From NCBI RefSeq assembly GCF_014203225.1, contig NZ_JACHIO010000002.1:186001-250000 (forward strand): a stretch of 64,000 nucleotides of DNA, read 5' to 3'. Below the pieces are notes generated by a model, which did not search any database, had not been told where the DNA came from, and worked only from the letters and a program-made list of their open reading frames with translations. The position numbers and the translations under genes are program-made. Below, piece after piece: positions 1-64,000 of the stretch. The DNA comes from Granulicella mallensis (lineage in GTDB: Bacteria; Acidobacteriota; Terriglobia; Terriglobales; Acidobacteriaceae). Numbering within the stretch: position 1 is the stretch's first letter; each line of letters begins with the position of its first letter.

Positions 1-13
1 CTGTCGCCAGTGA

Positions 14-2125
14 TTACTGCTCGTTATGGTCCATGTCCTTCATCTCGGGCATGCCTATGCCGTTGCCTGGAGCACCGAGGTCGGGAACGATCTCGACATT
101 GGTCATCATTCCCCCATCCTCGTGATCCAGGATGTGACAGTGAATGACGAACTCGCCTATGTAGCGGTCATAGGTGGTACGGATGTGGACCTGGTATTTG
201 TTTTGCACAAAGACTGTGTCCTTGAAGGTGTGCCACATGCCGCAGTACTGGTTCTGCAGGCCGACGCTGTCGGGTGGAACCAGGCACTCGCCGTGCGCTC
301 CGTAGATGCTCTTCCCGTCGTGGGTGACGTCCATGACCTCGAAGGGATTGACGTGGATGTGAAAGATGTGGGGTTCGCCATAGGAGGTAAGCACCCAATC
401 CTCGGTGGCGCCCACCTGACGGGTGAAGTCGATCCGGTGGGGGCTGTACTCCTTGGAGTTGATGTAGAAGCCAAATTTTCCTGGGGGATCCGTGGGTTTA
501 GCGGGAGGGCTGGGGAGATTCCCGATATAGAAAGCGACTTCGAGCGGATCAGAAGAGTTGGAGGCAGGGCCAGACTCCGGCATGCCGCGCCAGGGAGTCA
601 GGTCGCCATTAGCAAGACCTTTCAACGCGTTCGCTGGAAGATTCTTGTTGTTCTTGACCAGGGTCTGTTCCACATACTTTGTGAGTTGATCGGTGGGGAC
701 TGTGATTCCAGCCTTCACAATGACAGTCGCAAGCAGCTGAGTCTCGTTGGGACCCTGACCACCGGGGCCTCCATCGGGGCCGGCATTGGCACGCTCTTCC
801 GGCGTTGCCGCCTGGTTCAGGACGCAGTAGGTGCCGGCATGAGGAAAGACCATTAGCAAGTCGCTGCGATAGCCCGGCTGCAGGAAGTTACTGCCAACGC
901 CTCCACTGACGCTCTTTTCATCAACCCCGATGGGATTAATCGCAGTACGTGTCAGGCCATCCGAAGCGATCTCAAACTGTGGGACCAGGGCAACAGGCTT
1001 GGTCGAATCGGGCTGGGTAATAGGGCAAACTTCTGCAATGATCTTGGCTTGTTGCGCCGGTGTTCCGGAGAAGATACCGCGTAGCGCCAGCGCGGCTGCC
1101 GGCCCCTTCGATACCATCGGAACGATCTGCAGATTCACCGTATCGTGAATGCCACCGTGAATGAGCCGCCAGCGCTGGATCTCCCCTGCCTTAACGTTGG
1201 TGATGGCAGGTTGCACGACGCCGTTAATGCTGGTGAACCGTCCGCTATTGTCCCAGACCGTTGGCGAAGAAAGCTGGTCATTAAAGTTTTCGACCACACC
1301 GGTATCGCCGGCCGGACAGCTCCAGGTGCCGTCAGGATTGGTAATGATCTTCTTATCGATCGGAGGATCACTAAAGCAGGCGTAGGGGATCTGCTGGAAG
1401 AGAAACACCTGCTCGGTAAAGGGCTTGTTATTAGCGTCGCGCAGAATGGTGTCAATATCGCCGGGAGTGTAGCCCGTGTACGGTCGGTTGCCGCGCACGA
1501 TCAGTACCCCCGAAGCTCCGCTCGCCACCTGCAAAGCGGTCGATCCGTGGCGATGTGCGTGATACCAGAAGGTACCTGCAGGATGGTCCTCAGGCACATT
1601 GACCTCGTATTGAAAATTGGTCTTAGGAGCAATGTTCAACAGGACGTTATCGCTGTTGCCCGCAGGCGAAACATGCATGCCGTGGAAGTGAAGATTGATG
1701 ATGCTGAAGCAGTTCGGGCCGCCATCCGGGCATTTAGGTGCGCCGGGTGGCGGCTGCTCCAGCTCATTGTGCAGAAACACACGTAGCGTGTTGCCAGGAT
1801 TCACTTCAATCAGAGGTCCAGTCAGGCATCCGCCATAGGAGCGCAGGTCCACATCATCCATGGATCCGGTGCCGGGATCGTAGATCTTGTTGGGCCGCTT
1901 GACCACATTGAGATCGAGCGTGACGAGGTTTCCGTTGTGGGTAACATCTCCGGAAGGATTGCAGCCAGGCTTCGGTTGGGAGAGTGCAAGAGAAAGAGTC
2001 TTGCCTGGAAGTGCTTTTTCCTGCAGCGTTGGTGGCGCTGCAAAGGGTTGGGGGCTTTGTTGTGCGACGAGAGGCTGGCACAGCAACGCAGAGAACATCG
2101 ACAACAACAAAATGCGTAGGCGCAT
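14..2125 (-). CDS. Secreted multicopper oxidase (laccase-like)
   Basis: This 703-aa protein should oxidise phenols or metal ions and reduce O2 to water outside the cytoplasm. An N-terminal hydrophobic signal peptide ends near VAQQ (residue ~22). All four copper-binding segments are visible: HFHGMH (~146-151), WYHAHRHG (~187-194), HIFHIHVNPFEV (~582-593) and HCHILDHEDGGMM (662-674). The last carries the type 1 His-Cys-His and the axial Met. The C-terminus is Met/His rich (MPEMKDMDHNEQ), which could bind copper. The length suits a three-cupredoxin-domain oxidase. It is transcribed away from the tyrosinase gene across a ~1 kb spacer, so two copper phenol oxidases sit side by side. The true substrate (phenolics, humics, Cu(I), Mn) cannot be read from sequence. 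Family assignment is very secure. Confidence 0.95.
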   Translation of the reverse strand: MRLRILLLSMFSALLCQPLVAQQSPQPFAAPPTLQEKALPGKTLSLALSQPKPGCNPSGDVTHNGNLVTLDLNVVKRPNKIYDPGTGSMDDVDLRSYGGCLTGPLIEVNPGNTLRVFLHNELEQPPPGAPKCPDGGPNCFSIINLHFHGMHVSPAGNSDNVLLNIAPKTNFQYEVNVPEDHPAGTFWYHAHRHGSTALQVASGASGVLIVRGNRPYTGYTPGDIDTILRDANNKPFTEQVFLFQQIPYACFSDPPIDKKIITNPDGTWSCPAGDTGVVENFNDQLSSPTVWDNSGRFTSINGVVQPAITNVKAGEIQRWRLIHGGIHDTVNLQIVPMVSKGPAAALALRGIFSGTPAQQAKIIAEVCPITQPDSTKPVALVPQFEIASDGLTRTAINPIGVDEKSVSGGVGSNFLQPGYRSDLLMVFPHAGTYCVLNQAATPEERANAGPDGGPGGQGPNETQLLATVIVKAGITVPTDQLTKYVEQTLVKNNKNLPANALKGLANGDLTPWRGMPESGPASNSSDPLEVAFYIGNLPSPPAKPTDPPGKFGFYINSKEYSPHRIDFTRQVGATEDWVLTSYGEPHIFHIHVNPFEVMDVTHDGKSIYGAHGECLVPPDSVGLQNQYCGMWHTFKDTVFVQNKYQVHIRTTYDRYIGEFVIHCHILDHEDGGMMTNVEIVPDLGAPGNGIGMPEMKDMDHNEQ

Positions 2126-2342
2126 TTATTGACTCCCTAAAGGAACGGCTCCACGATGAACGCGGACCGACCGGTTCTGTTGCGATAGAGATAAAGCCGA
2201 AGCGCAGGTAAATGGGGGCCCGGTCTGCCGAGATTCGGCTTCAATGGAAAGCTTGGCCCTTGGAACGTAATACAGCACGGAATACAGCAAGGGATGGCAG
2301 CTTTGTCGCTGTAACGCGCAGTGCCACCAGGCCAGTCGCAGC

Positions 2343-2516
2343 TTAGGAGCTGCGGGCTCGCACGCCATCAGGCCCCTGCATGAAGTCGTGTAACTTCATG
2401 CGCACCTGCGGTGCTCGCGGAGATGATGGCTGTGCCGAAATAGGTTGTGGTGGGTAGAGACTAAGTGCCGCAATAAAGAGCAGCACGACGCAGATCGTTC
2501 TGACTCTCACTTTCAT
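2343..2516 (-). CDS. Small exported peptide (57 aa), unknown function
   Basis: A short frame encodes 57 residues: a basic start (MKVRVR), a hydrophobic stretch (ICVVLLFIAALSLY) and a probable cleavage site at ISAQ-PS. The mature part is only ~28 residues and ends LHDFMQGPDGVRARSS. A GAGGAA ribosome binding site lies 5-6 nt before the ATG, which supports real translation. The gene lies between the multicopper oxidase (218 nt downstream, same strand) and the tyrosinase. The mature peptide is faintly like the start of tyrosinase-type proteins (F-M-x-G-P-x-x-V-R), so it may be a remnant of a larger secreted gene rather than a functional peptide. No function is assigned. Confidence 0.5.
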   Translation of the reverse strand: MKVRVRTICVVLLFIAALSLYPPQPISAQPSSPRAPQVRMKLHDFMQGPDGVRARSS

Positions 2517-2877
2517 AGGCGTTCCTCATCAAATCGAAGAATCTGTAACGATTGAAAAGCTCTGGTGTGTTCAAGCGTGAAGCAGTTTCTAAGGCTTAGA
2601 GGTTGCAGCCTATCAAGCGGTATTCGCTAAAGTTCAACAACTTCGTGCGGACAGAATCAGCGTTGCATCAAATTGGAATCTAAGAATGTGCGGAATTATA
2701 CATAGCAGGAATGTTTCCGCAACATCTTCATATTTTCTTGTTGCTTATGAACGATTAATAACGCACACCTGCACCCGTGGCCCTAACTAGTTTGGTAGTT
2801 TCCTGTGCTATGTCGTAACAACATGTCTCGGTCGAAGATTAAACCGATAGAGTGAATCAATCTTCTTATTTCTTTCC

Positions 2878-2906
2878 TTGACATTGAGAAAGTGCTCTTC
2901 CATAAT
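2878..2906 (+). promoter_or_regulatory. Candidate sigma-70 promoter for the tyrosinase operon
   Basis: A perfect -35 box TTGACA (2878-2883) is followed after 17 nt by CATAAT (2901-2906). Transcription would begin near 2913 and give a ~240-nt leader before the tyrosinase ATG. The rest of the 2517-3152 spacer holds nothing else I recognise. Confidence 0.5.
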
Positions 2907-3152
2907 TGGCCTCGTCTTTCGCCGGGCATCTATTGCCGGGATTTCCAGCGTTTGTAGTCGCACTTGCTTCTCTCGCAGAGTTTTAGTGAGCTCGGGCCTC
3001 TAGCAACCAGAAATCCCCGTGCTTCCCTTTCCCGGGGCGCACGGTAACTTAATCCAAATTCGATACAACGGGACCCCGCACCAGAGCTGCTTTCTGCGGA
3101 ACTCTACCTATCGCACGGCTCGGCTGCTCGCCCGTTTCAGGTGAAAAGAACA

Positions 3153-4847
3153 ATGAGCATTTACTTTGAAACGACTCGCCGTGACTTCCTGAAGACCTCT
3201 CTCGCCACTGCCGGAACCGCCGCTCTCTCTCGGCATCTTGCCCTGGCCCAAGCCCCTGCAAAGTATCGCCGCTATAGCGTCACCAGCCAGCAAGGCCAGA
3301 AGGCTCTCGTCAGCTATGCAAAGGCCATCCAGGCGATGTTGAACCTACCGGCGGATCATCCGCAGAACTGGTTTCGCAACGCCTTCGTCCACCTGATGGA
3401 TTGTCCGCACGGCAACTGGTGGTTTTACGTCTGGCACCGCGGATACTTAGGCTACTTTGAGCAGACGATCCGCACCATGAGCGGCGATCCGAACTTCGCC
3501 ATGCCCTACTGGGATTGGAGCGATCTGGCGCAGATTCCGGACTCTATGTTCAACGATGTACTGACGCCGGTCGCCTCTGCCTACGAGCGCTACACCAAGG
3601 ACCTCCAGACGTTTACGGCTTTCATTCAGCCTTCCCTCAAGAACTACTGGGGCAAGCTCAGCCCGGCCCAGATCCAGCAGCTGAATATCCGCGGGTACAA
3701 GACCTTCGATGATATGTGGAACGATGTATCGGGTTGGACTCCGACCCCGATGACGGGACATCTATCACATCCGGGACACTTTAATCCTGAGAACACGGCC
3801 TTCGCGCCGACCCCCATTGCGCGTTATCTCACTCTTCAAAATCCCCAGCTGAGTGACTCGGTCAAAAAGAACGTATCGAAGGGAACGGTTTACTCCGGGC
3901 TTGAGCCAACGAACTTCGCCACTACCTACTACCAACATATCCCCATCGCAAACCCGATTAAAATCGGCTTCAACAGTTCCACGACAGCTTCGCACAACAC
4001 GGCCCCCTCTAAAGGCACCGTCTTCTCCACCCTGGAAGGACTCCCTCACAACAGCACGCATAACTACATCGGCGGCGGAGCGGGAGAGGGGTCACCCATC
4101 CCCAACGGACCCTGGGGCAATATGACCAACAATCTCTCCCCTGTCGATCCGATCTTCTTCCTGCACCACAGCAACATGGACCGGCTATGGGATGTGTGGA
4201 CACGCAAGCAGCAGGCCCTCAACCTGCCCTATCTTCCCAATAGCCAGCAACTCCCGTCTTACGAAAAGGAACCCTTCCTCTTTTACGTGGACGGCAACGG
4301 CAAGCAAGTCGGTCCCAGTATCGCGAAGGAGTACATCTCCATGTCCCGTTTCGGGTACGACTATGAACCGGGTTACGGAGAAGAAATCATCGGGAAACGG
4401 AACCTGGTCCTGGCCGCGAAGCATCCAACCGCGTCCGTGGAAGGGTTGATGAAGGGGAACGCCGCCACGCTGACACTCAGCGCCGCCGCGATCAAAACCC
4501 ATCTGGACAGCGATACGGCAACATCCCTCTTCGCGCTGGTCACCGTGCCTCGTCCGACGGAGAATTCGCCCAATCGCGAGTTCGATGTACTGGTAGGCGC
4601 ACCGGCGGACGCGACGAACATCACCGCAGATAGTCCTTATTATGCCGGCAAGGTCGCCTTCTTCTGCGGCATGATGCATATGTCCGGAATGACCGACGAG
4701 GCAACCTTCATTGTTCCGCTGCCGAAGCGGAAAGAAGCCTTCGCCAATCTGAGCGCAGCGGCTGGGAATGTCGCAGTGACTATCCGGGCCGTACCTTCTG
4801 GCGGAGGTGCATCAGTGCTTCGTGCTGTAACCGTGCAGTCGCTGTAG
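3153..4847 (+). CDS. Tat-exported tyrosinase / polyphenol oxidase
   Basis: This type 3 copper enzyme (564 aa) oxidises mono- or diphenols to quinones. The N-terminus has a twin-arginine signal (TTRRDFLKTSLA), so the folded, copper-loaded enzyme should be exported by Tat. CuA ligands are H80, H86 and H95 in the HLMDCPHGNW...WHRGYL region. CuB ligands lie in HNSTH (H299, H303) and FLHHSNMDRLW (H338/H339). A C-terminal domain after the copper core ends near the CGMMHMSGM stretch, and resembles the shielding domain of plant-type polyphenol oxidases. I chose the ATG at 3153; an in-frame GTG at 3141 would add four residues. The next gene begins 10 nt after the stop, so the two are likely co-transcribed. 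Confidence 0.93.
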   Translation: MSIYFETTRRDFLKTSLATAGTAALSRHLALAQAPAKYRRYSVTSQQGQKALVSYAKAIQAMLNLPADHPQNWFRNAFVHLMDCPHGNWWFYVWHRGYLGYFEQTIRTMSGDPNFAMPYWDWSDLAQIPDSMFNDVLTPVASAYERYTKDLQTFTAFIQPSLKNYWGKLSPAQIQQLNIRGYKTFDDMWNDVSGWTPTPMTGHLSHPGHFNPENTAFAPTPIARYLTLQNPQLSDSVKKNVSKGTVYSGLEPTNFATTYYQHIPIANPIKIGFNSSTTASHNTAPSKGTVFSTLEGLPHNSTHNYIGGGAGEGSPIPNGPWGNMTNNLSPVDPIFFLHHSNMDRLWDVWTRKQQALNLPYLPNSQQLPSYEKEPFLFYVDGNGKQVGPSIAKEYISMSRFGYDYEPGYGEEIIGKRNLVLAAKHPTASVEGLMKGNAATLTLSAAAIKTHLDSDTATSLFALVTVPRPTENSPNREFDVLVGAPADATNITADSPYYAGKVAFFCGMMHMSGMTDEATFIVPLPKRKEAFANLSAAAGNVAVTIRAVPSGGGASVLRAVTVQSL

Positions 4848-4857
4848 TCTATTGGCC

Positions 4858-5280
4858 ATGTCCGTCTTAGCGTTGTCTGTCATCCTCGCATTCGTTACAC
4901 CGCAAGCTGGTTCAACACCGGCTCCAACGGCACAGTCCCGGCAAGCCGGTGACGCCCGCGAGATGACGCTCACCCTTCCGCATGCACTGCGGAAGGGTGA
5001 GACGGCCTGGCTGCTCGTGACGGTTGGCATGATCGGCCACAATCAGATTCAGCTCACGACACAGAGTGGAAAGGATCTGGGTAACATCTCTCCCTTCGGG
5101 ATACGCTCCGGTCAAGCCGCTGGAACCTATACCATTCCGGTGCCCGCAGAGGCTTTGAGCGGCAGACGGCTCGTGCTGCGGTTATCGGTACCGCAAGCAG
5201 GTGGCCTGCACCGCGCGACAACGACGGAGGAAGTAACGAGCGTGCGCCTCGTCATCCAGAGGTTCGGAAACGGTAATTGA
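4858..5280 (+). CDS. Small secreted companion protein of tyrosinase
   Basis: This protein of ~140 aa begins 10 nt after the tyrosinase stop and is almost certainly in the same operon. An N-terminal hydrophobic segment (MSVLALSVILAFVTPQAG) acts as a signal peptide. The mature part is mostly beta-strand-like and contains no cysteine or obvious copper-binding His cluster. Patterns such as LRKGETAWLLVTVGMIG and RRLVLRLSVP suggest a single beta-sandwich. I do not recognise a named family. By position it could be a secreted accessory of the tyrosinase, as small caddie-like partners exist in other bacteria, but there is no visible sequence similarity to them. A TTG at 4852 is an alternative start. 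Confidence 0.7.
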   Translation: MSVLALSVILAFVTPQAGSTPAPTAQSRQAGDAREMTLTLPHALRKGETAWLLVTVGMIGHNQIQLTTQSGKDLGNISPFGIRSGQAAGTYTIPVPAEALSGRRLVLRLSVPQAGGLHRATTTEEVTSVRLVIQRFGNGN

Positions 5281-5413
5281 ATAGCGCTGGGGTGGTGAGT
5301 CATTCGTTCGTCCGCAAAAGAGAAACTGACAAAGAGGACGGTATTGTTTGTTTTTCGTCGTCACAAACCTTAGTTGCGAGAGGCGCGTTTCTCGCCGTTG
5401 ATCTCAAGATAGA

Positions 5414-5887
5414 ATGGCGAGCATGAACAGGCACACCAGGAAGTTCGCATTCTTTTTCGGCATGATTCTGGCAATGAGCATCGCCATCCACGTCTTTGCG
5501 CAATCGGCGGAGCAGCAAGCTGTACTGGCTCCGATCCATGCGATGTTTGAGGGCATGTCGAAACGAGATGCCGCGGCGATCAAAGCGCCCACGCTACCGG
5601 GTGGCACGATGGTGCTGATGCGCGACGGAAAACCCACGCAGATGACCTTTGAAGCTTTCGCGGAGCGCGTAGGCAAACCCGGGACCACACAGATCGAAGA
5701 ACGCATTCACAATCCACTGATCCGTATCGACAACGATCTCGCCGTAGTGTGGGCGCCGTTCGACTTCCTGGTCGATGGAAAGGTTGATCACTGTGGAACA
5801 GACCTATTCAATCTGGTTCGTGTCGACGGAAGGTGGATGATCGCGAGCATTGCCGATACCGGGACAAAGTCCTGCTCCGCGAAATGA
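5414..5887 (+). CDS. Secreted SnoaL/NTF2-like protein
   Basis: This 157-aa protein has a signal peptide (KFAFFFGMILAMSIAIHVFAQ) followed by one NTF2-like fold, the DUF4440/SnoaL type. Typical features are the opening helix (AVLAPIHAMFEGMSKRDAAA), the strand with RIDNDLAVVWAPFDFLVDGK and the closing strand NLVRVDGRWMIASIADTG. Members of this group bind small ligands or act as polar-pocket enzymes, and most have no known substrate. A second in-frame ATG at 5423 would shorten the N-terminus by three residues. It is transcribed alone, with a short hairpin just after the stop. The fold assignment is good; the function is unknown. Confidence 0.75.
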   Translation: MASMNRHTRKFAFFFGMILAMSIAIHVFAQSAEQQAVLAPIHAMFEGMSKRDAAAIKAPTLPGGTMVLMRDGKPTQMTFEAFAERVGKPGTTQIEERIHNPLIRIDNDLAVVWAPFDFLVDGKVDHCGTDLFNLVRVDGRWMIASIADTGTKSCSAK

Positions 5888-5891
5888 AGGT

Positions 5892-5911
5892 CTGCGCTTC
5901 CGATAGCGCAG
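5892..5911 (+). terminator. Hairpin after the NTF2-like gene
   Basis: CTGCGCT and AGCGCAG form a perfect 7-bp stem with a 6-nt loop, five bases after the stop codon. There is no T-run, so intrinsic termination is uncertain. Confidence 0.3.
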
Positions 5912-5982
5912 CACGAGTCGAATTGCTACTACTGAAGAGAAAAGCGTTTAGCGGGACTAATCGGTGAACCGACTGGAGAGGG

Positions 5983-7086
5983 TCAGGTCAGAGGACGCAC
6001 CTGTTCGCTGAGCACCTTCTTTATCAAAACCAGCGATCGAGCAGAGTCCTCATGACCGGTACCCGGAACCAGATAGAACTGCTTGAGCGGGGCATGAATT
6101 CTATCGAAATAGGCCTTGGCCAATTCTGGAGGAGCGGTCAGGTCTTCCTGACCATGGATGAAGAACATCGGAATAGCAAAGGTCGTCCCAAGTGCCAGAA
6201 GATCGACTTTCATGAGCGGCCCCGAGAGGGTCGCCCCCCAGAAATGCATAAAGGAGAAATCGTCTGCCGCGGCGTACTGAGCCTGCTCTTGCGATGAGGC
6301 GTATTCCGGACTAATCGTAGCGCTAGCTGGAGGTGCGGTCACCAGCTTGGCCTGGTATATGCTTTCCCACTTCCGATATACAGGCCACTTCAAAACTGAA
6401 TGCCACGGCGGGGAACCAATTCCCGTCAATGCAGTGATTGCCTGTTGATTCCCATCTTTACGAGCCATTTCCAGCACCCGTGCGTAGCCTGCCGAGACAC
6501 CTTGCTGAGAGTTCACGATTTGGGCAACGCCCACATAGGCATAGAAAAGGTCCGGTCTCGCGTGGGCTATGTAAACGCCGAGGATCGAACCCCATGAGCT
6601 TCCTAGAATAATGATCTTTTTCTTGTGAAGGTGCTCGACCAGGTATTCGGCAACTTCAATCCCATCCTGCGCCATCCGCTCGACAGTCATCGTCGGCTCA
6701 ATGGTGGTGCCATTCTTTGTGAAGGTTCTGCCTGCGCCGCGCTGGTCCCATTGCACAAGCGTGAAGTACTTGTCCCATCCCGCAAACATGGAATCGGAGT
6801 ACGGACTCAACACATCGCCTGGTCCGCCATGCAGAAAGAGCACAACCGGGTTGTCACGATTCTCGCCTTTGATTGTGATCCATTGCGGGATGCCACCAAT
6901 CTGGACAAACATCTGTTCGGCAACATGCCCAGATGCAGGAACCAGCGCCGCGTCTGCTCTCAAATTCTGGATTTGTGCTGAAGCCGCAACAGAAATCGTG
7001 AACAACAACGACACGATAGCGAGGCGCAGACAGAACATCCGGCAAGTTTCCCAACGCAAAGGGTTATGAATGCCTTTATAGTTCAT
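5983..7086 (-). CDS. Secreted alpha/beta hydrolase, proline iminopeptidase-like
   Basis: This 367-aa protein has a signal peptide (LRLAIVSLLFTISVAASAQ). The alpha/beta-hydrolase core carries the HGGPG oxyanion motif typical of proline iminopeptidases (S33), then WDQRGAGRT, the nucleophile elbow GSSWGS, the acid in HGQEDLTAP and the catalytic histidine in GTGHED. It should cleave small peptides, amides or esters in the periplasm; S33 members release N-terminal proline. An alternative start at 7038 (MFCLRLAIV...) would place the signal peptide at the very N-terminus and is also reasonable. The S10 peptidase gene upstream on the same strand is a second exported serine hydrolase, with 180 nt of featureless spacer between them. 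Confidence 0.85.
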   Translation of the reverse strand: MNYKGIHNPLRWETCRMFCLRLAIVSLLFTISVAASAQIQNLRADAALVPASGHVAEQMFVQIGGIPQWITIKGENRDNPVVLFLHGGPGDVLSPYSDSMFAGWDKYFTLVQWDQRGAGRTFTKNGTTIEPTMTVERMAQDGIEVAEYLVEHLHKKKIIILGSSWGSILGVYIAHARPDLFYAYVGVAQIVNSQQGVSAGYARVLEMARKDGNQQAITALTGIGSPPWHSVLKWPVYRKWESIYQAKLVTAPPASATISPEYASSQEQAQYAAADDFSFMHFWGATLSGPLMKVDLLALGTTFAIPMFFIHGQEDLTAPPELAKAYFDRIHAPLKQFYLVPGTGHEDSARSLVLIKKVLSEQVRPLT

Positions 7087-7266
7087 AAATCCAAAATATG
7101 CCCCTCTGCGTATGGATGGAATCTAGCGCTCATCTCAATTAGTGCGAAAGCGCCAATGCGCGTTTTGAGGTTGGATTGGTAACCAGAAGTGGGCTTGTCG
7201 GAAGGCTTGATCACACCGAGGCAACAACAACACGGGCGCGATCAAACCTTCCAGACCAAACAGGCT

Positions 7267-8865
7267 CTAGTGCTTCGCAGCCTCTGGGTACCAGCGTTCC
7301 AGGTCGGCATGCATCTCTTTGAGCGCGTCCACATTCAGGTAGACCATGTGGCCCGCCGGATAGTAGCCGAAGCTCACGTTGTCGCGAATCGCGTCAGGCA
7401 GCATCATCTGCGCAATATCGTGTTCCGTCCCGAAGAAGGGCGTAGCAAGATCGAACCAGCCATTAGCAGAAAAGACCTTCAGCTTCGGATTCTTGCGCAT
7501 AGCATCGGACAGGTCGATAACCGTATCCGGCTGGCTCTGTTCGCCGCCGCCACGGGCACCGCCGGAGGGATGATGCTTCCAGTCCCAGTTCTGGTTGATT
7601 CCCGGCCCCTGCAAGTTGTAAGGCTCTGAACTCGTGTACTTGAGCTCGCTCTGGATGTAGTCGTGGAAGGCCCCTACAAAGACACCGCTGATGCCTGTGT
7701 CCGAAGGATCGTAGCCGGGGTTCTCACCGGCGGCATCCACATCGAAGCCCTCAAAGCGAGCATCGTAGCGGCCGAGAATCTCCTCATCGTCGCGCAGCAA
7801 CTCCTTGCGGAAGCGCGTCGGAGCGATGCGCAGCTTGGACTCCTTGACGTACTGCACGCTGAGGCCGGTGAAGGAGGCGACCTTCGCCGCAATGGCATCG
7901 AACTCCGCCTTGGGCAACTGATCGCCCTGCTCCAGCGCTTCGGCATAAGGACCGCGCGAGAACTTGCGAGCCTGCTCGACGAAGTCTTTCATCTCGCCAT
8001 TGTGCGGGACCTTGTTGTAGTGCCAGGCGACGGCCGCATAGCTGGGCAGATAGGTCTTCGTCTCAACGTCATAGCCCGGTTCGCGAACGTTGTAGTTCAG
8101 GACCGACGAGAGCAGAACGACGCCGTTGAACTCAATGCCGTCATTGTTGAGCGCGGCGACCAGCGCAGCCGAACGCGGCGTGCCGTAGCTTTCGCCAAAG
8201 AGAAACTTGGGTGATCCCCAGCGCTGGTTCACGGTGATATAGCGCGTAATGAACTTCTCAAATGCCTTGATGTCCTGGTCTACGCCCGCGAAATCCTTGG
8301 CAGTTCCCTTGCCCACGGCGCGCGAAAAACCGCAGAGCGGCGCGTCAATAAAAACCAAGTCACTCTTGTCGATCAGGCTGTATTGGTTCTGCACCCACTC
8401 GAAGGGCGCCGGACCGGTTGCCTTGGGGCTTTCGGTGACGACGCGGACAGGGCCCACCGAGCCCATATGCAGCCAGATCGTCGCGGAACCCGGGCCACCG
8501 TTATACAGGAAAGTAATCGGGCGGTTCTTCGCGGAAACCCCATCCTCGGTGTACGCCACATAGAAGATGCTGCCGTTGGCCTTGTCGTTGTCGTCTTTAA
8601 TCAGCAGGTTGCCGGCAGTTGCGGTGTAGTGAACCGTGCGGCCGCCCGCGCTCCAGTCGTGCTTGCTGATAGTTGTGGTCTCCGGCGGAATGGGCAAAGT
8701 GTTGGCATCATTATCAGACCCCGGCTTTGCATCAGATGCCGGTTTTGCGTCCGCCCCGGCCTCAGCGGAACGATGCGGGCGCGCTTCCTGCGCTCCAGCG
8801 ATAGAACCAAGCGACAATGCCACCCCTAATAATGCTGCGGACAAACGTAGATCCGTAAGCTTCAC
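7267..8865 (-). CDS. Secreted serine carboxypeptidase-like protein (peptidase S10)
   Basis: This 532-aa protein would remove C-terminal residues from peptides at acidic pH, as S10 enzymes do. An N-terminal signal peptide ends near SIAGAQ. A low-complexity linker rich in A, D and P (~30-60) precedes the catalytic domain. Diagnostic motifs are LYNGGPGSATIWLHMGSVGP (substrate and oxyanion region), FGESYGTPR (nucleophile Ser in GESYG), NGWFDLATPF (catalytic Asp) and PAGHMVYL (catalytic His). Bacterial S10 homologues of this length are common in Acidobacteriota and usually uncharacterised. It is divergent from the molybdenum oxidoreductase operon, with a ~200-nt spacer. Confidence 0.92.
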   Translation of the reverse strand: MKLTDLRLSAALLGVALSLGSIAGAQEARPHRSAEAGADAKPASDAKPGSDNDANTLPIPPETTTISKHDWSAGGRTVHYTATAGNLLIKDDNDKANGSIFYVAYTEDGVSAKNRPITFLYNGGPGSATIWLHMGSVGPVRVVTESPKATGPAPFEWVQNQYSLIDKSDLVFIDAPLCGFSRAVGKGTAKDFAGVDQDIKAFEKFITRYITVNQRWGSPKFLFGESYGTPRSAALVAALNNDGIEFNGVVLLSSVLNYNVREPGYDVETKTYLPSYAAVAWHYNKVPHNGEMKDFVEQARKFSRGPYAEALEQGDQLPKAEFDAIAAKVASFTGLSVQYVKESKLRIAPTRFRKELLRDDEEILGRYDARFEGFDVDAAGENPGYDPSDTGISGVFVGAFHDYIQSELKYTSSEPYNLQGPGINQNWDWKHHPSGGARGGGEQSQPDTVIDLSDAMRKNPKLKVFSANGWFDLATPFFGTEHDIAQMMLPDAIRDNVSFGYYPAGHMVYLNVDALKEMHADLERWYPEAAKH

Positions 8866-9072
8866 TCAAGCCCTCCCAGGCAAAGAAAATTCAGATTGTT
8901 ACTGAGCATAGACTAAGTCCGAAGATCCAGCGTCTAACCCCGCAGGACGGATCGTATTCCCAGTACGCCGCGCAGACCCTGAACGGGCGTTCCGGTCGCT
9001 ATTTTTCTGCCTTACTTTTTGCAAACAACTGCAAGCCCGTACTCCCTGCATCGAAAGAGAAATGAGGTTGCC

Positions 9073-9798
9073 ATGCCGCCATGCGCTGAAGTCGCTGACA
9101 CGCCGGATACCGAAGAGGTATCCGCCCATAATGTTGAACAAAACGATGTTGAACGAAACGACATTGAACTAAATCGTCGCCAATTCCTGACTGTCTCCGG
9201 AGTATTGACTGCCGGTATCGCCACCGGGCTGCCGCGAGTCGCAGCGGCCCAGCAGCCGTCTCCGTCCGCGCCGCAGATGTTCCCCTTGAGCCTATCGATC
9301 AACAAGCAGGTGCACCGGCTTACGGTCGATACCCGCACAACGCTGCTCGACCTGCTGCGCGAGAACCTGGAACTTACCGGCAGCAAAAAGGGTTGCGATC
9401 ACGGTCAATGCGGCGCCTGCACCGTGCTGCTGAATGGCCGCCGCGTTAATTCGTGCCTGACCCTGGCGGTCGCCGCACAAGGCTCAGAGGTAACGACGAT
9501 TGAAGGCCTCGGCGACGCCCTGCATCTGAGCCCGGTACAGAAAGCCTTCCTGGAACATGATGGCTTTCAGTGCGGCTATTGCACTCCCGGGCAAATCTGT
9601 TCGGCGACGGCCCTGCTCGAAGAGGGCAAGCACGGCAACCTCTCTCGCATCAGCTTCGAGACCGGAAAGACCGAACACCCGGAGCTTACCGACAACGAGA
9701 TTCGCGAGCGCATGTCCGGCAACATCTGCCGTTGCGGCGCGTATCCAAACATTGTGGCGGCGGTACGCTCCCTTACCGGCATGGGAGGTGCTGCATGA
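9073..9798 (+). CDS. paoA: Aldehyde oxidoreductase, [2Fe-2S] subunit (PaoA type)
   Basis: This 241-aa small subunit carries electrons in a xanthine-oxidase-family enzyme. A twin-arginine signal (NRRQFLTVSG...) indicates Tat export of the assembled complex, as in periplasmic PaoABC. The plant-type [2Fe-2S] cluster is bound by CDHGQCGAC plus a later Cys in VNSCL. The second cluster is bound by CGYCTPGQ and CRCGAYPN in the C-terminal helical domain. The ATG at 9073 is chosen because GAGG lies 5 nt upstream; the longer frame from 9019 lacks such a site. Its stop overlaps the next start (ATGA), so the three subunits are translationally coupled. Confidence 0.9.
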   Translation: MPPCAEVADTPDTEEVSAHNVEQNDVERNDIELNRRQFLTVSGVLTAGIATGLPRVAAAQQPSPSAPQMFPLSLSINKQVHRLTVDTRTTLLDLLRENLELTGSKKGCDHGQCGACTVLLNGRRVNSCLTLAVAAQGSEVTTIEGLGDALHLSPVQKAFLEHDGFQCGYCTPGQICSATALLEEGKHGNLSRISFETGKTEHPELTDNEIRERMSGNICRCGAYPNIVAAVRSLTGMGGAA

Positions 9799-10805
9799 AT
9801 CCTTTCGCCTATCAACGTGTGGAAGCTCCCGACGCTGCTCTCCAGGCCATCGCCATTCATAACGCCAAATTTCTTGGCGGAGGCACCAACCTCGTCGACC
9901 TGATGAAAGATGGCGTCGAGTCCCCCTCTACGCTGATCGATATCAATCACATCGGCCTGAACAAGGTATTGGTCAATGCGAACGGAGCGACCATTGGCGC
10001 GCTGGTTCGCAACTCCGATCTGGCGAATGACCCCGCTATCGTCGCGCACTATCCCCTGCTCTCGCACGCGCTACTTTCAGGCGCGAGTCCGCAACTCCGC
10101 AACATGGCAACCACCGGCGGAAACCTGATGCAGCGCACCCGCTGCTTCTACTTCATGGATACCGCCTTCCCTGCCTGCAATAAACGTGTGCCGGGCAGCG
10201 GCTGCGCAGCGATCCAGGGCTTCAACAGGATTCACGCCATCCTGGGTCAGACCGATGAAGGTGCAACTTCGGCCCACACCTGCATCGCCACGAACCCTTC
10301 CGATATGAACGTCGCGCTCGCCGCCCTGGATGCGAAGGTTGAGATTCAAAGCGCTAAAGGCAAGCGAACACTTCCCCTTGCCGACTTCCATCGACTGCCC
10401 GGTACAACTCCTGAAGTGGATACCAACCTCCATCCCGACGAGTTGATCGTCGCTGTCACCTTGCCTCCGGCGAAGTTTGCGAAGAACTCCTGGTACCTCA
10501 AGGTGCGCGACCGCCAATCGTATGCGTTTGCGCTGGTCTCTGTAGCAGCGGGCCTGGAGATGGACGGAGACACCATCAGATCCGCCGGCCTTGCGCTGGG
10601 CGGTGTAGCGCACAAGCCCTGGCGTTCCCCGGAAGCCGAGCATGCCCTCGCCGGAAAACCCGCAACCAGAGAGACCTTCCAGCGCGCAGCGGAACTCGCC
10701 GTTGCCGGAGCCAAACCCTACGAACACAATGCCTTCAAGGTCGAGCTCGCCAAGCAGAGTATCGTCCGTGCCCTTACACAAGCCAGCAAAGGAGCTCAAG
10801 CATGA
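9795..10805 (+). CDS. paoB: Aldehyde oxidoreductase, FAD-binding subunit (PaoB type)
   Basis: This 336-aa medium subunit binds FAD and links the iron-sulfur and molybdenum subunits. The pyrophosphate-binding loop FLGGGTNLVDLMK is near residue 30, and the second FAD motif (RNMATTGGNLMQRTRC) is near 105-120. The Cys-rich segment CFYFMD...CNKRVPGSGCAA matches the extra [4Fe-4S]-binding insertion known in PaoB and 4-hydroxybenzoyl-CoA reductase-type subunits. The C-terminus has the usual CO-dehydrogenase flavoprotein domain. The start ATG overlaps the paoA stop by 4 nt and has GGGAGG 6 nt upstream. Substrate range cannot be read; aromatic aldehydes are typical for this subgroup. Confidence 0.9.
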   Translation: MNPFAYQRVEAPDAALQAIAIHNAKFLGGGTNLVDLMKDGVESPSTLIDINHIGLNKVLVNANGATIGALVRNSDLANDPAIVAHYPLLSHALLSGASPQLRNMATTGGNLMQRTRCFYFMDTAFPACNKRVPGSGCAAIQGFNRIHAILGQTDEGATSAHTCIATNPSDMNVALAALDAKVEIQSAKGKRTLPLADFHRLPGTTPEVDTNLHPDELIVAVTLPPAKFAKNSWYLKVRDRQSYAFALVSVAAGLEMDGDTIRSAGLALGGVAHKPWRSPEAEHALAGKPATRETFQRAAELAVAGAKPYEHNAFKVELAKQSIVRALTQASKGAQA

Positions 10806-13027
10806 TTAGAAACAACCAGGCACGCCCCACACCTGAAGGACAGCTCGAGCATCGTTATGACGGCATCGCCAAAGTCACAGGCAAAGCGAAGTATGCGGCC
10901 GAGTTCACTGAGCCCTTCCCGAAGAAGGATCTGGTCTACGCCTATATTGTGCACTCGACGATCCCCAGCGGCTCCATCGCCTCCATCGATCAGAAAGAGG
11001 CGGAACGGGCCTTTGGGGTCATCGCGATCCTCACCCCCTTCAACGTTCCCAAACTAACCTCTGCCAAACCACATAACCTGAGCATCCTCCAGGACACAGA
11101 CGTTCACTACAACGGGCAGCCGATCGCTGTTGTGCTCGCAAGCTCCCTGCCCTTCGCAAGACAGGCTGCGCGCATGCTGACGATCAAGTACAACCAGCAG
11201 CCTGCGAAGCTCAACTTCATGGGACGTCTCGACGAGGCGCGCCCTCCGAAACAGGGCGGCAGAGAGCAGCCAGGCACCCAGCGCGGCGATCTCGCAGCCT
11301 CCATGGCAAAGGCAACCGTCACCGTCGACGAGACCTACATCACGCCGCTCCAGAACCACAATCCGATGGAGCCGCACGCGACAATCGCCTGGTGGGAGGG
11401 CGAAGAGCTCAACGTCTACGACGGAACTCAGTACATCTCCGGCGTAAAGATGTCGCTGGCCAGAATCCTCAATCTTCCGCTGGAGAATGTGCATGTGCAG
11501 TGCCCGTATACCGGCGGCGGCTTTGGCAGCAAGGGCACGGCATGGTCGCATGTAACACTTGCGGCGATGGCGGCAAAGGTCGTGCAGAAACCGGTGAAGC
11601 TGGTGCTGGAACGCAACCAGATGTTCGGCCCCGTCGGCACGCGTCCCACCACGGTCAACAAGATCAAAATTGGAGCGGATGCCAGCGGCAAGATCGTCGG
11701 CATTCAGCACGATGCCATCATGAACACCTCCGTGATGGACGACTTCGTAGAGCACTCCGCCGGCACCAGCCGCATGCTCTATAACAGCGAAGCCAACGCC
11801 ACCACGGAAAAGATGGTGGAGATGAATCTCGGCATGGGGACCTACATGCGCGCGCCCGGCGAAGCTACCGGAACGGCCGTGCTCGAGATCGCGATGGACG
11901 AACTCGCCCACAAGCTGAAGATGGACCCTGTTCAACTCCGGTTGGTGAACTATGCCGAAACCGACCCTTCCCGAAACCGGCCCTTCAGCTCCAAGCATCT
12001 CCGCGAGTGTTACACCCAGGCCGCCGAGAACTTCGGCTGGTCGAAACGCAATGCTGAACCGGGCCAGAAGACCGAGGGCAACAAGCAGATCGGCTACGGC
12101 ATGGCGACAGCGACCTATCCCGCGAACCGCTCCGCCGCCTCGGCAATTGTCCGCATCCTGCCCAATGGCCGCGTCTTCGCCGGTTCGGGCACGCAGGACA
12201 TCGGTACGGGCATGTACACCATCATGGCGCAGACCGCGGCCGCCGCACTGGGGCTCGACCCCACACTGGTCGATGTCAAACTAGGAGATTCCGCCCTGCC
12301 CAAAGCTCCCGTCTCCGGGGGATCGCAGTCGACGGCCTCGGTGCTCCCTGCCGTCGATGCCGCAGCCAGGCAGGCAAAGCTCAAGCTGTTCCAGCTTGCG
12401 ATGCAGGACACCCACTCGCCGCTCTACAACGCGAAAGACACGGATATCGAGACGAAGGACGGGCACATCTTCCTGAAGTCGAATCCCTCTACTGGAGAGA
12501 GCTTCACGGCTTTGCTCACGCGCAATGGCGCAGCGCCTATCGAAGCCGAAGGCTCTGCGGAACCTGGCCCGGACAAAAACTCGATGACGACACAGTCCTT
12601 CGGCGCAGTCTTTGCGGAGGTTGCCGTCGACAAGGACACGCACATGGTGCAGGTGCGACGCGTCGTCGGCACCTACGACATCGGCACGCTCATGAATAAC
12701 AAGACCGGCCTCAACCAGTTGATGGGCGGCATCGTCTGGGGCGTTGGGTTTGCCCTGCACGAAGAAGCCGTCATCGACCCGGTCTATGGGCGTACGGTGA
12801 ATGGAAACTTCGCCGACTACCACGTTCCCGTCAACGCCGATATCGGCGACATCGATGTCAGCGTTCTCAACATCCCCGACACCAAGTTCAATCCCCTGGG
12901 CTCGCGAGGCATCGGTGAGATCGGCATTACAGGCGCGGCCGCGGCTGTGGCCAATGCCATCTACAACGCCACCGGAAAGCGCGTCCGAAACTATCCGATG
13001 ACTCCGGACAAGATCATGCAGGCGTAA
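10802..13027 (+). CDS. paoC: Aldehyde oxidoreductase, molybdenum-binding subunit (PaoC type)
   Basis: This 741-aa catalytic subunit holds the molybdenum cofactor. An N-terminal a/b-hammerhead domain (YDGIAKVTGKAKYAAEF) is followed by the Moco-binding domains with GGGFGSKG (~240). The essential glutamate lies in the C-terminal GIGEIGITGAAAA stretch. The start overlaps the paoB stop (ATGA). The operon paoABC is complete for structural subunits, but no XdhC/PaoD-type Moco-inserting chaperone follows; the next gene is recQ. It must therefore use a chaperone encoded elsewhere. The likely role is periplasmic aldehyde oxidation. PaoC is preferred over IsoB or isoquinoline oxidoreductase because of the separate FAD subunit. 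Confidence 0.9.
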   Translation: MIRNNQARPTPEGQLEHRYDGIAKVTGKAKYAAEFTEPFPKKDLVYAYIVHSTIPSGSIASIDQKEAERAFGVIAILTPFNVPKLTSAKPHNLSILQDTDVHYNGQPIAVVLASSLPFARQAARMLTIKYNQQPAKLNFMGRLDEARPPKQGGREQPGTQRGDLAASMAKATVTVDETYITPLQNHNPMEPHATIAWWEGEELNVYDGTQYISGVKMSLARILNLPLENVHVQCPYTGGGFGSKGTAWSHVTLAAMAAKVVQKPVKLVLERNQMFGPVGTRPTTVNKIKIGADASGKIVGIQHDAIMNTSVMDDFVEHSAGTSRMLYNSEANATTEKMVEMNLGMGTYMRAPGEATGTAVLEIAMDELAHKLKMDPVQLRLVNYAETDPSRNRPFSSKHLRECYTQAAENFGWSKRNAEPGQKTEGNKQIGYGMATATYPANRSAASAIVRILPNGRVFAGSGTQDIGTGMYTIMAQTAAAALGLDPTLVDVKLGDSALPKAPVSGGSQSTASVLPAVDAAARQAKLKLFQLAMQDTHSPLYNAKDTDIETKDGHIFLKSNPSTGESFTALLTRNGAAPIEAEGSAEPGPDKNSMTTQSFGAVFAEVAVDKDTHMVQVRRVVGTYDIGTLMNNKTGLNQLMGGIVWGVGFALHEEAVIDPVYGRTVNGNFADYHVPVNADIGDIDVSVLNIPDTKFNPLGSRGIGEIGITGAAAAVANAIYNATGKRVRNYPMTPDKIMQA

Positions 13028-13057
13028 CCGGGACAGGCCCAGATTCCCACCAAAGCT

Positions 13058-13157
13058 CCAAACTGCAAACGCTGAGTTCGCGAAGTACACCAAGTTTGCG
13101 CAGAGTTTACTTTGCGAAAACTTGGCGTCCTCTGCGAACTCAGCGTTTGCAGTTTGG
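13058..13157. repeat. 100-bp interrupted palindrome between paoC and recQ
   Basis: Two perfect 24-bp arms (13058-13081 and 13134-13157) enclose a second 8-bp arm pair (CCAAGTTT at 13090-13097, AAACTTGG at 13118-13125). They are separated by equal 8-nt asymmetric stretches. The whole can fold into one long hairpin in either strand. It may serve as the paoC terminator, a REP/MITE-like mobile repeat, or both. It ends 35 nt before the recQ start. Confidence 0.8.
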
Positions 13158-13192
13158 CTGAGGCAAAGAATATGCGAAGATAGCCGAGGCAC

Positions 13193-15622
13193 ATGGCTAC
13201 CGTTTCGCCAACTCGCGATCTTCCGAAACTCCTCCACAGCGTCTTTGGTCATCGTGAGTTTCGACCGCACCAGCAGCAGGTCTGCGAAGCCGCCGCTTCC
13301 GGCAAAGACGTCCTGCTGGTCATGCCGACGGGCGCGGGCAAGAGTCTCTGCTATCAGCTTCCAGCTCTGGCACTCGGCGGCACAGCTCTCGTCATCTCAC
13401 CGCTGATTGCGCTGATGGACGACCAGTCCTCCAAGCTCTCTGCCCTCGGCCTGCGCGTCGCCCGCATCCACTCCGGTCTCTCCCGGGACGACTCCCGCCA
13501 GGCCTGCCGCGACTACCTCGCCGGCGATCTCGACTTCCTCTTCATCGCTCCCGAGCGCATGCGCGTCCCCGGCTTTCCCGAGATGCTCGCCAAGCGCAAG
13601 CCCGCGCTCATCGCGATCGACGAAGCCCACTGCATCTCGCAATGGGGACACGACTTCCGGCCCGACTACCGAACCCTGGGCCAGCACCTTCCGGCCCTAC
13701 GCCCATCGCCGATCATCGCGCTGACCGCGACGGCGACACCGACCGTTCAGCGCGACATCGCAGCGCAGCTCGACCTCCAGCAGCCCTCCATCTTCATCAC
13801 CGGCTTCCGCCGCCACAATCTTGCGGTAGAGGTCGTGGAGCTCTCCAAGCCGCAGCGCGACGAATTCGCCATCAAGCTGCTCAAGGAGTCCTCCGCACGC
13901 CCCGCCATCGTCTATGCCTCCTCGCGTAAATCCGCGGAAGAGCTCGCCGGAAAACTCCACAAACACTTCCCCACGGCCGCCTATCACGCAGGCCTGGAAG
14001 CAGGTACGCGCGACCGCGTGCAGCGCGCTTTTCTCGGGGGCAAGCTGGACGTCGTCGTCGCCACGGTCGCCTTCGGCATGGGCGTCGACAAGGCTGATGT
14101 CCGCACCGTCATCCATGTCGCTCTGCCGGGCTCCGTCGAGGCCTACTACCAGGAGATCGGACGCGCAGGACGCGACGGCAAGCCCTCGCGTACAGTACTG
14201 CTCCACGGCTTCGCCGACCGCCGCCTGCAGGAGTTCTTCCTCGAAAAGAACTATCCGCCAACCTCGGATCTTGAACGCGTCGCCGGCGCGCTCACCAATG
14301 AATTTGTCCAGGTCGATTCTCTCCAGCACAAGCTGAAGATCGACCGCGAGACCCTCGACCGTACCATCGAAAAACTTCTCGCCGCGGGCGTCGCTCTCAT
14401 GGACATGGCAGGCGATGTCCGCCTCTCCGAAGACCAGGCCACCGGAGAGACGAAGTGGCAAGCCGGCTACGAGTCTCAGGTCGCCATCCGCCGCGCCCAG
14501 ATCGACCGCATGATCGCCTTCGCCGAGTCCAATACCTGCCGCATGGCCGCCCTCGTGCAGCACTTCGGCGACACCAGCGACAAGACCCAGAGCTGCGGCA
14601 TCTGCGATGTCTGCAACCCCAGCGGTGCGGGTGCGAATGCGGCCCACCAGCCCAGCGGCCAGGAACGGGAGTGGCTCCGCGAGATCCTCTCCGCACTCGA
14701 CAAGCGCAGCACCAGCACCGGCAAACTCTTCACCGATCTGCACCTGATGAAAGACCGGAAGGACTTCGACTCCCTTCTCGACGGTCTGGCACGCTCTGGC
14801 CTCATCAGCATCGTGAACGACACCTTCCGCAACCCGGAGGGCAAGGACATCACGTACAAGAAGGCCAGCATCACGCACGAAGGCCGAGAGCCCGACGATG
14901 CGACCCTCGACACTGTCTGGATTCGCGGCAGCCTCTCCGACGCTCCCACCTCAAAGAAGAAGTCCGGCAGCAAACCTCGCAATGCCACACCGGCAGCAGA
15001 GAAGCAGCCGCTTAATCCCCAGGCGGAACAGCTCTTCGAGCAGCTTCGCCAATGGCGTACCGAAGTGGCCAAACCCACCAAGACGCCAGCCTTCATGATC
15101 CTCGCGGACGCCGTGATGCGCGCCATCGCCAACCACGCTCCGAAGAACCTCGCCAGCCTCAACGCCGTTCCCGGCATGGGGCCTGCCAAGGTCGATCGCT
15201 ATGGAGCGGCGATTCTTGCGGTCTGCCGTGGCGAAGCCGTCGCCTCCATCCCGCCACCGGCCCCTAAAATCACGCAGCCCCGTCCCGCCACGCTTCCCCT
15301 GGAACGTCCTATAGAGCGCGAGCGCCCGGCAACAACCACCGTCTCAGCCGTTCGCGAAAATAAGCGGCCCGCTCCACCCCCACCAGTCCCGGAGCAGCTT
15401 ACCGAAGCGCAGCAGGCCCTCGATGCCAAGCTCAAGACATGGCGCGGTGAAACCGCCAAACAGGCCGGTCTTCCCTCGTTCTTCATCTGCAGCGATACGG
15501 TCCTTCGCAATATCGCAGTAGCCAGGCCCCAATCCTTGAGCGACCTCCGCACAGTCCGAGGCTTCGGCCCCGAGAAGATCGACACCTACGGCCCCGCCGT
15601 CATCGACCTCTGCCGCGCCTGA
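13193..15622 (+). CDS. recQ: ATP-dependent DNA helicase RecQ with two HRDC domains
   Basis: RecQ (809 aa) unwinds DNA 3'-5' in recombination repair and stalled-fork processing. The helicase core shows Walker A MPTGAGKS (44-51), DEAH (143-146), the SHEDFRP-type region WGHDFRPDYR and motif VI region QEIGRAGRDG. The RQC zinc site is C(~449)...CGICDVC (~468-474). Unusually for a bacterial RecQ, two HRDC modules follow: one at ~607-682 and one at ~737-809, joined by a Pro-rich linker (~685-735). E. coli RecQ has one; Deinococcus and Neisseria enzymes have more than one. The start ATG lies 35 nt after the palindrome. Certain by motif content. Confidence 0.96.
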   Translation: MATVSPTRDLPKLLHSVFGHREFRPHQQQVCEAAASGKDVLLVMPTGAGKSLCYQLPALALGGTALVISPLIALMDDQSSKLSALGLRVARIHSGLSRDDSRQACRDYLAGDLDFLFIAPERMRVPGFPEMLAKRKPALIAIDEAHCISQWGHDFRPDYRTLGQHLPALRPSPIIALTATATPTVQRDIAAQLDLQQPSIFITGFRRHNLAVEVVELSKPQRDEFAIKLLKESSARPAIVYASSRKSAEELAGKLHKHFPTAAYHAGLEAGTRDRVQRAFLGGKLDVVVATVAFGMGVDKADVRTVIHVALPGSVEAYYQEIGRAGRDGKPSRTVLLHGFADRRLQEFFLEKNYPPTSDLERVAGALTNEFVQVDSLQHKLKIDRETLDRTIEKLLAAGVALMDMAGDVRLSEDQATGETKWQAGYESQVAIRRAQIDRMIAFAESNTCRMAALVQHFGDTSDKTQSCGICDVCNPSGAGANAAHQPSGQEREWLREILSALDKRSTSTGKLFTDLHLMKDRKDFDSLLDGLARSGLISIVNDTFRNPEGKDITYKKASITHEGREPDDATLDTVWIRGSLSDAPTSKKKSGSKPRNATPAAEKQPLNPQAEQLFEQLRQWRTEVAKPTKTPAFMILADAVMRAIANHAPKNLASLNAVPGMGPAKVDRYGAAILAVCRGEAVASIPPPAPKITQPRPATLPLERPIERERPATTTVSAVRENKRPAPPPPVPEQLTEAQQALDAKLKTWRGETAKQAGLPSFFICSDTVLRNIAVARPQSLSDLRTVRGFGPEKIDTYGPAVIDLCRA

Positions 15623-15682
15623 CAGAATCCGTACAATTCCCCAACGACGGGAGAGGATTCCTCATGAGAGGATAAACACCGT

Positions 15683-17101
15683 ATGGATACAAGCGCATTC
15701 GGTATCGCCATCATGGCCGCGGGCAAAGGCACGCGGCTGAAGTCCAAGCGGCCCAAGGTCCTCCACGAGATCGGCGGGCGGGCCTTGCTGCTGCATGTCA
15801 TCGCCGCGGCCAAAACAATCGCTCCGCCCGAGCGCATCTACTGCATCATCGGCCACGAGGCCAAGCGTGTACGAGCCGCGGTTGCAGCCACCGGTGTTGA
15901 CTTTGTGCTGCAGCCCGAGCAATGTGGCACCGGCCACGCCCTGCAGCAGGTAAAGGCCCACTTCGCGGCAACCGGCGCGGCTCCCCCCGCGCAACTGCTG
16001 GTGCTCTCAGGCGATGTGCCTCTCATTCGTCCGGAGACCCTCGCCGACCTCTGCAAACTGCATCTTCGTGAGCGTGCGGCGATGACGATCCTTACCGCCG
16101 TCCCACCCAATCCAACCGGCTATGGCCGCGTGCTGCGAGTGAAGGCGGACTGTCCTGAAGTAACCGCCATCGTCGAGCAGAAATCGCTGACGCCGAGTCA
16201 GCTCGCGGCGCCCGAGATCAACTCCGGCATCTATTGCTTCAACACCTCCTGCCTCTTCGCCTACCTCGATTCCCTTTCCACCGACAACGCCCACGGCGAG
16301 TACTACCTGACGGACATCGCAGCGCTGCTGGTGGCAGATCACAAGCGCGTCGTCGCCATGAAGGCGGACAGCGTAGAGGAGGTGCTCGGAGCCAACACCA
16401 TCGCCGAGATGATGCACCTCGACGCAGCGATGCGCCTTGCAACCGCCCGCAAACTGATGGCGCAGGGTGTGACCATCTTCCGGCCGGAAACCAGTGTCAT
16501 CGACTCCGGCGTGCAGGTCGGCCCGGACACGATCATCGAACCGTTCGTGCAGTTGCTGGGCAACACCCGCATCGGCGAAGACTGCCGCATCCGCTCCTAT
16601 TCGGTCATCCAGAACTCGGTGATTGGGGACAACGTCCTCGTGCGCAACGGCTGCATCCTCGACGAGGCTGTCGTTGGCTCTGACGCCCTGTTGGGGCCTT
16701 ACTCTCACCTGCGGCCCGGTAGCGAGATCGGCGAGGCCGCCCATATCGGCAACTTCGTCGAGACCAAGAAGGTTCGCCTGGGCCGCGGCTCCAAGGCCAA
16801 CCACCTCAGCTACCTCGGCGACGCCGTGATCGGAGCCGGGGTCAACGTCGGCGCTGGAGCCATTACCTGCAACTATGACGGCGTCCACAAGCACACGACC
16901 ACCATCGGCGATGGTGTCTTCGTCGGTTCCGACTCGACCCTCGTCGCGCCCTTGACCATCGGCGACCGGTCTTACATCGCCGCCGGATCCTGCATCACAG
17001 AAGATGTCCCTGCTGACTCCCTGGCCCTGGGACGCAGCCGCCAGACCACCAAGCCCGGCTGGGTCGCCGCCCGCAAATCGAAGGCAAAACCGAAGGAGTA
17101 G
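15683..17101 (+). CDS. glmU: Bifunctional UDP-GlcNAc pyrophosphorylase / GlcN-1-P acetyltransferase
   Basis: GlmU (472 aa) makes UDP-GlcNAc for peptidoglycan and lipopolysaccharide. The N-terminal uridyltransferase domain (1-~235) begins with MAAGKGTRLKSKRPKVLH and includes QCGTGHALQQ, GDVPLI and NSGIYCF. The C-terminal left-handed beta-helix (~260-460) shows hexapeptide repeats, with the acetyltransferase segments RPGSEIGEAAHIGNFVETKK, NYDG and the trimer-type end LGRSRQTTKPGW. Length is normal for the family. It is followed after only 2 nt by the carbinolamine dehydratase gene, so they form an operon. Confidence 0.97.
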   Translation: MDTSAFGIAIMAAGKGTRLKSKRPKVLHEIGGRALLLHVIAAAKTIAPPERIYCIIGHEAKRVRAAVAATGVDFVLQPEQCGTGHALQQVKAHFAATGAAPPAQLLVLSGDVPLIRPETLADLCKLHLRERAAMTILTAVPPNPTGYGRVLRVKADCPEVTAIVEQKSLTPSQLAAPEINSGIYCFNTSCLFAYLDSLSTDNAHGEYYLTDIAALLVADHKRVVAMKADSVEEVLGANTIAEMMHLDAAMRLATARKLMAQGVTIFRPETSVIDSGVQVGPDTIIEPFVQLLGNTRIGEDCRIRSYSVIQNSVIGDNVLVRNGCILDEAVVGSDALLGPYSHLRPGSEIGEAAHIGNFVETKKVRLGRGSKANHLSYLGDAVIGAGVNVGAGAITCNYDGVHKHTTTIGDGVFVGSDSTLVAPLTIGDRSYIAAGSCITEDVPADSLALGRSRQTTKPGWVAARKSKAKPKE

Positions 17102-17103
17102 CC

Positions 17104-17400
17104 ATGCAAAAGCTGAATGAGCAGGAGTTACGGGATGCAGTCGCCGCTCTTCCCCAATGGAAACTGGAAGAGGGAAAGCTGGTTCGAGACTGGAAGTTCG
17201 CAGATTTCATCGCGGCGATGGAGTTCGTGGACCGCGTCGCCGTCCTGGCGGAGGCCGCCGGACACCATCCCGACATCGATATCCGCTACAACCGGGTGCG
17301 GCTGGCACTGGTAACCCACGACGCTGGAGGCATTACCGCGAAGGATGCGGACATGGCTGCCAGCCTCAATGAGGCGCTCGGAACCAAAGAAGCGGCCTAA
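17104..17400 (+). CDS. phhB: Pterin-4a-carbinolamine dehydratase
   Basis: This small enzyme (98 aa) dehydrates 4a-hydroxytetrahydropterin, recycling the pterin cofactor used by aromatic amino acid hydroxylases. The family signature is clear: WKLEEGKLVRDWKFADF, then GHHPDIDIRYNRVRLALVTHDAGGIT carrying the catalytic His pair and third His, ending at KDADMAASLN. No phenylalanine hydroxylase lies in this window, so its partner is elsewhere, or it has the moonlighting or molybdopterin-related roles suggested for some bacterial members. It starts 2 nt after the glmU stop. Confidence 0.93.
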   Translation: MQKLNEQELRDAVAALPQWKLEEGKLVRDWKFADFIAAMEFVDRVAVLAEAAGHHPDIDIRYNRVRLALVTHDAGGITAKDADMAASLNEALGTKEAA

Positions 17401-17509
17401 AATGATGAAACAAAAAATCATTAGCTGATGCGACGAAACAGCATTGAATGAATGCAACCAAAAACTTTCTACAGTTTTCTACATATTTTTAGAGTGCCGA
17501 TGCAAATAT

Positions 17510-17539
17510 TTGTACATTTGCAAATTCCCGTGCTAGGAT
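17510..17539 (+). promoter_or_regulatory. Candidate promoter of a small RNA
   Basis: TTGTAC (17510-17515) and TAGGAT (17534-17539) are separated by 18 nt. The predicted start, near 17546, coincides with the first base of a stable hairpin. Confidence 0.45.
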
Positions 17540-17545
17540 GTTTCA

Positions 17546-17665
17546 AGAGTGAACCCCACAGGGGCGACTCTAAAGATTACTCGGACGGTCGGAAGTTTCG
17601 TTCGAGAGCAAGTTGCGTCACTGGCCTCCCGGCATGGACAAAATACCGTTCATGCCGCCTTTTTT
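17546..17665 (+). ncRNA. Candidate structured small RNA (~120 nt)
   Basis: The interval between a promoter-like site and an intrinsic terminator has no good open frame but folds into three successive hairpins. P1 (17546-17571) pairs AGAGT/ACTCT and CCCC/GGGG around an ACA loop. P2 (17580-17606) pairs CTCGGACG with CGTTCGAG, 8 bp with one G-U, around an 11-nt loop. P3 is the 10-bp terminator stem (17630-17657). The downstream DoxX-like gene begins 184 nt beyond the terminator, so this could also be an attenuated leader. It does not resemble 6S, 4.5S or RNase P RNA. Existence is inferred from sequence only. Confidence 0.5.
17630..17665 (+). terminator. Intrinsic terminator of the candidate small RNA
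   Basis: CGGCATGGAC (17630-17639) pairs with GTTCATGCCG (17648-17657), one G-U wobble, around an 8-nt loop. CC and then six T (17660-17665) follow directly. This is a textbook Rho-independent terminator. Confidence 0.8.
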
Positions 17666-17848
17666 CTTAAGCCGAATGTGACCTCAATCAATAGAATTTA
17701 GATCTTCACTTCCCCCAACAATGTCATCTCAGCCGAAGCCTTACGGTTTTATGCAGTGCGCAGCGGAGAGACCTGCTATTTATAGCTGCTGGCGATAGAA
17801 CAGTTTCCCTGTAGATTTAGAACCGGAACGCGACCGGAGGATAGGGCG

Positions 17849-18625
17849 ATGCGCATTGCAAGTGTGGGTCATGCGGTGTTTGCGACGACCATGATCGCCC
17901 TTGGCATCCTGGGCCTGATCAATAGCAATTTCGCCCTGGTATGGCAGCCGGTACCCAGAAGTGTGCCAGCCCACGAGGTCCTGGGCTATCTCTGCGCCTT
18001 CCTCTCCCTGGCCTGTGGCCTGAGCCTGCTCTGGGAACGCGCGGCCCCCACCGCTGCACGGGTGCTGCTCATCTATCTCCTGCTTTGGTCCCTGCTGATG
18101 AACGTGCCCGACATCTTTCGCGCACACGCTGCGCTAGGTTCCTGGTTTGGCTGCGTTGAGGCTGCGGTAATGGTAGCCGCCGCTTGGGTACTGTATGCCC
18201 GGTTCACCGGAGATTGGAAGAGGCAGCGCCTCGGTTTCGCCACCGGCGACAGAGGGGTGCGCATCGCGAGGGTGCTCTACGGACTGGCTTTGATTTACTT
18301 CGGCACGGCTCATTTTGTCTTTCTCAAAGAGACTGTCGCGGACGTGCCTGGCTGGCTACCATGGCATGTGGCGTGGGCGTACTTCACGGGCGGGGCCTTT
18401 ATCGCGGCGGGCTTGGCGGTGCTCGTTGGGGTGTATGCACGGCTGGCGGCTGCACTCTCGACGTTGCAGATTGGACTGTTCGTGCTGCTGGTGTGGGTAC
18501 CCATCATCGCGGCGGCAGGCCCCAAAAGCGCCTTCCAATGGAGCGAGACCGTCATCTCCGCGGCGCTGATGGCCGGCGCATGGGTAGTGGCGGATTCCTA
18601 CCGTGCATACCCTCGCTCGCAGTGA
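17849..18625 (+). CDS. DoxX-like integral membrane protein
   Basis: This 258-aa, very hydrophobic protein has about seven to eight predicted membrane segments. Two halves look related: each opens with a basic residue plus a glycine-rich helix ([15 protein letters not shown] near 12 and [16 protein letters not shown] near 138). Each continues with a helix preceded by a P-x-H/W-x-V motif, with a loop or linker (~115-130) between them. This pattern fits a duplicated DoxX/SURF4-type unit. DoxX proteins are linked to quinol- or thiol-based redox at the membrane, but the function here is unknown. A GGAGG site lies 8 nt before the ATG. A strong hairpin follows the stop. Confidence 0.7.
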
Positions 18626-18648
18626 ACAAACGCTAGCACCTGTTCTGC

Positions 18649-18677
18649 GGCTGATAGGGGCCATGACCCTATCAGCC
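18649..18677 (+). terminator. Strong hairpin after the DoxX-like gene
   Basis: GGCTGATAGGG pairs perfectly with CCCTATCAGCC over 11 bp around a 7-nt loop, 24 nt after the stop. No T-run follows, so termination may be Rho-assisted. Confidence 0.5.
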
Positions 18678-18735
18678 TGTAATGCTCCTTGCCCACCCTT
18701 TTACGGTTGACATGCCAGCGGTTATGATCGGAGCT

Positions 18736-19173
18736 ATGAAGCGTCTCCTCGGTTGTGTCGCCCTGGTCTTCGTCACGTTAGCTGCCTCAGCTCAGTTCTC
18801 CGACCCCGCAAACGACGTTCCTGCCTACAACGCGGCACCTCCAAGCCACCCCCTGCCCCCGATCTTGAAGGGAGCACAGCTCACCGGCCCCAACTTCTCT
18901 CATCCCTTTCAGGTCACGGCCTACAAGATGGCCGCCAAGATTCCCGGTGTCCTGCACCAGGAGCCCTGCTACTGCCACTGCGATCGCGCGATGGGCCATA
19001 ACAGCCTGCATAGCTGCTTTGAAGTAACCCACGGAGCCGAGTGCGCCACCTGCATGAAGGAAGGCGTGTACTCCTATTTGGAGACGAAAAAGGGCCGTAC
19101 GCCAGCCCAGATTCGCGCCGGCATCGAACGTGGCGAGTGGGAAAAGATCGACCTTGAAGCCATAACCATGTAG
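18736..19173 (+). CDS. CYCXC-family secreted protein
   Basis: This ~145-aa protein starts with a signal peptide (RLLGCVALVFVTLAASAQ). Its hallmark is the cysteine cluster EPCYCHCDRAMGHNSLHSCF followed by GAECATCMKE. The first part matches the PCYCGC/CYCXC motif of a family in which one Cys is sometimes selenocysteine; here all are Cys codons. The region before it (HPFQVTAYKMAAKIPGVLHQ) is also typical. The role of the family is unknown; thiol redox or metal binding is inferred from the cysteines. In-frame ATG codons at 18682, 18712 and 18724 also exist; 18736 gives the cleanest signal peptide, though its ribosome site is close. Confidence 0.8.
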   Translation: MKRLLGCVALVFVTLAASAQFSDPANDVPAYNAAPPSHPLPPILKGAQLTGPNFSHPFQVTAYKMAAKIPGVLHQEPCYCHCDRAMGHNSLHSCFEVTHGAECATCMKEGVYSYLETKKGRTPAQIRAGIERGEWEKIDLEAITM

Positions 19174-19199
19174 TTTCTGCAAACTGGCGGCGATGAACT

Positions 19200-19619
19200 A
19201 TGAGCTGGATCTTCTGGGCAATTCTCTCCGCCGTCTTTGCCGCAGGCACTGCCCTGCTCGCCAAAGTAGGCGTCGAGCATATCGACAGCAACCTCGCCAC
19301 GGCGATCCGGACGACAGTCGTCCTCTTCTTCACCTGGGCCATCGTTCTCGGCCTCAATGCTCATCGTGGACTGCCTGCCATCGAGCGGCGAAGCTGGATC
19401 TTTCTGGTTCTCTCCGGCTTATGTACAGGGCTGTCGTGGCTGTGTTATTTCCGGGCCCTCCAACTCGGTCCTGTAAGTGGCGTCGCACCCATCGACAAGT
19501 TAAGCGTAGCCATCGTCATCGTGTTTGCGTGGCTGTTTCTTGGAGAAAGCCTGACGCCGATGAAGATCCTTGGAGCCTCGCTCGTCACTGCTGGCGCACT
19601 GGTCCTGGCCTTCGCGTAA
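19200..19619 (+). CDS. Single-domain EamA/DMT-family transporter (139 aa)
   Basis: This is a small membrane protein with four to five hydrophobic helices covering one EamA repeat. Typical segments are the opening WIFWAILSAVFAAGTALLAKVG and the closing block PIDKLSVAIVIVFAWLFLGE...KILGASLVTAGALVLAF, which is the most conserved part of the family. At 139 aa it is half the usual ten-helix drug/metabolite transporter, so it would act as a homodimer, as short members of this superfamily do. The substrate is unknown. It starts 26 nt after the CYCXC gene and may be co-transcribed with it. Confidence 0.85.
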   Translation: MSWIFWAILSAVFAAGTALLAKVGVEHIDSNLATAIRTTVVLFFTWAIVLGLNAHRGLPAIERRSWIFLVLSGLCTGLSWLCYFRALQLGPVSGVAPIDKLSVAIVIVFAWLFLGESLTPMKILGASLVTAGALVLAFA

Positions 19620-19668
19620 CGCAACTCCATGCAGCGTTGATTCGCTAGACGAGGCTGGCGGGTCGTAG

Positions 19669-20172
19669 CTATATCGAGCCTGCAGCGTTTTTCCTGAAAC
19701 ACAAGAGCCAATAGAGAGCGGCAACGTGGGTGATCATGAGCACGGGCACATAGAGGATCGGAACAACATAAGCGGAACTCAGTTGCCCCGCTACCGCAGG
19801 GAGGCCGACGCGGGTGGCGTGGTAATAGTCGATGAGGATATCTGCCATGCCAACGAGATTAAAGGCAGCGACTAAAGACCAGAACAGCGGGCGCACCCTT
19901 GTTGCAAGAAGCGCGAGTATCGCCAGCACTCCTGTGGCGAAGTCTCCATAAGCAGCAAAGGTGGCGAAACCAGCGGGCAGATTGGGTCCCACGACTCCCG
20001 GAAGGATAAAGACGAGTCCGAAAAAGCGAAAGCTATGAATTGTGGCGATGATCCGCTGCGCTTCGAACGTTCCCATCGACTTGAGTCTTGGCAAAACATA
20101 CGTCCTGAACCAAAGCACGCATGCGACATATCCCAGGGCGAGTTGCACAGGAAAAAGAACTTCCGGTGACAT
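19669..20172 (-). CDS. Small integral membrane protein, unknown
   Basis: This 167-aa protein has about four hydrophobic helices: one near 5-22, one around FRFFGLVFILPGVVG (~47-62), one around GDFATGVLAILALLAT (~75-90) and one or two near the end (YVVPILYVPVLMITHVAALYWLL). The arrangement recalls small DoxX- or DUF-type membrane proteins of Acidobacteria and Proteobacteria, but I cannot name the family. It is convergent with the EamA gene, with about 50 nt between them, and lies downstream of the VOC protein on the same strand (81 nt gap), so it may share its transcript. Confidence 0.6.
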   Translation of the reverse strand: MSPEVLFPVQLALGYVACVLWFRTYVLPRLKSMGTFEAQRIIATIHSFRFFGLVFILPGVVGPNLPAGFATFAAYGDFATGVLAILALLATRVRPLFWSLVAAFNLVGMADILIDYYHATRVGLPAVAGQLSSAYVVPILYVPVLMITHVAALYWLLCFRKNAAGSI

Positions 20173-20253
20173 GAAAGGGCCTCCTTTTCTTCCGGCGGTT
20201 GGTTCGATGATCTGTGCTACTGTTTCGCGCGCGCAGCCTTGATCAGGACGCTG

Positions 20254-21033
20254 TTACGATTTTGGCCCCTGCATCAAAGCAAAGTGGCCGTTCTGATCGT
20301 CTGTGGCCTGCAGAATGCGTGAGCCTCCGGGGACGTCCATTGGTGGCAGAAGGACTTTCCCACCGGCATCGATCACACGTTTCTGCGCGGCCTCGATATC
20401 ATCGACCGTAAAGTAAAACTTCCAGTGTGGCGGGATGCCTTCGGGAATGCCGGGGCCTTTGCGAATCATCATTCCACCGGTATAGAGGGGTTTGTCGGTC
20501 CGGAAGGTTTGATAGGTGCCCAGGGCTCCCATGTCGTGCGCATAGTCCTTCTGCCAGCCGTAATGCTTCGAGTAATAATCAAAGGCTTTTGCCGGGTCAT
20601 CGGTGAGCAATTCATGCCAGCCCACGTTGGCCACTGCCATTTGATCCAAACGTGGCGGAGCATATTGCTTGCCAGGTTCAAAGAGCAGGTATTTCACCTT
20701 TTGCGGATCCATCACGACAGCGAAACGGCCGACGCCGGGAATGTCCTGAGCGGGCTTCACAATGGTTCCACCATCGGCTGTTACAGCCTTTAGCTCTTCA
20801 TCAAGCTTTGCGGTGTGGATGTGGCCCATCCATTCGGGAGGCATCTCAGGCGCACCTGCTCCAGCCCAGGTCATGATGCCGCCAACATCTTTGCCGTCTT
20901 TACCGAAGAGCATGTAGGAAAAACCGGGCATGCCGGCGTCCTTGATGTCCCACCCGATAACCTTTTTATAGAAGTTGACTGCCTTGCCCATGTCATTGGT
21001 GACAAGCTCGTACCAAATGAATCCGTCTGCCAT
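20254..21033 (-). CDS. VOC-family (glyoxalase-like) protein, two domains
   Basis: This 259-aa protein is built from two vicinal-oxygen-chelate modules. The first (~1-125) begins FIWYELVTNDMGKAVNFYKK and ends AVVMDPQKVKYLLFEPG. The second (~135-258) begins VGWHELLTDDPAKAFDYYSK and ends DQNGHFALMQGP. Each has the beta-alpha-beta-beta-beta repeat typical of glyoxalase and dioxygenase folds, and this type is close to CFP-30 (AfsR/27-kDa) style proteins. Substrate unknown. The ATG at 21033 has GGAAGG ~7 nt upstream, so the longer frame is not used. It is divergent from a TetR regulator across 121 nt that contain a palindrome, suggesting it is the regulator's target. Confidence 0.88.
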   Translation of the reverse strand: MADGFIWYELVTNDMGKAVNFYKKVIGWDIKDAGMPGFSYMLFGKDGKDVGGIMTWAGAGAPEMPPEWMGHIHTAKLDEELKAVTADGGTIVKPAQDIPGVGRFAVVMDPQKVKYLLFEPGKQYAPPRLDQMAVANVGWHELLTDDPAKAFDYYSKHYGWQKDYAHDMGALGTYQTFRTDKPLYTGGMMIRKGPGIPEGIPPHWKFYFTVDDIEAAQKRVIDAGGKVLLPPMDVPGGSRILQATDDQNGHFALMQGPKS

Positions 21034-21100
21034 TTTGCACCTTCCATTTAGCGACGTATCGCCACAAAGTGAACACCGTCCACATACCCTACCACCATAA

Positions 21101-21115
21101 GTGGATGATGTCCAC
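21101..21115. promoter_or_regulatory. Candidate TetR operator in the divergent spacer
   Basis: GTGGATGATGTCCAC is a 15-bp palindrome with 5-bp perfect arms, midway between the divergent VOC and tetR starts. A second GTCCAC half-site lies ~30 nt to the left (21078-21083). Position and symmetry suit autoregulation. Confidence 0.4.
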
Positions 21116-21154
21116 AATCATTCTCACCGCGGTACACTCTTCTTTGAATAGACA

Positions 21155-21808
21155 ATGAAAAAGAACGTCACCACTGAGAAACGCAAGACCTTTCGTCATG
21201 GCGATCTGCGTAACGCACTCGTCACAGCCGGACTTGAGATGGCCCATGCTGGAGGGCCCAATGCAGTCATTCTGCGTGAGGCCACGCGGCAGGCAGGCGT
21301 TTCTCCGAATGCGGCGTACCGGCACTTTGCCAGCCAGGCTGAACTGCTGGATGCGGTACGGTCAGCATGTTTGTCGCGGCTAGCTGCTGCGATTGAAGAC
21401 GAGATGAAGAAGCAGCGTCCAGGACGCGATCCGCAAGCATTTGCACGAAAGAGTCTGCGTGCGGTGGGTATAGGGTATCTGGGATTTGCGATGAGAGAGC
21501 CGGGGATGTTTCGCACGGCTTTTTCGGTTCCACCAGCGGTTGATTCCCCTAACCCGGCGAATATGGCGTCCATGGGGTTGAATCCGTTTCAACTGCTCTC
21601 GCTGGCGCTCGATCACATGCAGCAGAGCGGCCTGCTCAGCAAGAAGGATCGCAAAGATGCGGAGTATCTTGCGTGGTCGTCCGTTCACGGGTTGGCACTT
21701 TTGGTGCTTGAAGGACCGCTACATAAGATGCCAAAGGAGATCGTGCTGGCGCTGGGCGAGCGGCTGGTGGTGATGGTGGAAAGAGGCCTGGCTACCCAAC
21801 CGCTATGA
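21155..21808 (+). CDS. TetR/AcrR-family transcriptional regulator
   Basis: This 217-aa repressor has an N-terminal helix-turn-helix: RHGDLRNALVTAGLEMAHAG, then LREATRQAGVSPNAAYRHF (recognition helix) and the usual SQAELLDAV helix. The C-terminal ligand domain, with GIGYLGFAMREPGMFRTAF and the later WSSVHGLALLVLEGP, matches the WHG-type domain. This subclass often controls neighbouring enzyme or efflux genes. The divergent VOC protein and the alpha/beta hydrolase 34 nt downstream are the likely targets. The ligand is unknown. Confidence 0.92.
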   Translation: MKKNVTTEKRKTFRHGDLRNALVTAGLEMAHAGGPNAVILREATRQAGVSPNAAYRHFASQAELLDAVRSACLSRLAAAIEDEMKKQRPGRDPQAFARKSLRAVGIGYLGFAMREPGMFRTAFSVPPAVDSPNPANMASMGLNPFQLLSLALDHMQQSGLLSKKDRKDAEYLAWSSVHGLALLVLEGPLHKMPKEIVLALGERLVVMVERGLATQPL

Positions 21809-21842
21809 TGTTGCGCGAGAAGACTGGAAAGGACCTACCTCA

Positions 21843-22799
21843 ATGAACAGCACACGCAGGTTTCCCCTGGTGACCTTAGTGATCGCTTTGATGACCGCAT
21901 CACTTTCAATAGCTTGTCTTGCGCAGCGAAAGGAGCGTCCCATGGAACACCCCATTGCCTATCGCACGGTGCAGGTCGATGGGCTGTCTATCTTCTACAG
22001 AGAGGCCGGACCGAAAGACGCACCTACCCTTCTTTTGCTGCATGGCCTTCCGTCGTCCTCGCGGATGTTTCAGCCGCTGTTGACAAGGCTTGCGGACCAC
22101 TACCACCTGGTCGCGCCCGATTATCCGGGCTTCGGGCACAGCGACTGGCCGGACCCGAAGCAGTTCGACTACACCTTCGACCACATCGCCTCCGTCATGG
22201 ACAGCTTTACCAAAGCACTGGGTCTCGAGCACTACACCCTTTACATGCAGGACTACGGTGGACCGGTTGGCTTTCGCATGGCCCTGGCACACCCCGAGCG
22301 GGTACAGGCTCTGATCGTCCAGGATGCGGTCAGTCATAACGAAGGTCTCGGGGCAAACTGGGCAACACGGCGGGCCTTCTGGGCGGACCGGCCTGCGCAC
22401 GAAGCGGCGTTGCGCACCAACCTGCTGTCGATGACAACAACGAAGACGCGCCATATCGGAGACGACCCGAACGTCGAGCTCTATGACCCGGATCTTTGGA
22501 CCGATGAGTACGCCTTTCTGAACTCTCCGGGGCAGGCACAAATCCAAACGGATCTCTTCTACGACTACCGGACTAACGTCGAGGATTATCCGAAGTGGCA
22601 GGCATGGATGCAGAAAACCCAGCCCAAACTACTGGTCCTTTGGGGAAAGCACGATCTTTCCTTCGATGCCGCTGAACCTGAGCGTTACCGGAAGGACGTT
22701 CCGAAGGCCGAAATCCACGTTCTGGACGCTGGGCATTTCGCTTTGGATACCAAAGCAGACGAAATCGCTGCGTTCGTCAGTGATTTCGTGAAGAAGTAA
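21843..22799 (+). CDS. Exported alpha/beta hydrolase, epoxide hydrolase-like
   Basis: This 318-aa protein has a hydrophobic N-terminus with a possible lipobox-like or signal region (LMTASLSIACLAQ, ending around residue 28). The core shows HGLPSSSRMF (oxyanion), PDYPGFGHSD, and the nucleophile elbow QDYGGPVGFR with Asp137 in place of serine. LWGKHDLSF supplies an acid and DAGHFALD the histidine. An Asp nucleophile points to epoxide hydrolase or haloalkane dehalogenase chemistry rather than esterase. The SIAC segment makes a lipoprotein possible. It lies 34 nt after tetR and is probably co-transcribed with it. Confidence 0.87.
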   Translation: MNSTRRFPLVTLVIALMTASLSIACLAQRKERPMEHPIAYRTVQVDGLSIFYREAGPKDAPTLLLLHGLPSSSRMFQPLLTRLADHYHLVAPDYPGFGHSDWPDPKQFDYTFDHIASVMDSFTKALGLEHYTLYMQDYGGPVGFRMALAHPERVQALIVQDAVSHNEGLGANWATRRAFWADRPAHEAALRTNLLSMTTTKTRHIGDDPNVELYDPDLWTDEYAFLNSPGQAQIQTDLFYDYRTNVEDYPKWQAWMQKTQPKLLVLWGKHDLSFDAAEPERYRKDVPKAEIHVLDAGHFALDTKADEIAAFVSDFVKK

Positions 22800-22851
22800 G
22801 GAGCATTCTTCCGGTTTCAGTTCACGAGTGAACCTGAGGATCAGCGGGCCT

Positions 22852-22857
22852 TATAAT
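22852..22857 (+). promoter_or_regulatory. -10 box upstream of ssrA
   Basis: A perfect TATAAT stands ~58 nt before the mature tmRNA 5' end. The -35 region is weak (TGAACC at 22829-22834, 17-nt spacing). The short 5' leader would be removed by RNase P. Confidence 0.5.
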
Positions 22858-22914
22858 GGAAGTAGTTCTTTGACAGCGCTGCATGATGCAACGCTCGAAG
22901 CTTCTCCAGCATAT

Positions 22915-23268
22915 GGGGGCGTCACGGCTTCGACGGGATTGCTAGCGGCAGAGAGGCATGCCGGGGTGTGGACACCCGTAATCGCTCACAAAACTATAAG
23001 TGCCGAACCTCAATTCGCGCTTGCTGCTTAATTAATTAAGTAGCCGATCGCTCAGGCTTCGCCTACGGGCTTGTACCGATCGTCGCACAGTAGGCTGGCC
23101 CAAGGAGTTCCGTCTGGACGCCAAGGGCGAGACCAATCAGGCTGGTGGTTGACGCGTCTTCGTCCGTTCCAAGCGTCCGCCACGAGACAAACGTGAACCG
23201 GAAAAAGCATGAAAGCTCTCTGTTGACTGTAGTTTCGGACGCGGGTTCGACTCCCGCCGCCTCCACCA
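22915..23268 (+). ncRNA. ssrA: Transfer-messenger RNA (tmRNA)
   Basis: This 354-nt RNA rescues stalled ribosomes and tags the unfinished protein for degradation. The 5' end GGGGGCG pairs with CGCCTCC just before the encoded CCA at 23266-23268. The conserved early segment GTCACGGCTTCGACGGGA and the T-arm with GGTTCGACTCCC are present. The tag frame starts at GCT 22984 and ends at TAA 23029-23031, encoding AHKTISAEPQFALAA, with the usual ALAA end recognised by ClpXP. Encoding of CCA and one-piece structure indicate a standard, non-permuted gene. An intrinsic terminator follows six bases later. Confidence 0.97.
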
Positions 23269-23273
23269 CTTCT

Positions 23274-23303
23274 AAGTCGTTTACTGTGAACGACTTACCT
23301 TTT
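23274..23303 (+). terminator. Intrinsic terminator of ssrA
   Basis: AAGTCGTT and AACGACTT form an 8-bp stem with a 7-nt loop, followed by ACC and TTTT. It starts 6 nt after the tmRNA CCA. Confidence 0.75.
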
Positions 23304-23423
23304 AGGGCAATAAATTGGTCGGTTTTTTGTACGTGATTTGTACGCCGTCCAATTTTTGACCCACTTCAAAGACCCAGCACAATCCAGGTCTGAAGTGGGG
23401 GAGCCCTGATGCTGCTTCCGTTT

Positions 23424-24113
23424 TTACCCGCCACTCAGCCGATTGCAAATACGCCGGCGACCGCAGCGTTCGATGCGATTTCTCTGTTTGTAAAGGTCTT
23501 TGTCGTATTCGCGCTGCACCTTCCGGTTGCGTTTGGGCGGGTGACAACCACCGCGCCCATGGCGGCAACGTGCTCGACGATTGCGTCGCTGTCATAGCCC
23601 TTGTCGGCCAGCACATGGCCGGTTGTCCGCTCTCCCAACAGCGGGATGGCTTGGGTGCAATCGTTGGCCTGTCCCGCCGTTACGTCGAAGTCCACCGGCA
23701 GACCCTGCTCGTCGGCCAGCAGATGGATCTTGGTCGACAAACCTCCTCGGGAGCGCCCCAGAGCCTTGTCGGAGCCCCCTTTTTGCGGCCAGTGGCCGCC
23801 TGCTGATGCGCCCGCACGATCGTCGAATCGATCATCAAATACAGGTTCTTCCGGTCGCGCAGCAGTTCATGGAAGACCTTCTCCCAGGCGCCGCTCTTCG
23901 CCCACCGGCTGAAACGCTTATGTACACTCTTGTACTTGCCATACCGTTCCGGCAGATCGTGCCAACGAGCTTCTGAACGCAGAACCCACAAAACCCCGTT
24001 CACAAAAATACGGTTGTCACTGCCGTTCGTCCAACATGCTCCACTCGCCCAGGAAGAAAGCCCTTGATCTTTTCCCACTGTACTTCGCTCAACTCGTAAC
24101 GACTGATTCCCAT
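23424..24113 (-). pseudogene. Decayed IS5-family transposase
   Basis: A transposase of the IS5/IS427 type is recognisable across three reading frames. Fragment one reads YELSEVQWEKIKGFLPGR. Fragment two (SDNRIFVNGVLWVLRS ... MIDSTIVRAHQQAATG) holds the first DDE Asp. Fragment three (LSTKIHLLADEQGLPVDF ... HVLADKGYDSDAIV) has the second Asp. The end reads PPKRNRKVQREYDKDLYKQR in another frame and stops early, so the C-terminal Glu region RNRIERxF is corrupt. At least three frameshifts (near 24025, 23775 and 23535) exceed the single programmed shift used by some IS427 elements, so I call it dead. It lies directly behind the ssrA terminator. Terminal inverted repeats were not identified. Confidence 0.85.
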
Positions 24114-24188
24114 CCATCCACTGCAACAAATCTTCGACTGCACGCAAAGTCTATATGTCGATACGCCCTAGGCTGATCGCTTCGGCGG

Positions 24189-25889
24189 TCAGCTTTTCTT
24201 TTTGGTGAAACGGAAGTTCTGGATGCGGCCTGCGTCGAGGATGAAGCCGGAGACGTGGCCGGCGGGGTCGCGGGTGAATCTTATTTTGCCGATGTCGCCG
24301 ACGAAGACGTCGGGGATGGCGGGGCGGAGAGCGTCGGGGCCGCTCTTTAGACGGGTGAGAACGATCTGGCCGTTCTGCGCAGCCATGCGGTAGACGGGGT
24401 CGATCTCTTCGCTGGTGTAGTCGCCGGCGTAGTCGGCTATTTCGGCGGCGGTGAGCGGCGCGGGGTTGACGGACTGGAACGGTGCGGACTTGCCCCCATC
24501 GAAAGACTGCTCCATGCTGCGCGGCCTGGCGGCTTCGGCGGCGATGAAGTGGAGGTCGATCTGGTTGCCCCAGGGCTCGTCGGCCACGTGGAAATGGGAG
24601 GGCGCGAACTGGACGAGTTCGTGCCAGTCGTCGCGATTGACGTCGAGCAGCAGCTTGCCATCCTTAATGATTACTTTGGCGAACTGATCTTCACCGTCCC
24701 AGTAGTTGCCGGCGATGGCTTGTTTCTGCTGCGCGGTCAAGGGCGGCAGTGCTGCGTTTGCTGTGTCCTTTGCGGACTTGGGCGGCACGGGTTTGAGCTC
24801 TTTCGCGAGGACGATGTCGGCGACTTTGCGGACCAGATCGCTGGGATTGGTGTCGGCGAAGTTGCAGAGGGCGGACGCGGAGAAATGCTGCTCGGGGAAG
24901 CGCGTCATATCGGAGCGGTAGCCGGCGTCGCCGCCTGAGTGGTCGACGGTGGGCAGGCCGCGATAGGTGCCGATGGAGAGGCCCGAGGCGTAGTCCTGAA
25001 GCTCACCGGAGTTGAGCTTGCCGCGCTCGACCATCTGTTGAATAAGCTCGGCGTTGCCGACGCGGGGATGGTAGAAGTTTTCGTCCCAGAGCTGCAGGTC
25101 TTCAACGGTGGTGTGCAGGCTGGTGGCGCCCGCGGTGTCGAAGTTGGTGAGGTTCATACGGAAGGGCTTGCCGGGGCCGTCCTGCTCGTAGCCGAGGGCG
25201 TCGTGCTTGATGATTTCTTCGTGGTCGTCGCGGAAATGGGTGTGGGTCATGCCCAGGGGCGCGAAGATGTTTTTGGTGGTGAACTCGCGGAAGCTCATGC
25301 CGCTGACACGGCTGACAATGACGGCGAGCAGGGTGAAGCCAGTGTTGGAGTAGAGGAATTTTTCGCCGGGCTTGTAGTTGAGATCTTTCTGGCGGGTGAC
25401 GACGGATAGGACGTCGCCGTCGGTGATGAGGTCCTGCGAGTAGCGCCAGCCGGCAAGGCCAAGCAGCGACCATTGGTCGCGCAGGCCGCTGGTGTGGTGC
25501 ATCATTTCGCGCAGGGTGATGCGCTGGCCGAAGGCGGGGAGCTCGGGGATGTATTTGTGGACGTCGTCGTCGAGCGATAGCTTGCCCTGCTGCTGCAGCA
25601 GGAGGATGGAGAAGGCCGTGAACTGCTTGGACATTGACGCGACGTGGAAGACGGTTTCCGGGGTGATGGTGACGTCGTCGTTGAGGTTAGCCATGCCGTA
25701 GCCGTGCTGGTAGACGATGTGGCCGTCCTGGTAGACGCCGAGGGCGCAGCCGGGGGAGTCGGTGTGGTCGTACTGCGCAAAGATTTTGTCGATCTGGGAG
25801 GTTGTTTCCGGCGCGAGGGTCTGCGATTGGGCGACGGCCGAGGCGAGAACAAATGCGGGCAGGGCGAGGAGCGTGGAGAGGCGCTGCAT
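24189..25889 (-). CDS. Secreted serine beta-lactamase-fold hydrolase
   Basis: This 566-aa protein belongs to the class C beta-lactamase / DD-peptidase / esterase superfamily (PF00144). A signal peptide (TLLALPAFVLASAVAQSQ) is followed by the catalytic domain, with SMSK (Ser85-x-x-Lys88), YSN (~179) and HSGGDAGYRS (~320) as the third motif. The C-terminal ~180 residues form a separate beta-rich domain with a repeat-like GNYWDGEDQFAKV and AGDYTSEEIDPVYR, seen in many soil-bacterial members. Most such proteins are peptidases or esterases rather than drug-inactivating lactamases. The ATG at 25889 with GAGGGA upstream is chosen over a longer frame. Confidence 0.9.
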   Translation of the reverse strand: MQRLSTLLALPAFVLASAVAQSQTLAPETTSQIDKIFAQYDHTDSPGCALGVYQDGHIVYQHGYGMANLNDDVTITPETVFHVASMSKQFTAFSILLLQQQGKLSLDDDVHKYIPELPAFGQRITLREMMHHTSGLRDQWSLLGLAGWRYSQDLITDGDVLSVVTRQKDLNYKPGEKFLYSNTGFTLLAVIVSRVSGMSFREFTTKNIFAPLGMTHTHFRDDHEEIIKHDALGYEQDGPGKPFRMNLTNFDTAGATSLHTTVEDLQLWDENFYHPRVGNAELIQQMVERGKLNSGELQDYASGLSIGTYRGLPTVDHSGGDAGYRSDMTRFPEQHFSASALCNFADTNPSDLVRKVADIVLAKELKPVPPKSAKDTANAALPPLTAQQKQAIAGNYWDGEDQFAKVIIKDGKLLLDVNRDDWHELVQFAPSHFHVADEPWGNQIDLHFIAAEAARPRSMEQSFDGGKSAPFQSVNPAPLTAAEIADYAGDYTSEEIDPVYRMAAQNGQIVLTRLKSGPDALRPAIPDVFVGDIGKIRFTRDPAGHVSGFILDAGRIQNFRFTKKKS

Positions 25890-26107
25890 GATGGGTCCCT
25901 CTGGAGATGAATGGATTGGGTAAAAATCGATTCGGACAATTCTCACAAGATGGGAGCGAGCGCGCAAGGGCTGGAGAATGCATAGACTCAATGAGATCGG
26001 TCAATTATTCCAGGCATAAGAACTTTTCGTGGAACTCTTGGGGATACCTCACGAAACGGGTAGAGTCGAGATGTGACGCGGTGGTTCAGGACTGGCTGTC
26101 GTTTTGC

Positions 26108-26277
26108 TAATTAGTTGGCACATTCTTGTGCGGATGATCTGGCACACTATCGTTCCTGACCTGGCTCGGGGATCCCGAGGAGCGTCTGAATCCTAAACTT
26201 CCAGCAGGAATGCGCCTGCACCACACATTCTCCTAGCCAGTGCGCCAAATAATTAGTTCAGAAGTGTGCCAGATAAT
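26108..26277. repeat. Cluster of TTGGCACA-type inverted boxes (element remnant)
   Basis: Two kinds of box occur in opposite orientations at the two sides. Box A is TAATTAGTTGGCACA (26108-26122), matched in inverse by TGCGCCAAATAATTA (26241-26255) with 13 of 15 bases. Box B is ATCTGGCACAC (26137-26147), matched perfectly in inverse at 26264-26274. Multiple repeated boxes at each end recall IS21-like termini with the interior lost. No coding capacity remains. The rest of the 25.9-26.3 kb spacer shows nothing else. Confidence 0.5.
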
Positions 26278-26295
26278 GAGACAACAACACTTCAC

Positions 26296-27081
26296 TCAAT
26301 TAGAGGTCGGGCGATCTATGTGGTCGATGACGAAGTATTGAACGGGGCCTTTTCCGGCGACTAACTTGAGGCCCAGTTGGTCTTTAAGGGCTTCAAAAAG
26401 TGTGGGGCGGTCGCGAGCTTCTGGGGAGAGCTGGTCGAGCTGCTCCTGCGGGAGACCTGGCGGCAGGAAAGATAAGGTGAAGTCGTAAAAGCCGGTAAGC
26501 CCGGTCAGGTCCACGACCGGGCGCTCGTCGTCCTGGAGGTTCTGGCTGAGTAGCCAGCAGAAGTAGGGCATGGGGACGCGGTGGCCACTCCAAACGCCTA
26601 TGCTGCTGAAAGTCATAGGCATGTCGTCGCTCTGGGGCTGATCGTTGACCTTCATTTTGCTGCCGCTTTTGTCGATAGTTAGGACGTAGGCGTTTGCTTC
26701 CTTGGTCTCGATGTGGAACTTGAGGTGGAAACGGTCGACTAGCATATTCTGAAACATGGTATTGAGGTCGTCGACGGTACGCTTTTGATCCGCCTTCGCT
26801 TCCACATCGTAGCGATCGTCTTTGAGCCAGCTTGGGCCGCCGATAATCTGCCGCGCCGGAATCCGATACATGTAGGCGATCAACATCTTCACCGGAACAT
26901 AGGTCGCCATATAACCATCGGCGCGCGCCTTGAGGTCCTGATAGCCATGCTGTATTGGTAATGACGGGCGGATGGATGCAACATCGAATGTAAGCCTGGG
27001 CTGACCGGACGGTGGAGTTGGCGTTTGCGCATAGCTGGCAGATGCAATGACGAGTACGGTGCAGAGTGTTAGATTTTTCAT
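26296..27081 (-). CDS. TIGR03435-family soil-associated secreted protein
   Basis: This 261-aa protein has a signal peptide (LTLCTVLVIASASYAQ). Family marks are TFDVASIRPS near the mature N-terminus, the block RIPARQIIGGPSWLKDDRYDVEAKA, the segment MLVDRFHLKFHIETKEANAYVL and the late VVDLTGLTGFYDFTLSFLPPG. The family is expanded in Acidobacteriota (Solibacter, Terriglobia) and has no known function. It is commonly placed near regulator/permease genes; none is adjacent here. The ATG at 27081 is chosen because it sits directly before the signal peptide. Confidence 0.9.
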   Translation of the reverse strand: MKNLTLCTVLVIASASYAQTPTPPSGQPRLTFDVASIRPSLPIQHGYQDLKARADGYMATYVPVKMLIAYMYRIPARQIIGGPSWLKDDRYDVEAKADQKRTVDDLNTMFQNMLVDRFHLKFHIETKEANAYVLTIDKSGSKMKVNDQPQSDDMPMTFSSIGVWSGHRVPMPYFCWLLSQNLQDDERPVVDLTGLTGFYDFTLSFLPPGLPQEQLDQLSPEARDRPTLFEALKDQLGLKLVAGKGPVQYFVIDHIDRPTSN

Positions 27082-27123
27082 CCGTGCCCCATATGTAAAG
27101 TCATCGCCTGCCACTAAATCCAT

Positions 27124-27750
27124 GCTGCCCCAAATGTTGGACGGCTACCAAACCGAAACGTACACCTGCCTGGACGGTCAACAAATTGACAATTGCGAAT
27201 GTTCCCGCAGATGTATAGTCCGCCGCACGACTGCAAGGGAAAGCTAAGGGCGAATGACAGATCTGCGCAAATGCATTCGGCCCTTGAATGGAGATTCGAG
27301 TCTCCTGGCTATGAATGAGTTGCGCTGCGTGCTCTTCCTGATAAACGGCACGATCATGAAGGAGCCGCTTTAAAGGATCACCTCAAGAAAGTACGCTGAG
27401 GTCGGGTTAGCTTATGTAAGTCATTCATAATCAGAAGGATAAAATCCGGTATTACGTTCCTGTTTGCCTGATCAGCATCCGTCATGAGCGCAATCCTAGT
27501 GCACGCGCGTTCGCCGGGATTTCCGCATCATACCCTTCGAGGGTGCAGCAGCCCTTTCACCCCGCTGTTATACGGTTATACGGTCGAAATTCTGGAGATT
27601 CATCTGCAACTGATGGCGGTGGCGACCGATAGATAACTCACGACTGACTGTGTGCATGTTTATTCAACGGCTAACCTCGGGTTGGACCGATGGAGATACT
27701 GCGACTTTCAACTTTAACGCTACACACAAACCAGCATCCGGAGGAGAAAA
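27124..27750. other. Long spacer with two hairpins upstream of the propeller gene
   Basis: No convincing gene is seen in this 0.6-kb stretch. Two adjacent hairpins stand out. One (27246-27285) pairs AAGGGC/GCCCTT and GAATG/CATTC with a single bulged G. The other (27290-27305) is GGAGA/TCTCC around TTCGAG. TTGACA (27186-27191) and TATAGT (27214-27219) lie upstream but 22 nt apart, which is too far for a normal promoter. The T-arm-like second hairpin has a 6-nt loop and no matching tRNA body. Confidence 0.35.
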
Positions 27751-28797
27751 ATGTCAGAGCAATCCACCCTGGAAATCATATCGAGCGACGACTCGTGGAC
27801 CGGCAACGAATCAATCGCGCTGCTATCCGCCGACCATGGCAAGATTAACCCGCGGACTAGCGCCACACCTGCTGTGGCCTACTTTTCCGACAGTCTGTTG
27901 TTCACCTATTGCTCCTACGACGAAACCAATGTCATCTGGCAATGTCTTTACAAGGACAACATCTGGAAAGAGGATGTCGTGGAGACCATCAACAACAAAA
28001 AACTCTACACCAGCAATGGACCAAGCCTCGCCGTATTCAATGAAACACTCTACATGGCCTATCGCTCGTCGATCAAAATCGACGGCGAGTATCCGATCAT
28101 GCTGACGACGCTGGCCTCTCCCACTAAGCAATGGCAGGATGGAAAGTTGATTAGCATCGGCGGCAAAAATCTGCCGACCGATCACGCGCCCTCGCTGACC
28201 GTGCAGGGCACCGGAAGTTCAGCGACTCTGTGGCTTGGCTGGCAGAAGGACAGCGACCTCTTCACAGCAACCTTTGATGGAATAACCTGGACCAATATGG
28301 GCAAGATCGAGAAAGTCGCCTCGAACGGAACGCCACAGTCGGATTACGGACCTACGCTGTGCGGCTACGGCTATAGCGTGATGGTCATTTTCAAGGCACG
28401 CCACGGCGACGAACTGATGTGGGCCTCCTATAACGTCATCACTAAGGAATGGAGCGGCAACGAAGACATCAAGGACAAGCGTGGCGAATTTAAAACCCCG
28501 AAGTCTAATGTGCCGCCCGGTATCGCGTTGTACAACGGTTCAATGTACATGACCTACAAAGGCGAGAAGTACAAAGAGATCTACTGGGCAATGCTCACCG
28601 ACCAGGCGTGGTCTGGCAACAAGCAGATCTACGAATCCTCGAATATCCAACCGGAAACCGACTCTACTACCGGCATGACGACCGCCTTACGAAACGGTGA
28701 ATGGGTGCTGATCTTGGCTAATAAGGGTGACGGCAAGGACAAAGAAGGCCAACAGATCTACGTGTCCCAGCTGAAGATTAACAAAGCTACCCCGTAA
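27751..28797 (+). CDS. Six-bladed beta-propeller, lectin/sialidase-like, no signal peptide
   Basis: This 348-aa protein consists almost entirely of six repeats. Each has a P-rich start, a strand pair such as GPSLAVFNETLYMAYRS or PPGIALYNGSMYMTYKG, and an end around a Trp such as EWSGNEDI or AWSGNKQI. The N-terminal SWTGNESI strand supplies the missing end of the last blade, a velcro closure. The pattern is like BNR/sialidase-type or fungal fucose-lectin propellers, so sugar binding is plausible but not shown. No signal peptide is visible, so the protein is cytoplasmic or leaves by another route. A GGAGGAGAAAA ribosome site precedes the ATG. Its neighbours are mobile remnants, suggesting transfer. 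Confidence 0.72.
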   Translation: MSEQSTLEIISSDDSWTGNESIALLSADHGKINPRTSATPAVAYFSDSLLFTYCSYDETNVIWQCLYKDNIWKEDVVETINNKKLYTSNGPSLAVFNETLYMAYRSSIKIDGEYPIMLTTLASPTKQWQDGKLISIGGKNLPTDHAPSLTVQGTGSSATLWLGWQKDSDLFTATFDGITWTNMGKIEKVASNGTPQSDYGPTLCGYGYSVMVIFKARHGDELMWASYNVITKEWSGNEDIKDKRGEFKTPKSNVPPGIALYNGSMYMTYKGEKYKEIYWAMLTDQAWSGNKQIYESSNIQPETDSTTGMTTALRNGEWVLILANKGDGKDKEGQQIYVSQLKINKATP

Positions 28798-28827
28798 CAT
28801 CCTCCATCGTGCGGCCGAGGCATTTGC

Positions 28828-28942
28828 TAGAGCAGTTCTCGTATTGATGTGAAGTGGATAATCCCTGCGAGTGCTGTTTTTCTTAGGGAAAAAGAACGTA
28901 TAGACCTGTAGTTCGCTATACACCTTTACGGGAACTGCTCTG
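28828..28942. repeat. MITE-like ~114-bp imperfect palindrome
   Basis: Perfect 10-bp ends AGAGCAGTTC (28829-28838) and GAACTGCTCT (28932-28941) bound a non-coding core. Inside, GTATAG/CTATAC and CCCT/AGGG make further hairpins. Size and structure suit a miniature transposable element. No clear target duplication is seen. The rest of 28.94-29.18 kb shows no gene. Confidence 0.55.
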
Positions 28943-29185
28943 GGGTAATCGCTATTGCAAAAACCTGCAAACGAAAAGGGCTCAAGATCAAAATACGGAA
29001 AGTCGATGGGTCCAACCTGAACTTCGCTAGGACCACCATCTGCGAGAACTAAGGGATCCTTTGCCATTACATTAAGAGTTATCTCCATTCACATTCAAGG
29101 TCGCCCTCGACAATCACGACGCATCTCCTGAAAAGTTTTGCGCAGCTCGTGATGGCATCCTCGTTGGCGACCCCATCGCTGGTGA

Positions 29186-29347
29186 CTAAAGCCCCAAGTT
29201 ATCGTTCACCGCTACCTCGATCTCCTGCTCGGAGCCAAGGTAGCGTTCGGTCGTCTGAATCGAGGAGTGTCCGAGCAGAAACTTGATCTGTTCGATCTTT
29301 CCGCCATTCTTGCGGCAGAGCTTCGCGCAGGTACGCGGCAGGTGGGG
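29186..29347 (-). pseudogene. C-terminal stub of a tyrosine recombinase (integrase)
   Basis: The last ~54 residues of a phage-type integrase are clear: PRTCAKLCRKNGGKIEQIKF, then LLGHSSIQTTERYLGSEQEI, which holds the catalytic His-box (LLGHSS) and the nucleophile tyrosine in ERYLG. The preceding Arg motif is disturbed (HLPRT instead of HDLRRT). Nothing recognisable as the catalytic N-terminal half or arm-binding domain lies upstream. It is therefore a truncated relic. Its distance of about 6 kb from the 3' end of ssrA, a favourite integrase target, suggests the remains of an integrated island. Confidence 0.75.
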
Positions 29348-29583
29348 CAGGAACGAGACTGTTACCGGCTCAATACCATCGCCGGCGCCAACCTCCCAGT
29401 CTTCCAGAATATCGCCGCATTCAACGCCCCAGACAAAACACCATCGGCCACCGGAACGCACCCTTTGCGCAGTAGCGAACGGTAAATGGGTCCACAGAAG
29501 GTCCACGGAAAGTTTGTTACCGCCCCGTTGCAAACGAGCTCTGATCCGGGCCGAATCCTATTGCCTCCAATTACTATGGATGC

Positions 29584-30969
29584 GTGCAGGCCCTACAAAA
29601 ACTTCTCTTCTCTCTGCCACTGTGGGCACTTGCCGCTCAGGCGCAGACCCTTGCCATTACCCACGCCAACGTCATCGACACGGTAAGCGGCGCCATCCAA
29701 TCCGACACAACCGTCGTCATCGATGGCAATCGCATCACTCGCGTGGCGCACAGCACCCGGCGCACCCCCAAGGCTGCACAGGTCATCGACGCGCATGGCG
29801 CATATCTCATCCCCGGTCTGTGGGATATGCACACGCACGTCTACTTTGACAGCACCGCTGCCGATGGAACGGATATCGTGCTGCCACTGTTCCTGGCCAA
29901 CGGCATCACCGGCATCCGCGACATGGGCAGCGCACTCGATCCTGTGCTTCACGCCCGCGACGAGATCGCCGCACACCGTCTGCTCGGCCCCCGCATGGTC
30001 GTCTCCGGCCCCATGCTGGATGGCCCAACATCGCATTACCGGGCAGCCATTGCCATCACCACTCCTGCAGATGGACGACAGGCGGTCGACATGCTGCACA
30101 GCCGTGGCGTGGACTTTATCAAGGTCCAGTCCGGCGTTCCCCGTGAAGCGTACTTCGCCATCGCCGACGAAGCCAAGAAGGTGGGCATCATCTATGAAGG
30201 CCACGTTCCAGATGCTATCCGCGCCTCGGAAGCTGTCGCCGCCGGCCAACACACCTTCGAGCATCTGATCGGCATCTTTGAGGCCAGTTCTCCGGACGAG
30301 ACCAAGTACCTTACCGGTAAGAAAACGGTGGGCATGTTCCTCGCTAGCTACGACCCCAAACTGGAAGACAACATCATTCAACTTCTGGCGCAAAAGCAGG
30401 TCTGGCAGTGTCCGACTCTCTTCTGGGAGCGGGGGCAATGGCTGGTCGACGCGATCGACTACAGCCAGGACCCTGATTTGGCATATGCTCCTCGCTCGTG
30501 GGTGGAAAAGCATTGGCCCGCAGCGCAAAAAGGAATCATGAACACCCTCGACGTGGATCCGCTGCCGGTGCGCAAAGAGTTTGTGCTCCACGAATTGGAG
30601 ATTGTTCGCAAACTCCATGCTGCCCATGTTCCGTTTCTGGCGGGCACGGACACTCCCGCGGGCGTGGATGTGATTCCTGGCATCAGCCTGCATCTGGAGC
30701 TACAGCGGTTCGTCGCGGCTGGCTTTACTCCGCTCCAGGCGCTACAGACGGCTACGCTCAATCCAGCCAGGTTCCTCAACCGGCTCGATGAGTTTGGAAC
30801 GGTCCAGCCCGGCCGGATTGCCGACCTCGTTCTGCTGGATGCGAACCCTCTGGTGGACATCGCCAATACGCGCAAGATTGAGGCGGTCGTCAGCGACGGT
30901 CGCTATCTGTCGCAAGAAGATCTCACGCAGCTTCAAACCAAGCTCAAACAGCTCGCAGCCACTCGATAG
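29584..30969 (+). CDS. Secreted amidohydrolase-family metalloenzyme
   Basis: This 461-aa protein has a short signal peptide (LLFSLPLWALAAQAQ). The metal-dependent amidohydrolase fold shows the opening beta-domain (ITHANVIDTVSGAIQSDTTV), the first metal ligands LWDMHTH, a likely bridging Lys in FIKVQSG, later histidines in YEGHVPD and QHTFEH, and the catalytic Asp in LAGTDTPAG. The ending FGTVQPGRIADLVLLDANPL is the usual closing strand. It resembles imidazolonepropionase/prolidase-like members of unknown substrate. The start appears to be GTG at 29584; no in-frame ATG gives a better N-terminus. Confidence 0.9.
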   Translation: MQALQKLLFSLPLWALAAQAQTLAITHANVIDTVSGAIQSDTTVVIDGNRITRVAHSTRRTPKAAQVIDAHGAYLIPGLWDMHTHVYFDSTAADGTDIVLPLFLANGITGIRDMGSALDPVLHARDEIAAHRLLGPRMVVSGPMLDGPTSHYRAAIAITTPADGRQAVDMLHSRGVDFIKVQSGVPREAYFAIADEAKKVGIIYEGHVPDAIRASEAVAAGQHTFEHLIGIFEASSPDETKYLTGKKTVGMFLASYDPKLEDNIIQLLAQKQVWQCPTLFWERGQWLVDAIDYSQDPDLAYAPRSWVEKHWPAAQKGIMNTLDVDPLPVRKEFVLHELEIVRKLHAAHVPFLAGTDTPAGVDVIPGISLHLELQRFVAAGFTPLQALQTATLNPARFLNRLDEFGTVQPGRIADLVLLDANPLVDIANTRKIEAVVSDGRYLSQEDLTQLQTKLKQLAATR

Positions 30970-31083
30970 AGCATCGACGCGCTGGCCACAGCCGTTGGGG
31001 CGGGCTCTCAGCCCTTGATGACGCTGGATGCTGGTTGCCCGGCCTTTATGGGGAGCAGAAATACAGTATGCTGGGGGGCGTCC

Positions 31084-32400
31084 ATGAAAAAGCTTCTTCG
31101 CAACAGTCTGGTGTGGTCCCTGGCGCTCGCAGCACCTTCGGTGGTACTGGCTCAAAACACGGCGACCAAGGATGCGGTTTACTATCCGGCGGCTTCCGCG
31201 CTGCAAACGGAGACCGACGAATATACGAGATATGAACTGCTGTCTCCGGAGACAGCGAGCTTCAAAATCTACTATGAAGTGACAGCAACGACTGCGGGTG
31301 CAAGATTTTTTTATAACCCGATCCGCAAAGGCAGCGTGGCCAGTGACGAAAGCGTCTTTGACGCCATGGGCGGCAAGCCGTTGCACTTTGAGGTGGTGAG
31401 CGGCGCCGAGGCTCGCAAGGATGCGTCGATGGCGGACGCAGATCTGGATACCGAGTACATCAAGGTGACGCTGGCGCGCCCGGTGCCGGAGCATGGGCAG
31501 GGGCGGGTCATCATCGTCAAGACATATAAAGACGCCAAGAGCTACTACTTGGATGGGAAGGCGATCGTCTTCAAACGGCCCTTGGGCATCCAGCGCGATC
31601 AGGTGGTGTTGCCGATAGGGTATGAGGTGGTGAAGCTGACCGTGCCCTCGCAGATCCTAACCGAGAACGACGGACGGATTGCGATCAGCTTTCTACATGC
31701 AGGGGCGGGCGAGGCTCCGCTGGAGGTGCGCGCGGTGAAGGATGCGCAGACCGGAGCAGCGGCGTTGCCCAAGACTTTGACGAATGAGCGCAGCTGGGAG
31801 TCGCCCTTTGCTGGAGAGACCGAGCAGGACCGGCTGTCGGAGCGGGCCAGGCAGAACAGGGATATCGTGTACTTCCTACAGCAGCCCGAGACCCATGCCT
31901 TTAGCCTCTATCACGACTACACCGAGAGTCGCGCGGGCGTGAATGGCTATGCCAATGTGGTGCGCCCTGGCAGCCTGGCCAGCCATCCTTCGGCATACAT
32001 TCTGGATACGGGCGAGCAGTTGAAGGCGGAAGAAATGAGTGGTGCAGCGATGGCCGCGTCCAGGATCAATACCGGAGAAACGGTGGCGGCGGACGCACAG
32101 GTCGTGGTGATTCCCTTTGCCGCGGTACAGACAGGGCAGACGCTGCGGCTGCGCATTGCCGAGACCTATACAGCTCCGGCGAGCTATCGGATAAATGGCG
32201 ACGAGTTGGTGTTCGATCGCAGCCTGGACCGGCCACGCAATGCGGTAGTGTTGCCCTCGGGCTGGTATTGCACGGGCAGCGCTGTTCCGGCGACGGTGAG
32301 CCAATTGCCAGATGGAAGAGTGCGGCTGGACTATTGGGATGACCGTCCGGAGCCTGTGGATGTGTTACTCAAGGCCAAGCGACGCGTTGGCGCAGAGTGA
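31084..32400 (+). CDS. Secreted protein with two related domains, unknown
   Basis: This 438-aa protein carries a signal peptide (RNSLVWSLALAAPSVVLAQ). Two similar units follow. Unit one (~35-240) starts TRYELLSPETASFKIYYEVT...FFYNPIRKGSVAS and ends ...FKRPLGIQRDQVVLPIGYEV. Unit two (~255-435) starts IVYFLQQPETHAFSLYHDYT...YANVVRPGSLAS and ends FDRSLDRPRNAVVLPSGWYC. So each has an entry PET-x(2)-F, a glycine/proline loop and a closing R-x-x-V-V-L-P-x-G-[YW] strand. I do not recognise the family. The beta-rich, duplicated layout suits a binding or structural envelope protein. It begins 114 nt after the amidohydrolase stop. Confidence 0.75.
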   Translation: MKKLLRNSLVWSLALAAPSVVLAQNTATKDAVYYPAASALQTETDEYTRYELLSPETASFKIYYEVTATTAGARFFYNPIRKGSVASDESVFDAMGGKPLHFEVVSGAEARKDASMADADLDTEYIKVTLARPVPEHGQGRVIIVKTYKDAKSYYLDGKAIVFKRPLGIQRDQVVLPIGYEVVKLTVPSQILTENDGRIAISFLHAGAGEAPLEVRAVKDAQTGAAALPKTLTNERSWESPFAGETEQDRLSERARQNRDIVYFLQQPETHAFSLYHDYTESRAGVNGYANVVRPGSLASHPSAYILDTGEQLKAEEMSGAAMAASRINTGETVAADAQVVVIPFAAVQTGQTLRLRIAETYTAPASYRINGDELVFDRSLDRPRNAVVLPSGWYCTGSAVPATVSQLPDGRVRLDYWDDRPEPVDVLLKAKRRVGAE

Positions 32401-32540
32401 GAGTGTGCTCTCGGCAGACCGCTACAGGCTGAACCGTACTCCGTTATCCCACGCGGGCCTCCCGTATCTAGATCAGGTGCGCCAACTGAGTGCGTCCCGC
32501 ATTCCGTAAGGTAAATCCATTTACGCATATAGGAGAATCA

Positions 32541-32697
32541 ATGATTCTTCGCACCAGGACCGTCGCAGCGCGCCTCCTCTCTAACCTGCATTGCGCTGGC
32601 GACTGCGGCAGCTGCGATCGGTCAACTGCCGTCCCAAGCGCCGTCCAAGGCTACCGATCAACTCCCATCGATCATTGCACCGTCAGACTATAAGTAG
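32541..32697 (+). pseudogene. Frameshifted N-terminal fragment of a secreted protein
   Basis: A good ribosome site (AGGAG) precedes ATG 32541. The frame opens MILRTRTVAARLLS, and a shift then moves into LTCIALATAAAAIGQLPSQ, giving together a convincing signal peptide. The shifted frame runs on through APSKATDQLPSIIAPSDYK to a stop at 32695-32697. The unshifted frame is Cys-rich nonsense. It probably represents the beginning of an older secreted gene cut off by the pectinesterase gene end. The identity of the intact parent is unknown. Confidence 0.35.
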
Positions 32698-35600
32698 CTG
32701 TTTGTGTTGCTGAGCCCGCTGTACCGGTAATCGTGACCTGATACGTTCCTGCTGGTGTTGTCGTTGCTGTCGGTGGCGTTGGTGTTGACATTGAACCGCC
32801 TCCGCACCCGACTGTAGCGGAAGCCACCACGATCATGAGCGCCAAGCCGAGTTGCACATACCATAGGCTCTTGCTCTTCCTGCGTCGAAGCAGCGTCCAG
32901 GCCAGAAAACCTCCTCCACCTAAGAACGCCAGCGCCGACGTTCCACCGGAGCCCTGGCCGGGCAACGCAGGCTGATGTTGATAGAGAGCAGCCGAAGCCG
33001 TACCTGTCGCTATCGTCAATGTGGACGTTGCGGTGCCGGTCCCACTCGGCGTCACAGTAGCCGGACTGAAGCTGCAGGAGGCATTTTGGGGAAGACCGGA
33101 GCAGGCGAAGCTGACCTGCTGGTTAAATCCTCCGGATGGGGTGATGGTGATCGTGGAGGTAGCCATGCTGCCGCTGGTCACGGTACCGCTCGTGGGCGAG
33201 AGGCCAAGAGTGAAACTGCTCTGCACCGCGGCGGTGATGGTAATGGAGAGAGCCGCGGAGGTTGAGGGAGCGAAGTTCGTATCTCCACCATAGACGGCAG
33301 TGATGCTGTTCGGCCCGACGGCGAGGGTGCTGGTAGTGTAAGTGGCCATGCCGGAAGCGACGGTTCCGGTGCCGAGAGTGGTGGCGCCGTCCATAAAGGT
33401 GACGGTGCCGGTGGGAGTTGTGGTGCTGCTCGCAGCTGGAGCGATGGTCGCGGTCAGCTTGATGCTAGTGCCGCTGACAGCTGTGGTAGCGGTGGCAGAC
33501 AGTGTCGTTGTTGTGTTGGTGGTGGCCACGGTACTGCTCCCAGTAACAGTCAGCACGTAAGCCGCTGCGGTCGTGGAACCGGAGAAGTTGGCGTCGCCGC
33601 TGTACGTCCACGAAAGATTGTGGCTGCCCGCCGTGAGGTTGCTGGAGGTGAAGTACGCCTCACCCGAAGCATCAAGCGGACCGGAGGCGATGGTCGTCGC
33701 CGTGCCGCCGTTGATGCTGTCGGTGAGTGTGTAGCTCCCTGTCGGAATGGTGTAAACGCCATTCGTGATGGCTCCTAGACCCGGAGTCTGCGGACGCATC
33801 AGGATCGTTACGCTCGTCCCGCTTGCGACGGTTGCGGTCGTGCCTGCCGGGATGAACGTGTTCACCGCCGAAGCCAGGGCCGCAGTAGGATTCCAGTTCG
33901 TCGTAGTGGAGATCGACGAAGGTACCGTCTGGCTGAGGAAGTTTGTGGGGAAGTAGGCCTGCGCCTGCGCCTGGCTCATGGTGACCGGCGGGTTGTTGTT
34001 CGCCATCGCCGTGCCCGGGTTCGTCGAAGTGGTTTCGCGCGGGCCACTGACTCCCGAACCTGAGTTGCCGCCCAGCCCCAGATAAAGATTGCCGTTGAGA
34101 TCGGCACTTCCGGTCGCGGGATCGGTGTAGGTCAAGTCGTTGTACTCGCCGTAGGTCGCGCTGGTAAGCGACGGCCCTAGGCCAGTGGTGTACCCAGCCG
34201 GGTTGGTCTGGTCGATGTACGAATTCAACAGGATCCAGGTGGAGAACGTGCCGTAAGGACGGCCCAGGAAGAGGTTGGTCATGCCCGGAGCCTGCGAGGT
34301 GAATACATCATTGTTCATGATGTATCCGCTCAGGTAATCGCCGGAAGAGCCGGTCTCCGTCATCTTGTTTTGCGCTTCGATCGTCTCCGTGCCGGTCGCG
34401 GTGGCGCCGTGAAATGCGGTATAGATACTGGTCGAATCGAATACCGCGGCGGCATCGCCGAAGATGTAATCGACGTCGCCGGAGATCTTGCCGCGGAACC
34501 AGTACTGACGGGTTGGAACAAAGCCGTTCGAACCGGAGCCGGGGCTGGCCGTGTAGACCGTGTCCTGCAGGCTGGTGGCGTAGATATTGTTCATGATCGA
34601 GAGATCGGAGTTAGTCCAGATCACCAGCGCCTGTGAAGCGCAGAGCTGGCCGGAGTTGTAAAGAGCGGCATACGTCATCGCAGGGGTCTGGCCAAGGGCG
34701 CAGGCACCGCCGCTTGAAGAGGCGTACGTAGTGGTGGTCGTCGTCGCGTCGGTGTCGTAGGTGTTGATGAGGCTCAGGTTTTCAGCGTAGAAGCCGTTGG
34801 GCGTCTGTTGCGTTGCACCCAGTTTGGCATTGATTCCCTTCGCGACGACGAGCGTCGCGGAGCCTTCATCGCCGGTAAAGACGGTGCTTCCACTCTGCAT
34901 CTGCGAGCCATTACTGTTGGTGGCCTGGAACTCGCCAATGTAGGGATAGGTCGATCCGAAGGCTCCACCCCCGTGCGTGAGGATGACCTTGGTGGAATCG
35001 CCGCCCAGACCACGCAACGCGATATTGGGTTGAACGACAGTGATGAAGGCGTTGTAGGTTCCGGGCTTGATGTAGATCGAGCCACCCGACGGCAAGGCGT
35101 CTACAGCAGACTGGACCGTAGAGAAGTTTCCACTGCCATCGGCGGCGACCAGCATCTGCGTTACGCCGACGGCAGCCGTAGTAGTGGCCTTGGTCACGGT
35201 GTAGGTGCCAATGGTGGCCGTGGACGGTGCATAGTCCACCGCATCGTTGGGAACGAACGTGACGCCCAGCGAGTAGGTGCCGATGGGCAGGTAGCTGGCC
35301 GAGTGAATCGGAACTGTAGTGCCGCCGCTGCTCGGAGTCGCGGTGTAGATAAAGGCCCCGGCGATGTTCCCTGCTATCGCGGTCGACGTGGCAGCGGCGT
35401 CGAGCACCGCAGTGCCGACGGCAGCACTGTATTGCTGGGTCGTTGCACTTGGAGTCCAGTTGACCGCGCTGGTGGCCTGTCCAATGGCGAAGTTGGTCGT
35501 GGCAGAGGTAGAGCCGACGATGCCTGGGGAGTTGCCGTAAGTCGCGACGATACTGTGTGCGGCCGCGATCAGGCCGGCGACAGGCACGCTGGCCGCGGCG

Positions 35601-38600
35601 GTCGAGGCGGTCGCGCCCGTAAGCGGGTAGTTGACCGCCGCACCGCCATCGATGGTCACAGCAACAGTCCCCGAGGGTATCGCTGCAGGGCTTTCCGAGA
35701 CCGTCACAGTGAAGGTCGCTTCAGTGCCGGCGGTGTAGGTCAGGCCGGTGTTGCCACCGGTGATGGCTGTCGTGGTTGTGGCATTGGTGCCGGTCTTGGT
35801 CCCGTTCAACACCAGCGAGCCGAGCGTGTCGGTCTCCGGTAGCAGCGTAATCGCATCCTGAATCGCACCGTTCCCGTTCGCCGTCGGCGTAAACGAAAGC
35901 GACACATTGCAGAGGCTCCCTCCGAGCAGCACCGTCGAGGTAAGGTTGCAGGTCGGCGCAGCGCTTGCCAGCGGCGTGGCCGGGACGGCAGCGGTAAAGT
36001 TGCCTCCTGTGTCCGTCTGGCCGAAGCCGGTCGGCGCACTTGCACCGGTGTTCGAAAAGACACCGACATCTGTTGTGGTGATGCTCGTGCCGAAGTTGAA
36101 TGTCCCGCTGCTGCGCAGGACTTCGGTAATTCCGGCAACCACTGTGGCGGTGGTGTACAGATTGCCCGCACCATCGACGGCAACCGCAGATCCAGAGACT
36201 CCCGGAATCGTGTACTGCCCACCGCTAAGGGACTGCACCTTGATGCTGCCGCCATCGGCGACGTAGATATTCTCACCCTGGTCGGCGGTAACGCTGGTGG
36301 GATTGGAGAGCACCGGCGAGAACGTCACGACAGTGTTCTCCGTCGGCGATGTGGTCGTCACCGGGATTCCGCCGGCTGGGATCTTGAACACCGAAGTGCC
36401 ATCGACCACCAGCAGGTTTCCGTAGCTATCCATCCCCATCGCAGTCGGAGACGTGAGAGGAATCTGGTTCAGTTGCGATCCAACGCCCGTGGTCGGCGAG
36501 AACTTCTCCACATATCTGCTGGTAACGTCCGCGATATAGATCAAGCCGTTCGTATCCACGACCATGGGGCCGCTGTTTGCCTGCGTCAGCGCGCAACTGA
36601 TCGTGGTGACCGTCGTCGTGCAGATATCGATCGACGGGATCGATATCGTCTGCGGCGAGTACTTCCCTGTCGCTGCTGTGAACACGTACTTGGTGATGGT
36701 GGTCGAACCGGCGGCGGCAGCATACACACTCCCCGCCGTATCCACTGCAAGATAAGCAGCCGGGATAGCCGAGATGTTGGTCACAGTCGAACCGGTCACC
36801 TTGCTGATGCCCTGCGTTCCACTCACGTACGCGTTACCCGCACCATCCAGAACAACGGCTGTGTTGCCGGTGGTAGCAGCTCCGAGGACTGAGGTCGCAG
36901 GCGTACCGGCCGTGTCGAACACCAGCGCCGAACCGGTAGAGATGGCATTCAAAGAGATGTCCTGCGTGGCGGTCGCGGAGCCCGCGGTCGTCGCAATCGA
37001 GACCGGTTCCGCACGCTGCGCCAGCATCGTCGGGGCATACGTAACAGGGGCGGTGCAATCCACCGATCCGTCGCTCGAAGTATTGGTTGTGCAGGTCGCA
37101 CTCCCGACAGTGAAGTCACTTCCGGCAGGCGCCGTGATCGTCACAGTCGATCCCACCACCGGCGCATGGACCGTCAGCGAAGAACTGAGCGTCGCAGTGT
37201 TGCCCGCGCTGGTGACCGTCGTCGAAGGCAGCGTTTGCGCGGACAAACGGCGTACTCGCGCGTTCGCGATGTCCAGCATGTAGAGGTTGCCGAGGACATC
37301 CTCGGCAACCGGCAGAGTCGTGCCGTTCGCCCCGAACACAAACTGATTCGCCGGGCAGCCATCGCCAAGTGCGGACGTATTGCAGCTTGTCGCGCCGCTC
37401 GCCGTCGTGATGCGGCGAACGTAGCCGGTAGCGATGTCGTAGAACAGAATCTGCTCCTGGTCGCCGATCAGGATGTTTCCAGCGGGGTCGATTGCCAACG
37501 TCTGGACCGCGCCACTTTGCAGTGCAGCACTCTTGCCCAGAACAATACCGGGATTAGCCGAGTTGAAGTTGATCGCTGTCCCGCCGCCAATCAGCACATA
37601 CGAAAAACCGACCTGAGGGCTGGTAATACCATTCGCCGCAAGCGCACCCTTGATGATCGTGCCGCCCATATAAATAATGCGGAGCCGGCCCAGGCCATCG
37701 TCGAAGAGAAAGTCGCCATCATGATCGACGGCAGTTCCCTGCACCATTCCTCCCGTGCTGCCGGTGTTAACTAGCGTCTGGTAGAACGGACACCCGTCGC
37801 CGCCCGCATCCGTGTTACCGGAGCAGACCGTGCCAGCCACAGCTCCACCGGCAATGGGATAGACAAATCCCTGCTCCGGGCTGCTGTAGCTCAGACCGGC
37901 AACACCGGCCGTTGTCTGAAGCGCTGCATACAGAGGATTGGGGACTGAAGCTCCATTGACAGTGATCGAAGAAGGACCGGCAACCACGCGGATGCGGCCA
38001 TTCGTACCATCCATGAAGTAAATGTTGTCCCACCGGTCGCCCGTCGGTGCATAAATGCGCCCGCCTACACCAGCGACAGGAGGAGCGGCAGTCGCACTGC
38101 AGGCAGCAACGCCCAGCGCCGCTGCGACCGTGCCATCACCGGCGCTTCCCACCGTCGTGCCGGCCACAGCGGACGCGAAGGATGTCGTCCCACCGGCCAC
38201 CGTGCACTCGACCGCGCCGATCATCACATTTTCGCCGGCCATCGCACTGGTGCAGATCGGCGAGACAGCGTTGCAAACCATATGCAGCGCATTGTCACCG
38301 GTTGTTCCGATCAGCAGGTTGCCATAGGCGTCCGTGCCCAGAGAAACCGGCCCATTGAACCCGGAGGTGTAGGTCACGGGACAACCATCGCCGAGTTTGT
38401 CGTTCTGAACAGCCTTGGTGCCGTAAATCTTCACTCCGCCACTGCCGACGCACTGGCTGGCATACGCCCCGGCATACGCGCTGATGATGCCGGTACGCGC
38501 ATCAATCTTCCGAATGATTTGAGGATTGGTCGAGTTGGCCGAGATATAAATATTGCCGGACGGGTCCACCGCAATGCCCGTCACCACGGACGGAAGCGTC

Positions 38601-38893
38601 GCATTCACCGCCGGACAACCGTTTCCTGTTGCGTCCGTTGCCGTGAACTGCCCATTGGTTGGACAGGCTGCACTTGGTGTCGACACTACCGGCGTATTAC
38701 CTGCAACCGAGCTGATCGTGTTTGGAAACAGCACAGGAGTCTGCGCGGACACAACATTCGAGCCGGCCAGCACCACCACCGCTGCGAGCCCCCCGATTTT
38801 TCCCGCGATCTTCAAACGTTGGCGAATAGAGCTTGCGACGAGTTCGAGAGAGGAACGGATAGAAACAGCGAACGGCGAAGAGCGAAGAGCCAT
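32672..38893 (-). CDS. Giant secreted NHL/Ig protein with pectinesterase (CE8) domain
   Basis: This 2073-aa exoprotein should remove methyl esters from homogalacturonan. Signal peptide: GGLAAVVVLAGSNVVSAQ (~35-52). Order of domains: NHL propeller (~70-555), a short Ig-like domain (~560-655), a second NHL propeller (~665-930), Ig/MBG-type repeats (~935-1240), then pectinesterase (~1245-1660), Ig repeats (~1690-1890) and the C-terminal tail. Catalytic marks: SLQDT (Asp ~1444), GDVDYIFGDA (Asp ~1475) and LGRPYG (Arg ~1545). The tail has a GGFNQQVSFACSGLP Ig unit, a membrane helix (~1985-2002), RRRKSK, a second helix ending TVGCGGG, and a last beta segment. The ATG at 38893 is preferred because the upstream 66 codons lack signal-peptide features. 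Divergent from the polygalacturonase giant. Confidence 0.88.
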   Translation of the reverse strand: MALRSSPFAVSIRSSLELVASSIRQRLKIAGKIGGLAAVVVLAGSNVVSAQTPVLFPNTISSVAGNTPVVSTPSAACPTNGQFTATDATGNGCPAVNATLPSVVTGIAVDPSGNIYISANSTNPQIIRKIDARTGIISAYAGAYASQCVGSGGVKIYGTKAVQNDKLGDGCPVTYTSGFNGPVSLGTDAYGNLLIGTTGDNALHMVCNAVSPICTSAMAGENVMIGAVECTVAGGTTSFASAVAGTTVGSAGDGTVAAALGVAACSATAAPPVAGVGGRIYAPTGDRWDNIYFMDGTNGRIRVVAGPSSITVNGASVPNPLYAALQTTAGVAGLSYSSPEQGFVYPIAGGAVAGTVCSGNTDAGGDGCPFYQTLVNTGSTGGMVQGTAVDHDGDFLFDDGLGRLRIIYMGGTIIKGALAANGITSPQVGFSYVLIGGGTAINFNSANPGIVLGKSAALQSGAVQTLAIDPAGNILIGDQEQILFYDIATGYVRRITTASGATSCNTSALGDGCPANQFVFGANGTTLPVAEDVLGNLYMLDIANARVRRLSAQTLPSTTVTSAGNTATLSSSLTVHAPVVGSTVTITAPAGSDFTVGSATCTTNTSSDGSVDCTAPVTYAPTMLAQRAEPVSIATTAGSATATQDISLNAISTGSALVFDTAGTPATSVLGAATTGNTAVVLDGAGNAYVSGTQGISKVTGSTVTNISAIPAAYLAVDTAGSVYAAAAGSTTITKYVFTAATGKYSPQTISIPSIDICTTTVTTISCALTQANSGPMVVDTNGLIYIADVTSRYVEKFSPTTGVGSQLNQIPLTSPTAMGMDSYGNLLVVDGTSVFKIPAGGIPVTTTSPTENTVVTFSPVLSNPTSVTADQGENIYVADGGSIKVQSLSGGQYTIPGVSGSAVAVDGAGNLYTTATVVAGITEVLRSSGTFNFGTSITTTDVGVFSNTGASAPTGFGQTDTGGNFTAAVPATPLASAAPTCNLTSTVLLGGSLCNVSLSFTPTANGNGAIQDAITLLPETDTLGSLVLNGTKTGTNATTTTAITGGNTGLTYTAGTEATFTVTVSESPAAIPSGTVAVTIDGGAAVNYPLTGATASTAAASVPVAGLIAAAHSIVATYGNSPGIVGSTSATTNFAIGQATSAVNWTPSATTQQYSAAVGTAVLDAAATSTAIAGNIAGAFIYTATPSSGGTTVPIHSASYLPIGTYSLGVTFVPNDAVDYAPSTATIGTYTVTKATTTAAVGVTQMLVAADGSGNFSTVQSAVDALPSGGSIYIKPGTYNAFITVVQPNIALRGLGGDSTKVILTHGGGAFGSTYPYIGEFQATNSNGSQMQSGSTVFTGDEGSATLVVAKGINAKLGATQQTPNGFYAENLSLINTYDTDATTTTTTYASSSGGACALGQTPAMTYAALYNSGQLCASQALVIWTNSDLSIMNNIYATSLQDTVYTASPGSGSNGFVPTRQYWFRGKISGDVDYIFGDAAAVFDSTSIYTAFHGATATGTETIEAQNKMTETGSSGDYLSGYIMNNDVFTSQAPGMTNLFLGRPYGTFSTWILLNSYIDQTNPAGYTTGLGPSLTSATYGEYNDLTYTDPATGSADLNGNLYLGLGGNSGSGVSGPRETTSTNPGTAMANNNPPVTMSQAQAQAYFPTNFLSQTVPSSISTTTNWNPTAALASAVNTFIPAGTTATVASGTSVTILMRPQTPGLGAITNGVYTIPTGSYTLTDSINGGTATTIASGPLDASGEAYFTSSNLTAGSHNLSWTYSGDANFSGSTTAAAYVLTVTGSSTVATTNTTTTLSATATTAVSGTSIKLTATIAPAASSTTTPTGTVTFMDGATTLGTGTVASGMATYTTSTLAVGPNSITAVYGGDTNFAPSTSAALSITITAAVQSSFTLGLSPTSGTVTSGSMATSTITITPSGGFNQQVSFACSGLPQNASCSFSPATVTPSGTGTATSTLTIATGTASAALYQHQPALPGQGSGGTSALAFLGGGGFLAWTLLRRRKSKSLWYVQLGLALMIVVASATVGCGGGSMSTPTPPTATTTPAGTYQVTITGTAGSATQTATYSLTVQ

Positions 38894-39902
38894 GGGGGCG
38901 AACTTCTTTCCTGAAAATGGAATTACGTGGCGCACACACTCCTCGGAAGGCCTCCTCAAAGAAGTACAACTCCAAAATGTGTGGACTTGGTGCCGCCGAA
39001 CAATATAGCCATAACGATCTAAGCTTGGGAAGGTGTCTGACAGATTATTCGGGCTGGAGAGCAAAAAATGACAAGATAATGACAACTCCAAAGACTTCGT
39101 GTTTCGGCCTATTAGAGATATTGACTATTTATTTCGCGATCCGGCAACGCCACGCGCGTGTTCCGCTATGCGCTAATGCTGTCCGACAGACAAAGCGACT
39201 GAACTGACATTGCAAACAAGCAAATGCGGCCGGCTACGCTGAGGTACGCGATTCGTACAGGTAGTTGCGACGGTCCTCGCGCTGCTTGCGGTGAGTGCAG
39301 AAGAGTTGCTTACTGTCGCTAAAGCAGCCGTAAACATTACGGTGTTGTCATCCACCAACCCTTTACCACTGGCTCCCGCTTTCTCGGTAAGAGCTGCGAA
39401 AACGGGAGAAAGCAAGCTCCTCGCTCTGCCCGGAATAACAAACTAGAAAGGCAAATACCTCTAGATTTTCGGATTTGAGGACAGGCCTCTGGAGCTTGAC
39501 AAATCTCTCTGCGACTCTTTATTGTTCGGGCGACTTCAGAATCTGCATGACAGATTTTTATGACTGTAGGGCAATGCCATCTCGCCTCGGATATCGACAA
39601 TGACGCGCATGACTCGAATCGCCGCGATAATTATGCCAATTATCTGCATTTCAGCCTGCACATCCGCACTCCATGTATAGGCGGGTTCAGGTGCCATCAC
39701 TGAAACTCCTAGTGACGCAACAATATCTGTCATACCGAATGCCTCGATCAAAATCGTTGACCTTGGAACTGGCACAACACGCGAGGTCAAAGCCAACGCG
39801 GAAGACTATCAAGTCATTTTCGCGACCAGCTAAAGCGGAACCAGTTCGACGGGCCTGTAGCAAAAAACAAAACATTCCAGCGTCGTCACATAAAGGAACA
39901 TC
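38894..39902. other. Divergent regulatory spacer between the two pectinase giants
   Basis: This 1-kb stretch has no gene I trust. A plus-strand promoter-like pair, TTGACA (39496-39501) and TATTGT (39520-39525) with 18-nt spacing, would start a ~370-nt leader for the polygalacturonase gene. On the minus strand, TTGTCA near 39070 and AATAAT near 39050 make a weaker candidate for the pectinesterase gene. Both lie in AT-rich DNA relative to the flanking genes. A small hydrophobic frame at 39536-39733 (minus) was considered doubtful. Confidence 0.4.
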
Positions 39903-42900
39903 GTGTTATCTCAACTTCGTCTTGCTCTTACCAGCCTCCTTACCCTCTGTGTCATCTGTCCCCTGGGCGCCATTGCGCAACAAGCTCCTATTGCGCTTCC
40001 GAACACTGTCACCACCGTCGGTGGGGGAGTTACATCGGCTCTGACCGTTGGCGCCGCTTGCAGCACTGGAAGCTCCCTCACAGCGACGGATACGCTTGGC
40101 GATGGCTGTCCGGCCACATCGGCCTACTTCGGAACGACTTCATCAGGCGATCTGCGCGGCGGCGTAGCAACGGACCCCGCCGGCAATATTTATGTGATGG
40201 ACAGTGGCGACTCCGCGCTTCGCAGGATCAACGCACATTCGAACATCATCACACTCCTGGCCGGCCTGGGTACTGCGTGCAGTTCGAAGAGCGACGACAA
40301 TGGCGACAATTGCCCCCTGGCCAACACAAAGTTCAGCTCCACGCCGCGTGGAATGGGGAGCGACCCCTACGGCAACATCTTTGTAGCCGGCTACGGCAGC
40401 GATCTCGTCAATCTTGTTTGCAATGCCGTTTCACCTCTTTGCCCCAACACAACCGGCACACACCAGATTGGATCCATGTATCTGGTCGCCGGCTGCGTGG
40501 TTAACACCGGCAACGCAGGCACCGCGGGGCCCGGGGCTGCGACTGGCGCAACCGGCGGTATCGCCACGCCCACTGGAACCTGCAACAGCACCGTCACTGA
40601 GCTGGATCAGCCACGGGGTGTCACTGCAGATCGTTACGGCAACGTCTACATTGCAGACACGGGGGACCTTCGATATCTCGTGGTAGTTGGTCCTGCCTCG
40701 TATAACGGCGTTGCCAATCCACTGGCTGCACTCATCGCCTTGAATCCCGCATACAGCGGAATCACCGCGGCCACCGCGGTCGGCAATATCTACCCCTTGC
40801 TCGGCGGGTTTACACCGCCTGCTTCAGGCATGCCCTGCGTTACCGGCTCTTCGACGAACTCTCTTGACGCGTTCGGAGACGGCTGCCCCTACTACGTATC
40901 CTCGCTCAACAATCCCAGCTCCTCGGCCGTTCAGGGTATTGCGGTTGACCCCAACGGCAACATCCTCATCAGCGATGTCTCTGCGCAGAGATTGCGCGTG
41001 ATCTACATGGGTGGCGCGCAGATGGCGAGCGCGATCACAGCGAACAACCCCATGGTGACCTCTCCGGTTGCAGGTTCGATCTACTCCATCGCCGGCGGTG
41101 GCAGCAGCAGTTCGTCGAGCACACCCCAGTTAGGCTCCGAAGTCTCCATCGACACCTCCGCGTTCAAGGTCACCACCGACTTTCAAGGGAATATTTACGT
41201 CGGGGACAACACGTCCGTGCTCTTCTTCGATATCAATACAGGCTACATCCGCAAACTTGCGCCGTCGGGGCCAGCCTTCGGTGGCTCCAATGGTCTTGGC
41301 GTTGCTGTAAACGAACTTGGCGATCTCATTCTTGCCGATAGCACCAACCTGCTCATTCGCAACGTAGCCGCGACTTCACTGGCTTCGACCGCGGTGAACA
41401 GCTCTTCAACACAAAACATTCTGCTCCACGGTGCGGCGGGAACAACATACCTTGCGGCCTCGCAGGCGAACCTCTCTGTCTCCGAGCCCATCAGCATCGG
41501 TGTTTCGTCCTGTGGCAGTGAAAACGCGGACAAGACGCTTGACTGCACCGTCCCTGTTACGTTTTCGCCAGTCTCACCAGGCAGGCATACGGTTACACTG
41601 GCCGCCGTTCCTTCGGGCGCCTCGGAAACCGCACTGCTGCCACTCATCGGAACTGCAACCGGCACCGCCCTGGTCTTCGACGGCTTCGGCAATAATGCAG
41701 CCTTGATCGGCACCTCGCTGCAACCAACAGGATTGGCGACCGATGGCAACGGCAATTTCTTTACTTACGATTTAGCCACAGCCAGCATGACGGAGGTCAC
41801 TGGGCTGGTCCCACCCACTCACTTGACGGGCACGCTGCCGGGAACTCCCACGCAGATTGCGATCGACGCCAGCGGGAACATCTATGCTGTTGGCGGCGGT
41901 GCGATCACTGAGTTTGCGCTCGGCAGCAACGGTTCCTATACCGCCGCCGGATCGATCGCTTTCGCACCCAACGGCGCCACGGCCACGCCGCAGGCGATCG
42001 CCATCGATGCGGCAGGCAACCTGTTCGTCTACGACAGCACGAGCAAGTCGATCTACCGTCAGAGCAAGAGCAAAACCGGAGCACTCACTTCCCTCATTGC
42101 ATCAGGATTCGATCATGTAGTCGCACTCGCGCTCGATAGTCTCGGCAATCTATACGTCTCCGATAGCGGGGTACAGTCGATCTATACGATCACTCCCACC
42201 AGTGTGCAAACAACCTTGGCCACAGGCGTCTCTGCCATAGGCCTGAGCGCCGATTCGGCAGGTGATCTTTACGCAGCAGATACTCTGACCGGCAGCGTCT
42301 TCGAGTATCCGGTCAGCGGCCCCAGGACTACGCTTAGCACATCTCTTACGCAGCCAGCGGGAGTGGCTGTCGATCCCTTCGGAAATGTGTATGTGGCCGA
42401 CACAACGCAGTCCGGATTGGTGGAGATTCCGCGAAATATTACCAGAGGGAGCTTTGGTACCAGCTTGACAACCACGCTCGCGGGAACGATCACCAATGCA
42501 GGCAACATCGCTGCGAGTGGTCTTGCGCAGACGGACTCAGCCGACATTACCCTGGCTCCCGGATTAACCGCGGGCTGCACCCTCTCAACCGTTTCGAAGA
42601 CCTTTGCCTCCGGCGAGGCCTGCACCGTTCAAGCCACCTTTACTCCACAGACAAGCACCTCGGGCGCAGCCGTAAGCAACATCGCTACGTTCCTTCCCGC
42701 TGCCACCACCACCGGGTCTGCAGAGTTCACCGGCACAGTACCCACCAATCTAACGACAACCAGCATCACGGGCGAGACACCGGCCAATCCACGGTTCGCC
42801 GCCAGTGGCACGGAAGTCATGTTTACAGTCACCGTATTGAATGCACCCAGCGGCAGCGCTGTTGCAGTCTCGGTAGACTCGGGAGCCGCAACCAGCTACA

Positions 42901-45900
42901 TGCTGAATGCCTCCGGCATGACCATGGTGAGCCTGTCGAACCTTGCCCTGGGCACACACACCCTCTCGGCGGCTTATGCCGGGGCTACAAACGCTCAGCC
43001 TTCCAGTGCCTCTGTGGCGTTCACCATCAATCAGTTCGTGGCCACCGGCGACACCCGCACCGTCGCTGAGCCGTCCTTCCCTGCCGTGTGCACCACGCTC
43101 ACCGCGGCACTCACCTCTGTCAATGACGATCTTCCCGTCTCGGTCGATGCCACCGTTACCAATCCCGACGGAGCGCGCATTCAGGCGGCGATCAATAGCT
43201 GCGCCAATACCGGTAAGGCCGTTGAACTTTCGGTGGACGCAGCCGGCCACAACGCCTATTTGACCGGATCGCTTTCCATGCCTTCAGGCGTCACACTGCT
43301 GGTGGATCCCGGCGTCTACGTCTACTTCTCGCGTAACGTGCAGGATTACGACGCAAAGCCCGGCACACACACCTGCGGCACGGTAAACTCCGCCAGCGCC
43401 ACCTCCTCGTGCCTGCCGCTGATCGATATTCCAGCGAGTTCGACGAACGTCGGCATTATGGGTTTCGGCAAGCTGGATGGCCGAGGCGGCGATACGCTGA
43501 TCAACGCGTTTCCTTCCACCTATGCGGGTCAGAGCTGGTGGGGATTGTCTTCCATCGCCAACAGCGGCGGCAGCCAGCAGAACCCTCGTTTCATCCAGAT
43601 GGAAACGGGCTCCAGCAATATCACGCTGTATAAGATCACGCTGCGTAACTCACCTCTCTTCCATGTTTCCACAACAGGCGCCGTCTCCGGCTTCACTGCC
43701 TGGGACATCAAGATTGTTACGCCCACCAGCTCGCGCAACACGGACGGCATAGATCCGGGCAACGCGCAGAACTTTACCATCACGCGATCCTGGATCTCCG
43801 ATGGTGACGACAACGTCGCAGTTGGCGCTGCCAACACAGCGCCTGCCGCAAATATCTCCGTAACCAACAATCATTTCTTCGCTGGCCATGGTCAGTCGAT
43901 CGGGAGCTTCACACAGGGCGGCGTGAGCAATGTGCTCTTCGATAGCAATATGTCTTCCGGCAATGGAATCGCCGGTAGCGGCAGCTCTATCGAAAATACG
44001 GCCGACACCAACTCAACCGGCATTCGCATCAAGTCCGGGTACGATCGCGGCGGAGTAGTTAGAAATATTCAATATTCCAACTCGTGCTTTCAGGATCACA
44101 ACGCTGAAATCGACTTCAACCCAAACTACGAAAACACAACCGGGTCTTTATCGCCCAACTTCGAAAACATTCTGATGCAGAACCTGACCTTTCTAACCAG
44201 CGGAACGGCACAGTTCACCGGCACGAACAACAGTGGCAGCATCCTTCCGCTTCAGCTCACGCTGGACAACGTGAGTTTCCCAGGCACCTATCCGGCCTCC
44301 GAGTTCAATCCAGCACCAACCAACGCTGCCCTGACCTATGGCCCCGGACAGGTCTCTTCCGACTTCATGACAGACTACGCAACCTTCGCCGGGTCGAACG
44401 GCAATACCGTGACCAACAAAATCACGGCAAGCAACCTGCTGCCACCCACCTGCAACTTTACTTACATTGCACCCGAATTGACGGGTCCGAGCGGTCTGCC
44501 ACAAACCATCACCGAAGGCCAGAATGCAACCGCCGTCGTCATCTTGACTCCGGCCGTGGGAGGCGCCGCCTATCCCACCGGCAATGTCACGCTGACAGAC
44601 GCGCTCACCGGCAGCGCAACCATCGTGACGCTTCCTGGGACTACCGATACGCTCTTTGTCCCGCTGACTTCTCTCGCAGTAGGTACGCACACCTTCACCG
44701 CGACCTACTCGGGCGACACCAACTATCCTCTGACTCCCGGACAGACTGCCTACTCCACAACGGCGCCCTATGAGATCACGGTCAACGCCGGCAGCCTTGG
44801 CAGCACCACAACGATGCTATCGGGTGTGCCAAGCTCTACGTCGTTCGGCACTTCCTTCATGGCTACAGCCACAGTCGCCGGCAGTGGCAGCACTCCTATC
44901 GGCAACGTGCAGTTTATTGTGAATGGTTCTGTCAATTCCGTCGCAGCCGTGAGCTCTTCGGGTACGGCTACAGCCACGATCAGCTTGCCTTTCAGCACCG
45001 TCCCCTACAGCATCTATGCCATCTATAGCGGCGATGCTGTTAACGATGGCTCCACGTCACCCACTTCATCGGTCACCGTAACCGCGGCACTCACAACGAC
45101 TACGTTGTCTGCGAGCGCCACGACCGCCACACTCGGCCACCCGATCGCACTGACCGCGACCGTAACCTCCCCGGTTGGAACACCCACCGGGGCGGTCATG
45201 TTTACCTACACCACAACAGGCAATGGCTCTCCCGTCCAGACCACCGCCGCAGTGATCGGTGGAGTAGCCACCGCCGGCGTCAGCTTGCCTACCGGTACTG
45301 ATTCGATTACAGCTACCTACGTTGCCAGCGGAAGCTTTGCCGGGTCCGCTTCACTGCCGGTGCCTGTCACCGTCAGTGCGGGGACGATCTTTGCGTTGCC
45401 CGGCAATCCGATTCCTCTTCCCTACACCATGACCACACTCGCCGGTGGCGCGGCAGCCAACTGTTCCACGGCCACCGACAGTTTTGGCGATGGCTGCCAG
45501 GCTACCTCGATGCTCTTCAGTGGTTCGGTCGACCTGCGTAGTGTCGTAGCCGATCCCTTTGGCAATGTCTATCTAACCGATGCGGTGTCCAACCTGGTGC
45601 GCAAAATCGCACCCAATGGCATCATCAGCGACTTCGCGGGCAGAGTTACCGGTACTGCCTGTGTTCCTACAGCAACCACCGGCTGCACACCTTCACTGGT
45701 AAGCCTCGACAAGCCGCGCGGCATCTCTTCCGACAGCCAGGGCAACATCTATATCGCCGGCTATGAAAGCCAACTGGTCTTCAAAGTCAGCGCCTCCACA
45801 GGCCTGATGTATGTTGTAGCCGGGACCGGAAGCACAGGCAACGCCGGGGATGGAGGTCCCGCCTCGTCGGCCAAAGTCAATTCACCGCGCGGTGTATGGG

Positions 45901-48764
45901 GAGATACGGTCGGTAACGTCTACATCGCCGATACTTCCAACAATAAGATCCGGGTTGTCGATATTACGGGAAATATTCAAACCTTTGCCGGCACCGGAAC
46001 GGCAGCCTCCAACGGCGACGGCGCACCTGCCACATCCGCGGCTATCGATAATCCGCAGGGAGTCCTCACCGACGCAAACCTCAACGTCTACATCGCCGAT
46101 TCGGTAAAGGTTCGCGTCGTCTGTGTCACCTGCGGCACAGGTTCTCCACTCGATGCACTGCTGGCAACGCTGGGCACACCCTCAGCACAGAACGGATACA
46201 TCTACACCATCGCCGGCGGTGCTGCGGCGGCTTATTCAGGGACCTATCCGACACTGGCCACGAACGTGACCATGGCCCCGCAGAAGCTGGCCATCGACGG
46301 AAGCAGCAACCTCTACATCTCCGATGGCAACGGTGCCGTCTGGTTTCTTGACAGCCACACCGGCGAGATTCGTCCCATTGCCGGCAAACAGACCGCCAAC
46401 TGTTCCACGGCAACGGATAGCTTTGGCGATGGCTGCCCGGCAACCCAGGCTGTCATCGGCGATGGCGGCAACGGCATCGGCGTCGGCATCGATACGCAGG
46501 GCAACCTGTATATCTCCGACACGCTGAACGCACGCATCCGTAAAGTGACTACCGGCCTCGCATCGGGTTCCACCGCGACCGGTTCTCTCCTCACGCAGCC
46601 GGTACAACTGCACTTCATCAACGGCGATACTTTTGCCTCCATCGCCACTCCTCCCTACACTGCACCCGAGTGGTCGTTGGGAACTCCTGCCTGCACTTCC
46701 AATGCCGACAACACGGCGGATTGCCTCCTCGCTTCCACCTTCACTCCCGCCGTTCCTGGCTCACGTTCCATGCCGGTTACCATCAACAGCTCACTCGGTA
46801 ACAGCGCCAACCTCGCTCTCACGGGAACCGGACTCGGTGCCGGGTCCACACTCGATCCAGCCAACCAGGTTAGCTTCGGCGCGAATCTCAAGGTTGCAGG
46901 TCTGGCCGTCGACACCGCTGGAAATGTCTATGTTTCAGACACGAACAGCAAGCAACTGCTTCGCTTCGCGCCCACGGCTCTCACGCAGGGCACAATCGCA
47001 CCTTCAACGTCTTTGGTGACGCTCACCTCACCGGGCGCTGTTGCCGTCGATCCTCGCGGCTACGTCTATGTCGCCGACACCTCTAAAGCTACGATTACGC
47101 AGATCTCACCCGCTGGGGCGACGTCTACCCTGGCTCTCCCGCTCAAGACTCCCTCGGGTCTTGCCGTCGATGCCTTGAACAATCTCTATGTTGCGGATTC
47201 GTCCGCCCAGACGGTCTATCAAGTCAATCCCATTACCGGGGTCGCTCGCGCACTAGCTGTTGGAACACTGGCTGCGCCCGCAGGCCTGACGATCGACCCT
47301 AGCGGCAACCTGCTCATATCCGATCCTGGCACGGCAGCCATCTACCGCTTCAATCTTCAGAGCGGAGTGACCACCACGGTCTCTTCGCCAGCCGCCAAAC
47401 CTTTTGCTATAGCCACCGATGCTGCCGGAAACCTGCTGATTGCCGATACAGCTTCGATCTTCGCAGTCCCGGCCAGCACCAACAGCACACCATTCACCGT
47501 TGCCAGCCTTTCACCCCTGGCGCTCGCGATCGATTCCGCAGGCAATCTCTATACCTCCTCCGGCGGATCTGTCCTTGCACTCACCCGCACGCAAGGCTCC
47601 GTGCAGTTTGCTGGAGCCTCCGCTTCGCCTCAAACCGTCGACCTGCTTGGCTCTGGAAATCAACCCTTGCAACTCAGTTCGGTCAGCCAAACGGATACGA
47701 CGGACTACAGCCTGACAGCCGCCTCTTCCACCGACTGCATCCTCAACGGCACATCGCCCTCAACCTTGGCCGTGGGCGGGGTCTGCGCGTTGACCGCCAC
47801 GTACACACCCACGAGCTTAGCCAAGACAACAGACATCGCTACGTTCAACGGCAATCTCACCAACACCACACTGTCCACTCCCCCGTCCGTGCAGCTTACC
47901 TTGACCGGCACTTCTATGCCGGTGGCCACCGCAACAACCACCAGTCTCACATCGTCAGCCAATCCCTCTATGAACGGCCAGTCCGTAACGTTCACGGCCA
48001 CAGTCGCGGGCGTTGGCGACAATACGCCTTTGCCGACTGGCAGCGTGACGTTCCTCAACGGTTCAACCACGCTCGGCACCGGAACCCTGAATGGAAGCGC
48101 GCAGGCAACACTGAGCGTATCCACTTTGGCAGTGGGAGCAGCCCCGATCACCGCCCAGTATGCCGGCGATATGAACTATGCGGGCTCGACCTCCAGTGTT
48201 CTGACCCAAACGGTCAGCGCTCCGGCGAGCTACACCGTCACGTTCAATCCGACATCGCTGACCGTGAGCAGCGGCCAAAGTGGAACAGTCACGCTCACCG
48301 TCACGCCGGTAGGCGGCTTCAATCAACCCGTCACGTTTAGCTGCGCTGGCTTGCCCCAGTTCAGCACTTGCACCTTCAATCCCGCGACAGTAACTCCCAC
48401 CGGAGGCGCTGCCGCATCCACCATGCTTACAATTACGACCAATGTGAATGTTGCCAGCAACGACAACAAGAACGACGGCCGGACGGGGACCCGCGGAATC
48501 TGGTATGCAGGACTGATCATGGGACTAGGATTTCTGGTCACCCTTCGCAAGAAACGTGACCTTACCGCAATGTCCCGGAGACTCGCTCTGCTGATCTTCA
48601 TGCTCCTTACGGCGACTGCCGCTCTTCAGCTCACGGGCTGCGGCAGCAGCGGCGGAAGTTCCCCATCCTCCACGATGACGCCAACAGGTACCAGCACCAT
48701 CACCGTCACAACAACTTCCGGTTCCCAAGTCCAAACGGGATCGTTCACCCTCATCGTGCAATAA
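39903..48764 (+). CDS. Giant secreted NHL/Ig protein with polygalacturonase (GH28) domain
   Basis: This 2953-aa exoprotein should hydrolyse galacturonan. It has a GTG start with AAAGGAA 6 nt upstream and a signal peptide (SLLTLCVICPLGAIAQ). Domain order: NHL propellers (~30-850), Ig-like units (~855-1045), GH28 right-handed helix (~1050-1520), several Ig repeats (~1525-1830), a second NHL propeller (~1835-2220), an anchor-like domain, a third NHL propeller (~2315-2570), more Ig units, then the tail. All four GH28 motifs are intact: NTDGID (1279-1284), DGDDN (1300-1304), GHGQS (1328-1332) and RIK (1375-1377). The tail (GGFNQPVTFSCAGLP, helix, RKKRD, helix ending LQLTGC, final beta strand) matches the divergent pectinesterase. 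The shared design suggests paired action on pectin at the cell surface. Confidence 0.9.
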   Translation: MLSQLRLALTSLLTLCVICPLGAIAQQAPIALPNTVTTVGGGVTSALTVGAACSTGSSLTATDTLGDGCPATSAYFGTTSSGDLRGGVATDPAGNIYVMDSGDSALRRINAHSNIITLLAGLGTACSSKSDDNGDNCPLANTKFSSTPRGMGSDPYGNIFVAGYGSDLVNLVCNAVSPLCPNTTGTHQIGSMYLVAGCVVNTGNAGTAGPGAATGATGGIATPTGTCNSTVTELDQPRGVTADRYGNVYIADTGDLRYLVVVGPASYNGVANPLAALIALNPAYSGITAATAVGNIYPLLGGFTPPASGMPCVTGSSTNSLDAFGDGCPYYVSSLNNPSSSAVQGIAVDPNGNILISDVSAQRLRVIYMGGAQMASAITANNPMVTSPVAGSIYSIAGGGSSSSSSTPQLGSEVSIDTSAFKVTTDFQGNIYVGDNTSVLFFDINTGYIRKLAPSGPAFGGSNGLGVAVNELGDLILADSTNLLIRNVAATSLASTAVNSSSTQNILLHGAAGTTYLAASQANLSVSEPISIGVSSCGSENADKTLDCTVPVTFSPVSPGRHTVTLAAVPSGASETALLPLIGTATGTALVFDGFGNNAALIGTSLQPTGLATDGNGNFFTYDLATASMTEVTGLVPPTHLTGTLPGTPTQIAIDASGNIYAVGGGAITEFALGSNGSYTAAGSIAFAPNGATATPQAIAIDAAGNLFVYDSTSKSIYRQSKSKTGALTSLIASGFDHVVALALDSLGNLYVSDSGVQSIYTITPTSVQTTLATGVSAIGLSADSAGDLYAADTLTGSVFEYPVSGPRTTLSTSLTQPAGVAVDPFGNVYVADTTQSGLVEIPRNITRGSFGTSLTTTLAGTITNAGNIAASGLAQTDSADITLAPGLTAGCTLSTVSKTFASGEACTVQATFTPQTSTSGAAVSNIATFLPAATTTGSAEFTGTVPTNLTTTSITGETPANPRFAASGTEVMFTVTVLNAPSGSAVAVSVDSGAATSYMLNASGMTMVSLSNLALGTHTLSAAYAGATNAQPSSASVAFTINQFVATGDTRTVAEPSFPAVCTTLTAALTSVNDDLPVSVDATVTNPDGARIQAAINSCANTGKAVELSVDAAGHNAYLTGSLSMPSGVTLLVDPGVYVYFSRNVQDYDAKPGTHTCGTVNSASATSSCLPLIDIPASSTNVGIMGFGKLDGRGGDTLINAFPSTYAGQSWWGLSSIANSGGSQQNPRFIQMETGSSNITLYKITLRNSPLFHVSTTGAVSGFTAWDIKIVTPTSSRNTDGIDPGNAQNFTITRSWISDGDDNVAVGAANTAPAANISVTNNHFFAGHGQSIGSFTQGGVSNVLFDSNMSSGNGIAGSGSSIENTADTNSTGIRIKSGYDRGGVVRNIQYSNSCFQDHNAEIDFNPNYENTTGSLSPNFENILMQNLTFLTSGTAQFTGTNNSGSILPLQLTLDNVSFPGTYPASEFNPAPTNAALTYGPGQVSSDFMTDYATFAGSNGNTVTNKITASNLLPPTCNFTYIAPELTGPSGLPQTITEGQNATAVVILTPAVGGAAYPTGNVTLTDALTGSATIVTLPGTTDTLFVPLTSLAVGTHTFTATYSGDTNYPLTPGQTAYSTTAPYEITVNAGSLGSTTTMLSGVPSSTSFGTSFMATATVAGSGSTPIGNVQFIVNGSVNSVAAVSSSGTATATISLPFSTVPYSIYAIYSGDAVNDGSTSPTSSVTVTAALTTTTLSASATTATLGHPIALTATVTSPVGTPTGAVMFTYTTTGNGSPVQTTAAVIGGVATAGVSLPTGTDSITATYVASGSFAGSASLPVPVTVSAGTIFALPGNPIPLPYTMTTLAGGAAANCSTATDSFGDGCQATSMLFSGSVDLRSVVADPFGNVYLTDAVSNLVRKIAPNGIISDFAGRVTGTACVPTATTGCTPSLVSLDKPRGISSDSQGNIYIAGYESQLVFKVSASTGLMYVVAGTGSTGNAGDGGPASSAKVNSPRGVWGDTVGNVYIADTSNNKIRVVDITGNIQTFAGTGTAASNGDGAPATSAAIDNPQGVLTDANLNVYIADSVKVRVVCVTCGTGSPLDALLATLGTPSAQNGYIYTIAGGAAAAYSGTYPTLATNVTMAPQKLAIDGSSNLYISDGNGAVWFLDSHTGEIRPIAGKQTANCSTATDSFGDGCPATQAVIGDGGNGIGVGIDTQGNLYISDTLNARIRKVTTGLASGSTATGSLLTQPVQLHFINGDTFASIATPPYTAPEWSLGTPACTSNADNTADCLLASTFTPAVPGSRSMPVTINSSLGNSANLALTGTGLGAGSTLDPANQVSFGANLKVAGLAVDTAGNVYVSDTNSKQLLRFAPTALTQGTIAPSTSLVTLTSPGAVAVDPRGYVYVADTSKATITQISPAGATSTLALPLKTPSGLAVDALNNLYVADSSAQTVYQVNPITGVARALAVGTLAAPAGLTIDPSGNLLISDPGTAAIYRFNLQSGVTTTVSSPAAKPFAIATDAAGNLLIADTASIFAVPASTNSTPFTVASLSPLALAIDSAGNLYTSSGGSVLALTRTQGSVQFAGASASPQTVDLLGSGNQPLQLSSVSQTDTTDYSLTAASSTDCILNGTSPSTLAVGGVCALTATYTPTSLAKTTDIATFNGNLTNTTLSTPPSVQLTLTGTSMPVATATTTSLTSSANPSMNGQSVTFTATVAGVGDNTPLPTGSVTFLNGSTTLGTGTLNGSAQATLSVSTLAVGAAPITAQYAGDMNYAGSTSSVLTQTVSAPASYTVTFNPTSLTVSSGQSGTVTLTVTPVGGFNQPVTFSCAGLPQFSTCTFNPATVTPTGGAAASTMLTITTNVNVASNDNKNDGRTGTRGIWYAGLIMGLGFLVTLRKKRDLTAMSRRLALLIFMLLTATAALQLTGCGSSGGSSPSSTMTPTGTSTITVTTTSGSQVQTGSFTLIVQ

Positions 48765-48801
48765 GAAGATTTTCTTGTCGCTTCGGTTTCTGCCCTTTGT
48801 C

Positions 48802-50676
48802 CTATTCAGGCTTGCCTACGGAGTGCTCTTTGTAGGTCTTTTCGAGTAGCTCGAAGGCCTGCTTTTTCTTCCCGTCTTCGGAGATCAATCCTTTGCGATT
48901 GTATCCATCCTGCAACTTGGGGATGTTTCGCGTGGGCGAACGAAAGTCCACAAGTATCCATGGGCTGATGCCGCGGAGCTGGGGGATTTTATTGAGCATG
49001 ACGAACTGGTGCTGGAAGACGTAGACCTGTTGCTCTTCAGTCCAGCGCTGGTTGGTCACGCCGTGGTTACCGTACTTGGCTTCGGCACCGAACTCACTCA
49101 TAATGACGGGCTTTTGCGGGAAACTCCAGTGAATTCTGTCAGCGTCTTCGGGGGATCCATCATACCAACCGACGTACTCGTTCTGGCCAATGACGTCGAG
49201 CGCGTCGCAGAGAGGATCATTGTTGACCATTTCATTCCCATCAAGTCTGGGTCCGAGAATCGCGGAGGTAATAGGGCGGGTGGGATCAAGCTTGCGTGCT
49301 TCGTTGGCTAAGTCGGTGAGGAACCTGGTACGGGTGGGGTTGTTGGATGTCTCGTTAGAGATGGACCAAAGGATGACCGATGCCTTGTTGCGGTCACGCC
49401 GGATCATCTCTTTGAGCATAACGACGTCTTTGGCATAGACCTCGGGTTTATCAAAAGAGATGTGCTGCCAATTCGGTATTTCAGACCAGACCATGATGCC
49501 ATCGCGGTCGGCCTCGCGCTCCATCCGCTCGTCGTGGGGATAGTGTGCGAGACGAACGAAGTTCGCGTTCATATCCTTCAAATAGTTGAAGATGGTGGTG
49601 ACGTCTTCGTCGGTGTTGACGCGACCTCCACGAATGGGAGCCTCTGCATGCATATTTGCGCCCTGCAGAAAAATTGCCTTGCCGTTGAGCAGGATGCGGG
49701 TACCATCGACGCGAATATCGCGGAACCCTATGTCATCGGTCAGACTATCCTCGCCAGAAGTCAGGATGACTTTGTAGAGCTTTGGAGATTCGGGCGACCA
49801 GAGTGTGAGCTTGGTGGCTGTAACGCTAAACGGCGCGTTGCCTTCGGCGTCGGTCTTAACGGTGGTTTTAGCACCTGCCTCGGGGATGTTGATGGCGACG
49901 GCTGTTCCGGCTGGAGCGTCGAGAACATGGACGTAGCCAGAGATCTCGACGTTGCCAGGCTCGAATTTCGGACGATGGGCAAGGTGTACATCGTAATCAT
50001 CAATGAAGGACTGGGAGACGGTAACGAGAGACACATCCCGAGTCAGGCCACCATAGTTGAACCAGTCGATACCGACAGAGGGAATGCCATCGACGAGTCG
50101 AGTAGCGTCGACAGCGATGACAACGAAGTTGGAGCCAGGATGCAGTACCGCAGTAACTTCGCAATCGAAGGGAGTGTAGCCGCCTTCGTGATCGCAGACC
50201 CGCTTCTGATTGACCCACACGTGAGACCGATAGTTTGCGGCGCCGATGTGGAGAAAAGAACGGGTGCCGGGTTTAGGTTGGGCATCAAAATCACGTTGAT
50301 ACCAGACGACACCCTCGTAGTTGAAAAGTTCTGGAACCTGGGTGTTCCAGTCGCCGGGGACCTTCAGAGTAGGCGCGGTAGCGAAGTCGTACTCCTCGTT
50401 GTGGATGCCGACGATGTGGGGGTGGGTGTTCATGGCATAGCTCTTGTCGTTGATCCCCCCGTTCGAAGTGTAGAGAGCGCGGCCAGGAGACTGATCAACG
50501 AGGTAATGCCAGTCCCCGTCGAGACTAGTGACGGTGCGGCGATCGAGGCCAACAAGAAGAGTTTGGAACGGTTGCTGGCTGAAAGCAGGGGTCATCAGTC
50601 CCAGCCAGCCAAGTAAACAGCAAAGAGCACAACGAATTCGCAACGAACGAAATGTGCGGCTTGAATACTCAATCAT
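48802..50676 (-). CDS. Secreted glycoside hydrolase family 2 enzyme
   Basis: This ~624-aa protein is a retaining beta-glycosidase of the beta-galactosidase / beta-glucuronidase group. A signal peptide (CCLLGWLGLMTPAFSQ) is followed by the sugar-binding jelly roll (YEGVVWYQRDF, YRSHVWVNQ), the Ig-like middle domain and a TIM barrel starting GFRDIRVDGTRILLNGK. The acid/base Glu lies in LWSISNETS and the nucleophile in VIMSEFGAEA. The length is that of a GlcA-type rather than large LacZ-type enzyme. It is convergent with the polygalacturonase gene (37 nt apart) and may remove side-chain sugars from pectin or other plant polymers; that is inference. A GTG at 50688 would add four residues. Confidence 0.92.
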   Translation of the reverse strand: MIEYSSRTFRSLRIRCALCCLLGWLGLMTPAFSQQPFQTLLVGLDRRTVTSLDGDWHYLVDQSPGRALYTSNGGINDKSYAMNTHPHIVGIHNEEYDFATAPTLKVPGDWNTQVPELFNYEGVVWYQRDFDAQPKPGTRSFLHIGAANYRSHVWVNQKRVCDHEGGYTPFDCEVTAVLHPGSNFVVIAVDATRLVDGIPSVGIDWFNYGGLTRDVSLVTVSQSFIDDYDVHLAHRPKFEPGNVEISGYVHVLDAPAGTAVAINIPEAGAKTTVKTDAEGNAPFSVTATKLTLWSPESPKLYKVILTSGEDSLTDDIGFRDIRVDGTRILLNGKAIFLQGANMHAEAPIRGGRVNTDEDVTTIFNYLKDMNANFVRLAHYPHDERMEREADRDGIMVWSEIPNWQHISFDKPEVYAKDVVMLKEMIRRDRNKASVILWSISNETSNNPTRTRFLTDLANEARKLDPTRPITSAILGPRLDGNEMVNNDPLCDALDVIGQNEYVGWYDGSPEDADRIHWSFPQKPVIMSEFGAEAKYGNHGVTNQRWTEEQQVYVFQHQFVMLNKIPQLRGISPWILVDFRSPTRNIPKLQDGYNRKGLISEDGKKKQAFELLEKTYKEHSVGKPE

Positions 50677-50688
50677 GCGAATCAGCAC

Positions 50689-51062
50689 CTCGCCTTGAGC
50701 CTATAGTCTTTCGTTCACATCAGGCGACTACTAAATTAGCCAGAGAGCGCGGATGCAGGTTCAGATTCGAAATCTCAACGACAGGCCTCTTGCCATTTGA
50801 GTCTTCAGGAAGACATAGCCACACATTGATCGCAACAAATAACCGAGTTCCGCAATCTCAGCGCATCGTAACAGCGACTGCCGACGATGAGACCGGATAT
50901 ACGGCACCTGTGCCTGGGCCAAAGCGCCGGCCATTATCTGTATCCCCGGGGCAGGCCCTCTGCCGAATCCTGGTGCCCACGCCCAAGCGACGAGTGAATC
51001 CGTGCCGATAGGATTGACAATAGCTTCATGCCCGCAGCTAAGCGATGTGGCCATCCGGCAGT
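50689..51062. other. Spacer between GH2 and glycosyltransferase genes
   Basis: No gene, RNA or clear promoter was recognised in these 374 bases. The open frames present have no family signal and no good ribosome site. Confidence 0.4.
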
Positions 51063-52337
51063 TCAGGCCAGGGGCTGAGTCGAACGGAGTTTCAGCACCT
51101 GTTCGATGAGATCTACAGCGCGGTCTGGCCCGTTTAACTGCTGGATAGCGCTCTGCAAAACCTGGGCCGCTTTGCGGTATCCGTTATCTTGAAGCACGAG
51201 AATCACTGCTTTACGCAGCTTGGCCGGGCTTAGCCTGTGCCGTGAAATCACAACGCATGCTCCGCGTGCCTTGAGCCTCGCCGCCACCCCGGGTTGATCG
51301 TTTCCGAGGGGTATGGCCACCATCGGCACGCCCTCGCAAAGCGACTCCAGAACCGTGTTCAGGCCAGCATGTGTGATCACCAGCGCGGCTCGCTTCAGAA
51401 TCTCCAGTTGGGGAGCAAAGTGCACCACCACCGGATCGCCGGCCACCCTTCCCAGTCTTGCCGGATCGAGCCCGCCACCCAGCGAGATCAATAACTGTGC
51501 GTCGAGTCCGGCACAGGCATCTGTGATCGTTCTGAAGATAGCCTCTGAACCGTTCTGGAGAGTACCCAACGATGCGTAAATGAGTGGACGTCCGTCGAGA
51601 CGGTCCCAGGGAAAATCGACGGCAGGACGCTGTTGAGCGTGTAAGAACGGCCCAGTATAGTGAAGCCCAGCCGGCTTCTTGCCGCCGATTTCGAACTCCA
51701 GTGCTTCAGGCAACTGTGTAATTTGCGCCAGAGGCGATAGCCCATCCTCGGGACGTGTTAAAGGCCTCAGTCCCCATGCGCTACGCTGCTGGTTCACTTC
51801 TCTGAAGATGGGGGTAGCGATCCGCAAAAGCAGATGAATTGCAAGGCGGTTCCGCAAACGGCTGAGCCGATCCTGTCCCGCCGCCCAGCCTAACCAGAAG
51901 GGCGGAAATCGGTCGTCAGGAAGGAGGGGAGGAATCAAGGCCAGGGAGATCCAAGGCAGGCCTAAATGTTCTGCCACGTTTCCAGCAAACTCAGCCTCAT
52001 CGACCAGCAGCGCTTCTACATTAGCTGTTCGCACCGCCTCCGGTCCGTCGCGTAGGATCATCCGCGTCGAATTTCTCACCCGCTCCAACGTAAATCGAAA
52101 GGCCGCAATCCCTCTTAGCTGCGCTAGTTTCTCATCCAGCCTCTTGAGGGTGCGAGGCGGATAGTCTTTGAAGCCTATTCGACAGAACTCGATACCCGCC
52201 GCACGGACAACTGCCTCAACGTCCGATATCCCGAAGATTACTACCTCGTGGCCTCTCAGTTGTAGGGAATGCGCCAGCGCGATCATCGGATTGAGATGAC
52301 CGGTCGCCGGAAAACAAAATGCTCCAAATCTTGCCAT
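51063..52337 (-). CDS. MGT-type glycosyltransferase (GT1 fold)
   Basis: This 424-aa GT-B enzyme should move a sugar from a nucleotide donor to a small lipophilic acceptor. The N-terminal half opens with ARFGAFCFPATGHLNPMIALAH. The C-terminal donor domain holds the UGT-like signature with HFAPQLEILKRAALVITHAG, NTVLESLCEGVPMVAIPLGN and the DQP that contacts the donor. It resembles macrolide, sterol or carotenoid (CrtX-like) transferases. The ATG at 52337 is chosen, since the longer frame adds an unrelated 60 residues. It is the last gene of a minus-strand group with the FtsX-type permease (235 nt upstream). A lipid or polyketide acceptor is inferred from context only. Confidence 0.88.
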   Translation of the reverse strand: MARFGAFCFPATGHLNPMIALAHSLQLRGHEVVIFGISDVEAVVRAAGIEFCRIGFKDYPPRTLKRLDEKLAQLRGIAAFRFTLERVRNSTRMILRDGPEAVRTANVEALLVDEAEFAGNVAEHLGLPWISLALIPPLLPDDRFPPFWLGWAAGQDRLSRLRNRLAIHLLLRIATPIFREVNQQRSAWGLRPLTRPEDGLSPLAQITQLPEALEFEIGGKKPAGLHYTGPFLHAQQRPAVDFPWDRLDGRPLIYASLGTLQNGSEAIFRTITDACAGLDAQLLISLGGGLDPARLGRVAGDPVVVHFAPQLEILKRAALVITHAGLNTVLESLCEGVPMVAIPLGNDQPGVAARLKARGACVVISRHRLSPAKLRKAVILVLQDNGYRKAAQVLQSAIQQLNGPDRAVDLIEQVLKLRSTQPLA

Positions 52338-52572
52338 AGTCCTCTTCAATAATTCGTTGATTTTATGTGCCAGTAATGGCTGATACGTTAGCAAGTGTCC
52401 CAATTTCCTGCAGAGGTCCAACTTCAGCAGGGTGCCCGATGAAAACAATCTGCTGTATCGGCCTCGGGCAAAGCACCGCGCCTCATCTGAGCTCCTGGCT
52501 AGCAACTTGCCAACCATTGCGGTGGCAATATTCCACGGCCAGGATGGGGCGAACGGTTCTGTCCAAGCTCGG

Positions 52573-53706
52573 CTAATCGTGCCTCAGCGCATCCACAGGT
52601 GAGAGTTGCCCCGCGCGCCACGCCGGAAGCGCTCCGGCAATCAGTCCAGCGGACACCGCGATTCCTATCGCCTCAGTAAGAAGCTGCCAGTGGAGTGACG
52701 CCGAAACGAGACTTGCCGTACGTGGCAACGCCGCCAGCACTCGGAGGGCACACCACCCCAAAGCGATACCGAGGCATCCCCCGCCCAGGCCGAGTGTGAC
52801 GGCTTCAATCTCAATGTGGGCCAGCACCTGCCATCGGTTCCAACCCAAAGCGCGCAGGATACCGATCTCCCGAGTGCGCTCGAATACAGACATCGCCATG
52901 GTGTTGGCGATTCCCAGTATGCCGATAAGGAGGGCCATCGAAGAGGTGCCCCAGGCAGATGCGTGGGCCAGTTTCACAAACTGATTGTCGCTGGCGCGCT
53001 CCGCAGCTGGGACTGCACGCATTCCCGGAAGAGCAGTTTCGATCTCAGCCTGCGCGTGCTTCAAGTATTCTTCCGGAGTCTCTCCGCGAGGCACTGGGCG
53101 CAGCCGAACATCAATTGTCGAAACTTTGCCTTGCAAGCTGCTTAGCTGCTGCAACTGATCCAGCGGCATGATGACCGCGTCCGCCTCAAGCGTTGAAGCA
53201 CCGTGGTAAATGGCCGTTACTGTGAACGACGTGCCCTGAAGCTCGAGAATGTCACCAGGGGCCTTCTTCAGACCACGAGCGAGCATATCGCCGAGCATCA
53301 CTTCGGCACGGCCGTCACGAAACCGCCGCCCTGCAAGAATTTGCAGAGAAGCAAACTGAAATGCATCACCCTTCCAGCCGTAAACAAGCGCATTCACGTC
53401 CGGTGTCAGGTCCATCAGGTTAAAGATAGTAGGTGACGCCTGCGCCACTTCGGGCATATCACTCAGCTTAGCCGTCGTCGACTCGTCCATCGAGGTATTC
53501 AGGAATGTTCCCTGAATTACGGCAATGTCAGTGCCACTGCTGGAGTAAATACGTGCCCACTGCTGTTCGAACGCGCTTGAAAAGCCCACCAGGCCTACGA
53601 ACGCGCCAACCGCCGTTCCGATTCCAGCCAGTGTGAGCAGTGTCCTCAACCGCCGACGCCGCAGGTTCTTCAAAACAAATCCCGTGAATGACAATGATCT
53701 GGCCAT
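52573..53706 (-). CDS. ABC transporter permease, FtsX/MacB/LolCE type
   Basis: This 377-aa membrane protein has the standard layout: one N-terminal helix (RTLLTLAGIGTAVGAFVGLVG), a ~200-residue periplasmic MacB-PCD domain with KLSDMPEVAQASPTIF and GRRFRDGRAEVMLGDMLA, and three C-terminal helices. The cytoplasmic coupling loop before helix three is VFERTREIGILRALGW. It should pair with the LolD-type ATPase 4.7 kb upstream on the same strand; the plus-strand SDR/ligase genes lie between. FtsX-type permeases act by mechanotransmission on periplasmic partners; the LolA-like protein is the obvious candidate partner. Confidence 0.9.
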   Translation of the reverse strand: MARSLSFTGFVLKNLRRRRLRTLLTLAGIGTAVGAFVGLVGFSSAFEQQWARIYSSSGTDIAVIQGTFLNTSMDESTTAKLSDMPEVAQASPTIFNLMDLTPDVNALVYGWKGDAFQFASLQILAGRRFRDGRAEVMLGDMLARGLKKAPGDILELQGTSFTVTAIYHGASTLEADAVIMPLDQLQQLSSLQGKVSTIDVRLRPVPRGETPEEYLKHAQAEIETALPGMRAVPAAERASDNQFVKLAHASAWGTSSMALLIGILGIANTMAMSVFERTREIGILRALGWNRWQVLAHIEIEAVTLGLGGGCLGIALGWCALRVLAALPRTASLVSASLHWQLLTEAIGIAVSAGLIAGALPAWRAGQLSPVDALRHD

Positions 53707-54251
53707 GAACTTGGAATGCGTCCTTTTGTCTTCGCATTGAAGAAAGTTAAGCTGCTAGTTAGCCGCGACGGTGTCAGATGCGCCCATTCCAAATAAGAAG
53801 TTCAGGCGTTAATTCCAATTTTCGATCTCTGCCGTCAGATGCCCTACGATATCGCGACGTAGATTCCCCTCTGCGCAACTCCGTGCGCAAGGGTATGTTC
53901 TGCTAGGTCGTCGACGAAGCATCAGATGGTTTGGGCCTGGCTGGAGACCGCTCCCTGCTCTTACAGCCGTGCGGACTTGATGCCTTTCGGAACATCCTCT
54001 CTCTATAGCTTGCTGAGCCCGGATCGCCGACTGGTACCGCACACGATCCAGACGCCTTAGCAGACAGCAAGCGGCGCCACCTCGTGGCCATTCCGGTACT
54101 TCTCGCAAAGTTATTCTCTTGTCTCATGAGGAGAAAATAGTTCAACACTGCTCGCAGTATACTGAGCCTTAGTGCAGGCCGTCGCATAGGCACCCAACGG
54201 TCATGATGCCCCGGCTCTCTTTTTTGTGCGCGGACTAAGGAAGGTTTTGAA
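53707..54251. other. Divergent spacer upstream of the SDR gene
   Basis: This 0.5-kb stretch separates the minus-strand permease from the plus-strand SDR. A TATACT box near 54158 could be a -10 element but has no good -35. AAGGAAGG at 54238-54245 is the ribosome site of the SDR gene. No other gene is seen. Confidence 0.35.
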
Positions 54252-55358
54252 CTGAATAACGAAGAGCTCATTCTGGTTACGGGCGCCACTGGCTTTCTCG
54301 GAGTGCAGTTGGTGCGCGAACTTCTGGAGCGGAAGCCGAACGCTACACTCGCACTGCTCATCCGCAACGGAACCGGGCAATCGGCTCAACAGCGCGCTGA
54401 TTCCTTCATTCCTTTAGTGGAGCGGTCACGCGTTCAGGTTTTTGCTGGAGACGTCAGCCAGCCAAACTGTGGGCTGGACTCGGCTGCCTACCGGCGCCTT
54501 TCGGCTGAAACGACCCGAGTGATTCATTCCGCTGCAACAGTGCGGTTCGATCATTCGCTCGACGAAGCACGCCGCATTAACGTCGAGGGCACCCGGCATA
54601 TTCTCGATTTTGCGGGCGGCGTGCGCGCGCTTCGAAGCTTCGCCTACGTTGGTACAGCCTACGTGGCCGGCGAGCGCTCGGGCCTGGTTCGCGAAAACGA
54701 GCTTGCCGTGGGCCAGAGCTATCGCAATACCTACGAACAAACGAAGGCTGAGGCTGAGGCCCTTGTACAATCGCGTCTCGGCTCTATTCCTGGCGTAATA
54801 CTGCGTCCCAGCATCATCGTGGGGGACTCCAGAACCGGCGTCACCTCCAGCTTCAAGATGATGTACTGGCCACTGAAGATCTACGCACGACGCCTTTGGC
54901 GCACCGTCCCTGGCTATCCGGACGCAGTGCTCGACATTGTGCCCGTGGATTTTGTCGCCAGTTCTGTCGCGCAACTCCTCTTTGATGAAGCCGCCCTGGG
55001 CTCTACCATTCACCTTTGTGCCGGACCACGCTCCAGCGCGACTATCCAGCAGGTTGCCCATCGCGCCATGGAATACTTCAACGGTCCCGAGCCGCGTTTC
55101 GTTGATCCGAAATTTTTCTTCGCCGTGGTACGGCCGCTTCTGTTTCTCTCCCTGTGGGGACGCAAACGTCGTGTGCTGCGCGACGGCCGCGCCTATCGGG
55201 ATTACTTCACTATGCGCATGCAGTTTGACACCAGCAATGCCGAAAGTCTTCTACAGCCTGCAGGGATGAGTCCGCCACCGGTACTCGACTATCTCGACCG
55301 CCTCTTCCATTATTGCGTGGCCAGCGACTGGGGCCGCAAGCCGGTCACTGCGCAATGA
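54252..55358 (+). CDS. NAD(P)-dependent SDR, thioester/acyl reductase-like
   Basis: This ~368-aa protein is an extended short-chain dehydrogenase close to the NAD_binding_4 (thioester reductase, male-sterility) group, which reduces acyl thioesters or works on polyketide/lipid intermediates. The dinucleotide loop TGATGFLG is at ~11-18. Later marks are RINVEGTRHILDFA, the catalytic YEQTK (Tyr-x-x-x-Lys) and LRPSIIVGDS. The only start that keeps the glycine-rich loop is CTG at 54252, 6 nt after AAGGAAGG. The first GTG (54303) would delete the loop, and an upstream stop (54204) bars a longer form with ATG. The stop overlaps the ligase ATG (ATGA), so the two are coupled. Confidence 0.85.
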   Translation: MNNEELILVTGATGFLGVQLVRELLERKPNATLALLIRNGTGQSAQQRADSFIPLVERSRVQVFAGDVSQPNCGLDSAAYRRLSAETTRVIHSAATVRFDHSLDEARRINVEGTRHILDFAGGVRALRSFAYVGTAYVAGERSGLVRENELAVGQSYRNTYEQTKAEAEALVQSRLGSIPGVILRPSIIVGDSRTGVTSSFKMMYWPLKIYARRLWRTVPGYPDAVLDIVPVDFVASSVAQLLFDEAALGSTIHLCAGPRSSATIQQVAHRAMEYFNGPEPRFVDPKFFFAVVRPLLFLSLWGRKRRVLRDGRAYRDYFTMRMQFDTSNAESLLQPAGMSPPPVLDYLDRLFHYCVASDWGRKPVTAQ

Positions 55359-57004
55359 GCATCATCCAACGTTATCAACTCGCTCGGGACAGCGACGTCA
55401 CGGTAGCCAATCTTGTAGATGAATTGGTTCGTCGCAAAGGGAATTGTGAGGTCGCCGTACATGAAAGCGGCATCTTTCATCTCTCGGATCTGCACAACGA
55501 AGTCTGCTCCATCGATACTTTTCTACGCCAGTCCGTCGCGCTTCGCCCGGGCCAGGCTGTTGCCATCTATCGCAGTAACAATCGCGAATGCTTCCATTGG
55601 TTTCTTGCTATTATCCGCGCGGGAGGCATTGCGGTTCCGTTGAATCCACAGCTCTCCCTTAACGAGATGCGCCGGATTCTCGCTGATAGCGGCACAGATA
55701 TTCTGGTCACCGATAGGATGGTATTTGAACGGAACATCGGAAACCGCCAAGCCCTTGAGGTGCGCACCTGGATACAGGCGGATGATGAGAAGGAGACGCT
55801 CGACGGATTTCTGCGCGTCTCTCAGACTGGTATGCCGGCACCACCCGTCACCATCGACCCGGCCGCAACGGTTGCCATCTTTCATACCTCCGGCACCAGT
55901 GGATTCCCCAAGGGCGCAGCCTTGTCAAGCAATGCTCTACTTGGAGCGCGCGCGTCTACAGTACTAACGGGAATATTTCTGGGGCCACGGGACCTTGCAC
56001 TCATAGCGCTGCCCTGGTCACACATCATGGCTGTAAGTATTGCTTTGTACGGCCTCATGGCGGGTATTCGCGGATGCTTTCTCGATCGCTTCGATGTCGA
56101 TGCTGCGCTGGAGCTTGTTGAGCGCTTTCGCATCACGGCCTTTGTTGGCGTGCCCACCATGTTTGCCCGCCTGGTCAACAGCAACCCGGCACCTGCACGC
56201 CTGGCGAGTGTGCGTGTTTGGCTCTCGGCCAGCGACCACCTTCCCTCCGAAGTTCGACAGCGTCTGCGCCAGTTCGGAGCCCTGTTCCGGCTGTTCGGTC
56301 GTTCGCGTATCCCACCCATTCTGCTGAACGGATATGGCATGGTCGAGTTGGGCGGCCTCGCCATGATGGGCATTGAGTTGCCGCTGCTGAGAGGGAGTGG
56401 CGACCTGTGTCTCCCTGTGCCACCGTTTCGCATTCGGCTGGTCGATGAGAATAGCCAAAGCGTGCCCGCGGGTGTCACGGGAGAATGCCAGATTCGACGC
56501 CGAGGTCTCGCTCCGCACTACTGGAAGGACAAGGCCGACACTCAGGGCCTCCTTACCTGCGACGGCTGGTTGCGTACGGGCGACCTGGCTACGCGCAATC
56601 GCCTGGGATTTATCCGGCTGGTTGGGCGCACAAAGGATGTGATCAAATCGGGCGGCTATTCGGTGTACGTTCGCGAACTCGAAGAAGTAATGCTGGCCCA
56701 TGCTGCTGTGGCCCGCGCGGTTGCTTTCGGCTTGCATCATCAAGAGAAAGGCGAGATCCCCGTGGCCGCAGTTGAACTGCAGCCAGGTTTCACTGCGCAA
56801 GAAGTTGACCTGCTGGATTGGTGCCGTAATAATCTCGCGGCATATAAGACGCCGCGGCGCATCTGGATTCTCGCCTCTGGCGAGCTGCCGCAGAATCACA
56901 GCGGTAAGTTTCTTCGTCGAGTGCTGCAGGACCGATTCTCAGAGGCTGATGGACTGAAGTCGCCGTTACCGGCACCTCTCGTTGCTCGATCCCTTTCAAA
57001 ATAG
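55355..57004 (+). CDS. Acyl-CoA/acyl-AMP synthetase (AMP-binding family)
   Basis: This 549-aa ANL-superfamily enzyme activates a carboxylic acid as acyl-AMP and usually passes it to CoA or a carrier. Motifs: A3 FHTSGTSGFPKGAALS (~175-190), A5 NGYGMVELGG (~325), A7 GWLRTGD (~405), A8 GRTKDVIKSGGYSVY (~420) and the A10 lysine in PQNHSGKFLRR near the C-terminus. The start ATG overlaps the SDR stop by 4 nt. No acyl carrier protein or synthase lies nearby, so the product may go to CoA. With the SDR, it could make a reduced (aldehyde or alcohol) lipid group. Substrate length is unknown. Confidence 0.93.
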   Translation: MSIIQRYQLARDSDVTVANLVDELVRRKGNCEVAVHESGIFHLSDLHNEVCSIDTFLRQSVALRPGQAVAIYRSNNRECFHWFLAIIRAGGIAVPLNPQLSLNEMRRILADSGTDILVTDRMVFERNIGNRQALEVRTWIQADDEKETLDGFLRVSQTGMPAPPVTIDPAATVAIFHTSGTSGFPKGAALSSNALLGARASTVLTGIFLGPRDLALIALPWSHIMAVSIALYGLMAGIRGCFLDRFDVDAALELVERFRITAFVGVPTMFARLVNSNPAPARLASVRVWLSASDHLPSEVRQRLRQFGALFRLFGRSRIPPILLNGYGMVELGGLAMMGIELPLLRGSGDLCLPVPPFRIRLVDENSQSVPAGVTGECQIRRRGLAPHYWKDKADTQGLLTCDGWLRTGDLATRNRLGFIRLVGRTKDVIKSGGYSVYVRELEEVMLAHAAVARAVAFGLHHQEKGEIPVAAVELQPGFTAQEVDLLDWCRNNLAAYKTPRRIWILASGELPQNHSGKFLRRVLQDRFSEADGLKSPLPAPLVARSLSK

Positions 57005-57018
57005 TACGACTGAAAGGG

Positions 57019-57813
57019 TCATGGGTGATCCTCAAACCGACTGATCTGCTCGGGACTGAAGTCCCTGATGCCAAGTTTAGCCTTCGCGCTTCCTCGTTCG
57101 ATAATCAAAACTGTCGATCCAGGGTGGCCATGTATCTTTACTTCCACCTGTCTGGCTGACCACACCCCTCCCGATTGACTCAGACCGAAGTACGTAAATT
57201 CTTTTACATCTCCGCCGTATTTCGGCTTCTTTTCCACATAGATGGGGTAGCCGATCGTGTGGTCGAGCCAAGTTTGAACCTCGGCATAGTGCGAACGATC
57301 TGATTCGCTCGGTGCGCTCCTCAGTACATCGCAATCGTGAGCACCAAATCTGGCACTCTTAAGAAGCGTCTGGCGCTGCCAGTAGTACTCCGGCTGCAGA
57401 AAATCCTCATAGTTGAAGTCGCTTCCAATTACACTCTCGCTCCACTTCTCAAAAGGCAACGTGGCTGGTTGGGACTCGTGTGGGCGGAAAATCCGAATCG
57501 TACTCTGGCCGCTTGGCCGCATTTCAAACAAGATCGTGACGCGCGGATTCTGGTCCGCACTTCCCGTCGAGTTTCGAGATGGAACCACCTGCACGAGCAC
57601 GCGCAGAACGCCTGGAAACCAGTGCGCTGCCATGGTGATGGCATTGCTGATTCGATTCCCAGTTGCATCCACCCGTATCAGGCGTCCGCTGGCGCGAAAA
57701 TCCGTAGCCTCGATGCGCTTTCGCGCGATGGCAACTACCGCTGGCGTATCCGTTGCGTGCGCAGAGGTCGCAATAATCAGCATCGCCGCAGTCACAATGG
57801 AGGCGAGTCTCAT
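57019..57813 (-). CDS. LolA-like periplasmic protein (outer membrane lipoprotein-sorting type)
   Basis: This 264-aa protein has a signal peptide (ASIVTAAMLIIATSAHA) and one half-barrel LolA/LppX-like domain, PF17131 type. Characteristic segments are ASGRLIRVDATGNRISNAIT, the conserved SDFNYEDFL, AEVQTWLDHTIGYPIYVE and the last strand STVLIIERGSAKAKLGI. The family carries hydrophobic cargo between membranes and is often found with RND or ABC export systems. Its start overlaps the LolD-type ATPase stop (ATGA). It is convergent with the acyl-AMP ligase, with only 14 nt between stops. Confidence 0.85.
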   Translation of the reverse strand: MRLASIVTAAMLIIATSAHATDTPAVVAIARKRIEATDFRASGRLIRVDATGNRISNAITMAAHWFPGVLRVLVQVVPSRNSTGSADQNPRVTILFEMRPSGQSTIRIFRPHESQPATLPFEKWSESVIGSDFNYEDFLQPEYYWQRQTLLKSARFGAHDCDVLRSAPSESDRSHYAEVQTWLDHTIGYPIYVEKKPKYGGDVKEFTYFGLSQSGGVWSARQVEVKIHGHPGSTVLIIERGSAKAKLGIRDFSPEQISRFEDHP

Positions 57814-58475
57814 GGCACAATCCTTCCATCATGAATGCGAATGTGCCGTTGCGCAGAGTTCGCAATCTCCTCCTCGTGCGTGATGACAATCAACGTCATA
57901 CCTCGGGCCTTCTGAATGCCAGTGAGGATTTCCATGATCCGCATGGAGTTCGTGCTGTCAAGATTACCAGTGGGCTCATCTGCCAACAGGATTGAAGGGT
58001 TATTGGCCAGTGCACGAGCAATCGCTACGCGCTGCCGCTCTCCCCCGGAGAGTTCATTCGGATGCTGACGCATACGGTGCTCCAGCCCCACTTCACGCAT
58101 CAGTGCCTCGGCACGTTCCGCCCTATCGCCAGCACCATTTCTCGTAGCGAGCATGGGGGCCTGCACGTTTTCGACAGCACGCAATGTGGGCAGTAGGTAG
58201 AAAGCCTGGAAGATAAAACCAACATGATTGCAGCGATAGGCGTCGAGGCTAAGAGAAGACCCTAGAGGCGTGCCTCGAAAAAGAATAGCGCCGTGGGTGG
58301 GCGTATCAAGGCCGCCTAGTAAGTGGAGTAGGGTCGATTTACCACTGCCGCTGTGCCCGCTGATGGCAACAAATTCGCCAGCGTCGATGGAGAGATCGAC
58401 GCCGCGGAGAGCTTCGATTCGTCCTTCGTCGTAGTTCTTGTGCAGGTTGCGTACTTCCAGAATCGGACTAGCCAT
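57810..58475 (-). CDS. ABC transporter ATPase, LolD/MacB type
   Basis: This 221-aa ATPase drives an FtsX-type exporter. Walker A is GHSGSGKST (~39-47), the signature LSGGERQRVAIARAL (~143-157), Walker B ILLADEPTGNLD (~165-176) and the H-loop VITHEEE (~198). The N-terminal IEALRGVDLSIDAGEFVAI and the length are typical of LolD/MacB/FtsE-like proteins. It is the first gene of a coupled pair with the LolA-like gene (4-nt overlap). The probable membrane partner is the permease at 52573-53706, now separated by the plus-strand SDR/ligase pair. Confidence 0.95.
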   Translation of the reverse strand: MASPILEVRNLHKNYDEGRIEALRGVDLSIDAGEFVAISGHSGSGKSTLLHLLGGLDTPTHGAILFRGTPLGSSLSLDAYRCNHVGFIFQAFYLLPTLRAVENVQAPMLATRNGAGDRAERAEALMREVGLEHRMRQHPNELSGGERQRVAIARALANNPSILLADEPTGNLDSTNSMRIMEILTGIQKARGMTLIVITHEEEIANSAQRHIRIHDGRIVP

Positions 58476-59276
58476 GACGCAGCGCCTAAACCTTAGAAAG
58501 GCTTATGCCGCGCGAGGCTGGAAACACTCCGGCAGTTAGTTTCGCCAGCACGACAACGCTCAGCAGCTCGTCTGGGAACGGGTGAAAATAGTGAATCGGA
58601 CTAATGAATGCCCTGCTCTCCCTACTTGCCACGCAGAACCTGATGAATGTCCGAAGGCGTAGCCGTCCCATATCCTTCCTGACAAATCGTACTGACGACA
58701 ATTTTGAGCTCATGCGCTTGAATGTGTCCTATCGTGGTCGAGAGTGGAGCGCCAGCTATCCTGTAACTGCGCGGTGTTTATTGCCAAGAGACTTCCAAAC
58801 GACTGCACCTTGATCGCGCGATTGGATACTGGGTCAAGCTAGAATACCCGAGCAATTCTGTGTACGGTGCAATATCAATTTGTTCAGAATACCCCATATC
58901 AGCACCATCGTCGCTATAGGTCTCGGAGATCATCGGCTCCTTGCAGGTGGGAAACGTAACATTCTGATGATCAACTGGAAATTCTCCCAAGCGCCGCGCG
59001 CCTCAAGCTCTAATGCGTGCCGCAGAAAACAAGACGATGACGTCGCCCCAGAGTCGTTCGCACGGCCTCATCACAACCCTGCATGCCGGAGCTGTTCCCA
59101 GCGTGAGGACATTCTAATCGGCTGGCTAAGTGCTGGTCACTTCTTCACAGTGTCAGATAGGATTGGCCAATAGCGTAAAGCGCAGGCGATGTTCTCGTCG
59201 AACCGGACACGCGAACCACAAGTCCCATTGAAGATCTTTCAGCTCATCCCCAACATAGATCGACAGGAGCAAAGTC
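58476..59276. other. 0.8-kb spacer without a recognised gene
   Basis: Frames on both strands here are short and show no family signature, no signal peptide and no sound ribosome site. GGAG at 59266-59269 belongs to the next gene. It may hold the decayed remains of an older gene. Confidence 0.35.
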
Positions 59277-60017
59277 TTGAACGAAAGTGGATGCACGACA
59301 GAAGAAGGATTACGGCGCGAACTCGTTAGATTCAGCAGGTGGCTGTCTCGCCTCGGCTTTACCCCCGGGACCTCTGGAAACCTTTCGGTACGTCTCGACT
59401 CGCGAAGACTGCTGGTTACACCAACTGGCATGAGTAAAGGTTTAGTTAAGACATCCGACATGGTGATCGTTGACCTCCACGGGCGGCAACTCGCGGGCTC
59501 AAGGAAGGTCACTAGCGAAATATCCATGCATCTTGCCATCTATACGCAACGAAAGGATGTAGATGCCGTCGTCCATTCTCATCCCCCGACAGCGACAGCT
59601 TTTGCCTGCTCGGGGCGAGCTATTGATGAGATTCTCTGTCAAGAAGCAGTGATGACGGTTGGAGCCGTTCCCTTGGCCTCTTATGCAACCACTGGAACGG
59701 CTGAGGTGGCGGCTAGCATGAGACCTTTCATCTCGGAGTATGATGCGATCCTTCTTGAGAATCATGGTGCGGTCAGCTATGGCGCGACGCTTCTGGACGC
59801 TTTCATGAAGATGGAGACCCTTGAACACTTGGCTCACATAGCTCTCGTTGCCCGTCAACTCGGGTCGGCTCGTCCACTTGGCCGGGACCAGGTACAGCAG
59901 CTCCAGAGTGCCCGCACGAAGTACGTTGAGAACGTTCAGGAAGAGGGTTTGTCCCCGCAGTCAGGGAAAGAACAAGCAGAATATAAAGCTAATGACATAT
60001 CCGACAGTTACTTGTAG
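59277..60017 (+). CDS. Class II aldolase / adducin-family protein
   Basis: This 246-aa protein is of the L-fuculose-1-phosphate aldolase / ribulose-5-P epimerase fold. Motifs are TPGTSGNLSVR (phosphate loop), VTPTGMSKG, the catalytic Glu in SEISMHLAIY (~82), the zinc His pair in VVHSHPPTATAFA (~100-102) and the third His in LLENHGAVSYG (~163). The metal site and Glu appear intact, so an active sugar-phosphate aldolase or decarboxylase is likely. The start is TTG with AGGAG 7-8 nt upstream. The C-terminal ~30 residues are polar and poorly conserved. No kinase or isomerase of a fucose or rhamnose pathway lies nearby. Confidence 0.9.
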   Translation: MNESGCTTEEGLRRELVRFSRWLSRLGFTPGTSGNLSVRLDSRRLLVTPTGMSKGLVKTSDMVIVDLHGRQLAGSRKVTSEISMHLAIYTQRKDVDAVVHSHPPTATAFACSGRAIDEILCQEAVMTVGAVPLASYATTGTAEVAASMRPFISEYDAILLENHGAVSYGATLLDAFMKMETLEHLAHIALVARQLGSARPLGRDQVQQLQSARTKYVENVQEEGLSPQSGKEQAEYKANDISDSYL

Positions 60018-60261
60018 GTGTGGTGCTTTGTCCAGTCCTGACAGCTTACCTTCTCGTTGCAAGTCCCACGATTGCTTCAGGATAGGATCCGAGTTGGTCC
60101 GTGGCGATCAAGGACGGTGGCCAGTGGTGCATCGTCCTTGATCGCGTCGCTAAGAAAACGGCAGGTTATACGCGTTGCAGTGGTCTAATAACATGAGTGT
60201 CGATCAACATGGCACACTCAAAGGCGAGGCCGTTCACTAGACCCCCAGCATCACGCCCCCA

Positions 60262-61311
60262 TCAATCGGCCGACACGCTCTCCCCCATCACCGCTTCGTA
60301 GGAGAGCCTGGACAGTAAGGCCGTCATCATCTCGCGAATCTGCTCGATAACCAGCTCCGGCTCATCAAGATGTACCCAGTGCCCACTCTTCTCCGCGATC
60401 AACTGTTCCGCATCCGGCCCAATCTTCCTCAAATCCGCGTCCGAGATCGCCTTCGGATGCCCCGGCGTCAGCAACACCACCGGTAGGCCCACGATCGGCG
60501 TTGCCTCCAGCATCTCCATCACTGTTCCCGGAACTCCCTGGATATGTGCCGTCAACCCGCGAAAGTAAGCCGGGTTCGACCAGTGCGCCGCCACGATCGG
60601 CCACACCGTCGGCGGCATTTTGTTCAACTCGCTCGTCAACCGCTCAAGCACATGATGGCCCCCGGTCGCGCGCGTGAAGAGGTTTGTAAACTTGCCCGAC
60701 CGCCGGAAAAATGACATAGTAGTCAGTCGTGCAAGACCCGAATAAGCAATCAGCACGCCCCACTGGGTCAGCTGCACCCCACGGTTCAACAGCCTGCGCT
60801 GTGATTCATCCACCGGCGGCCACTCGTCCGTGCGCATTGCATCTACCAGCACCGCGCCTACCACCTCGTCGGGATACTCGGCCGCAAAATATCGCGCCAC
60901 CAACCCGCCAAATGAATGCCCCACCAGCAGGTAAGGCGGCGCAATGCCGGCCGCTTGCAACATCGCCCGCAACTCCTCCACCACCTTCGAAGGAATTCGT
61001 TCCGACACTGCCGGTGTACTCCAACCCAGCCCCAACCGATCGTAAGAAACCGTGTGCGCGAACTCGCTCACCGACATCTGAATCCTGGCCCAGTTCTGAC
61101 TCGTAGCCCCAATTCCCGACTCGAAGATCACCGACGGCCCAACTCCATCGCCCATCTCCGTCATAAACAGTCGCCGGCGCTCACCGATGTCCACTAACCG
61201 GCCCAAACGAAGAAAACGCCTGCGGTCGTACCGTGACCCAACCCACTGATACAGCAATCCCAAAACCATGATGATGGGAACTAAGAGGAAAAGCCACAAC
61301 AAGCGAACCAT
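60262..61311 (-). CDS. Membrane-anchored alpha/beta hydrolase
   Basis: This 349-aa protein begins with a membrane anchor or uncleaved signal (VRLLWLFLLVPIIMVLGLLYQWV). The fold is clear: SVIFESGIGATSQNW (oxyanion region), YDRLGLGWS, the nucleophile elbow LLVGHSFGGLVAR, VVLLTPGHPKAIS and the histidine in KSGHWVHLDEP. It belongs to the generic esterase/lipase/haloperoxidase-type group. The ATG at 61311 has AAGGAG 8-9 nt upstream and is preferred to the longer frame. Substrate unknown. It stands alone, with 244 nt downstream of nothing recognised. Confidence 0.88.
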   Translation of the reverse strand: MVRLLWLFLLVPIIMVLGLLYQWVGSRYDRRRFLRLGRLVDIGERRRLFMTEMGDGVGPSVIFESGIGATSQNWARIQMSVSEFAHTVSYDRLGLGWSTPAVSERIPSKVVEELRAMLQAAGIAPPYLLVGHSFGGLVARYFAAEYPDEVVGAVLVDAMRTDEWPPVDESQRRLLNRGVQLTQWGVLIAYSGLARLTTMSFFRRSGKFTNLFTRATGGHHVLERLTSELNKMPPTVWPIVAAHWSNPAYFRGLTAHIQGVPGTVMEMLEATPIVGLPVVLLTPGHPKAISDADLRKIGPDAEQLIAEKSGHWVHLDEPELVIEQIREMMTALLSRLSYEAVMGESVSAD

Positions 61312-61603
61312 GTACTGCTCTCCTTGGAGATGGAGCTGATAAGTCTTATTTCTTTCCGTGCAGCCCTTAGAATCGAAGCTGCGAAGAAGCAACACTCTAT
61401 TCTTTCATCTTTCCATGCTGGATAACGACGACATTCGTTTCTCGCCCCACTCTCAATCCCGAAAGCGAAACAAACCGTCGCCCTTCGCGTATGTCGGACC
61501 ATTTAGCCTCGCCTTGTCTACTTCTCTATCATCTCTACAGCCTGTGCCACCGTTGCTGTTCTCAACCTGTACCAGGTTCTAACTATCATGAACCCTTGAA
61601 TTT

Positions 61604-61873
61604 CTATTGTGCGGAGGCCATGAGCAGAGTGCTGTAAGCGATCGTAGATTTTGGTAAGGATTTGTAAGCGACAAGTGGAGAGGCGAGTTTGACTAGAGCC
61701 GACGCGAGGTATCCTCGCGTCAGGTTTGGTGAGTCCAGCACTTCATTACACATTCCGGCGCGCTCTGCGATGGCATTCGTGTTGAAACCTTCGAATCCGT
61801 GAAGCTCAAGAATGCGAGCCGGCGCTTCCAGAATCACAGCGACAAATCTGCGGAGCGCTTCTGCTGCGGGCAA
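61604..61873 (-). pseudogene. N-terminal fragment of a TetR-family regulator
   Basis: The sequence ALRRFVAVILEAPARILELHG, then FEGFNTNAIAERAG, is the typical start of the TetR/AcrR DNA-binding domain. The recognition helix that should follow (VSxGSLYxYFxSK) is missing. Instead there is an unrelated ~45-residue tail ending in LPKSTIAYSTLLMASAQ. The product cannot bind DNA in the normal way, so it is a relic. The flanking 61312-61603 holds nothing recognised. Confidence 0.6.
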
Positions 61874-61935
61874 TGAGGGAGCTGTCCGGGCGGAGTCACT
61901 TGAACAAGAATTCTGTTATCGCAAGTGTCAGGTGG

Positions 61936-63009
61936 TTACTTGCCGATCACAAGTATCTGGAAAGAGTGCGGGATCATCGGCGCGCGAGGACTGCGCGGCG
62001 AGACCGGAGCACCAGCAGGCGGAGTCGTACCCGCTGCCGAGGTCGGCGCGCTTGGCAGCGGGCCAAACTCGGCGGTGATCGTCAGAATCTGATTGGTCTT
62101 TGTATCCAGGGTCAACACCTTCGCCCGCGCTGGCGTCGTGACCGTCTGCTCGACGGAGAAGCTCGTGGGCGAATTCTCCTGCACCACCGTAAGCGTCCCA
62201 TCACCTTGCGAGCTGAAGGCCTCCATTGTGGCCGGATTGAAGATGGCACCATCCGACCCATTGCCAATCGGAAGATCGGTGATGATTTGCCCGTCCGTAG
62301 CTGACAGAACGATCATGTTCTTCTTGTCGCGGCATGAAGCGAAGAGGATATTGTTCTTCGCATCCAGCGCAAGGCCGGCGCATCCTCCACCCTTGCTCGA
62401 AACGTCGTACCTGCCGATCATCTTCATGGTGTTCGCGTCAATCACCGCGACGGCGGCCTTGTCTTCGATGTCGACGTAGATCTTGCCGTGGCCATCAGTA
62501 ACAGCCTGCTCAGGTGCGCCGCCGATGTCGATGGTGCCAAGGATCGAGCCATCCTTATCGTCGAGCACAGTAATATTCGGCGCCGAATGACTTAAAACAT
62601 AAAAGCGGTGATTGTAGGAGTCGTTGAGGTAGCCGTCCGGATTTCCTTGTACGTCGATCTTCTTCAGAATCGCAAAGGTCTTAGAGTCGAACATCGTTAC
62701 TGGCTTAGAAGTTGCGAACCCGTGTCCCGTCGCGGCGTCAACCGCTGCGCCGTGCGCGCTCACGCCCGGGATATCTCCTACCTGTGCCAGCGTGTCGAGG
62801 TTATAGACACCAATGTGGCCTGCGGGGCCAGACCGAGCGACGTAAAGGTTGCGGCTGTCAGGGTCGGCCGTAACGTAATCGAATCCTCCATCGCCTCCGA
62901 CCAATTGAATCCTGAGGACCTTGTATGGACCGCTGTCCTGAGCTTTGGCGAGGCTCGCAAGGAAGAGCATCACGGCGAGGGTTGCAACGACTAGCGGCTT
63001 GCATGACAT
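61936..63009 (-). CDS. Secreted YncE-like beta-propeller protein
   Basis: This 357-aa exported protein has a signal peptide (PLVVATLAVMLFLASLAKAQ) and about seven WD40/YVTN-like blades. Typical blade segments are FDYVTADPDSRNLYVARSG, HGAAVDAATGHGFATS, KIYVDIEDKAAVAVIDANT and AGLALDAKNNILFASCRDKK. The last ~45 residues are Pro/Ala/Ser rich, then end FQILVIGK, which may close the propeller. Related proteins are numerous in Acidobacteria and act as periplasmic binding or scaffold proteins of unknown ligand. The gene is preceded by ~600 nt without a gene. Confidence 0.88.
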   Translation of the reverse strand: MSCKPLVVATLAVMLFLASLAKAQDSGPYKVLRIQLVGGDGGFDYVTADPDSRNLYVARSGPAGHIGVYNLDTLAQVGDIPGVSAHGAAVDAATGHGFATSKPVTMFDSKTFAILKKIDVQGNPDGYLNDSYNHRFYVLSHSAPNITVLDDKDGSILGTIDIGGAPEQAVTDGHGKIYVDIEDKAAVAVIDANTMKMIGRYDVSSKGGGCAGLALDAKNNILFASCRDKKNMIVLSATDGQIITDLPIGNGSDGAIFNPATMEAFSSQGDGTLTVVQENSPTSFSVEQTVTTPARAKVLTLDTKTNQILTITAEFGPLPSAPTSAAGTTPPAGAPVSPRSPRAPMIPHSFQILVIGK

Positions 63010-63603
63010 AGTGATATCTCCAGCTAAGGTCTTCCCGGCTCACTCGCCGGCTCGGATTGTTTAAGTCGAGGATCGATTTCCGCTTCTTCAAATCGAGCAT
63101 ACGCGCTGCAACCTGAAGGTCCGCTGAATGTTGGCGTGTTGGGGTCCGCTAAGACTCAAATGTACGCTCAAGGATGTCAGATGAGGAGAACCTTTAGTGT
63201 CGCACTGATATCCATCCGGGCCCAGAGTGGTGTGAAGACGGCAAGGTCACCGGTTCTTTATGTTGCGGAATGAGGATCGCGTTGAGAGATAGCCTGACCA
63301 GGTATAAACGGTAAGCTTGCCATGTCTTTGAGCCTGAGACTCAACTTTGACCGTGTGTTAGCCGCCAGCAGAAGTCTGGGCGGAGTGGTATGCGATAGCG
63401 TACTCGTTACGAATATTGCGGGCGTTGGAACGGAACCTTGAGCGTTGAGAGAATGCCATACATATAGCGCTACTGGAACGGGGCCGATCCAGAATACGGT
63501 GATGGGATAGAGGCAGAGAGCTCTGCCAATCTCTTGCGTAGGGTCGAAGCAGCCCTTAGAAGACTCGAAACTTTGCCAAACGGGACTTTTCCAGCGGTTC
63601 CTA
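63010..63603. other. 0.6-kb spacer without a recognised gene
   Basis: No open frame with family support, no RNA signature and no strong promoter pair was found here. It includes the upstream region of the YncE-like gene and the downstream region of the permease. Confidence 0.35.
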
Positions 63604-64000
63604 TCAAATACTCTTCAACGCCTCCATCGGATCTATCCTTGAAGAACGAACCGACGGTATAGCCGCGGCGATCGCTACTGCGCAAAGTGAACAGATCGCG
63701 ATGATCACATAGGTCAATGGATCGTTGACCTGAATACCAAAGACGAAAGACTTTACGAGGTGATCGCAAGCGAGAGCGAGGATCACTCCGGTGCTGACTC
63801 CAACGAGCGCACTTAGAAGAGCAAAGCGAGCAGAAAGAGCCAGAATATTTCCTCGTCTCGCCCCCAGTGCGATCCGAATCCCCATCTCCTTCTTCCGCTG
63901 AACGGCTGCGAAAGAGGTCAGGGAATACTCCCCAACAAGCGCCAACGCAAAAGCAATAGCAGCGAGAGCAGTCGTACCGATCGTCATAAAGGACTCTGGC
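63604..64000 (-). CDS. MacB/ADOP-like permease, C-terminal part (gene continues past the window)
   Basis: At least the last ~130 residues of an FtsX-family permease are present. They show the conserved coupling segment FAAVQRKKEMGIRIALGARRG, two membrane helices (ALLSALVGVSTGVILALA, YVIIAICSLCAVAIAAAIP) and the end SVRSSRIDPMEALKSI. This is the signature of the second half of acidobacterial duplicated orphan permeases (ADOP) as well as of MacB. The frame stays open to the window edge without a stop, so the ATG at 63987 is internal and the true start lies outside. No ATPase is visible. Confidence 0.85.
   Translation of the reverse strand, partial: PESFMTIGTTALAAIAFALALVGEYSLTSFAAVQRKKEMGIRIALGARRGNILALSARFALLSALVGVSTGVILALACDHLVKSFVFGIQVNDPLTYVIIAICSLCAVAIAAAIPSVRSSRIDPMEALKSI

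Follow-up and report, generated by a model that had tools for sequence, protein, structure and literature searches.

The two giant exported proteins encoded back to back in the window are probably (probability of about 0.6) pectinases acting one after the other, and would be fixed to the cell envelope at their C-terminal end by a tail in which an Ig-like domain is split by a lipobox-bearing hairpin. The pairing of the two pectinases is supported by the sequence comparisons below. A testable hypothesis for acidobacterial attack on pectin is proposed: a methylesterase and a polygalacturonase on similar, possibly cell-attached scaffolds, which are fused in relatives. The larger interest would lie in the tail. 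Tails of this kind are already named as a putative anchor by NCBI, and at least 16 exported proteins of the own genome bear one; the split-Ig anatomy and the mechanism proposed here appear as the new reading, and the structural reading is now concrete. If true, the mechanism would be a new way of lipidating a protein at its C-terminal end, and would account for the final location of many large acidobacterial hydrolases.

Two divergent genes for giant pectinases

The window, i.e., the whole stretch of 64,000 nucleotides that was analysed, is G000:C2:186001-250000, in a genome of 6.47 Mb and 52 contigs. The back-to-back genes of 6.2 kb (gene A) and 8.9 kb (gene B) described by the first-pass annotation are both present as long frames; they are divergent. 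The features are the following:

32672..38893, minus strand: gene A, 2073 aa; signal peptide, propellers, Ig-like repeats, CE8, Ig-like repeats, split-Ig lipo-invert tail
35864..38776, minus strand: A, propeller region of SBBP/NHL type, residues about 40-1010 (weak Pfam matches; blastp to the fused ORFs and the G339 CE8 giant, see below)
33974..35026, minus strand: A, CE8 pectin methylesterase domain, residues about 1290-1640 (Pfam, 1xg2 alignment)
34553-34570, 34457-34480 and 34250-34267, minus strand: A, CE8 motifs QDT, VDYIFG and LGRP, respectively
32675..33217, minus strand: A, last Ig-like domain, interrupted by a probable membrane hairpin; hairpin through lipobox Cys (TVGC) at 32947-32804, final two strands at 32752-32675
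38894..39902, no strand: A/B intergenic region, 1009 bases; promoter-like sites face both ways
39903..48764, plus strand: gene B, 2953 aa, GTG start; signal peptide, propellers, Ig, GH28, Ig repeats, second propeller set, Ig, split-Ig lipo-invert tail
39969..42512, plus strand: B, first propeller region, residues about 23-870 (Pfam)
43038..44342, plus strand: B, GH28 polygalacturonase domain (Pfam, 1bhe alignment)
43737-43754, 43803-43814, 43884-43904 and 44022-44036, plus strand: B, GH28 motifs NTD, DD, GHG and RIK, respectively
45390..47762, plus strand: B, second propeller region, residues about 1830-2620, behind the enzyme (Pfam)
48228..48761, plus strand: B, last Ig-like domain, interrupted by a probable membrane hairpin; hairpin through lipobox Cys (LTGC) at 48495-48641, final two strands at 48684-48761

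The frame of gene A is open up to 39091; the likely start is the ATG at 38893, preferred over an upstream TTG. The end of the signal peptide was placed by eye in both proteins: after VVSA and before Q in A, after AIA and before Q in B.

The search with NHL, CE8 and GH28 HMMs suggested by the first-pass annotation gave Pfam matches above cut-off, NHL being weak in A. Pectinesterase (PF01095) matches gene A with an E-value of 7.8e-25 and 87.7 bits (curated cut-off 27), and Glyco_hydro_28 (PF00295) matches gene B with an E-value of 1.2e-37 and 130.2 bits (curated cut-off 22.9). The CE8 domain of A aligns with 1xg2 (E 2.1e-10); QDT, VDYIFG (VDFIFG in 1xg2) and LGRP are kept, and a Tyr is found in place of Trp after LGRP. 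The GH28 domain of B aligns with 1bhe (E 1.8e-55) over residues 11-420 of the 441 submitted; NTD, DD, GHG and RIK are all kept. The motifs QD(T), VDxIFG and LGRP on the one hand, NTD, DD, GHG and RIK on the other, are taken here as catalytic in CE8 and GH28, respectively. Family matches and motifs agree with an intact pectin methylesterase in A and an intact polygalacturonase in B, as had been claimed. Sequential activity on homogalacturonan would follow from the enzyme families: A would remove methyl esters and B would hydrolyse the de-esterified homogalacturonan chain.

The scaffolds are made of propellers and Ig-like repeats. In gene A, SBBP (26.8 bits, cut-off 20.5) and NHL (25.2 bits, cut-off 20) are both weak; in gene B, the E-values are 6.9e-40 for NHL and 1.6e-39 for SBBP. 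Big_3_5 is found in both genes (E 1.1e-28 in A, 8.4e-48 in B). The same design had been attributed to the two proteins: the scaffold is similar and the tail common, but the second propeller set of B is absent from A. The first propeller of B has no match at E ≤ 1e-15 in 59 other genera of the family. Among 20 chosen genomes, 5 match at E ≤ 1e-8: G098, G148 and G339 are below 1e-80, while G140 (7.9e-17) and G128 (1.1e-11) are weak. Matches at E < 1e-80 thus occur, within the genomes searched, only in genomes with giant pectinases (see below). The propellers may bind pectin.

As to the neighbourhood, a glycoside hydrolase family 2 gene (48802-50688) is convergent to gene B. At 4-10 kb from B (52573-58475) are genes for an FtsX/MacB-like permease, a LolA-like protein and an ABC ATPase, interspersed with those for a reductase and an AMP-binding enzyme; this cluster resembles those for lipid or lipoprotein export.

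Anatomy, occurrence and possible role of the C-terminal tail

The same tail had been noticed on both proteins, and a common tail is indeed found, 42% identical between A and B. From its N-terminal side it consists of a hydrophobic stretch, an Arg/Lys loop, a second hydrophobic stretch, the Cys, a linker and strands. The Cys lies 40 residues from the C-terminus in B and 43 in A; 33 or more residues stand behind the tail Cys.

In the own genome, profile search and reading of the frames give at least 16 proteins with the tail, A and B included. Among the Pfam domains of the 14 remaining proteins are pro-kumamolisin activation, FG-GAP, ricin-type lectin and Ig-like ones. By eye, 15 of the 16 have an N-terminal signal that resembles type I. 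It must be noticed that a subtilase/pro-kumamolisin tail protein (L088:6717-10208, minus strand) has a frame without signal peptide and without part of the activation domain; it is possibly frameshifted.

In the phylum sample, with 13 candidates scored per genome, 61 of 247 genomes have a tail-profile match at E ≤ 1e-6 and 186 have none. The 26 listed genomes of the own family (own genome included) have 5 to 14 matches each. The 35 matching genomes outside the family were searched again, and most rows cover the Ig part only: the match covers the whole tail in G352 and much of it in G364 and G330, and rows of G317, G172, G210 and G196 reach into or cover the hairpin part, some with a stop. The out-of-family tail that was read is that of G352 (L120). 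A tail present throughout the phylum is thus not supported. Full tails are found at loci labelled gp2 acidobacteria, Gammaproteobacteria MAG and Nitrospira MAG; the last two (L169 and L170) are perhaps mis-binned acidobacterial contigs. The plasmid collection gave no tail match.

A total of 92 tails (91 distinct) was read: 16 from the own genome, 66 from the phylum search and 10 from named loci. The 66 consist of 26 returned loci and 40 tails picked from listed rows, the match reaching position 177 or beyond out of 183. A Cys with a hydrophobic stretch before it and at least 2 Lys/Arg upstream is found in 92/92 tails, i.e., in all 66 of the phylum search and all 10 named loci (Granulicella aggregans M8UP14 included) besides those of the own genome; this count is biased, as the Cys column is part of the search profiles, and the hydrophobic stretch and at least 2 Lys/Arg are demanded by the rule of the script. 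The residue before the Cys picked by the script is Gly, Ala or Ser in 90 of the 91 distinct tails; in the exception, L175, Ala precedes the next Cys. The lipobox of A (TVGC) is a poor match, Thr at −3 being atypical. No tail of the 92 has Asp at +2 of the Cys. The loop contains on average 4.6 Lys/Arg and 0.12 Asp/Glu over the 92 tails, and the part after the Cys 0.57 and 0.31, respectively. When 44 tails are aligned, no column but that of the Cys is invariant.

The 19-residue hydropathy scan at 1.6 flags the second stretch alone in A and B. With the 15-residue Kyte-Doolittle maximum, the first stretch reaches 1.6 or more in 81 tails and the second in all 92, vs. 2.3% of 960 control stretches from elsewhere in the 16 own proteins. 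The value of the first stretch is 1.53 in A (weak) and 1.82 in B.

In each of the 92 tails, the insert lies within an Ig-like domain, ahead of its last two strands. With a profile of the Ig part devoid of the hairpin columns, unsplit copies, mostly of 93-114 residues, were found in six tail proteins: beside the split terminal copy in L172 (2 copies), L091 (2), L175 (2, one partial), L087 (1) and L088b (1), and further upstream in L084 (ten copies). The remaining tail proteins searched with this profile have the split copy alone. In L093 and L094 a Pfam Ig-like domain, and in L173 a similar one seen by eye, lies between the Cys and the last strands; the last strand pair is thus a separable element.

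AlphaFold2 (AF2) models of the tails (alignments of 10 sequences, five models each) are consistent with this anatomy: for both proteins, the Ig fold is closed across the insert. In A, the block means are 91-96 for residues 1-70 and 85-96 for residues 151-181, with 45-54 between; in B, they are 92-95 and 90-95 for the Ig core and the last strands, and 45-67 for the insert. The mean pLDDT of the best model of A is 74.0 (59-63 for the others), and the five models of B are alike (69-76). Within the insert, two helices are modelled in B (90-106 and 115-133) and one of 7 residues in A. Once the low-confidence stretches are removed, each best model can be aligned over 97 residues with a contiguous Ig-like region (405-502) of the bacterial sialidase 2ber (1.7 Å, Z 13.8; 1.6 Å, Z 13.7). 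Foldseek gave one match at E ≤ 0.001, the serine peptidase Vpr (8jmw). From the modelled cores and the 2ber fit, the insert thus seems to break into a normal Ig fold ahead of the final strand pair.

The following mechanism may be proposed. Sec would export A and B via the N-terminal type I signal, and the tail would fix them to the cell envelope. Helix 1 would cross from outward to inward, the Arg/Lys loop would be cytoplasmic, and helix 2 would cross from inward to outward and end in the lipobox Cys. The hairpin would stop in the inner membrane and the last two strands would complete the Ig domain outside. Such a hairpin would place helix 2 and the lipobox as in an ordinary lipoprotein signal, so that the Cys could be lipidated by Lgt although the protein already has an N-terminal signal of its own. 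Were signal peptidase II (LspA) to cut in front of the Cys, the Ig fold would keep the lipidated strand pair attached to the large chain. This cut by itself would not release the large chain, which both helices would still hold in the inner membrane; one has to assume either a second cut or none. Hairpin topology, lipidation and cleavage, outer-membrane or surface location and enzyme activity are here predictions. LspA and Lgt are present in the 4 genomes tested; the own genome has three Lgt-like genes (G000:C21, C2 and C6) vs. one or two in the three relatives tested, and one of the three may be dedicated to the tails.

A plain two-helix anchor in the inner membrane, with an unlipidated Cys and no cut, would make the pectinases periplasmic or let them span outward from the inner membrane. 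The hairpin alone would hold the protein, and AF2 puts two helices in the insert of B. This alternative is nevertheless unlikely: it does not need the Cys, which is the invariant residue of the 44 aligned tails, in lipobox context and with small residues at −1; moreover, polymeric pectin is not expected to get into the periplasm. With the lipidated split-Ig tail, surface display of A and B, inferred at first reading, would have a concrete candidate anchor. A type II secretion route across the outer membrane is plausible, because the Ig fold of VesB acts as a type II secretion signal (excerpted text of PMC13393428).

A wider proposal is more doubtful than the anchoring of A and B itself, though possible: the tail would be a C-terminal lipid anchor for large exported proteins, general lipoprotein enzymes would process the lipobox, and the lipidated strand pair would hold the enzyme non-covalently via the Ig fold; many giant hydrolases of Acidobacteriaceae, the pectin pair included, would be displayed in this manner.

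The two pectinases in related genomes

PF01095 has a match in 33 of 150 family genomes (own included), and A is the sole match of its own genome. Besides A, PF01095 frames longer than 1000 aa were found, among these 150 genomes, only in G098 (3307 aa) and G148 (4233 aa). In both, CE8 and GH28, CE8 first, are borne with NHL/Ig repeats by one open frame. In G339, which is outside the 150-genome sample, a CE8 giant of 2028 aa and a GH28 giant of 2352 aa are encoded on different contigs. The divergent pair that had been expected in related genomes was not found: 2 of the 149 other family genomes have a giant CE8 frame, both fused to GH28. The divergent layout was seen in the window alone and is local. 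The functional link between the two pectinases, on the contrary, is strengthened by the one-frame fusions and by the two giants of G339.

The nearest relative of the CE8 domain of A is that of the G339 CE8 giant (66.7% identity; 53% and 52% for the fused ORFs), and the same giant is nearest for the propellers of A (54%). The GH28 domain of B is 70% identical to that of G148, 57% to that of G098 and 50% to that of G339; its first propellers are nearest to those of the fused ORFs (47% G098, 40% G148). By these identities, the relations among the pectinase giants look like a mosaic. An origin of A and B by fission of one fused gene is too simple, since the CE8 of A is nearest to a stand-alone giant and the GH28 of B to the fused ORFs. 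One-enzyme and two-enzyme genes interchange, an argument for a connection between the two activities.

The four related giants (fused G098 and G148, both giants of G339) all lack the tail at their C-terminus, i.e., within the pectinase group of six giants only A and B bear it. The tail is therefore a general tag carried by the A and B copies and is not tied to pectin breakdown, and pectinase giants do not always need it. NHL/Ig proteins with the same kind of tail and without any Pfam enzyme domain are found in G140 and G339.

It must be noticed that such enzyme-less tail proteins (L231:2743-11031 and L233:1586-9499) adjoin genes for large outer-membrane receptors, identified by Pfam at L231 and by resemblance only at L233. 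Directly downstream of the G339 CE8 giant (L230:3235-5493, minus strand) lies a gene for a propeller-like protein with an N-terminal lipobox, ATGC, seen by eye. Directly downstream of the G098 fused pectinase (L082, just after 14326) is a gene for a short protein with a PEP-CTERM-like tail, also seen by eye.

A and B might be functionally unrelated, a generic propeller/Ig scaffold having by chance taken up two adjacent pectin enzymes. The enzyme-less propeller/Ig/tail proteins of G140 and G339, the mixing of enzymes and scaffolds and the absence of the divergent layout from the other family genomes are all in line with this, and yet chance is a quite improbable explanation: the sole PF01095 match of the genome adjoins a GH28 on a like scaffold, two genomes have one frame for both enzymes and a third has both as giants.

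The intergenic region contains promoter-like sites at 39031-39002 (minus strand) and 39496-39525 (plus strand), i.e., 2 found vs. 1.0 expected. The string TATTGTTCGG stands at each of the two putative −10 sites, and there are two TGTCNGACA palindromes, one at 39034 and one at 39180. Among the four related giants, GGTCNGACC is found twice upstream of the fused gene of G148 and once upstream of the CE8 giant of G339; the fused gene of G098 and the GH28 giant of G339 have none upstream. TGACAGAT is upstream of none of 5 related genes. A shared operator (TGTCNGACA/GGTCNGACC, TGACAGAT) and the promoter-like sites are post hoc motifs and leads only; A and B may be jointly regulated.

Comparison with known families and sorting systems

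The catalytic domains of A and B align with the CE8 enzyme 1xg2 and the GH28 enzyme 1bhe, but the chains of the latter have 317 and 376 residues, respectively, whereas the domains of A and B are embedded in propeller/Ig proteins of 2000-3000 aa.

Scanned alone, the tails match NF058595 (invert_tail) with 77.7 bits in A and 65.3 bits in B (cut-off 37), both over the full model (1-113 of 113). The family is not listed in the whole-protein NCBIfam scans of the giants. At E ≤ 0.01 it matches all 44 aligned tails; L093 passes the cut-off (44.8 bits), while L094 (26.9) and the G140 tail (34.5) are below it. A wholly undescribed tail is thus ruled out: the tails of A and B belong to the kind described as "lipo-invert putative C-terminal anchoring domain". 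The family is known here by its name, cut-off and description, and no publication on it was found in the open-licence PMC literature. Its match begins at the sixth strand of the AF2 models (tail residue 63), and for this reason the Ig split is invisible in it. With Pfam, every family matches at most 2 of the 44 tails.

PEP-CTERM-like models give 17.8 bits for A (VPEID-CTERM, cut-off 33), none listed for B, and a match at E ≤ 0.01 in 1 of the 44 tails. This weak match, together with 2 exosortase matches in the own genome and one in 22 of 41 family genomes, is what favours reading helix 1 and the Arg cluster as a PEP-CTERM-like signal cut by exosortase, the lipobox being incidental; such processing is rejected as very improbable and, unless an unrecognised sortase acts there, largely refuted, since G008, G013 and G031 (99-100% complete) have no PF09721 match and yet 14, 13 and 11 tail-profile matches, the tails read in them (3, 2 and 2) all have the Cys, and no PEP-like motif is conserved by eye before helix 1, the invariant residue being the Cys.

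The lipo-invert tail has the positive n-region, the hydrophobic stretch and the lipobox Cys of a type II signal. The N-terminal position of such a signal is found neither in A nor in B, where the Cys is close to the C-terminus.

The nearest published systems found are GlyGly-CTERM, with the Ig fold of VesB, and MYXO-CTERM. The GlyGly-CTERM tag is a single helix. In VesB of Vibrio cholerae, according to the excerpted text of PMC13393428, an Ig fold and this tag are both needed to export a beta-lactamase passenger via type II secretion, and the tag is processed by the rhomboid protease rhombosortase. An Ig fold plus a C-terminal membrane tag is also what A and B have; however, the Ig fold of VesB precedes the tag, with no strands described after it (PMC13393428, same excerpt), whereas that of A and B surrounds the insert.

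MYXO-CTERM, as presented in the excerpted text of PMC11980579, is a C-terminal sorting tag borne by exported proteins; it combines an invariant Cys, a membrane helix and a cytoplasmic part rich in Arg. Lipidation of its Cys is predicted, and its authors describe it as devoid of a defined lipobox and of inverted topology. The lipo-invert tail resembles it as a C-terminal tag with an invariant Cys, a putative membrane helix, an Arg-rich part predicted to be cytoplasmic and a predicted lipidation of the Cys. The order Cys motif, helix, Arg-rich C-terminus is not that of the A and B tails: the Cys of MYXO-CTERM stands before the helix (PMC11980579, same excerpt), whereas that of A and B stands behind the second hydrophobic stretch, in a lipobox-like context. 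Unlike MYXO-CTERM, the lipo-invert tail would thus regain, through its extra helix, the normal topology of a lipoprotein signal.
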